In this document: positions 1 to 24,733 of the stretch, one piece after another
Position numbering within the stretch: the stretch's first letter is position 1
How the letters are laid out: every line of letters starts with the position of its first letter
DNA from: a virus
Length of the DNA stretch: 24,733 bases
IMG/VR virus record: IMGVR_UViG_3300036768_001101
Coordinates: 1 to 24,733 of that record
Strand: one strand, 5' to 3'
The notes under the pieces: generated by a model
Seen by the model: the letters and a program-made list of their open reading frames with translations, nothing else
Told to the model about the DNA's origin: nothing
Databases searched by the model: none
Position numbers and translations under genes: made by a program

Positions 1-575
1 TCTGTTGGAGTAAATCCAAAGTATTTCTTATAAGTATCAAGAATTAAATTTACTTTCTCATTTCCAAAAGATTTTGACTTTTTGTCTATATTATCTTTAG
101 ATAATATATTATTTTCTTTATTATCTTTATTCTTATATGTCTTTCTGTTGCTTTTCTGCTGTCCAGTCTGTTGTTCAGTCTGCTGTCTACTCTGTTGTAT
201 TAGACTTTTGAAATAGCCGAATTTGACAATATAAAGTATTGTTCTTCTGTTGTCCATTCTGATGATTGAAATTTGACCACGATTTTGAAGACCACTTAAA
301 AAACCCCTTACAAAACTTCTTGACCTTTTCCAAGCCGAAGCAAGAGACACAATAGAAGTTAAAACATATCCTTCTTTTATGATAATTTCCTCTCCTCTAT
401 CTAAAATAACCTCTTCTTTTTCTCCATAGTGTGCCCTAAATAATAAATCAATCCAGCATTCAGCCCTTGAAAATCTTCTTGGTTCAGTCCAAAAAGGGTG
501 TTCTTTAAACCGTCTCATTAAGGGAATAAAGCCTTCATAATAGTCATTTTTTATATTCTCCTGTGTTGATGTCAT
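1..575 (-). CDS. DnaD-like phage replication protein, N-terminal part (partial)
   Basis: This frame is open on the minus strand from ATG at 573-575 to the left edge with no stop, so about 191 N-terminal residues are visible and the C-terminus is missing. The N-terminus (GFIPLMRRFKEHPFW, then FSRAECWIDLLFRAHYG) and a following VLTSIVSLASAWKRSRSFVR segment resemble the winged-helix N-terminal domain of phage DnaD-type replication proteins, which recruit the replicative helicase at the origin. After residue ~120 comes a polar Q/K/N-rich linker, then what may be the start of a second domain (LILDTYKKYFGF), as expected for a two-domain DnaD protein. A strong ribosome site (CTCCTCCTCCT on the + strand, 583-593) lies 7 nt before the ATG, inside the upstream zinc-finger gene, which overlaps this one by 32 nt. 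The two are probably translationally coupled. Family assignment is by pattern, so moderately sure. Confidence 0.65.
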   Translation of the reverse strand, partial: MTSTQENIKNDYYEGFIPLMRRFKEHPFWTEPRRFSRAECWIDLLFRAHYGEKEEVILDRGEEIIIKEGYVLTSIVSLASAWKRSRSFVRGFLSGLQNRGQISIIRMDNRRTILYIVKFGYFKSLIQQSRQQTEQQTGQQKSNRKTYKNKDNKENNILSKDNIDKKSKSFGNEKVNLILDTYKKYFGFTPT

Positions 576-759
576 AAGTATTCTCCTCCTCCTGATCAAC
601 TAATATATAACCCTTACCTTCACAAGCCTTGCAAGTTTGTCTTCCGTAGTTCACCGTGCCGAACCCTTTGCAGACAGGACAGCGAAAAGGTAATACTTTG
701 GGAATAATTTTTGTATCGTTTACTTTAAGTTCGTTATTTTTAGGTAGTTGATATTGCAT
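544..759 (-). CDS. Small DnaJ-type zinc-finger protein
   Basis: This 71-aa protein has one complete pair of CxxCxGxG modules: CPVCKGFG (Cys27, Cys30) and CKACEGKG (Cys43, Cys46). This is the signature of the DnaJ cysteine-rich zinc-binding domain, here without a J domain or substrate-binding domain. Similar stand-alone mini-fingers are common in phage replication and regulatory modules, but their role is rarely known. The rest is polar and the C-terminus acidic. It has its own sigma70 promoter (-35 at 810-815, -10 at 787-792 on the minus strand) and an excellent ribosome site (CTCCTCCTCCT, + strand 764-774) 4 nt before the ATG. Its last 32 nt overlap the replication gene, and its codons also form that gene's ribosome site. 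Coding status is secure; function is unknown. Confidence 0.8.
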   Translation of the reverse strand: MQYQLPKNNELKVNDTKIIPKVLPFRCPVCKGFGTVNYGRQTCKACEGKGYILVDQEEENTYDINTGEYKK

Positions 760-779
760 AAGTCTCCTCCTCCTAATTT

Positions 780-984
780 ATAAATTACTATACCAAAAAC
801 CACTCCATTTGTCAAGCAAACCTGTAGCGGTAAGCCTCCTTTTTTCTCAACCCTTGCCGCCCGAGACAAAGATTGAGAAAGAAAGAGACTTATACCCCCT
901 AATTCGAGCGGGCAGGATAAGTGGGAAAACTTGATAGAAAAGAGGTGGTTCCCCTCATCTTCACTACCTCGTCTAAATAAAAGA
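780..984 (-). ncRNA. GC-richer non-coding stretch, possible structured RNA
   Basis: This stretch between the 44-aa ORF and the zinc-finger gene has no convincing reading frame and is visibly GC-richer than its surroundings. Read leftward it can form GTCT/AGAC and GAGGT/ACCTC hairpins and a perfect 8-bp stem TTTCTCAA/TTGAGAAA (+ coordinates 843-850 with 873-880). The loop of that stem contains CGGGC, which can pair with an upstream GCCCG (859-863 with 909-913), a possible pseudoknot. It is transcribed at least by read-through from the promoter at 1148-1177. A weak TTGACA/TAGTCT pair at 982-1010 might start it independently. Structure was drawn by eye; no known RNA class is recognised. Confidence 0.35.
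787..815 (-). promoter_or_regulatory. Sigma70 promoter for zinc-finger/replication operon
   Basis: Read on the minus strand: TTGACA (810-815), 17-bp spacer, TATAGT (787-792). Transcription should start near 780, giving a ~20-nt leader that carries AGGAGGAGGAG just before the ATG at 759. Five of six bases match consensus at -10 and all six at -35. Confidence 0.8.
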
Positions 985-1119
985 CTAGCAAAAAACCTCC
1001 TTTTTGTCAAGTTCTTCTTCTATTTTCTCAATCTCTTCTTTCTCTTTTAAGAAATAACCAATCTCTTCATCTGTTCTACTGTCTAATTCTTCCATAAGTT
1101 CTGGATTTAGGTTTTCCAT
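985..1119 (-). CDS. 44-aa acidic small protein
   Basis: This short ORF begins MENLNPELMEELDSRTDEE and ends KKEVFC, 44 residues, strongly acidic and probably one long helix (repeated E/K/I/L spacing). It has a good sigma70 promoter upstream and starts in the AAAATATGG context seen at most genes in this window, with no Shine-Dalgarno site. An AAAAAGGAGG sequence lies in its last codons but no start codon follows at a usable distance. The function is unknown. Its place as first gene of a leftward early-type operon, facing a zinc-finger gene across a divergent promoter region, would suit a small regulator or host-takeover protein, but that is inference only. Confidence 0.6.
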   Translation of the reverse strand: MENLNPELMEELDSRTDEEIGYFLKEKEEIEKIEEELDKKEVFC

Positions 1120-1147
1120 ATTTTTTTTAAAACTTATAACTAAATTC

Positions 1148-1177
1148 AGTATAAACATATCTTTCTTATTTTGTCAA
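1148..1177 (-). promoter_or_regulatory. Sigma70 promoter for leftward operon
   Basis: On the minus strand: TTGACA (1172-1177), 18-bp spacer, TATACT (1148-1153). Predicted start near 1141, giving a leader of about 20 nt before ATG at 1119 with no Shine-Dalgarno sequence. Confidence 0.7.
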
Positions 1178-1218
1178 GGGGTATTTTATTTATAGTCTTA
1201 CAATAAGCTAAAATTAAT

Positions 1219-1240
1219 CCGAACTCTCCCCGAACTTTCC
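1219..1240. repeat. Two tandem 11-bp repeats in divergent promoter region
   Basis: CCGAACTCTCC (1219-1229) is followed directly by CCGAACTTTCC (1230-1240), one mismatch. The pair is a GC-rich patch inside AT-rich DNA between the leftward promoter (1148-1177) and the rightward promoter (1272-1300). The position and 11-bp period (one helical turn) suggest an operator for a regulator; a T8 run follows on the + strand. Confidence 0.5.
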
Positions 1241-1271
1241 TTTTTTTTGATAACTACAATATATTTTATTG

Positions 1272-1300
1272 TTGAAAAATGAGTAGTTTTATGGTATTAT
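1272..1300 (+). promoter_or_regulatory. Sigma70 promoter giving a leaderless mRNA
   Basis: TTGAAA (1272-1277), 17-bp spacer, TATTAT (1295-1300). The -10 box ends 8 nt before the A of the ATG at 1309, so transcription is expected to begin at or within two bases of the start codon. Confidence 0.75.
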
Positions 1301-1308
1301 AAATTTGA

Positions 1309-1617
1309 ATGAAAAAAAATGAAGTAAAAGAAAACATTGAAAGACACGCCTCACACAGATGTTTTTATTGTGGGAAAAAATTTAAGACGAAAAAAGGCTT
1401 GTTAATTCACCAATCAAAATGTAAAACTTTCAAGTTCTATCATTTAAAAAAAATTTTAATAAAAAAAAATAATTTTAAGAAATTGTTTAACATATTTGAG
1501 ACTTATTTTATTCCTTCTATAAGATATTCTCAAGAGTTTCTAAAATTTGCCTATAATGGGGAAGTTGGAATTTTATTTGGAATGCGTTTGATTTTGGAGG
1601 AAGATTTTTTTTCTTGA
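1309..1617 (+). CDS. Small C2HC zinc-finger protein
   Basis: This 102-aa lysine-rich protein has one zinc finger near the N-terminus, CFYCGKKFKTKKGLLIHQSKC split as Cys18, Cys21 and His34, Cys38. That is a classic C2H2-type spacing with Cys as the last ligand, including the aromatic and leucine core positions. The rest (residues 40-102) is basic and aromatic with no recognisable domain. Such fingers usually bind nucleic acid, so a phage regulator is plausible. It is the first gene rightward from the divergent promoter region and appears leaderless: the -10 box is 8 nt from the ATG. Its TGA stop (1615-1617) lies inside the -35 box of the next promoter. The next gene starts 32 nt downstream. 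Confidence 0.8.
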   Translation: MKKNEVKENIERHASHRCFYCGKKFKTKKGLLIHQSKCKTFKFYHLKKILIKKNNFKKLFNIFETYFIPSIRYSQEFLKFAYNGEVGILFGMRLILEEDFFS

Positions 1618-1642
1618 CAAATACGATATATTTTGTTATAGT
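1614..1642 (+). promoter_or_regulatory. Consensus sigma70 promoter, leaderless for methyltransferase
   Basis: TTGACA (1614-1619), exact 17-bp spacer, TATAGT (1637-1642). The ATG at 1650 is 8 nt after the -10 box, so the mRNA should begin at or next to the start codon. The -35 box contains the TGA stop of the preceding gene. Confidence 0.85.
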
Positions 1643-1649
1643 TTTTTAT

Positions 1650-2984
1650 ATGGACAAACTTCTTTGGGATATAGATAAACTTCACGAATGGGATAAAAAT
1701 CCAAGAACAATATCAAAGGAAAATTTTGAGCGTTTAAAAAATCAAATAAAAGAATTGGGAGAATATAAACCTCTTTTAATAACTAAAGACGGAACAGTAT
1801 TAGGTGGAAATATGAGGTTAAAAGCATATCGGGAGTTGGGATATAAAAAAGTATGGGTGTCAATAGTAGAGGCTAATACAGAGGAGGAAAAAATAAAATA
1901 CGCTTTATCGGATAACGATCAGTTAGGAGAATATCAGAAAGATGATTTAGCCAATTTAGTAGGCAGTTTTCCAGATTTAGATTTATCTAACTTTACAATT
2001 CAGCTTGACAAACCAAAACCATTAGGAGAGTTGATAGATGAGTTTAAGGAGGTAGTAGAGGATGAAGTACCTGAGGTTGAGGAAGGCGAGCCAAAAAGTA
2101 AATTGGGAGAGGTTTATCAATTAGGTAGACATAGACTTATGTGTGGGGATGCTACAAAAAGGGAGGATGTGGAGAGGTTGATGAATGGGAAGAAAGCGGA
2201 TATGGTGTTTACTGACCCGCCGTATAATGTGAATTATGAGGGGAGCATGAATACTTATGGAAGAAAAAATACAAAGCCGCAAATTTTAAATGACAATTTA
2301 GGAGATAAATTTATAAATTTTTTGAGAGATGTTATTTCTAATATGATGGAGGCTTGTGACGGGTCATTTTATATTTGTATGTCCAGTAAAGAATTGGGAA
2401 ATTTAAAAAGTGTATTTGAAGAAGCGGGTGGACATTGGCAATCGTTTATTATTTGGGTTAAAAATAATTTTACTTTATCAAGAGCAGATTACCAACAACT
2501 TTATGAACCGATATTATACGGATGGAAAAAAGATGGAAAACATTATTTCATTCAAGATAGAGATAAGGGAAATGTATGGGAAGACTTATCAAAAGTAAAG
2601 ACAGAATATGATGGAGAATATACAACAATTTCGTTTCAAGGATTTAAGGTTAGAATAAAAGGAAAAGTAGCAGAAGGACAGGTTATAAGAAAACACCAGA
2701 AAGTAGATATTTGGAGATATGATAAACCTATTAAATCCGAAGAACATCCAACCATGAAACCAGTCGCACTGTGTGGGGAGGCAATTAAAAATTCTTCTAA
2801 AAAGGATGATATTGTTTTAGATTTATTTGGAGGTTCTGGTTCTACTTTAATAGCCTGCGAACAAACTAATCGTATATGCTATATGATGGAGCTTGACCCA
2901 CACTACTGTGATGTTATACGAAAGCGTTATGCTAATTTTATCGGAAAAAAAGACCAATGGGAGACAATAACACCAAAAATATAG
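1650..2984 (+). CDS. ParB-like domain fused to DNA (N4/N6) methyltransferase
   Basis: The start is set at ATG 1650 (444 aa). An in-frame TTG at 1614 is the -35 box of the promoter and is rejected. Residues ~1-90 form a ParB/Srx-type domain (NPRT, then GTVLGGNMRLKAY at 48-60). Residues ~150-440 form an amino-methyltransferase: DPPY motif IV at 189-192, HPTMKP near 366-371, and the S-adenosylmethionine-binding FGGSGST at 393-399. Motif IV before motif I is the beta-group order of the N4/N6 methylase family. It probably methylates exocyclic amines of adenine or cytosine in a short DNA site. Phages carry such fusions just upstream of terminase, perhaps to protect their DNA or mark it for packaging. 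No restriction partner is visible. Its end overlaps the small terminase gene by 28 nt. Target site unknown. Confidence 0.93.
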   Translation: MDKLLWDIDKLHEWDKNPRTISKENFERLKNQIKELGEYKPLLITKDGTVLGGNMRLKAYRELGYKKVWVSIVEANTEEEKIKYALSDNDQLGEYQKDDLANLVGSFPDLDLSNFTIQLDKPKPLGELIDEFKEVVEDEVPEVEEGEPKSKLGEVYQLGRHRLMCGDATKREDVERLMNGKKADMVFTDPPYNVNYEGSMNTYGRKNTKPQILNDNLGDKFINFLRDVISNMMEACDGSFYICMSSKELGNLKSVFEEAGGHWQSFIIWVKNNFTLSRADYQQLYEPILYGWKKDGKHYFIQDRDKGNVWEDLSKVKTEYDGEYTTISFQGFKVRIKGKVAEGQVIRKHQKVDIWRYDKPIKSEEHPTMKPVALCGEAIKNSSKKDDIVLDLFGGSGSTLIACEQTNRICYMMELDPHYCDVIRKRYANFIGKKDQWETITPKI

Positions 2985-3343
2985 AAAAACATCCAGGGGG
3001 AAGACCAACTAAATTAAATGAGGAGGTGGTTAAAAAACTGGAAAGTATTTTTAAGGTTGGAGGAACAGTAGAGGAGGCTTGTGCTTATGCTGGAATTTCA
3101 AAACCAACTTATTATGCTTGGCTAAAAGAAGATGAGAGTTTTTTAACGAAAATGGAGGCGGCTCAACATTATGCTGATATTGTTGCCAAAAACTTAGTAG
3201 TGAAAGCAATAACAGAGGATAAAGATTTAGAAAGTGCAAAGTGGTGGCTTGATAGAAGAGTGTTTAAAAATCAACCCATCATTCAAGCAAACACCCAAAT
3301 AAACATTTTTGGGCAACTAAAACAAAAATATGGTCAACTTTAG
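2957..3343 (+). CDS. terS: Terminase small subunit
   Basis: This 128-aa protein has the layout of many phage small terminases: a basic GGRPTKL N-terminal arm (residues 14-20), then a helix-turn-helix, TVEEACAYAGISKPTYYAWL, spanning residues ~37-56, and a C-terminal helical region (KNLVVKAITEDKDLESAKWWLDRR) for oligomerisation. It should bind the phage packaging site and hand DNA to the large subunit. The start at 2957 lies within the methyltransferase gene (28-nt overlap) and its end overlaps the large terminase gene by 14 nt, so the three are translationally linked. No Shine-Dalgarno sequence precedes it. Family assignment is confident from motif and gene order. Confidence 0.88.
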   Translation: MGDNNTKNIEKHPGGRPTKLNEEVVKKLESIFKVGGTVEEACAYAGISKPTYYAWLKEDESFLTKMEAAQHYADIVAKNLVVKAITEDKDLESAKWWLDRRVFKNQPIIQANTQINIFGQLKQKYGQL

Positions 3344-4163
3344 GCAAAAAGCTCAAATATATGTCAACTTCATCAAAGACAACTTTATGCTTGTTGCAAA
3401 AGATGGAACAGTCAAAAGATTTTATGATGATATAAACCATTGGAGAATACAGGAAGATTTTATTCTAAACAAAGCAACAGGAAGAGATGTTATCCTAAAA
3501 TCAAGACAGTTAGGTTTTTCATCAATTATTCTTGCTATCTTCACAACTGATTTTCTTCTTAAAGACAACTCATACTCTATGGTTATAGCTGATAAGTCAG
3601 ACAATGCTGAAGATTTACTTTCAAGAGTAAAGTTTTACATCAAATCATTTGAGGAAATAAACCAAGTAAAACTAAACTTAAAATACAATTCTAAATACGA
3701 GCTTTACAATGAACATCTAAACTCAACTTATAAAATAGGAACAGCAGAGAATAAAGAGGTTGGGAGAAGTAAAAGTTTAACAGGACTACATTTATCAGAG
3801 ATGGCTTTTTATCCTGACCCTGAGGCAATCTTGCGATCCGCCCTCCAGGCAGTAGTGCCAGATGGGAAAATATTTATTGAGACAACAGCAAACGGGTTTT
3901 CGTTTTTCAAAACCTTTTGGGAGGAGTGTAAAAGAGGAGAGAGACCTTTCAATCCTTTATTTTTCAAAGCAAGTGATTTTTATTCACAGGACTTCTTAAA
4001 ACAAAAGAAACTTGAATTGAAAGAGTTTTTTTCTCAAGAGTATCCCGAGACTGATATAGAGGCATTTATTTCAAGTGGACAAAACTATTTTGACAAGTTA
4101 GCGTTAAAATGGTATTTGGAAAATATAAAAGAGCCAATTAAAAATGATTTAATATATGTTTAG
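3330..4163 (+). CDS. terL: Terminase large subunit, ATPase part
   Basis: This 277-aa ORF carries the packaging-motor ATPase: a Walker A-like KSRQLGFSS (57-65) of the R/KxxxxGxS type found in large terminases, a Walker B-like LHLSEM with catalytic Glu157, and a coupling motif ETTANG (184-189). It ends with NYFDKLALKWYLEN, which normally sits just before the nuclease domain, then stops at TAG 4161-4163. The nuclease domain follows in the +1 frame, and the two ORFs share 8 nt (ATGTTTAG). Either this is one protein joined by +1 frameshifting, or a true two-gene terminase, or one base has been lost or gained by mutation or assembly error. A full single-chain terminase would be about 495 aa, a usual length. 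Confidence 0.9.
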   Translation: MVNFRQKAQIYVNFIKDNFMLVAKDGTVKRFYDDINHWRIQEDFILNKATGRDVILKSRQLGFSSIILAIFTTDFLLKDNSYSMVIADKSDNAEDLLSRVKFYIKSFEEINQVKLNLKYNSKYELYNEHLNSTYKIGTAENKEVGRSKSLTGLHLSEMAFYPDPEAILRSALQAVVPDGKIFIETTANGFSFFKTFWEECKRGERPFNPLFFKASDFYSQDFLKQKKLELKEFFSQEYPETDIEAFISSGQNYFDKLALKWYLENIKEPIKNDLIYV

Positions 4164-4821
4164 ACAGTTTAGACAAATAGAGCGGGGAGAATTTATTGTC
4201 GTTGGTGTTGATACCGCATCAGGTGGCGGAGATTATACCGCCGCACAATTTTTATCAAAAACAAAATTAGATGTTCCTTTAGTTTACCACTCACCGATAA
4301 CAACCACCGAATTTACCAACCTTTTAGTGCCAGTTTTAGAGAAAATATATGACAGGACAGGAATTAAACCAGTTGTAGCATATGAGAGAAATAATGGTGG
4401 AGCATTTGAGATGGACAGACTTGCCGCAATGAATAGACTTAATAAATATGATTTGTTTAAGATGCCTACATTTGGAAGAATTGACCCGCCTGATGCTGTT
4501 CAATATGGCTGGACTACCTCATCATCAACAAGACCAAAAATGCTTCAAGACTTAAAGCAGGCGATTGATAACAAGGTTTTGCGAATATATGACAAAGAGA
4601 CAGTAAACGAACTATACTCTTTTGTTGTTGTTCAGACCTCATCCTCCTGGAAAGCACAGGCTGATAAGGGAGCAAAAGATGATTTGGTTATGAGTTTGGG
4701 GATTTGTTATCAAGTCTCTTTATTTGCTAAAGAGCCAGTAACAGAAAAGCAAGCACAGGGATATTATGACCAGATAGAGGATTTACATAAAAAGTTATTT
4801 GACGAGCAGGGATTTTATTAA
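4156..4821 (+). CDS. terL: Terminase large subunit, nuclease part (+1 frame)
   Basis: This 221-aa ORF is the RNase H-fold nuclease domain that cuts concatemeric DNA during packaging. It opens with the usual entry strand, VVGVDTASGGGDYTAA (Asp19, Asp26), has a second acidic site in VVAYERNN (Glu77) and a third in KGAKDDLVMS (Asp175/Asp176), the metal-binding set of large terminases. Residues 9-20 align naturally with the sequence that follows the ATPase ORF, so the split falls in the linker between domains. The ATG at 4156 lies in the ATATG context used elsewhere here, so independent initiation is possible. There is no Shine-Dalgarno site. A separate nuclease subunit would be unusual. Confidence 0.88.
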   Translation: MFRQFRQIERGEFIVVGVDTASGGGDYTAAQFLSKTKLDVPLVYHSPITTTEFTNLLVPVLEKIYDRTGIKPVVAYERNNGGAFEMDRLAAMNRLNKYDLFKMPTFGRIDPPDAVQYGWTTSSSTRPKMLQDLKQAIDNKVLRIYDKETVNELYSFVVVQTSSSWKAQADKGAKDDLVMSLGICYQVSLFAKEPVTEKQAQGYYDQIEDLHKKLFDEQGFY

Positions 4822-4823
4822 AT

Positions 4824-5171
4824 ATGGATGATAAACTAATTGAAATCCTAAAAAACATATCACCTGAAACAAAGCAGTTTATTTTAGACCTTTTAGCCAT
4901 ATCATATGGGGTTGAGTATGGGGTGTTCAATCTGAAACTTAATATCCACAGAAAATCTATTAAAAAGGCAGAGTTTAAGGGGTGGAAGACAATAACATAT
5001 GGGAAGTCAGAACAAGACCAACAAAAAGCTGTGAAAGACCTAGCAGAGAAAATAGCAATTGCCAAAAAAAACAAACAAAACTGTAAACTTCATTTTTTAG
5101 TTGACTTGAAAGGGGGCTATATAACAGGAATTTACTGGGATAGTTTTTATGAAAAAATATATTCCCCTTGA
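4824..5171 (+). CDS. Conserved-looking hypothetical protein between terminase and portal
   Basis: This 115-aa protein starts 2 nt after the terminase stop, in the AAATATGGAT context, clearly in the same operon. The N-terminal ~30 residues look helical (LIEILKNISPETKQFILDLL). The rest alternates basic and hydrophobic residues and ends in likely beta strands (CKLHFLVDLKGGYITGIYW). No motif is recognised. Its TGA stop (5169-5171) lies within the TTGACA box of the portal promoter, so transcription units meet here without spacing. A packaging accessory role is only a guess from position. Confidence 0.75.
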   Translation: MDDKLIEILKNISPETKQFILDLLAISYGVEYGVFNLKLNIHRKSIKKAEFKGWKTITYGKSEQDQQKAVKDLAEKIAIAKKNKQNCKLHFLVDLKGGYITGIYWDSFYEKIYSP

Positions 5172-5196
5172 CAAGCAATAATTGTTTTGATATAGT
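5168..5196 (+). promoter_or_regulatory. Consensus sigma70 promoter upstream of portal leader
   Basis: TTGACA (5168-5173), exact 17-bp spacer, TATAGT (5191-5196), then TTTATTA with the predicted start at A5203. The same TTTATTA follows the -10 box of the tail promoter at 19150-19155. Confidence 0.85.
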
Positions 5197-5202
5197 TTTA
5201 TT

Positions 5203-5270
5203 AGGTTAGGTGTAGTCTTTGCGATTACACCCTGCACCACGCTTAATTAAAGGCGTGGTTTTTTTTGTAT
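5203..5270 (+). promoter_or_regulatory. Attenuator-like leader RNA before portal gene
   Basis: The leader from the predicted start to the portal ATG is 68 nt. It folds into hairpin 1 (GGTGTAGTC 5209-5217 with GATTACACC 5223-5231, 5-nt loop, one G-U) and the terminator hairpin described separately. GGTGTAG can also pair with CTGCACC (5232-5238), which touches the base of the terminator, so two alternative folds exist. Because the terminator lies between promoter and start codon, portal expression from this promoter requires read-through. Confidence 0.65.
5236..5266 (+). terminator. Intrinsic terminator 4 nt before portal start
   Basis: ACCACGC (5236-5242) pairs with GCGTGGT (5253-5259), with an AT-rich palindromic loop, then eight T (5259-5266). 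GTAT and the ATG at 5271 follow at once. The form is a textbook rho-independent terminator. Confidence 0.85.
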
Positions 5271-7091
5271 ATGGATATAGACAAAATCCTAAAACAATTT
5301 GAAAGTGACAAACAAGCTTACTCCAAAATATTCTCCTTATTTGATGAGAAAGAAAGGTTTTTGAAAAATGAAATTTCCGATAGCGGAAAAGGAATTCTTA
5401 AATCACAGGTATTAGACCAAACTTTAATGACTGCGTTAATTAGGCGAGCCAATCAAGTTATGGCTAAGATGCCAACGGGAGTGGTTAGAGTTCTATCAAA
5501 AGAGGATAAAGGGAAAGGTGTTTTCTTAAATTTAATTTTAGACCACTATATTATCCCAAATGCCAACTCACAGGCTGATATCTACACAAAGTTTTGGCTA
5601 ATGGAGTTTTTGTCTTTAATCTACGGGAAAATGGATGTTTTGGTTGACTGGGTGGTAAAGGAGGGGTATACAGGTCCTGACTTCTTCTTAATCCCACCAA
5701 AATTAGGAATACCTGAACCTGGGGTTATATCAACAAATGATATGTCCCGATATTTTGTTTTGTCTTATGTTTCAGAGGACTTTTTGAAAAAAAGAAAAGG
5801 GTTAAAATATTGGAAGAATATTGATAAAGTGCTTGATAAAGGAAAAAAGAATAAAACAGATGAAAGAGATACATCAACCTCAAAGGAAAGAGAGGAAAAT
5901 GAATTATACAAAGACCAATACGAGCTTATTACCTTATACACTCCAAAAAGTTGGATTACTTTTTCAAGACAAGCAAAGGTGATTTTAAGAGATATTGAAA
6001 ATCCTCATCAAAATGGAAAACTTCCAATTGTCTCAAAAGTATGCTATCCAACACTTGACAATTATTTCGGCACATCAGAATATGATAGAAATATAAGCCA
6101 GCAAAAAGCACTAAACTCAACTGTCAATTTATCACTTGATGCCTTAAAAAAACATCTTTATCCTCCAACTAAAATCTATCCAAGTGATGTTCATATGCCA
6201 TCTTTCTCATTATCACCTGGAGCAGTATGGGTATTGAAAAATCCAAATCCAAATGCTATTGTTCAAGAGCAATTCTCACCAGCACCACTTCAAACATTTA
6301 ATGCTTTATATGGAGTGTTAAAGGGAGCTTTGTTATCATCTCTTGGCACAACTGATACAACTGTATCATCTGCAGTTGAGCCAGCACAGGGAAAAACACC
6401 AGAGGCTTTGAAGATGCAACAAATGTTTATCACCCTAAACACCTCATTTGACAGAAAAATGTTAGAGCAGGCAATTTCAGATATCTATGACAGATTTTTA
6501 GACCTTCTAACCCACAAACAAGAGGCTGATATTGAATTTGATATTTTTGGTGATGAGTTTAATATGATAAAAGAGCAGTATCCTGATATTTTAGAGTTGT
6601 ATGAAAGCGGAGAAGGTGGAAAAATTACTATTAAAAACAAGGATATTAAAAACTTGTCGGTTAAATTCTTTATTGATGCTTCATCCACAATGAAGCAAGA
6701 TGAGATGCTTGAAAATCAAAACTTAACTTCTATTTTAGGCTTTTTATTAAAATTACCTGGCTTTATGGAGCAGGTAGCCCAGCAAGGAAAAGCAAGGTAT
6801 GGTTCAGTTGAAATTGATTTTTCAGAACTTCTTAAAAGATTTATAGCAACAGCAGGGGTAGAAGGGTATGACAAGATTATAAAAGACGCACCGAAGGAGG
6901 CATTAACAGTTAACAATGCCCAAACTCAACCCCAGGCTATGGGGATGGCTCAAATGCCACAACAACAAGGTATGGGAGAGGGTATGCCGCAGGAGGCACA
7001 ACCTCAACCACAACCGCAAGAAGAAAATCCTCTGATAGCAAGTCTACCTGAGGATCAAAAAAGATTGTTTTATGAAATTATAAACAGATAA
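5271..7091 (+). CDS. Portal protein
   Basis: This 606-aa protein has portal length and position: after terminase and before scaffold and capsid. Visible features that suit podovirus-type portals are an acidic and aromatic middle (YELITLYTPKSWITF), a Q/N-rich stretch around residues 275-300, a clip/stem-like helix region near 340-400 (ALLSSLGTTDTTVSSA) and a C-terminal Q/M/P-rich low-complexity tail (QPQAMGMAQMPQQQGMG) before a short helix. It should form the dodecameric ring through which DNA enters the head and to which the tail attaches. ATG 5271 is chosen over the in-frame TTG at 5265, which lies in the terminator T-run. The assignment rests on size, context and general look rather than a diagnostic motif. 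Confidence 0.85.
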   Translation: MDIDKILKQFESDKQAYSKIFSLFDEKERFLKNEISDSGKGILKSQVLDQTLMTALIRRANQVMAKMPTGVVRVLSKEDKGKGVFLNLILDHYIIPNANSQADIYTKFWLMEFLSLIYGKMDVLVDWVVKEGYTGPDFFLIPPKLGIPEPGVISTNDMSRYFVLSYVSEDFLKKRKGLKYWKNIDKVLDKGKKNKTDERDTSTSKEREENELYKDQYELITLYTPKSWITFSRQAKVILRDIENPHQNGKLPIVSKVCYPTLDNYFGTSEYDRNISQQKALNSTVNLSLDALKKHLYPPTKIYPSDVHMPSFSLSPGAVWVLKNPNPNAIVQEQFSPAPLQTFNALYGVLKGALLSSLGTTDTTVSSAVEPAQGKTPEALKMQQMFITLNTSFDRKMLEQAISDIYDRFLDLLTHKQEADIEFDIFGDEFNMIKEQYPDILELYESGEGGKITIKNKDIKNLSVKFFIDASSTMKQDEMLENQNLTSILGFLLKLPGFMEQVAQQGKARYGSVEIDFSELLKRFIATAGVEGYDKIIKDAPKEALTVNNAQTQPQAMGMAQMPQQQGMGEGMPQEAQPQPQPQEENPLIASLPEDQKRLFYEIINR

Positions 7092-7093
7092 AT

Positions 7094-7492
7094 ATGTTAA
7101 AAGGACAACAGGCGATACCACCAGTATCAACTTGGACAGTTGCTGATTTTATCAGCAAGGTAAAAGATGCAAGTTATAAAGAGATTGTTTCAAAAGCAGA
7201 GAAAGAAGATGAGGAAGTAATAAATTTGCTTGGCAATAAGAGTTTTGAAAAGTTTAAAGAATTAGTTGAAAAAAGAATAGAGTTTTTGAAAAACTTAGTT
7301 GACCCAGAAAGCAAGGCATCGCTAGTTGATATTAACGATACACCAGAGAGAATTGGAATGAAGTATCTAATAATCTCATTTGCTATTTATCAATTGCGAC
7401 AAATGATAAGTTTGCCAGAAATTATAAATGAAGCCAGAAAAACAGGAGAACAAATCGAAAGAGGAGTTGATATTGGGACAGTCGATTTATGA
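7094..7492 (+). CDS. Hypothetical head-region protein
   Basis: This 132-aa, mostly helical, charged protein begins 2 nt after the portal stop in the AAATATG context. Two helical blocks (YKEIVSKAEKEDEEVINLL and FEKFKELVEKRIEFLKNL) precede a more hydrophobic segment (RIGMKYLIISFAIYQLRQMI, ~88-107). No known motif is seen. Its end overlaps the next gene by 20 nt. Given its place between portal and scaffold it may be a minor head or assembly protein, but nothing in the sequence proves it. Confidence 0.75.
   Translation: MLKGQQAIPPVSTWTVADFISKVKDASYKEIVSKAEKEDEEVINLLGNKSFEKFKELVEKRIEFLKNLVDPESKASLVDINDTPERIGMKYLIISFAIYQLRQMISLPEIINEARKTGEQIERGVDIGTVDL
7461..7466 (+). promoter_or_regulatory. Ribosome site that decides a TTG start
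   Basis: GAGGAG lies 6 nt before TTG 7473 inside the preceding gene. It favours TTG 7473 over the upstream in-frame ATG 7428, which would give a 65-nt overlap. Confidence 0.5.
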
Positions 7493-7691
7493 GTTTGATT
7501 TAGATGAGATAAGAGCGGAGGCTAAAAAGCAGGCACTTTTAAAACACAGGTGGGTTCAAAAAGGGGTATGGCTTGAATGTAAGAGTTGTAAATTCAGACA
7601 CGGATTTTATGTTGGGATAAATAAAATCTTGGTTGGAGTTGATGATGAGGGAAATCCGATATTAAAGGACAAAAAGGAAGTCTTTAAATGA
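7473..7691 (+). CDS. Small CxxC protein
   Basis: From TTG 7473 the product is 72 aa (87 aa if ATG 7428 is used). The core (HRWVQKGVWLECKSCKFRH) with a single CxxC pair is followed by GFYVGINKILVGVDDEGNP, a pattern I associate with small proteins encoded beside phage portal and capsid genes. With only two cysteines and a nearby histidine, metal binding would need a partner or a dimer. The GAGGAG ribosome site supports the TTG start. The stop overlaps a short downstream ORF by the ATGA junction typical of coupled genes. Function unknown. Confidence 0.7.
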   Translation: MGQSIYEFDLDEIRAEAKKQALLKHRWVQKGVWLECKSCKFRHGFYVGINKILVGVDDEGNPILKDKKEVFK

Positions 7692-7759
7692 TAAAGGCTT
7701 TTTTCTTGTTCTTTAAAAGAGCAAGGGAGTGGTCGACCAATCCTAAAATGGTCAGTTAA
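7688..7759 (+). CDS. Possible 23-aa ORF
   Basis: This frame (begins MIKAFFLFFKRAREWS) starts in an ATGA overlap with the stop of the previous gene, as expected for a coupled gene. The first ten residues are hydrophobic and aromatic, the rest basic, like a tiny membrane-anchored peptide. It spans hairpin-forming DNA, so it may be a chance frame over RNA structure. There is no ribosome site beyond the coupling. Confidence 0.3.
   Translation: MIKAFFLFFKRAREWSTNPKMVS
7705..7753 (+). repeat. Hairpins between small CxxC gene and scaffold gene
   Basis: CTTGTTCT (7705-7712) pairs with AGAGCAAG (7718-7725), 5-nt loop, one G-U. Next comes the perfect palindrome TGGTCGACCA (7730-7739), whose GACCA can instead pair with TGGTC at 7749-7753. 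No T-run follows, so this is not an intrinsic terminator; it may be an mRNA processing or stability element. Confidence 0.45.
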
Positions 7760-7778
7760 AAATTACAACTTGAAACAT

Positions 7779-8630
7779 ATGGCAGACGAAGAAAAAAAGG
7801 TGGAAGAGGTTGCCACCACCTCATCGCCAGAGGAAAAAACACAACCTCAAGAGGATTTAAAAGTTAATACTGATGAAGGAGCAAAAACAGAAGAAACAAA
7901 GCAGGAACCTTTACAAAAAGAGGGTGAAGAAACCGAACCAAAAAAACCATCTAGACTTGAAAGAAGAGTAGAGAGCTTGGAGAAGAAAAAGCAAGGGATT
8001 GAAGGTCTTTTGGAAACTCTAACTCAAAAGAGAAAAGAGAACGAGGTGGTTCAAAGGGCAGAAATTCCGTCTGAATTTTTAAGGACGGATAATCCGCAAG
8101 TGCCACCGATTTTACAACCTGGTGAGACAGAAATAGCACCAGATGAATTAGAAAGAAGAATTGCTATGCGAGAGCAGGCTTTACGAGAGCAGATTAAAAG
8201 CGAGGTGAGACAAGAGTTAGAGATTAAACAAAAGCAACAAGAGTATGTTGGCACAATAAAATCCCATCTTGACGAGTTGGAAGAGGTAAAAAAACTTCCA
8301 ATGATGGAAGATGAGGATTTTTCAAATGAGGTAAAAGAGTTATATGAAAAAAATAATTTTATCTTGGGTTTAGATGGTCAGCCAGTGTTTTTGGGAGCAG
8401 TTAGACCAAAGGAAGCATATGAGCTGGTAAAGCAGAAGTTTGAAAAATTAAAACAAAAACTATCAGGTCAGGTTGCCCAAAAACTAACTGACCAGGTTAG
8501 CAGTTCGGCAATATCACCCTCATTACAGCCACAACAACAGGAGGTCTCAATAGAGGAGCTTAAAAAAGACCTTTGGGATAATCCTGGTAAGGTGGCATCC
8601 ATCCTTGAAAAAAAGCTAATTAAAAGTTAA
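7779..8630 (+). CDS. Scaffolding-like protein
   Basis: This 283-aa protein lies directly before the major capsid gene. The N-terminal ~60 residues are acidic, disordered and rich in E/K/T/P. Long coiled-coil helices follow (RLERRVESLEKKKQGIEGLL and MREQALREQIKSEVRQELEI). The C-terminus is a Q-rich linker plus a short basic helix (DNPGKVASILEKKLIKS), the usual place for capsid binding in scaffolds. These traits and the position fit an internal scaffold that shapes the procapsid and then leaves. The ATG at 7779 (CATATGGC) is preferred to the in-frame TTG at 7770. There is no Shine-Dalgarno site. It has no specific motif, so the call rests on composition and context. Confidence 0.75.
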   Translation: MADEEKKVEEVATTSSPEEKTQPQEDLKVNTDEGAKTEETKQEPLQKEGEETEPKKPSRLERRVESLEKKKQGIEGLLETLTQKRKENEVVQRAEIPSEFLRTDNPQVPPILQPGETEIAPDELERRIAMREQALREQIKSEVRQELEIKQKQQEYVGTIKSHLDELEEVKKLPMMEDEDFSNEVKELYEKNNFILGLDGQPVFLGAVRPKEAYELVKQKFEKLKQKLSGQVAQKLTDQVSSSAISPSLQPQQQEVSIEELKKDLWDNPGKVASILEKKLIKS

Positions 8631-8661
8631 AAGTTTCAAGGAAAGGGGGTGAAAAAATAAT

Positions 8662-9573
8662 ATGGCAGTCCAAACTACATCTGGTTTATCAGGTGAGGTA
8701 AAAACATTTTATGAAAGTAAGTTTTTGGAAAGAGGAAAATACCAGCTATTACACGGTGAAGGAGCTCAAAAAAACACCCATCCAAAAGGAGAAGGTAAAA
8801 CTATTCAATGGAATAGATATACTCCTTTGGCTGCGGCTACAACTCCTTTAACCGAAGGTTCAAACCCATCAGAGGTTAATTTGACTGCATCTCAGGTTAC
8901 TGCTACATTAGCTGAATATGGTAATGTTGTAAAAATCAGTAAACTCTTGAAATTAACCTCTATAGACAAGGACGCAACTGAAAAAGTTGAGGTTCTTGGA
9001 CAAAATATGGGTGAGACAATCGATACCCTTGATAGAGAGGCTTTATTTGCTGGTGCTACAGTTCAGCTTGCTAATGGAAAAACAGCTCTATCTAATATTG
9101 CCGCAACCGATGTTCTTTCGACAACTGAAGTAAGAAAAGCTATCAGAACCTTACAGGTAAACAAAGCTATGAAATACCCAGATGGATTCTTTATTGCTAA
9201 AATTGGTCCATACACCGAATTTGATATTAAAGCCGATACAACTTGGGTAAATGCCGCTACTTACTCCGATGTAAAAAAACTTTACAACGGAGAAGTTGGT
9301 TCCTTATATGGAGCTCGTTTTGTAAACGTCACCAATCAGAAAAGCGAGACATCAACAACCGAGGTTTACTCCAACTTCATTCACGGAGCCAACGCTTTTG
9401 CTAAATACGATTTATCAGGTGATGTGCCAAGACTTTACATTAAAGTTCCATCAGAATCAGATACCTCAAATCCAACTGACCGATACTCAACTATCGGTTG
9501 GGCGGGTTCTTATGTTGCTAAAGTTTTGATTTCTCAATGGGTTATAAATATTAAAACTGGTGCAACAGCATAA
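8662..9573 (+). CDS. Major capsid protein, N4-gp56 family
   Basis: This 303-aa protein matches the pattern of the N4-gp56 major capsid family (HK97 fold). It starts with LSGEVKTFYESKFLERGKY, then a GxGKTIQWNRYTPL block, ATTPLTEGSNPSE (residues ~60-72), ITATL-like repeats with AEYGNVVKISKLL, and TIDTLDREALFAG. The C-terminal half has YPDGFFIAKIGPYTEFDIK and the receptor-like VTNQKSE region. It should form the capsid shell. The start at 8662 has both the ATATGGC context and one of the few good ribosome sites here (AAAGGGGGTG, 11 nt upstream), as expected for the most expressed gene. Codons look better chosen than in neighbours, with more C-ending triplets. A strong hairpin follows its stop. Confident. 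Confidence 0.93.
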   Translation: MAVQTTSGLSGEVKTFYESKFLERGKYQLLHGEGAQKNTHPKGEGKTIQWNRYTPLAAATTPLTEGSNPSEVNLTASQVTATLAEYGNVVKISKLLKLTSIDKDATEKVEVLGQNMGETIDTLDREALFAGATVQLANGKTALSNIAATDVLSTTEVRKAIRTLQVNKAMKYPDGFFIAKIGPYTEFDIKADTTWVNAATYSDVKKLYNGEVGSLYGARFVNVTNQKSETSTTEVYSNFIHGANAFAKYDLSGDVPRLYIKVPSESDTSNPTDRYSTIGWAGSYVAKVLISQWVINIKTGATA

Positions 9574-9574
9574 G

Positions 9575-9619
9575 AGCTTACAAGTTGGGGGGTAGTTTTC
9601 TACTCCCCAAAAGCAAGCT
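9575..9619 (+). other. Strong hairpin after capsid gene (no T-run)
   Basis: TTGGGGGGTAG (9585-9595) pairs with CTACTCCCCAA (9600-9610) across a TTTT loop, 11 bp with one G-U. It is flanked by AGCTT (9575-9579) and AAGCT (9615-9619), which can extend it. Four A follow instead of T, so it is a poor intrinsic terminator. It may protect the capsid mRNA 3' end or be a processing site that separates capsid from minor genes. The next ATG is 4 nt after it. Confidence 0.7.
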
Positions 9620-9622
9620 ATT

Positions 9623-9952
9623 ATGAGAAAAACAACTAGATATTTAGATTTAGCATCCCTTGAGGAGGGTGTCTCACAAGCAAAAACAACAGAAGGAAAA
9701 TTGCATAGAAAAGCAATATTGGAGGATGTTTATGAGCAGATGAAAGACCCGTTTTTGGAGAAAATGAGAATAGAGTTAATTAGTGCCTTAAAAAGGCAGG
9801 ATGTGGTAAAATTTAATGAGATAAGAAAAAAGGTTGAAGATTATGCTAGATCAAGGCAGTTTATTGAAAATAGAATAAAAGCAAGAGCAAGGATTAGTAA
9901 AAAAGAAGCAGACCTTTTTATTCGAAAGGAGGTGATACCAAATGGAAGATAA
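9623..9952 (+). CDS. Hypothetical helical protein after capsid
   Basis: This 109-aa, highly charged protein is predicted all-helical (KMRIELISALKRQDVVKF, then NEIRKKVEDYARSRQFIEN). It begins four bases after the capsid hairpin, in TTATGAG, with no ribosome site. It ends within the ribosome site and start of the next gene (11-nt overlap). No family is recognised; neck, head-completion or assembly chaperone roles are possible from position only. Confidence 0.75.
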   Translation: MRKTTRYLDLASLEEGVSQAKTTEGKLHRKAILEDVYEQMKDPFLEKMRIELISALKRQDVVKFNEIRKKVEDYARSRQFIENRIKARARISKKEADLFIRKEVIPNGR

Positions 9953-10259
9953 AAAACAGGAAAAAAAAGGATTAACACTAAATGAGGCGGTAATGAAAGT
10001 AAATGAGATTATGGTTTCAAGACCAGCTCTTTTAAATATTTCACTTGTAAAAGATGACGGAAGACACACATATAAATGGGGTGAAAATGATGAGGAAGCA
10101 AAGAAAAAAAGAAGTGAGGTAAGAGAAATATTAAAAGAAGCCTGGCAGTCTGGTGCCTTAAATTATCAAATGATTGCTGATAAGTTAAGAGTGGATGTTT
10201 TGTCAATTCAAGCTTTAATTGATGAAGATTTTTTATTTAATTATCCGCATCTAAAATGA
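9942..10259 (+). CDS. Hypothetical protein with strong ribosome site
   Basis: This 105-aa protein begins MEDKKQEKKGLTLNEAV and carries a possible small helix-turn-helix-like segment (ALNYQMIADKLRVDVLSIQALI, ~73-94). Its ribosome site AGGAGGTGAT, 6 nt before the ATG, is a near-perfect match to the 16S rRNA tail and the best in the window. This suggests high output of a structural or regulatory product. It shares an ATGA junction with the next gene. The function is unknown. Confidence 0.78.
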   Translation: MEDKKQEKKGLTLNEAVMKVNEIMVSRPALLNISLVKDDGRHTYKWGENDEEAKKKRSEVREILKEAWQSGALNYQMIADKLRVDVLSIQALIDEDFLFNYPHLK

Positions 10260-10687
10260 GTGATTTAACTTTTAGAACAAAGGTTGATAATACAGGAGAA
10301 AATACTCCTGTTGAAAATATTGCTCCTGAAAAAAAAGAAGGAGCAGTATTATCAGGTGATAAAAAAGATACAGAGCTATCACCAGAGCTTTATAGCAAAA
10401 CAGAAGGGAAGCCATATTTGGCTAAAATGTTAGGGCTTGAGAATGTTTATGAGGATTTGTCCCCTGAGATTTTATCAGCAGTTGATACAATAGAGGAATA
10501 TTTTAAAAACCTTGTCAATAAAGGAAAAAGAGCAAATGATAGGACATCTTATAAAGAGTTTTTCTCATATTTGGAAAATATTGTTTCAGTTAGAAATCAG
10601 CCAGTATTATCAAAACTTGAAAAAATAGCAGATTTTATTAAAACTATTCAAAAGGCAAAGGAATATGGTAAATATAAGGACGCATAA
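10256..10687 (+). CDS. Hypothetical protein
   Basis: This 143-aa protein has a disordered N-terminal third rich in E/K/T/G/D (residues 1-50). A helical domain follows (MLGLENVYEDLSPEIL, then AVDTIEEYFKNLVNKG and LSKLEKIADFIKTIQKAKEY). The start is in an ATGA overlap with the upstream gene, so it is probably translated by coupling. Its end overlaps the next gene by 23 nt. No motif is recognised. Confidence 0.72.
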   Translation: MSDLTFRTKVDNTGENTPVENIAPEKKEGAVLSGDKKDTELSPELYSKTEGKPYLAKMLGLENVYEDLSPEILSAVDTIEEYFKNLVNKGKRANDRTSYKEFFSYLENIVSVRNQPVLSKLEKIADFIKTIQKAKEYGKYKDA

Positions 10688-10997
10688 AATTAAAGAAAGC
10701 GAACAGAATATCCTAAATCAGACATTTGATGAGGATTTTAATGTGATGGCTATTGAGTTAGTTGAATTTGATGGGGAAAAGCTGGTTAGAAAAGAGTCTC
10801 CAACAAGACAAACAAAAATAGTTGAAAGTGGAGGATATACCTACATTTGTAAAGCTCCAGTTGGAACCCCAGTCTCACAACCAAAATGGCAGATATATAG
10901 AATTGATTCACAAGGAAATAAAATGTATGCGGATGCTAATCCTAACTATGACAATGTAGCAACTGACCCAACGACATTAAGCTATTCTTATAGCTAA
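10665..10997 (+). CDS. Small phage structural-type protein (neck/tail region)
   Basis: This 110-aa protein has a helical N-terminus and then a beta-rich domain. That domain contains YTYICKAPVGTPVSQPKWQ, then IYRIDSQGN and YADANPNYDNVATDPTTLSY. This 'APxGT..WxIxRID..G......N..FDN..' pattern recurs in small proteins of phage neck, tail and fibre clusters, where it may be a virion component; the name of the family is not known to me. It starts in ATATGGT inside the preceding gene and ends one base before the glycosyltransferase start. Confidence 0.72.
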   Translation: MVNIRTHKIKESEQNILNQTFDEDFNVMAIELVEFDGEKLVRKESPTRQTKIVESGGYTYICKAPVGTPVSQPKWQIYRIDSQGNKMYADANPNYDNVATDPTTLSYSYS

Positions 10998-10998
10998 T

Positions 10999-12081
10999 AT
11001 GAAAATTTTAGGAATTGAGACGAAATACACGATACCAAATGAGAACAAAACAAGAACTTCTGCCGTTGACTGGTGGAGGCTTATTAATCCCTTAAACAAC
11101 TTAAAAAAAATAACCAACTGGCAGATTGATATTCAAAAGGGAGTAGTAGATAATAAAAAAGCAACTCAAATGGAGGTAGATGAGGCTTGGCTTAAGCTTG
11201 GAAAATACGATATTGTTTTTTCTTCCTATTATCACAATCCCATTGCTTACTCTTATATGGCAGTTGTCTCAAAAAGAAGCGGGATGAAGTATGTTTATGA
11301 TTTAGATGATAATCCTCTAACAGTTAGACCATATAACGTTTTTTATAATGAGTTTATAAAAAATAAAGAAAGCTATGAGATTATCTTAAATGATTTACCA
11401 TTTATAACAGTAACAAACAGCAAATTGAAAAAAGAATTAAAAAAAATAAATGAAAAGGGAAGGATCTTTATTTTGCCAAATTTAATTGATGAGGAGGTTT
11501 ATATACCAGCAAAACATATTGAGGACGATGTTATTACAATCGCCTATCAGGGAGGAACATCTCACGTTGGCGATTTACTGTTTACTGAATTTCATTCTGC
11601 CTTAGCCTATATTTTAGGCAAATATCAAGGAAAGGTAAGGTTTCAAATCTTTGGTTTTTTACCAACAGAATTAGACAATCTCCCATATGTTGAGCATATA
11701 GAAGGGAAGGTGGATTTTTATGATTGGATTGAGATTTATAAAAAATATTCTCCGTACTGGGATATTGGTGTTGCTCCACTTGAAGAGAATGATTTTAACT
11801 TGGTTAAATCTCCAATTAAAGTTATGGAGTATGGGATATCGCAAGTGCCAACGATAACCTCCCCAGTTGGACCATATTTATCAATCATAAAAGATAAAAA
11901 GAACGGTTATTTTGCCAGAACTGTAAAAGACTGGATAAATTGTTTTGAGGATTTAATTGAAAATAAAGAAAAAAGGTTAAAAATGGGGGAAATAATAAAA
12001 CAGGAGGTATTAAAAGACTGGACAATAAAAGGAAAAATCCATTTATGGAAGGAAGTTTTTGAGAAAATAAATTCCACTTGA
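10999..12081 (+). CDS. GT-B glycosyltransferase (GT4-like)
   Basis: This 360-aa protein looks like a two-Rossmann-domain GT-B enzyme. The N-terminal domain starts MKILGIETKY and holds KYVYDLDDNPL. The C-terminal domain starts near VITIAYQGGTSH (~residue 180) and ends in the sugar-nucleotide-binding region DIGVAPLEENDF, then KSPIKVMEYGISQVPTITSPVGP, as in GT4 family enzymes (the KxxEYG core with the acidic residue). It should transfer a sugar from a nucleotide-sugar donor. Inside a structural operon, likely acceptors are virion proteins or host surface glycans. The stop TGA (12079-12081) lies in the -35 box of the next promoter. Cytoplasmic, with no signal peptide or membrane segment. Family confident; substrate unknown. 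Confidence 0.88.
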   Translation: MKILGIETKYTIPNENKTRTSAVDWWRLINPLNNLKKITNWQIDIQKGVVDNKKATQMEVDEAWLKLGKYDIVFSSYYHNPIAYSYMAVVSKRSGMKYVYDLDDNPLTVRPYNVFYNEFIKNKESYEIILNDLPFITVTNSKLKKELKKINEKGRIFILPNLIDEEVYIPAKHIEDDVITIAYQGGTSHVGDLLFTEFHSALAYILGKYQGKVRFQIFGFLPTELDNLPYVEHIEGKVDFYDWIEIYKKYSPYWDIGVAPLEENDFNLVKSPIKVMEYGISQVPTITSPVGPYLSIIKDKKNGYFARTVKDWINCFEDLIENKEKRLKMGEIIKQEVLKDWTIKGKIHLWKEVFEKINST

Positions 12082-12106
12082 TTTTTATAATTTTTTTTGT
12101 TATTCT
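12078..12106 (+). promoter_or_regulatory. Extended -10 promoter for non-coding RNA region
   Basis: TTGATT (12078-12083), 17-bp T-rich spacer, TGT then TATTCT (12101-12106), an extended -10 element. Predicted start about 12113-12116. No gene follows for more than 900 nt on this strand, so the transcript is non-coding or has a very long leader. Confidence 0.6.
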
Positions 12107-12436
12107 TTTTTTTTGATTAAGAGTATTTTGGTTTGGAAAGTGTGGTAGCGGAGGTTCTCCCATCCTTTCCGTTTTCCTTGACAACAAGGTTTGCAAATAA
12201 AAACGGCTTAACAATTGGGAGGGCGACCGAGACTCATCCAGACGCAAATAAGAAGTGTTGATTACATTTACATCCGTGAAAAAACCCAAGCACACTCCTC
12301 GTGCCAGGAAACAGAGGAGAGATGGGGGGAGATAGGAAGAAACAAGGTAGGATAAAAAGAAGGTGTAAACAACCTGCTTGCGGAGGAAAGATTGAGGGAA
12401 GCCAAGGGCATCAAGCACCGTAAGAGTAGAGTAAGA

Positions 12437-12451
12437 GGGGGGAGGGGGAGG
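12437..12451 (+). other. G-rich tract on + strand
   Basis: Six G, A, five G, A, two G (12437-12451), three bases before the left arm of the inverted repeat. It could form an RNA:DNA hybrid (R-loop) or a G-quadruplex when transcribed. An earlier GGGGGGAG block lies at 12324-12331. Confidence 0.6.
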
Positions 12452-12453
12452 CA

Positions 12454-12520
12454 TTATATACACGTCGTTTAATGTAAAGTTGAGGCTAAAAATAATAACA
12501 ATTTACGACGTCTTATATAA
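12454..12520. repeat. Inverted repeat with TATATA shoulders
   Basis: The left arm TTATATA-C-ACGTCGT (12454-12468) matches the right arm ACGACGT-CT-TATATAA (12505-12520): two 7-bp perfect blocks joined by a small internal loop, around a ~36-nt AT-rich spacer. It can be a cruciform in DNA or the 3' stem of the RNA. No T-run follows on the + strand, so it is not a standard terminator. Confidence 0.75.
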
Positions 12521-12529
12521 AAAAAAGAA

Positions 12530-12904
12530 TTAAGTAGCCCAAAGTTTTTCACGAGGACACCACTTTACTTCTATTTGATATTCTTTCACCAGTCTTTTAA
12601 TAATGGAGGCAGTCAGTTTTAATCTTTCCTCCTTCACTTTATAGTTTTCCATAGCAATCCCAACCATAAGTTTACTATCCGAATAAATAGTCTTTATTCC
12701 TCTTTTATATGCTTCAATTATGGCAGTAAGCAAAGCAAATAGTTCAGCCTCATTATTAGTATTATCATCACTATCAAGAGACAAAACCATTCTATCATTT
12801 GGAGAAAAATTAATTTTAGCAGTTGCTCTTCCACGAGGGTGACTAACATTAAAAAGAAAGGGATTTATAACTAGCCCACCATCACAATGTATCACTTTTT
12901 CCAT
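12530..12904 (-). CDS. RNase HI-like protein, C-terminally short
   Basis: This 124-aa protein runs against its neighbours. It has the RNase H order of motifs: an acidic first strand IHCDGG (Asp8), NNEAELFALLTAIIEA (Glu54) and the third strand IYSDSKLMV (Asp76), then a helix and VKWCPREK. Type I RNases H of this branch end with 'PRExN..AD', supplying a fourth catalytic Asp; here the chain ends REKLWAT, so the final position is Thr and no residues follow. RNase HI cuts RNA in RNA:DNA hybrids in replication and primer removal. Activity may survive or be altered. It has its own promoter, which shares its -35 region with the divergent one, and a weak AAGG before ATG 12904. Length is ~20-30 residues below normal. 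Confidence 0.8.
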   Translation of the reverse strand: MEKVIHCDGGLVINPFLFNVSHPRGRATAKINFSPNDRMVLSLDSDDNTNNEAELFALLTAIIEAYKRGIKTIYSDSKLMVGIAMENYKVKEERLKLTASIIKRLVKEYQIEVKWCPREKLWAT

Positions 12905-12918
12905 TTGATTACCTTATA

Positions 12919-12947
12919 ATTATACCATAAAAAATTCCTCTTGACAA
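12919..12947 (-). promoter_or_regulatory. Sigma70 promoter for RNase HI-like gene
   Basis: Minus strand: TTGTCA (12942-12947), exact 17-bp spacer, consensus TATAAT (12919-12924). The predicted start is about 12912, 8 nt before the ATG. The -35 box overlaps that of the divergent + promoter by five bases. Confidence 0.75.
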
Positions 12948-12968
12948 CTGTAAATTATTTGTTAATAT
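12941..12968 (+). promoter_or_regulatory. Sigma70 promoter for small basic protein leader
   Basis: TTGACA (12941-12946), 16-bp spacer, TAATAT (12963-12968). Predicted start near 12975, about 90 nt before the ATG at 13068. Confidence 0.65.
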
Positions 12969-12974
12969 CTTAAT

Positions 12975-13067
12975 ATATAGGTTTTCCTTTTTAAGAAGGC
13001 AACCAAAAAGCAGGCAATTATTGTCTGTTTTAGGTTGTCTTTTTTTTTATAAGTTTAATTAAAAAAT
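12975..13067 (+). promoter_or_regulatory. Attenuator-like leader before small basic gene
   Basis: The leader carries a small hairpin CCTTT/GAAGG (loop TTAA, one T-G) followed by a long imperfect terminator hairpin. A spacer of 19 nt with no Shine-Dalgarno separates the T-run from the start codon. Same order as the leaders before portal and tail adaptor: promoter, hairpin, terminator, gene. Confidence 0.55.
12998..13048 (+). terminator. Intrinsic terminator before small basic gene
   Basis: GGCAACC (12998-13004) pairs with GGTTGTC (13033-13039). Inside it GCAGGCAA pairs with TTGTCTGT plus flanking A-T pairs, making a ~18-bp imperfect stem with a TTA loop. Nine T follow (13040-13048). Confidence 0.8.
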
Positions 13068-13262
13068 ATGGAAAAAATGAAACCGAAAGGGAAAAAAGGT
13101 AGAGCAATGGTTAAAAAGTTGGGCAGAAATTACAAGACTGGAATGTTTAATAAAATAGCCAAAAAAGCTGCAAAAGAGTATGGTTCAAAAGAGGCAGGAA
13201 AAAGAGTTGCGGCAGCAATATATTGGAGGAAAGTAAGAAACAGAATTGCTAAAAGCTTATAA
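13068..13262 (+). CDS. Small very basic protein
   Basis: This 64-aa protein is rich in Lys and Arg with almost no acid residues. It contains a MVKKLGRNYKTGMFNKIAKK segment and then AAKEYGSKEAGKRVAAAIYWRKV. The 'RNYKTGGF.KIA.KAAK.YGS.EAG.RVA' layout resembles small basic proteins that recur in phages and low-GC bacteria. DNA or RNA binding, or a virion DNA-associated role, is plausible. It is preceded by its own promoter and attenuator leader, in the AAATATGG start context without a ribosome site. Coding status is well supported; function not known. Confidence 0.8.
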   Translation: MEKMKPKGKKGRAMVKKLGRNYKTGMFNKIAKKAAKEYGSKEAGKRVAAAIYWRKVRNRIAKSL

Positions 13263-13287
13263 AGTTATAAGTTTGATATAGTTTGAT

Positions 13288-13467
13288 ATGGAAGATGAAA
13301 AAAAAGAGCTAAAAGGGAAGGCGTTGATTATGGAGGCTTTAACTTCCTCCATAGCCTTTTACCGAATGCTTGAAAAAGCTTTTTTACAGGAAGGCAATCC
13401 TAAAATATCAAAAAGGATTGGTTTTCTTAAAATTGCTATCAAGGAATTAGAGAAATTAAAAGAGTGA
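13288..13467 (+). CDS. 59-aa small protein
   Basis: This short ORF begins MEDEKKELKGKALIMEALTS and ends KELEKLKE, 59 residues, probably all-helical. Its start is in TTGATATGGAA, with a possible -10 box TATAGT (13277-13282) 5 nt upstream but no convincing -35. The sequence GTTTGATAT is repeated immediately before and across the start. It converges with the minus-strand membrane-protein gene and overlaps its 3' end by 12 nt. Similar short helical proteins are encoded near virion genes of many phages; no family is recognised. Confidence 0.68.
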   Translation: MEDEKKELKGKALIMEALTSSIAFYRMLEKAFLQEGNPKISKRIGFLKIAIKELEKLKE

Positions 13468-13737
13468 TACAAAGGAGTTTAATATAACAACAAGAAAGTT
13501 TAGAAAGATAAAGCCGTAAAATGTAGCTTTACTAATAAAGTATTTTCTTGTTTTGTAGAAAATAAATAGTGCTAACAAAGATAAAGAAAGGTTAATGACA
13601 GAAAATAGGTTTAATCCGAAATTATTGATTAAAAAAGCATTAAAAGGATTAAGTTCGAAAGAACAATTATTTTTTAAACAATTATAAGTTGTAGTTATGT
13701 CAATAAAGCGTAATATTAGAAACGCTAAATAAGACAT
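13456..13737 (-). CDS. Small membrane protein, DUF5658-like
   Basis: This 93-aa, strongly hydrophobic protein has three likely membrane helices: residues ~1-17, a middle segment ~45-62, and ~73-92. The first loop has IDITTTYNCLKNNCSFELNPFNAF. The D..TT then E.NP spacing resembles the DUF5658 family of small membrane proteins of unknown function. It is transcribed against the late genes from its own consensus promoter and looks leaderless: TATAAT ends 6 nt before the ATG. A small antisense membrane gene in a late operon suits a superinfection-exclusion or lysis-timing product, but that is speculation. Confidence 0.72.
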   Translation of the reverse strand: MSYLAFLILRFIDITTTYNCLKNNCSFELNPFNAFLINNFGLNLFSVINLSLSLLALFIFYKTRKYFISKATFYGFIFLNFLVVILNSFVSLF

Positions 13738-13743
13738 AACTAT

Positions 13744-13772
13744 ATTATATCAAAAAATATGGCACTTTTCAA
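13744..13772 (-). promoter_or_regulatory. Sigma70 promoter, leaderless for membrane protein
   Basis: Minus strand: TTGAAA (13767-13772), exact 17-bp spacer, consensus TATAAT (13744-13749), then 6 nt to ATG 13737. The -35 box lies inside the first codons of the divergent virion gene starting at 13759. Confidence 0.8.
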
Positions 13773-15009
13773 CACAGTTGAAGGAACTTGGGGTATTGGA
13801 GGTTTTAAATTACCAGATAGAGGGATAACAGAATGGCTTTTTGGTGGAAATACAGGTAAGGCAAGCTGGCTTAACAATCCAAATGTTTATCAGGCAATTG
13901 GAACAAATCCACAAGAGTATGCTAATACTTTATCAACAAATAAACTTTATTCTAATTATACTCAAGGAACAGGGTTTAATCCTTATGGACCAACTGTAAC
14001 ATCATTATCAAAACCAATAAATAAAACCACCAATACGGGGGGAAGTAGAGGAGGTGGAGCACCATCAGTTAATTCTCGTGGAGAAAGACTTATTGGTTAT
14101 AACGCAAATGGAGACCCTGTTTATTCTGGTGGAAATACTGGTCCATCTCCACAAGATGAATACTACAACAGAATTAGGTCTAATATTGAAAGCGGATTTA
14201 ATCAATATTTATCAAATCTTGATAGACTAGCTGGACTTATTCCACAAATGCAACAAGAACAACAGGGATATCTTAATCAACAGTTTAATAGTATGCTTGG
14301 ACAGTTGGGAACTGAAAAACAGGCGGCTGAGCAACAAATTGGTACTTATAGACAAGATGTTCAAGCAAGAAAGCAAGCTGGAATGGATGAGATTTCTCAA
14401 AATTTAAGAAATCTAATGAAAGCAACTGAAATGCAACTTGGAGCAATGGGGGCAGGTTCATCATCTGCCGCACAAGTAATTGCCCCATACGCCTTATCCA
14501 AACAAGGTTCAAGAGCACAAGCACAAGTGATTAAGGGAGCAAATGACCAGTTGGCAGAGCTTGATAGAAAAATGATAGATGTTCAAAAAACATATGACAC
14601 TCAAAAATCACAAATAGAACAGTGGAAGGCAGATAAGATGTCAGAGATTGCAAATACTTATAACGACCTTAAGTTTAAGATTGAACAGGCTAAAGCAAAT
14701 GCTCCAATTGATAAGATGAACGCCTTAAACAATCTTGACCAAACTTTATTACAAAATGCTTTACAGATGGCAAACTATTATGAGCAAACTGCCAATCAGT
14801 ATAAAATGGGTCTTGACCAATGGGTCAGGGATAGAATTTCCCAATTACAAGATTTCAAAATACAGCTATCCAAGTCAGCAAACTTTAATCCAACGGAGCT
14901 AACCTATGATGCTTTACAAGGATTACAAGGACAACCACAAACATCATACGAGTTTTATAATCCAGTATTAGTTAATCAAATTAGAAGAAGATTAGGGTTA
15001 GCTCAATAA
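13759..15009 (+). CDS. Internal virion / ejection-type protein, coiled coil
   Basis: This 416-aa protein has an N-terminal 80-residue region with G/N/W (MALFNTVEGTWGIGGFKLPD), a disordered G/S/N linker with SRGGGAPSVNSRGERL, and then a long Q/A/K-rich coiled coil (residues ~130-370). It includes MDEISQNLRNLMKATEMQLGA and GAMGAGSSSAAQVI. Glutamine- and alanine-rich helical proteins placed between head and tail genes are typical of podovirus internal (core or ejection) proteins, which leave with the DNA and form a channel through the host envelope. Exact family not recognised. It starts in AAATATGGC without a ribosome site, 11 nt before which a divergent promoter lies. The next gene starts 10 nt after its stop. 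Confidence 0.75.
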   Translation: MALFNTVEGTWGIGGFKLPDRGITEWLFGGNTGKASWLNNPNVYQAIGTNPQEYANTLSTNKLYSNYTQGTGFNPYGPTVTSLSKPINKTTNTGGSRGGGAPSVNSRGERLIGYNANGDPVYSGGNTGPSPQDEYYNRIRSNIESGFNQYLSNLDRLAGLIPQMQQEQQGYLNQQFNSMLGQLGTEKQAAEQQIGTYRQDVQARKQAGMDEISQNLRNLMKATEMQLGAMGAGSSSAAQVIAPYALSKQGSRAQAQVIKGANDQLAELDRKMIDVQKTYDTQKSQIEQWKADKMSEIANTYNDLKFKIEQAKANAPIDKMNALNNLDQTLLQNALQMANYYEQTANQYKMGLDQWVRDRISQLQDFKIQLSKSANFNPTELTYDALQGLQGQPQTSYEFYNPVLVNQIRRRLGLAQ

Positions 15010-15019
15010 AAAAATAAAT

Positions 15020-18000
15020 ATGGACGAGCTAATTAAAAGGCTTAAAAAAAGCCTCTCTGACTTTACATCTAAACTTACTGATAATGAGGGATTTTTTCAG
15101 CAAGGAAAACCAACACTACAACCGATACAAGAGGCTATATCAAACTGGGCATCTAAACCTCAAAATTATCAGGTAGCTAATACTTTGGCTAATATCCCGC
15201 AAGCTATAAACACAGGCTTGTCTAATATAAAAAATAATATTGAAATGATTGCCAATCCCCAAACACGAGAGGATTGGTTTAGAGGCTTTACACCACAAAT
15301 ACCACAACAGATTAGCCAACCGATATCAAATTTACAGCAAAATATATCATTATTATCCAATCCTCAAACAAGGGGAACTTGGTTATCTGGCTTTATACCC
15401 GAAACACCAAAACCATTAGAAAACTTAAAACTAAATCTCCAACTAATTAAGAAAGCACCAGATAAAATGATACAATCTATTCCTCAATCAATGGAGGATA
15501 CCCTAATTAAATTAGGAAAAGATACAGGACAAAAATTAGGAGGTGAGACGGGAGCAACAGTTGGTGAAATATTAGGAAGAACGGCTGGTGGACTTGAAAA
15601 AGGCTTTACAACCGCCTTAATGTCTCCTTTTACCTCAAAACCACTCCCATCTAAAATTGGTGATATTATTGGTGGAGTTGGCTCAACTTATTATGCTGGT
15701 GAAACCGTTGGTTTTGCCGCCTTAAATCCAGTCTTTACCACAGTTGGCACCTTAATTACAAAAGGAAGACTACCGACAAAAGATGAGTTAATGAAGTCGT
15801 ATTCAGAGGGGATAGAATTTGGCTCAAAATTCGCACCAATAACAAAGGCAACAACACCAATAACTTCTGCTATTTTTGAAAAATACAATCCTCAAGAGAT
15901 TAAAACAGCAGTAGATGTTATGAAAAGACTGGCGGTAAAAGGATTAGGAGGAGCAACAAGTTTTGGGACTTTTGGTTATTTAACTTCCGATAAAACTGGT
16001 CAAGGGAGAATAAAAGATACAATTGATAACGCCATTCAGGGAGCGTTATTTGATATGGGAGCAGAGGGAGTTGGAATGGCGACAAAACCTATGGTTGAAA
16101 AAGTGAAAAACTTTATTAGTGATTTTATAAAACTCCCACCAGAGGAAAAATGGAATGTTTTAAGAAACGTAAATATAGGGTTTAATGTTAAACCAACAAA
16201 AGATAAAAATGTCAGAATGGTATCAGAAGCAGTCAAACAAGGTCATATTACACCAGAGGAAGGACAAGCAATTTTGGAGGATTTAGCAAAACAAGGAGAG
16301 AAGATTAAAATAAAAGGAAAAACCACTCCCCCACCAACAACTTCACCAGTAGGGGAGAGCGGGGGAGAGGTAGGAAATATTAATATAAATGGCTCTACAG
16401 AGCCACAAACAACTAAACAGCCACAAACAGATGAGTTTTTGAAAGGGTTGGAGGAGGATATGAAAAAACTTCAAAGTGAGCCTCCTAAACCTCCACCTCC
16501 TCCTGAAAGACTAGATTTAGGACAGGGAGGAGCGGTAGACAAGGCAAATATCAATACTGCCTTAAATTTTGATAGATTTAAACAAAGACTTATTCAAGCC
16601 TTAAATAATATTAACGCCGCAAAAACAGAAGGAATAAAAACAGGATTACAATTTAAGGACTTACCAAAAAATGTATCACCCGTAGATGCTATTAAGTTTA
16701 TTGAAAACCCAGAGAACGCACCTAAAAAATTAGAACCATATTTAAAAGAAGTAAGACGGGTGTATGACGAGTTATATAATTTAGCTCAAAAAGAAGGGAT
16801 TGATATGAAGTATGTTAAAAACTATTTAACCCATATTTGGGACAGACCACAAGAGGAAGTAGCTCAACTTTATAAACAATACAAAACTAAATTTAATTTT
16901 TCAAACGAAAGGACTTTACCAACTTATGAGGAAGGTATTAAAATGGGACTTAAACCAAAATACTCAAATCCAGCTCAAATTATTGCTGATTATACATCAA
17001 GACTAAAACAAACAATTGAAAAAATTTCTCTTTTAAGAGATTTAGAAAAAGAAGGATTTTTAGTAGCAAAAAGAATACCAGGTTTTGAGCCAGTGACAGT
17101 ATCGGGGATTGAGCCAAAAGCAAAAATCATAGGAGAGAATAAAATAAGAGAAGGAGTGTATTATGCACCACCTGAGGTAGCTGAAGTTTTAAGACGAGCC
17201 TTTGGCGAGCAAAAACCAGGACTTTTTTCTTTACCAGCAAAAATAATGGCTTTATGGCAGGATATAAAATTAGCAGGTGGAATACCAGGAACACCATTAA
17301 ATGCTTGGACTTTTGGACAGGTGATAAAAGAGATAACGGCAGGAAGACCTATTCACGCCCTAAAGGCAATTGTAAATTCAATGACAGAGGAGGGAGCTAA
17401 TAAATTTTTTCAAGAGCATATAGATGATATTTTAGCAATGCAAAAAAGAGGAATAGGTGTTTCAACCTCATTAAATCTTACAGGAATAAAAAACATAGGG
17501 GAGATTTTTAAAGAAAAAGGATTGGGTGGTGTATGGCACGCTGTAGTTAATGACCCAACTTTCAAAAGATTTTCACCAATGCTTCAAATTGATTTTTTTT
17601 CAAGAATGAAAAATGAGTTAATTAACAAAGGGTATGATAAAGAATTAGCGGCTGATATAGCGGCAAAAGCAACTAAAAACTTTTATGGGATAGTAGATTA
17701 TGGAGAAAGGGCTTTAAGAGATAAAAATATAGAAGATTTAATAACAACAGTCTTTTTTGCACCAAAGTATAGAGAAGGGATTTTAAACTTTATGATAAAT
17801 AACATAAAAGCCTTAAAAAATCCATTATCACCAGAAAATATTTACAACACTCGTTATATTATCGGCACTGTTTTAACATATTTGGCGTATGATAAGTTAA
17901 ACAGGATGTTTAATGGAAGAGGTTTAGCAGAAAATCCACCAGGGACAGAGGATAAACTTTTAATTCCAGTTTCAAAAATAACAGGGGATGAAAATGATAA

Positions 18001-19138
18001 AACAGTTATAGGAATACCAATTGGACCAAGTGTTTTAACCTTACCAAGAGCAGGAGCAAGAGCAGTTTTAAGAGTGGCAAAAGGGGATATAAAAGGAGCA
18101 ATAGGGGATGTTGTTTCAACAGCATCTTCAATGGGATTAAAAACAATTGGTGATATTGCGATGAATTCAGATTATTTTGGAAAACCTATTTATGATGAGG
18201 GAGACGATTTACCAACCGCAACCAAAAAAATAGCTCAATATTTATTTACTCAAACACAGCACCCGTATATTTCAGAGATTTTTGACCCAAGAAATCAAAA
18301 AGACCCAGCCTATCAGAGATTAGCAAGAGCAATAGAACTACCTTTGCGATTTTATACCGAAAAATCATTAAATGCTAAATATTTTTTTCAATTCCAAAAT
18401 GAGGTATTAAGAGGGCTTGATGCAAAAGAAAAATCAGCCTATAACTCAATACCAAAAATAGATGAGAAAGACCCTCAAGACCCAAATAGAAGAATTTTAA
18501 AATATCAAATTTATTTAACCTATCCCAATGTTTTCAAAGCCAAGCAAGCAATTGAGATAGCAATGGCTCAAAAACTAAACAAAGAAATAGACCCGTTATA
18601 TTTAGTTGATTATGAGACAGCAAAAAAATATATGAGGTATGAGACACTACCTGATGGTTCTCCCGAAAGAAAAGCAATGAATAATGTTTATCCAGAATTA
18701 AAAGTCTTATTTGAAAAAAGAGCGGAGTATTTTAAAAGAAATCCAATGCCAGAGGATGGACAAACGGTAGCAATGACCCAACCTCAACCATCAGAAAGAG
18801 TTAAAAAGAAAATGGAGGAGAAAAACTGGAGCGACCCTGAGGTAAAAGATTATTTAAATGCTTTAAGAGAGTGGCAGAATACTCAAAGAATAAAGTTAGG
18901 ATTACCATCAATTGATCAATATGGCAATATTGAGGGGACAAAAGGTTTTTCGTTTGGGGGTGGTAAAACGAAAAAAATAAAAATATCTCTTAAACCACCA
19001 AAAACAAAAAAAATCTCAATCAGACCAAAAGCAGTAAGAATGACAAGAATTAAAGTTAGTCCAAAAATAGGTAGCATAAGTTTAAAGAATATAAAAAGTA
19101 AAGTAAAGAGACCAAAAATAAAAGTATTGACAGGTTAA
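15020..19138 (+). CDS. Giant internal virion / ejection-type protein
   Basis: At 1372 aa this is the largest protein here and matches the size of T7 gp16/N4-type ejected virion proteins, though sequence family is not recognised. Residues ~66-125 hold an imperfect repeat (IANPQTRxxWFRGF then LSNPQTRGTWLSGF). Residues ~150-260 are Gly/Ala-rich and amphipathic, likely membrane-active. A P-rich, acidic linker with PPPTTSP and PPKPPPPPERL (~420-490) follows, then a long helical middle. The last ~60 residues are very basic (KTKKIKISLKPPKTKK and similar), likely to contact DNA or the membrane. No lytic transglycosylase motif was noticed. Starts in AAATATGGAC with no ribosome site. The promoter for the tail genes overlaps its last codons. 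Confidence 0.75.
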   Translation: MDELIKRLKKSLSDFTSKLTDNEGFFQQGKPTLQPIQEAISNWASKPQNYQVANTLANIPQAINTGLSNIKNNIEMIANPQTREDWFRGFTPQIPQQISQPISNLQQNISLLSNPQTRGTWLSGFIPETPKPLENLKLNLQLIKKAPDKMIQSIPQSMEDTLIKLGKDTGQKLGGETGATVGEILGRTAGGLEKGFTTALMSPFTSKPLPSKIGDIIGGVGSTYYAGETVGFAALNPVFTTVGTLITKGRLPTKDELMKSYSEGIEFGSKFAPITKATTPITSAIFEKYNPQEIKTAVDVMKRLAVKGLGGATSFGTFGYLTSDKTGQGRIKDTIDNAIQGALFDMGAEGVGMATKPMVEKVKNFISDFIKLPPEEKWNVLRNVNIGFNVKPTKDKNVRMVSEAVKQGHITPEEGQAILEDLAKQGEKIKIKGKTTPPPTTSPVGESGGEVGNININGSTEPQTTKQPQTDEFLKGLEEDMKKLQSEPPKPPPPPERLDLGQGGAVDKANINTALNFDRFKQRLIQALNNINAAKTEGIKTGLQFKDLPKNVSPVDAIKFIENPENAPKKLEPYLKEVRRVYDELYNLAQKEGIDMKYVKNYLTHIWDRPQEEVAQLYKQYKTKFNFSNERTLPTYEEGIKMGLKPKYSNPAQIIADYTSRLKQTIEKISLLRDLEKEGFLVAKRIPGFEPVTVSGIEPKAKIIGENKIREGVYYAPPEVAEVLRRAFGEQKPGLFSLPAKIMALWQDIKLAGGIPGTPLNAWTFGQVIKEITAGRPIHALKAIVNSMTEEGANKFFQEHIDDILAMQKRGIGVSTSLNLTGIKNIGEIFKEKGLGGVWHAVVNDPTFKRFSPMLQIDFFSRMKNELINKGYDKELAADIAAKATKNFYGIVDYGERALRDKNIEDLITTVFFAPKYREGILNFMINNIKALKNPLSPENIYNTRYIIGTVLTYLAYDKLNRMFNGRGLAENPPGTEDKLLIPVSKITGDENDKTVIGIPIGPSVLTLPRAGARAVLRVAKGDIKGAIGDVVSTASSMGLKTIGDIAMNSDYFGKPIYDEGDDLPTATKKIAQYLFTQTQHPYISEIFDPRNQKDPAYQRLARAIELPLRFYTEKSLNAKYFFQFQNEVLRGLDAKEKSAYNSIPKIDEKDPQDPNRRILKYQIYLTYPNVFKAKQAIEIAMAQKLNKEIDPLYLVDYETAKKYMRYETLPDGSPERKAMNNVYPELKVLFEKRAEYFKRNPMPEDGQTVAMTQPQPSERVKKKMEEKNWSDPEVKDYLNALREWQNTQRIKLGLPSIDQYGNIEGTKGFSFGGGKTKKIKISLKPPKTKKISIRPKAVRMTRIKVSPKIGSISLKNIKSKVKRPKIKVLTG

Positions 19139-19155
19139 AAAAAAGAGTGTATTAT
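19127..19155 (+). promoter_or_regulatory. Sigma70 promoter for tail operon leader
   Basis: TTGACA (19127-19132), exact 17-bp spacer, TATTAT (19150-19155), then TTTATTA with the predicted start at A19162. The -35 box encodes Leu-Thr of the giant virion protein, whose stop lies at 19136-19138. Confidence 0.85.
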
Positions 19156-19161
19156 TTTATT

Positions 19162-19229
19162 AAAAGTTAGTCTTTTCCGAGATAATCGGGATGTAGACAG
19201 GGGATAATTCTCCTGTCTTTTTTTTGTAT
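19162..19229 (+). promoter_or_regulatory. Attenuator-like leader before tail adaptor gene
   Basis: The leader is 68 nt, the same as the portal leader. Hairpin 1 pairs TTCCGA (19175-19180) with TCGGGA (19186-19191), loop GATAA. It can be extended by GTCT (19170-19173) with AGAC (19195-19198), but those GAC bases (19196-19198) also begin the terminator stem, so the extended hairpin 1 and the terminator are mutually exclusive, as in attenuators. TAGTCTTT occurs in this and in the portal leader. Confidence 0.65.
19196..19225 (+). terminator. Intrinsic terminator 4 nt before tail adaptor start
   Basis: GACAGGGGA (19196-19204) pairs with TCTCCTGTC (19209-19217), loop TAAT, one G-U, then eight T (19218-19225). 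GTAT and ATG 19230 follow. The T-run and start (TTTTTTTTGTATATG) are identical to those before the portal gene. Confidence 0.88.
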
Positions 19230-19910
19230 ATGACACTATCTGAAATCTTAAACAAAATCCATCTTTTATACGAGGGGGATACTAGTTATCCAGCAGATGG
19301 AAGTGAGGACTATAATTTAAGAAAAGGACTGGTAAATGCAGCAATAGATGTCTGGGAGCAGGAGAATGTCAGATGGAGAGAGTTATTTAAAAATCTATCG
19401 GATGCAACAGATGGGGATAAGACAGCAACAACATCAACTACCTCCTATTCAACCCCCTCCGATTATCGCTTTATCTCATCTTTTTTGTATATTCAAGATG
19501 CATCTGGAAATAAAACCTACTATGTCTATAAAAGACCAGATGATGTGATAAAAACAGACAAAATCAATAGTTCATCAAAATTCTTTTATGAGACAGGCGG
19601 AGGCTCATCAAAAAAAATAAATATTGTTAATCCAGTAAACGGGATTATTCACTACTCCTATTACAAAAAAGCAACTAAATTATCAAACTCAACTGATGTT
19701 CCCGAGATGTTAAATCCAGATTTTATTGTATATTGGGTTTTAGCACAACTTTATGAGCAGGATTTAAGAAATGATAAGGTGGCTCAATATCAAGCCTTAG
19801 CCAAGCAGTCTTTGGATTATATGATTATTGAAAATGAAACAAAACCATTCAATCAAAGTTATAATTTAGCCGAACTTGATTATGAGGACGGCTTTATCTT
19901 TGGAAAATGA
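19230..19910 (+). CDS. Head-tail adaptor / tail tubular A-like protein
   Basis: From ATG 19230 the product is 226 aa; the in-frame TTG at 19224 is part of the terminator T-run and is rejected. The pattern is that of podovirus adaptor proteins (gp11 of T7 / similar 'tail tubular A'). The N-terminal helices (LSEILNKIHLLYEG, then LRKGLVNAAIDVWEQEN) are followed by a beta-rich middle (TPSDYRFISSFLYI and IIHYSYYKKATKL). A C-terminal helical segment (MLNPDFIVYWVLAQLYEQDLR, residues ~173-193) comes next. It should join portal to the tail nozzle. It is translated from the leader described above with an ATGA junction to the next gene. Assignment by pattern and order, fairly sure. Confidence 0.78.
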   Translation: MTLSEILNKIHLLYEGDTSYPADGSEDYNLRKGLVNAAIDVWEQENVRWRELFKNLSDATDGDKTATTSTTSYSTPSDYRFISSFLYIQDASGNKTYYVYKRPDDVIKTDKINSSSKFFYETGGGSSKKINIVNPVNGIIHYSYYKKATKLSNSTDVPEMLNPDFIVYWVLAQLYEQDLRNDKVAQYQALAKQSLDYMIIENETKPFNQSYNLAELDYEDGFIFGK

Positions 19911-21886
19911 TAGTTCCAAGAGAACAAAAAGCAAACTTAAAGACTTGGTCAATTAAAATTGACAGTTTTAGAGGTGGTTCAAACACCCTTATTAATCCTG
20001 GACGCCTAAGACCTATTTTTTCACCTGATATTAGAAATCTTTATCAAGTTCAAGATGGTATATGGAAGACAAGACCAGGAAGAGCGTATTATGGAGAGGC
20101 TATTACAGGAGCAAGCAATATAGACGGAGCAACAGAATTTGACAACGGAGGAGTAAGGGAAATTATTGCTATAGCATCAGATGGCTATGCCTATAAATCA
20201 ACTGACGGGGGAAACTGGACAAAAATATCAAACACCATTACTTTTACCCCAGGAAAAAAATATTACTTTGCTCAAATTGGCGGAAAACTTTTTATAGGAA
20301 ACAGCACCGAAAGATTGACAGTATATGACGGATCTACCCTTACACGATATACTCCACTATCCGATCCTTCATCAGCTCCAACTGGCACACGAACAGGATT
20401 AACCACAGGCTCGTATAACAACTATTATAGAATTGTAGCAACAAATAAAATTGGTAATACTAACCCATCACCATCAGTAAACGTGACAACTAACAAGCAC
20501 AGAGACAATTGGGATACATCAAACTATGTTACTTTATCTTGGACGGCTATAACAGGAGCAGATGGTTATCAAATATACTGGGGTAAATTTGATGGGGAAG
20601 AGGTTTTAATTGCAGAAACAACAACCACTACTTTTAATGATTACGGAAATGTCACCTATCCTGCCAATACCTATATTGAAACACCAGATGATAATACAAC
20701 TGGAGGTCCAAAATTAGGTTCTTTGGAAATCTCTCAAAACAGACTTTGGGGGACAGGTGACCCAGATAACGAGTATCGGGTATATGCAACAGGCACAGGA
20801 CAATACTTTACCAATCCCGCCTTCTCACCTTTTTATGGGGGTGTGTGGATTGACTTGGAGCTTGGAGGAAAAAATAAGCCTGTTGCAGTTACTCATTATA
20901 GAACTGGTAAAGGAGACCCGATTATTACTGTTTTATGTAAGTCAGCAGACGGTAACGGGACGATTTTTCAAGTTGATTTAACAACAGTTAATATCGGAGA
21001 TGAGACAGCCGTTGTTCCTGCCGCCTATAAACTGGTTGGGGCAGTTGGGGCAGATGGGGCTAAATCAGTAGTTAAGGTATTAGACAATGTCTTTTTTGCC
21101 AATAAAAAAGGAGTTTTTGCTTTAAGAAATAAACAGCAGATGTTTAATGTTTTATCAAATGATGATATGACAGCCCCAATTAGAAATCAATATGAGGATA
21201 TTCCCTCTCAGTATGTTGAAAATATCGTTGGTTACTACAATCCACCACGGATATATTTTTCAATTCCCTCTGGTTCAAATGAGTATAAGATTGCTATTTT
21301 TGATATGGAGAGAAATAACTGGACTTGGTATTGGGATTTTGGGGCGAAAGACTTTTTTGAATACACAGACAGTAATGGTGTTACTCACTTTTTGATAGTT
21401 CCACCAACGGGAAACCGCCTGGTTGAGTTATCAGAAAGTTATACCTCTGATTTTGGTAGTTATTTTTACCAACTTTACACCTCCCCTTTAATTCCTATTG
21501 ACAAAGACTATAGAGTTGTTGCTAAAATAAAGGAGGTTATAGCAGAGTTAGGTTCTTTTAGAGGTGGGGCAACGATTGAGGTAGTTGGGGTTACAAAAGA
21601 CGGACAGATATCAACGCTTGCTACAGCAACAATCTCCTCAACTTCAGGTACATCTGGCTGGGGAGATGACTTTTTCTCAGATATGCTTTTTTCCGATACC
21701 AATGATACTCCATCTGTTTTTGTTGCCGATGTTATTAAAAAATATCTAAAAGTCAATAAAAAATTATATGCTTTACAGGTTAAAATTTATTCAACAACAG
21801 CAAATACTGTTTTTGAGTTATTGGGTTTAGAGGCTTGGGGATTTGCGATGTTAAAACGAAGTCCATCAAGCTGGAAAATCAATTAA
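19907..21886 (+). CDS. Tail nozzle / tubular B-like protein with Fn3-like domain
   Basis: This 659-aa protein begins with RGGSNTLINPGRLRP and NLYQVQDGIWKTRPGRAYY, followed by beta-propeller-like repeats (AIASDGYAYKSTDGG, then YFAQIGGKLFIGNSTERLTVYDG). An Fn3-like insert lies near residues 150-250: APTGTRTGLTTGSYNNYYRI, then SWTAITGADGYQIYWG. The propeller continues with LGSLEISQNRLWGTGDPDNEY and VLDNVFFANKKGVFALRN, then IAIFDMERNNWTWYWDFG. Beta-propeller tail nozzles follow the adaptor in podoviruses and form the tube end that contacts the host. Starts in an ATGA overlap with the adaptor gene. Confident as tail nozzle-type; exact family not checked. Confidence 0.82.
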   Translation: MIVPREQKANLKTWSIKIDSFRGGSNTLINPGRLRPIFSPDIRNLYQVQDGIWKTRPGRAYYGEAITGASNIDGATEFDNGGVREIIAIASDGYAYKSTDGGNWTKISNTITFTPGKKYYFAQIGGKLFIGNSTERLTVYDGSTLTRYTPLSDPSSAPTGTRTGLTTGSYNNYYRIVATNKIGNTNPSPSVNVTTNKHRDNWDTSNYVTLSWTAITGADGYQIYWGKFDGEEVLIAETTTTTFNDYGNVTYPANTYIETPDDNTTGGPKLGSLEISQNRLWGTGDPDNEYRVYATGTGQYFTNPAFSPFYGGVWIDLELGGKNKPVAVTHYRTGKGDPIITVLCKSADGNGTIFQVDLTTVNIGDETAVVPAAYKLVGAVGADGAKSVVKVLDNVFFANKKGVFALRNKQQMFNVLSNDDMTAPIRNQYEDIPSQYVENIVGYYNPPRIYFSIPSGSNEYKIAIFDMERNNWTWYWDFGAKDFFEYTDSNGVTHFLIVPPTGNRLVELSESYTSDFGSYFYQLYTSPLIPIDKDYRVVAKIKEVIAELGSFRGGATIEVVGVTKDGQISTLATATISSTSGTSGWGDDFFSDMLFSDTNDTPSVFVADVIKKYLKVNKKLYALQVKIYSTTANTVFELLGLEAWGFAMLKRSPSSWKIN

Positions 21887-21903
21887 AAGTTTAATTAAAT
21901 TAT

Positions 21904-22791
21904 ATGGGACTATATAGAGCAAAAGATTTTTGGACAGGAACACTGGCATCATCGATACCTGATGGGACAGTAACCTCTTTTACCTTATCATCATCATCAG
22001 GATTGACAAATGGTGAAACATATGTTTTTACAATTGACAGAGTAGATGCCAACGGGACAAAAACATTAAACAAAAAAGAGGCAATTGTTGGCACTGTCTC
22101 TGGTTCAAATGTTATTAATTGTCAAAGAGGGGCAGAGGGAACAGCACAATCTCACTCGGCTGGGGCTATTGTTGAAATTCTTTTTACCGCAAAACATTGG
22201 AATGATTTAATTGATAGTTATAAAACACAACATCGAGAAGACGGCACTCACTCTAAAATTAAAGGGCTTGATAACAATCAGCCTATTACTCAAAAAGACA
22301 GTGGTGGGACGGCAAGAGATATTGCGAATATTAATAGTTCTGATGTTACTACCTTTGGCAATACTACAACTACAACTAAAATAAAAGCAGGGTCAAATAC
22401 AACTTCGGGTCACACAGTTCCAAATGTGGCAGATGATACTTTTGCTTTACTTTCAAATCCATCACAAAATATTAAACTTCCAACTCCTTTTTCAACAGCA
22501 ACAGATGGAGCAACAGTTACTTTTGATTTAGCTCAATCAAGAAACTGGATTGTAACTTTGGGTGGAAATAGGACTTTAGCTTTATCAAATGTATTAACTG
22601 GTATGGTTTTTATGATTACATTAAAACAAGATGGCACAGGTTCAAGAACTGTTACTTGGTGGAGTGGAATATCTTGGGCTGGTGGAATAGCACCAACTCT
22701 AACAACAACAGCCAACAAAGCAGACACCTTTGGTTTTATTTGCACAGGAACTAATACTTATTATGGTTATGTAGTTGGACAGAATTTATAA
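21904..22791 (+). CDS. Tail fibre / receptor-binding-type protein
   Basis: This 295-aa protein has an N-terminal domain of virion-attachment look (MGLYRAKDFWTGTLASSIPD). Residues 60-90 have INCQRGAEGTAQSHSAGA, the 'RGxEGT.a..hsaG' pattern common in phage tail and collar fibres. A hinge, AKHWNDLIDSYKTQHREDG, follows, then a T/S/G/N-rich beta-helix stretch and a C-terminal jelly-roll-like domain (WIVTLGGNRTLALSN, then FICTGTNTYYGYVVG). Cys residues are few. It starts in TTATATGGG without a ribosome site, 17 nt after the nozzle stop. Probably a trimeric fibre that binds the host surface; no intramolecular chaperone is seen. Confidence 0.8.
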   Translation: MGLYRAKDFWTGTLASSIPDGTVTSFTLSSSSGLTNGETYVFTIDRVDANGTKTLNKKEAIVGTVSGSNVINCQRGAEGTAQSHSAGAIVEILFTAKHWNDLIDSYKTQHREDGTHSKIKGLDNNQPITQKDSGGTARDIANINSSDVTTFGNTTTTTKIKAGSNTTSGHTVPNVADDTFALLSNPSQNIKLPTPFSTATDGATVTFDLAQSRNWIVTLGGNRTLALSNVLTGMVFMITLKQDGTGSRTVTWWSGISWAGGIAPTLTTTANKADTFGFICTGTNTYYGYVVGQNL

Positions 22792-22792
22792 A

Positions 22793-23968
22793 ATGGCAAA
22801 CTTAAATTCTTGGCAGAAAATAACACGAGTTTTACCAGGATTACCTTTTGGAGATGGGATTGATGGTGATTATAACTCTTCATCAATTCCTACAATGACT
22901 TATCGTTCTTGCTCTGGTTCTTCTGGCTCAACAACTTTGACTTTAGGGTCTGCTGGATTTTCAAATGGAGATTTGATTTTAATTCACCAAACAAGAGGAA
23001 CAGGGGCAGGACAGTGGGAAATTAATAAAATTGTTTCTGGCGGTGGAACAACATCTTTAACCTTACAAACAGCACTTCAATATACCTATACTGATAGTGG
23101 AGCTTCACAATCACAAGTAGTTAAAATACCAAGATACAATAATGTAACTTGTCCTTCTGGAACTTGGACTGTGCCTTCTTGGAATGGGGATACTGGTGGT
23201 ATTTTAGTTTTAGCGGCAAAAGGAACTGTAACGATTACTGGAACGATAAATGCTACTGGTGTTGGGTTTCAGGCTGGAGCTCAAGTTTCAGGAGCAGATG
23301 TAGGTGGACAACAAGGAGAAGGAACTTCAGGGGGTGGAGGAGGAACATCAAGTTCTGCAAATGGTAATGGAGGAGGTGGAGGAGGAACTGGTAGTGGTCT
23401 TGATGGTGGAGCTGGAGGAGGTGGAGGAGGAAATGGAACTTCTGGTCAAAATGGAGGAGCTGGTCAACAGCCATCAGGTGGAGCTGGAGGAGCAACAGCA
23501 GGGTCATCAGATTTAACTGTAGCAGTATTTGGAGGTGGTGGTGGTTCAGGTTCAGCTGGTCGTAATGGGTCAAATATAGGTTATGCAGGAGGACCTGGTG
23601 GAGGAGCTATCTTTATATTTGCTAAAACAATAAACATTACAAATTCAATTACAATAAATGGGACAAATGGAGCAAACGCAACTACTAATAATGGTGGTGG
23701 AGGTGGAGGAGGGTCAGGAGGTTCATTTCTTATAGCTTGTAATACAGCAACTTTAAATTCAAGTTTGGTTACAGCTGTTGGTGGAACAGGTGGGACAGCT
23801 GGAACAAGTAATGGAGGTAATCGTCAAGGAGGTAATGGTGGTGTTGGTCGTATTGCTCTTCATTATTCTGGTTCTTATTCTGGTTCAACAAATCCAACTT
23901 TATATGCTAATCTTGACCCAAGTTTAGTAGAAGCAACAGGAGGAAGTTTTTTATATAATTTTATTTAA
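22793..23968 (+). CDS. Glycine-rich tail adhesin
   Basis: This 391-aa protein starts at ATG 22793, one base after the fibre stop; an in-frame TTG at 22775 overlaps the fibre gene and is rejected. Residues ~1-130 are a beta-rich domain. Residues ~155-330 are mostly Gly (runs such as TSGGGGGTSSS and GGAGGGGGGNG), with Asn/Ser between. This is the composition of polyglycine-II sandwich adhesins found at phage fibre tips (T4-like S16 gp38 type), where packed Gly helices present variable loops to the receptor. The C-terminus folds back into a beta-like segment (GGVGRIALHYSGSYSG). It probably caps the fibre and sets host range. Family by composition only. Confidence 0.8.
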   Translation: MANLNSWQKITRVLPGLPFGDGIDGDYNSSSIPTMTYRSCSGSSGSTTLTLGSAGFSNGDLILIHQTRGTGAGQWEINKIVSGGGTTSLTLQTALQYTYTDSGASQSQVVKIPRYNNVTCPSGTWTVPSWNGDTGGILVLAAKGTVTITGTINATGVGFQAGAQVSGADVGGQQGEGTSGGGGGTSSSANGNGGGGGGTGSGLDGGAGGGGGGNGTSGQNGGAGQQPSGGAGGATAGSSDLTVAVFGGGGGSGSAGRNGSNIGYAGGPGGGAIFIFAKTINITNSITINGTNGANATTNNGGGGGGGSGGSFLIACNTATLNSSLVTAVGGTGGTAGTSNGGNRQGGNGGVGRIALHYSGSYSGSTNPTLYANLDPSLVEATGGSFLYNFI

Positions 23969-23970
23969 CT

Positions 23971-24733
23971 ATGGAACAAAAACTAAAAGATTTTATAAAC
24001 AAATGGATAAATAAAGGAGGAGTAGGAAACACACCAGAGAATAAAGGACAGTGTGTCGGCTTGGTTTGTGTCTGGGTAGATGAATTAGGTTTAGACCATA
24101 TTTGGGGAAATGCTAAAGACTTGTGGAAAAACTATAACCCTCATCAATTTGACTTTGTATTAAATACTGCCGATGCTTATCCAATAGCGGGTGATATCGT
24201 TGTCTGGAATGAGAAGATGGGTGGGGGATATGGACACACGGCTATTGCAACAGGCGTTCATCAGACAGAGGGAAAAGCAACTGACTGGTTTGAGGCTTTT
24301 TCTCAAAATGACCCAGTAGGCTCTCCTTGTATCTTAAAAAAATACTCTTATAACAATGTCATAGGATTTATTAGACCTAAAAAAGAATTGGTTAAATTAG
24401 ATGACTATTATTTAGGAATTGACTTAAATAACAAGGATAGTGTAAAAGTCTGTGTTGATATGTGGGATAGGGTTGTAAATAAAAAAGAATTTATTGAGAA
24501 AAAAGAAGTAGAGAATAACTATGTCTTAAAATCAGAATATCAAAACTTACAAAATCAACTGTCTCAAAAAGATGATACCATTAAAAATCTTAATCAACAG
24601 ATTAAAGACTTAAATGTTAAAAACACAACTATTAATGATGAGAATAGAAGACTTTTAGACCAGCTTAAAGATTGTCAAGACAAACTAAATGAAATCAATG
24701 GGACTTTTAGCAAACAGCAAGAGCAATTGCTAA
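23971..24733 (+). CDS. CHAP-domain endolysin with coiled coil (partial)
   Basis: From ATG 23971 the frame stays open to the right edge: 254 codons are visible. Residues ~20-140 are a CHAP domain, a cysteine amidase/endopeptidase that cuts peptidoglycan. The catalytic Cys28 is in KGQCVGLV, His89 in GGGYGHTAIA, and the third residue is probably Glu108 in WFEAFSQNDP. PIAGDIVVWN (71-80) is the usual strand before the His. After an unclear link (~140-180), residues ~185-250 form a long coiled coil (LQNQLSQKDDTIKNLNQQIK), which may oligomerise the enzyme or attach it to the virion. There is no signal peptide, so export would need a holin, or it acts from the tail. It starts 2 nt after the adhesin stop. 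Confidence 0.88.
   Translation, partial: MEQKLKDFINKWINKGGVGNTPENKGQCVGLVCVWVDELGLDHIWGNAKDLWKNYNPHQFDFVLNTADAYPIAGDIVVWNEKMGGGYGHTAIATGVHQTEGKATDWFEAFSQNDPVGSPCILKKYSYNNVIGFIRPKKELVKLDDYYLGIDLNNKDSVKVCVDMWDRVVNKKEFIEKKEVENNYVLKSEYQNLQNQLSQKDDTIKNLNQQIKDLNVKNTTINDENRRLLDQLKDCQDKLNEINGTFSKQQEQLL

Follow-up and report, generated by a model that had tools for sequence, protein, structure and literature searches.

Three leader sequences in a phage genome known from an IMG/VR record (IMGVR_UViG_3300036768_001101) are probably conditional terminators, or attenuators, that gate late operons encoding virion structural proteins. The analysis covered the whole record of 24,733 nt, referred to here as the window. 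From sequence analysis we put the probability of this reading at roughly 0.6, and support for an attenuator-type gate on late genes comes from the anatomy of the leaders, their conservation, their placement before particular genes and the promoters upstream of them. No published description of such leaders was found in the open-access literature.

Anatomy of the three leaders

The features on which the argument draws are as follows, all on the plus strand.
4824–5171, +, g4824, a small two-repeat protein adjoining the portal leader and candidate trans factor (family HMM)
5168–5196, +, portal leader promoter: TTGACA, 17 nt, TG-extended TATAGT (sequence and promoter scan)
5203–5266, +, predicted leader RNA, or short terminated RNA, of about 64 nt (start placed from the −10 position; fold)
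5204–5238, +, extended hairpin 1: outer strand GGT (5204–5206) pairable with ACC (5236–5238), the 5′ end of hairpin 2
5209–5231, +, hairpin 1 (hp1), 9 bp with a 5-nt loop: GGTGTAGTC-TTTGC-GATTACACC
5236–5266, +, hairpin 2 (hp2) plus T8, an intrinsic terminator 4 nt 5′ of the portal ATG
5271–7091, +, portal gene, 606 aa, first gene of the putative gated operon (PHROG 332 head-tail adaptor, E = 6e-13)
12941–12968, +, second leader promoter: TTGACA, 16 nt, TG-extended TAATAT
12980–13048, +, second leader: small hp1 (outer GGTT..AACC) overlapping a long terminator hairpin (12998–13039), then T9
13068–13262, +, gene for a 64-aa basic protein behind the second leader (ORF list)
19127–19155, +, third leader promoter: TTGACA-17-TATTAT, its −35 within the 3′ end of the tape-measure ORF
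19172–19225, +, third leader: hp1 19175–19191 (outer GTC..GAC), terminator hp2 19195–19218, T8 to 19225
19230–19910, +, g19230, a virion structural protein of 226 aa behind the third leader (PHROG 2941, E = 2e-4)

A preliminary description of this DNA had proposed a near-consensus promoter and a two-hairpin leader ending in a terminator directly 5′ of the portal gene, and all of these parts could be located. The −35 element TTGACA (5168–5173) and the extended −10 element TG-A-TATAGT (5191–5196) match the consensus at 11 of 12 positions, and in a promoter scan of 20 kb this site ranked among the top seven. Hairpin 2 reads ACCACGCTT-AATTAA-AGGCGTGGT (5236–5259), with seven core pairs plus T-G and T-A, and is followed by T8 (5259–5266), GTAT (5267–5270) and the portal ATG at 5271. 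The predicted fold of the portal leader has an energy of −26.7 kcal/mol (z = −4.6), and none of 200 shuffles was equally good. Terminator d-scores (d'Aubenton-Carafa) were 33 for the portal leader, 33 for the leader at 12941 and 44 for that at 19127. All three leaders have the G+C-rich stem, the immediate U-rich tract and the positive score of intrinsic (Rho-independent) terminators, and a promoter of its own, a short leader and a terminator ahead of the first gene are the anatomy of an attenuator. Direct reading of the sequence revealed no ATG between 5203 and 5271, and hence no leader-peptide ORF of the kind used in ribosome-mediated attenuation.

As only GTAT separates the T run from the ATG, transcription of portal from the local promoter or any promoter upstream needs read-through. 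The earlier statement that portal is made only by read-through therefore holds, but its extension to all genes up to 12081 goes a little too far, because there may be internal promoters further on. Portal has no Shine-Dalgarno (SD) sequence. Its longest ORF opens further upstream, with a TTG (5265) where the T run ends, and the gene run that continues downstream of portal includes the major capsid gene.

The leaders at 12941 and 19127 repeat the arrangement of the portal leader part for part, and the window contains exactly three strong terminators, all in leader position. The repetition of the design, already noted in the preliminary description, goes far beyond chance. The second leader is conserved in four relatives. 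The 64-aa product encoded behind it is rich in lysine and arginine, and a family search with this protein found no family. The early-strand promoters (815 and 1177) and the promoter of the terminase operon (1614) are without such a terminator, which fits a gate confined to late genes. It is plausible that the three leaders constitute one phage-wide late switch.

Under the proposed mechanism, a host-type sigma-70 promoter would start an RNA of roughly 60 nt, and by default RNA polymerase would stop at hp2 and U8, right before the start codon. A factor would engage the leader, most likely via hp1, which in its extended form includes part of the 5′ arm of hp2; with the factor on the leader, polymerase would read through and the operon would be made. 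We infer that termination really happens at the leaders, that read-through is regulated and comes late, and that hp1 is both the recognition and the antiterminator element.

Other features of the window were noted in passing. The promoter of the methyltransferase/terminase operon (1614–1650) puts the predicted transcript start on the ATG, as in a leaderless mRNA, and sites at 13772 (minus strand) and 1272 resemble this leaderless-type promoter. Between the glycosyltransferase and RNase H genes lie about 400 bp of largely non-coding, G+C-richer DNA (12100–12530). The terminase large subunit is split into overlapping ORFs (3330–4163 and 4156–4821; 277 and 221 aa), and because both halves recur at similar sizes in several relatives, the split is not a sequencing error.

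Conservation and genomic placement

Eight records with portal identities of 84–100% were taken as close relatives. The promoter and both hairpins are conserved in all eight, and the string T8GTATATG is unchanged; the −35 element of the portal leader is identical and TGATANANT is retained. The nine pairs of the portal hp1 are all kept (100% of pair cells) in the seven distinct sequences, two of them having changed on both sides with compensatory G-C/A-U and U-A/C-G exchanges. The seven core pairs of the portal hp2 are invariant and its loop varies. Compensatory changes in hp1 were seen in two of the three leaders (portal and 19127), and the closing pair of hp1 in the 19127 leader is A-U, C-G or U-A depending on the relative, always paired. 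The events are few and a shuffle control (58/500) is not decisive, so the covariation is supportive but not conclusive alone. The preliminary description had named stem conservation in relatives as one test of its proposal, and the stems are indeed kept, with compensation in hp1. Its suggestion that GGTGTAG can pair with two partners fared less well: the base pairing is real in the window, but relatives disrupt the second of the two pairings, and the GGTGTAG:CTGCACC switch, with 5 of 49 cells unpaired and zero compensation, was rejected.

Two close relatives carry an extra gene, YopX-like by eye, between g4824 and the portal leader (L003:2911–3255 and L004:1195–1632). Leader and promoter stay joined to portal in both despite this gene.

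An alignment of diverse portals provided about 60 further loci, mostly of 35–49% identity. In a census of 52 portal loci, mostly of 35–50% identity, with a strong terminator defined as d > 15, we counted 30 strong terminators, five weak ones, six start-codon hairpins and 11 loci without a leader; the gate is thus dispensable. The strong terminators lie 6–48 nt (mostly 6–15) 5′ of the portal ATG and their stem sequences are unrelated, as in a distant example that has the same layout in different letters, CCCGCCAAATAGGCGGG-TTTTTTT-ATG. Leaders fall on both sides of the midpoint root of the portal tree, which makes the design an old one in the clade, with several losses.

Placement was analysed on long contigs of 12 lineages, counting the window and its three close relatives once. 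A strong leader terminator stands before portal in 10 of 12 lineages (13 ORFs, one contig being split) and before the g19230 homologue in 8 of 9, compared with only 11 of 281 other late-strand ORFs (18/22 versus 11/281; Fisher p = 2.6e-18). A promoter score of at least 10 was found in the 95 nt upstream of 22 of 32 leaders, against 2.2% of random windows. The full design is present at 19 of the 37 strong terminators of the clade and at none of the 20 in T7, HK022, TP901-1 and phiC31. Contigs carry from one to about six gated units, and one of them (G015) has three strong terminators in 43 kb, all in leader position and all reading TTTTTTTATGGC.

Terminator placement alone would fit constitutively leaky terminators that set dosage, with a fixed read-through fraction lowering the yield of low-copy proteins such as portal and neither a switch nor a factor involved. 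The terminators do stand before portal and a structural gene, and one gene of T7 likewise has a strong terminator 24 nt ahead of it. For this purpose, however, a weak promoter would suffice, yet each terminator of the window has a near-consensus promoter just upstream; the fact that the gene run of portal goes on to include the major capsid gene also argues against dosage control, and the sharing of hp1 motifs within genomes (see below) would be left unexplained. We consider unregulated leakage unlikely.

The six start-codon hairpins may represent a second output. In these loci (L067, L073, L075, L076, L087 and L093) portal lacks an ATG and starts at a TTG inside TTGGC. Folding predicts a hairpin in all six in which the start codon pairs with a strand upstream of it, in L076 partly, and often as GCCAA..TTGGC. 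The contig that contains L073 (G021) keeps terminator leaders at two other positions, those of g19230 and the fibre gene. Judging by these predicted structures, most lineages seem to gate this late gene at transcription and others at translation; a sub-clade that hides its TTG start is expected if gating matters more than the means. The six loci also have recurrent GGAGTATC/GAGGTATC strings and internal mismatches in their hairpins, resembling a translational operator.

That this group seems to act on translation also lends something to the idea that the hairpin-U tract, as an element of the 5′ UTR, serves mainly translation or mRNA stability, with a ribosome or S1 landing on U7–8 beside the AUG and termination incidental. 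The U run abuts the ATG directly in many lineages, and SD sequences, of which the window has few, are rarely used by the phage. Other SD-less genes of the window are nevertheless without a hairpin-U tract, several leaders (G011, G020 and L038) have the terminator and then a normal SD sequence, and the stems and U runs score as strong terminators, so that we regard a UTR device as improbable and retain conditional termination as the preferred reading.

No close named phage relative of the window was found: named phages gave no DNA match, and a comparison of portal with them gave one match, at 23% identity. Portal relatives are present in two genomes of one phylum, one of them a Saccharibacteria MAG, with a third match that is weak and in two pieces, and also in a Vermiphilus MAG. 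These matches are too few for the host of the window to be named. The portals of two distant relatives, G011 (L020:8632–9609) and L089, contain an insertion of ~326 aa with LAGLIDADG/homing-endonuclease matches, probably an intein.

Hairpin 1 and the candidate trans factor

The hp1 regions are alike within a genome but not between genomes (difference 2.23, versus 0.19 ± 0.24 for random regions), and none of 2000 label permutations reached this difference. Four leaders of G016 consist of GTTCTTC, an unrelated stem and [TG]CTGAACC, one of them having GTTCTTA, and three leaders of G009 have a GTAACC..AGGGCG element in common, related versions of which occur in G016. The three leaders of the window are weakly alike (scores 5–8), so the evidence for hp1 sharing comes mainly from G009, G016, G018 and G021. 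A scan of the collection with the class-B hp1 pattern GTTCTTC-N-TCTGAACC returned 120 rows, at chance level outside the clade. The pattern of hp1 motifs, shared within and differing between genomes, suggests that a phage or host factor recognises them in a lineage-specific way; because the motifs differ between lineages, this factor is probably itself lineage-specific or co-evolving.

The outer strand of hp1 is complementary to the 5′ side of hp2 in the window (GGTT/AACC at 12941, GTC/GAC at 19127 and GGT/ACC at 5168), in G011 (GTCT/AGAC, AGTT/AACT and GTTTA/TAAAC) and in G016 (GTTC/GAAC). When folding of the nascent RNA was predicted before completion of hp2, the extended hp1 formed in all three window leaders. 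Across 40–45 leaders the complementarity exceeded that of swapped arms, with p about 0.01 in two crude tests. The outer pairs are 100% paired in close relatives but invariant, and therefore carry no covariation evidence. The choice between extended hp1 and hp2 is a modestly supported and better-conserved alternative to the GGTGTAG switch. An extended hp1 that overlaps the 5′ arm of hp2 would follow the logic of a protein-stabilised antiterminator, the signal for which is modest.

One candidate for the trans factor, a speculative one, is the protein g4824. An HMM of its family, trained mostly on terminator-leader lineages, detected homologues 5′ of portal at all 27 terminator-leader loci whose flank was long enough, compared with 7 of 14 others (p = 1.5e-4). 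Co-loss of g4824 with the leader, as judged by BLAST and by eye, was apparent only: weak homologues came up with the HMM both in the start-codon-hairpin group and at two loci without a leader, which weakens the case, and as g4824 adjoins the leader, one deletion can remove both. The protein belongs to no known family or fold, with only sub-threshold similarity to DUF2292, and its AlphaFold model, of medium confidence, gave no fold match. Members of the g4824 family are small proteins of one or two β-hairpin repeats, encoded between terL and portal throughout the clade, in some lineages as two half-size genes.

We tentatively suggest that these leaders may belong to an undescribed, clade-wide form of riboregulation in tailed phages. 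A lineage-specific phage RNA-binding factor, possibly of the g4824 family, would read the fast-diverging hp1 and control exchangeable outputs at the same late genes, namely, in most lineages, a terminator abutting the start codon or, elsewhere, a hairpin hiding it.

Relation to known systems and biological meaning

The RAT of the LicT/SacY/BglG systems is an imperfect hairpin that on its 3′ side shares sequence with the 5′ arm of an intrinsic terminator and that a protein can stabilise. By analogy, hp1 overlaps the 5′ arm of the terminator and could be stabilised by a protein; unlike RAT, however, the leaders matched no Rfam family at gathering score (chance-level E-values only), and the CAT_RBD domain of the LicT type (PF03123) was absent from the phage contigs, which are incomplete. 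In LoaP-type antitermination, an RNA hairpin in the 5′ leader recruits the antitermination factor. The likeness here is again one of analogy, and no NusG-family protein (PF02357) was found in 15 incomplete phage contigs.

In their working, the leaders would be most like the lambdoid PR′-tR′ unit, in which a strong promoter is followed by a promoter-proximal terminator and the late genes are expressed by read-through only (PMC6606751), but multiplied over several genes per genome. Lambdoid phages have one PR′ unit, whereas here there are one to about six per contig, with a terminator that abuts the start codon and a conserved hairpin before it. No Q homologue was detected in the 15 incomplete contigs at E ≤ 0.1 with PF06530, the only Q family covered.

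The put element of HK022 is a ~70-nt two-hairpin RNA that itself promotes read-through of terminators elsewhere (PMC9378689), and our leaders resemble putRNA in having two stem-loops within the first ~70 nt after the promoter. Both put stems, however, form an antiterminator that acts on distant terminators, whereas here stem 2 is the terminator itself and the sequences are unrelated between lineages. The suggestion of a put-like antitermination RNA in the preliminary description is not supported by this anatomy.

A terminator in this position could also act as an insulator that blocks stray read-through from the upstream operon and is passed by polymerases modified by processive antitermination, as has been argued for conjugation operons of Gram-positive bacteria that have internal terminators along with antitermination systems (PMC8955417). 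We think this quite improbable, given that the local promoter lies upstream of the terminator and would be blocked too, and that the terminators stand before particular genes and are not scattered along the operon. It is very unlikely that the units are independent, moron-like small-RNA genes (promoter, ~60-nt RNA, terminator) lying between late genes and acting in trans: every unit is complete from promoter to terminator, and HK022 late genes have terminators 18–23 nt before ORFs, but the orthologous positions are identical in a dozen lineages with unrelated RNA sequences, closeness to a start codon is needless for a small RNA, and portal would be left without a promoter of its own.

Conditional termination at these leaders would show how a large uncultivated phage group in which no antitermination protein is recognised controls the timing or dose of its virion genes, with several terminator gates in parallel instead of a single late promoter. 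Each leader is short, forms a self-contained unit and is readily placed before a reporter, and the lineage-specific hp1 motifs would offer a direct route to finding the factor. As a genomic mark, the combination of promoter, hairpin pair, U7–8 and ATG may point to the heads of late operons in viral dark matter.

Follow-up and report, generated by a model that had tools for sequence, protein, structure and literature searches.

RESULTS

The tail, portal and probable third leaders

The window, i.e. the whole stretch of DNA analysed (24,733 bases of an IMG/VR virus record), contains genes for terminase, portal, capsid and virion structural proteins, and its sequence suggests a T7-like phage of probable podovirus type. 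The terminase large subunit (3330-4821) seemingly falls into two frames that overlap (277 and 221 aa); in several relatives it occupies one frame of about 390-430 aa. Compared with 50,697 phage records, the window portal gave one weak match (23% identity), while three other portals and the tail B protein gave no match to named phage records. Bacillus phage Page is a capsid relative (31%); in its left 12 kb a ribosome site is annotated at the portal, and no terminator is annotated before the portal. Two MAGs contain related phage contigs, binning being no proof of host.

Table 1. Features of the three leaders and of the genes behind them (window coordinates)
Feature	Position	Strand	Details
Tail-operon promoter (predicted)	19127..19155	+	TTGACA 19127-19132, 17-nt spacer, TATTAT 19150-19155; conserved in L003, L004 and L005
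Tail leader RNA, 68 nt	19162..19229	+	Predicted start A19162, 7 nt past the -10 box; runs to the base preceding ATG
GUCU, 5' strand of the putative lower (antiterminator) helix	19170..19173	+	Partner AGAC 19195-19198; nascent-prefix fold in 4/4 tail leaders and cognate-foot test
Hairpin 1 upper stem UUCCGA/UCGGGA, loop GAUAA	19175..19191	+	Predicted fold; two pairs with both sides changed in 4 relatives
Terminator hairpin AGACAGGGGA-UAAU-UCUCCUGUCU (predicted)	19195..19218	+	Foot 19195-19198 common to extended hairpin 1
T8 tract	19218..19225	+	Ends 4 nt 5' of the tail gene ATG (19230)
Tail A, first tail-operon gene	19230..19910	+	phrog_2941, virion structural protein; clustered in 14/15 records
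Portal-operon promoter (predicted)	5168..5196	+	TTGACA 5168-5173, 17 nt, TATAGT 5191-5196
GGU able to pair with ACC 5236-5238 of the portal terminator foot	5204..5206	+	Nascent-prefix fold
Portal hairpin 1, 9-bp stem GGUGUAGUC/GAUUACACC	5209..5231	+	7 sequences, 100% of cells paired
Portal terminator hairpin 5236-5259 with T8 tract 5259-5266	5236..5266	+	Sequence, alignment
Portal protein gene	5271..7091	+	phrog_332, head-tail adaptor; portal matches weaker
Probable third leader	12941..13048	+	TTGACA-16-TAATAT, then GGCAACC..GGUUGUC hairpin with nested hairpin, T9

The gene upstream of the tail leader ends at 19138, within the promoter (Table 1). The spacer is exactly 17 nt in the tail promoter, as the initial annotation had described, and in the portal promoter. 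Again as described there, the predicted start lies 7 nt past the -10 box with TTTATTA after that box in both, and each leader measures 68 nt (A19162 to the ATG at 19230; A5203 to the ATG at 5271, the whole portal element spanning 5168-5273). The leader ends are identical as well: the record has just two copies of TTTTTTTTGTATATG, at 5259 and 19218, and the last 15 letters are alike. TAGTCTTT is present in both leaders, as noted earlier, but it lies inside the stem of hairpin 1 in the portal leader and before hairpin 1 in the tail leader; taken alone this sharing is weak, an 8-nt match being found in 73 of 2000 shuffles.

Within positions 4800-24733, which were scanned for such elements, the tail and portal promoters were the two best promoter-like sites on the plus strand (11 of 12), and the same two leaders were listed first among plus-strand terminator-like sites. 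Promoter-like sites in general were not enriched in this part (66 versus 65.6 in shuffles); thus, the weight of the observation rests on the conjunction of features and on their conservation.

The predicted fold of the full-length tail leader consists of hairpin 1 and the terminator (-22.5 kcal/mol). In the nascent RNA, with the 3' arm of the terminator still absent, GUCU 19170-19173 is predicted to pair with AGAC 19195-19198 and to lengthen hairpin 1; a nascent-prefix fold with this extended hairpin 1 is common to all four tail leaders. Forcing extended hairpin 1 on the full tail leader gives -18.2 versus -22.5 kcal/mol, a cost of 4.3 kcal/mol, and leaves a residual terminator of 6 bp that is distant from the T-tract. 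Since AGAC 19195-19198 is used by both structures, extended hairpin 1 and the full terminator would be mutually exclusive. The initial annotation had proposed this exclusion with three shared bases; the exclusion stands, also statistically across the clade (see below), but the shared bases number four.

Start-stop pairs in the leaders had been suspected of being fortuitous. The first triplet of ATGTAG reads ATG, GTG, AGG and ACG in the four tail leaders, and the corresponding triplet of the portal leaders reads GTG, ATG and GCG; being unconserved, these pairs are due to chance. Ribosome-mediated attenuation through a leader peptide was considered and rejected, as this triplet varies among tail and portal leaders and no conserved leader reading frame was observed in them.

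The probable third leader precedes a small basic gene at 13068, and its plan is looser than that of the tail and portal leaders. In the relative L040 a leader (15305) stands ahead of an opening that looks similar. An RNase H-like gene (12530-12904, minus strand) lies directly upstream of the third promoter and diverges from it.

Conservation of the leaders in related phages

Scans of the viral collection returned three tail relatives at 89-91% identity and eight portal relatives at 84-100% identity. All these close relatives retain the promoter, hairpin 1, the terminator and the TTTTTTTTGTATATG end; in the alignment of L004 the T-run is divided between terminator arm and tract. Hairpin 1 is paired in all cells both in seven portal leaders (9 pairs, two with both sides changed) and in four tail leaders (6 pairs, again two with both sides changed, of which one occurs in three pair types); the shuffle controls for these pairs are weak (79/500 portal, 20/500 tail) because the sequences are few.

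Distant relatives were collected through capsid alignment (80 viral loci and three genome loci). With duplicates removed, a terminator that ends no more than 20 nt from an early ATG was found before 32 of 44 portal genes versus 5 of 511 other genes. A detailed set, from which the tail counts are taken, was made of 15 records, possibly fragments, comprising the window and 14 fetched records. A terminator-like structure was found upstream of tail A in 14/14 and upstream of the portal gene in 12/14 cases scored, the G014 portal, truncated at the record end, being left out. One of the two portal misses, G008, was scored as such because the start had been set wrongly, upstream of the terminator; its leader has a T-run directly before an ATG. 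The other, G010, is a true exception and has no T-run. The counts for other genes were as follows: MCP 0/13, tail B 0/13, W15020 (large protein) 0/12, W7428 0/14, terL 1/14, W13759 3/15, scaffold 4/15, W21904 2/14, glycosyltransferase 1/13 and W10256 1/8. Terminators are rare or absent before genes within late operons.

The portal of one of these relatives is only 37% identical to the window portal, and the retention of terminators in distant relatives indicates that the second leader and the link between leaders and late operons are old and conserved. Whether related phages keep the second leader was the point on which the initial annotation hung; each of the 14 tail A genes detected in the 15 records is preceded by a terminator-like hairpin with a T-run, its letters changed. 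The earlier reading of a putative attenuator-like leader is supported by these comparisons.

Some relatives depart from the simple arrangement. A tRNA gene with CAT anticodon lies between attenuator and portal start in L043 (6421-6626), L044 (1020-1245) and L048 (3540-3790); given its location downstream of the attenuator, it would be expressed only on read-through. In L025 (near 513), L086 (near 3222), L089 (near 6597) and L079 (near 2503) the ATG that follows the T-run opens a very short frame, and the portal start is further down. By eye, the loop of portal hairpin 1 has the pattern CANNYGTA on differing stems in L060, L064, L072, L077, L092 and L110.

Matching between leaders and terminator feet

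In predicted folds the other leaders have the same extended-hairpin plan with different letters; for instance, AGUCU pairs with a GGGCU or GGACU foot, AUAAGU with GCUUAU and, in L017 and L040, GUCU with AGAC. We used a cognate-foot test, in which each leader was paired with its own terminator foot and with the feet of other leaders (swapped). For 46 hand-curated leaders the total gain was -135.5 versus -90.9 (sd 9.8) for swapped feet, with none of 20,000 permutations as good, and for 32 less redundant leaders 6 of 20,000 permutations were as good as the cognate feet; as the leaders are related and not fully independent, such permutation counts overstate certainty. The 30 portal leaders alone gave 11/20,000 and the 11 tail leaders alone 540/20,000, so the cognate fit in tails alone is only suggestive.

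The foot hypothesis in this form was framed after the folds had been seen; for the tail leader it was already present in the initial annotation. In the final test, boundaries were set automatically, redundant leaders were filtered out and other terminators served as controls. For 27 automatically delimited non-redundant leaders, 3, 0, 1 and 0 of 20,000 permutations were as good for feet of 4, 5, 6 and 7 nt, respectively; the z value of own-foot fit was about -4 to -5, with -0.2 for other terminators. No cognate fit was observed when the 6 hairpin nt following the foot were used instead, nor for sets of 33 and 68 other terminators.

Pairing of the whole leader to the 5' arm of the terminator, measured by duplex energy, was negative (0/48 leaders below p 0.05, mean z +0.33); this test averaged over hairpin 1 and missed the foot. 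Paired foot bases were present in 45/48 leaders versus 34 expected from shuffles, a modest excess, and the foot helices are short, mostly with 3-6 paired foot bases. Exact copies of the terminator's final 4 or 5 nt were not enriched in the leaders (7/48 versus 4.18 for 4 nt; 0/48 for 5 nt). The modelled mutual exclusion of extended hairpin and terminator holds statistically clade-wide. To judge from sequence and predicted fold, a promoter-proximal intrinsic terminator stands before the first gene, and a competing upstream helix sharing terminator bases is matched leader by leader in the relatives.

Promoters across the clade

Among the hand-curated leaders (48, of which 47 were re-located in the data for promoter scoring), 39 of 47 have a promoter score of at least 10 upstream, with 1.35 expected from shuffles; four tail leaders score below 9 (7 or 8). 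A strict promoter search gave nine sites in 7 of 14 records, two of which are late leaders (G007 portal and G004 tail). No terminator was seen by eye after the sites at G003 2082, G004 30845, G006 33848 and G008 32679 and 34738; the G002 site (12203) is on the strand opposite to the late genes of its record, and the G012 site (29846) has a T-run ~130 nt downstream.

The promoters of G008 (L129) at 32679 and 34738 in record coordinates have 15 identical spacer bases and possibly represent a shared early-promoter type. Strict-consensus promoters were also seen 7-11 nt 5' of an ATG outside late operon heads (L121:13346-13384, L125 near 15349-15393 and L129 near 16239-16280), a distance that suggests leaderless or near-leaderless mRNAs; one of them precedes the gene of a small protein whose sequence resembles helix-turn-helix proteins (MKLLTPAQVAKICGVSRMTVYRWM).

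Strings common to leaders of one phage

One contig, L016, has four promoter-leader-terminator units, at 5949, 8481, 10742 and 12116. Two of the other leaders each have an 11-nt string in common with its portal leader (TTATCGTAACC and CGTAACCAAAT; 0/2000 shuffles), and CGTAACC is common to three of its leaders. Two leaders of G012 have TTGTATTGT in common (12/2000 shuffles). Such strings point to a putative common factor in some phages. Most of the 27 within-phage leader pairs share no more than shuffles do, and the two leaders of the window differ in the sequence of hairpin 1, where a single RNA-binding factor would predict sharing. The motif AGTCTT is present in 9/31 leaders versus 0.32 in shuffles, in about five lineages. 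It was weighed as a boxA-like motif, after lambda boxA, and was not retained as such; it is partly accounted for by pairing to AGAC or GGACU feet.

DISCUSSION

A candidate attenuator at the head of late operons

We consider it probable, from sequence and modelled folds, that an attenuator heads the tail operon and is one of a set placed at the late operons, which comprises those of portal and tail and probably a third. Host RNA polymerase would start constitutively at a predicted sigma-70-type promoter. The leader would fold first into hairpin 1 with a lower helix, one strand of which is the foot of the terminator still to be completed. If the extended hairpin fails, the terminator would zip to the T-tract, and transcription would mostly stop 4 nt before the start codon. 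A putative factor (phage protein, host protein or RNA) may stabilize the extended hairpin; the terminator stem would then be shortened and held away from the T-tract, allowing read-through into genes that are presumably expressed late.

A wider proposal is quite possible, if still somewhat doubtful: that leader and foot co-evolve within each phage and that, throughout this clade of podovirus-like phages, late operons are gated by RNA attenuators in which leader helix and terminator compete for the foot. The terminator would often hide the ribosome site too, so that a single RNA fold would control both transcription and translation of the virion genes.

Comparison with known systems

The geometry of the leaders has precedents. 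According to PMC9981650 and PMC3369936, the 3' end of the RAT antiterminator hairpin is the foot of an intrinsic terminator, so that the two structures are mutually exclusive; once the foot is captured by the antiterminator of a RAT or ANTAR leader, the terminator stem is shortened and separated from the U-tract. The window leaders resemble the RAT/CAT systems (BglG-LicT-SacY, NagY) in having an antiterminator that overlaps the terminator foot. However, RAT/CAT leaders belong to sugar genes, whereas the window leaders precede phage structural operons, with the U-tract ending at the start codon, and, unlike in RAT/CAT, the sequence of hairpin 1 varies between leaders of the phage clade. A CAT_RBD protein (PF03123) was found in 0/15 phage records, which may be fragments, while the control search matched in four genomes; a host protein is still conceivable. 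The ANTAR attenuators (EutV, NasR, AmiR) are alike in foot geometry but have the P1/P2 hairpin pair where the window leaders have one hairpin; the ANTAR domain (PF03861) gave 0/15 records, yet no match in control genomes either.

Searches for other effectors gave little. The control of the single-subunit polymerase search was without a match as well. Eight small or conserved candidate proteins, when scanned, yielded an RNase H and a sub-threshold HNH but no RNA regulator. At the Rfam gathering score the window had no match, and 13 relative loci gave only a tRNA.

HK022 put RNA, as outlined in PMC9378689, is also a leader of ~70 nt with two stem-loops just past the promoter; however, put acts, without a protein, on distant terminators, whereas the second stem-loop of the window leader is itself a predicted terminator with a U-tract. 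Each part of the proposed device has a precedent. Their combination, namely a foot-overlapping antiterminator at several late operons, a U-tract ending at the ATG and leader-foot matching across the clade, was not found in the literature searched, coverage of which was partial.

Alternative explanations

Phages are known in which late genes are held by terminators and freed by a polymerase-bound protein, as described in PMC6624301 and PMC6606751. Processive antitermination by a protein of the Xp10 P7 or lambda Q kind, with hairpin 1 as a loading site or incidental, seems an unlikely but serious account of the leaders. PMC6624301 describes Xp10 late genes that follow intrinsic terminators, are transcribed by the host polymerase and are reached when P7 lets it bypass these terminators, and in the window clade too terminators stand at two or more late operon heads. 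Still, P7 acts on polymerase, while in the window clade every terminator faces a competing helix that is matched to it and lies in the same leader, and leader-to-foot matching is not predicted by this account. Nor was a NusG family protein (PF02357) found in any of the 15 records, with the control search matching in 10 genomes. Lambdoid Q at pR'-tR' likewise involves a terminator downstream of a late promoter (21tR' and 21PR' in PMC6606751), but it requires a sigma pause as well as a DNA site located between the -35 and -10 boxes, and neither was recognized in the window; by eye the -35/-10 spacers of the two window promoters are unlike, and so no shared Q-type site was seen.

It is very improbable that the leaders are independent, trans-acting small RNAs of ~60-70 nt with two hairpins and a U tail, adjacent to genes through compactness of the genome. 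Promoter, two hairpins and U-tract are all present, and in Gifsy-1 IsrK one promoter gives both a short RNA and a read-through mRNA (PMC4825925). However, the leaders stand at late operon heads and scarcely before other genes, and their sequences differ between operons of one phage.

Translation has to be considered as well. In many terminators that touch an ATG the 3' arm contains a G-run 9-13 nt before the ATG. When the arms were swapped, the real order bound the anti-Shine-Dalgarno better than the swapped one in 32 of 39 cases and worse in 4, versus 22 and 13 of 43 for other terminators. With this Shine-Dalgarno-like run in the 3' arm of many relatives, the hairpin could also block translation. 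As such a run is missing from the window's tail leader, only in some members of the clade is it plausible that both transcription and translation are gated. The same enrichment, and the several other promoters of these phages that lie 7-11 nt before an ATG, might speak for a 5' stabilizing and translation-start element, with the hairpin shielding the mRNA and the ribosome being guided by the U-tract or the 3'-arm G-run. We find this explanation scarcely credible: not only does the window's tail leader lack the G-run, but long T-tracts and a shared foot would be unnecessary.

Least credible is simple punctuation, with the terminator closing the upstream operon, whose last gene indeed ends inside the tail promoter, and the promoter there by chance: a promoter stands upstream of the terminator, where it would be self-defeating, in 39/47 leaders, and other terminators have no leader-foot matching.

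Implications

The attenuator reading bears on how virion genes may be switched on. Late timing in phages that use the host polymerase is usually credited to a terminator-overriding protein. The present sequences suggest instead a matched RNA switch, found at several late operons and repeated across distant relatives. The leaders make up a natural set of paired antiterminators and terminators and may serve as a handle for finding operon heads in uncultured phage genomes. With them it can also be tested directly if virion production is turned on by a factor that binds RNA or one that binds polymerase.
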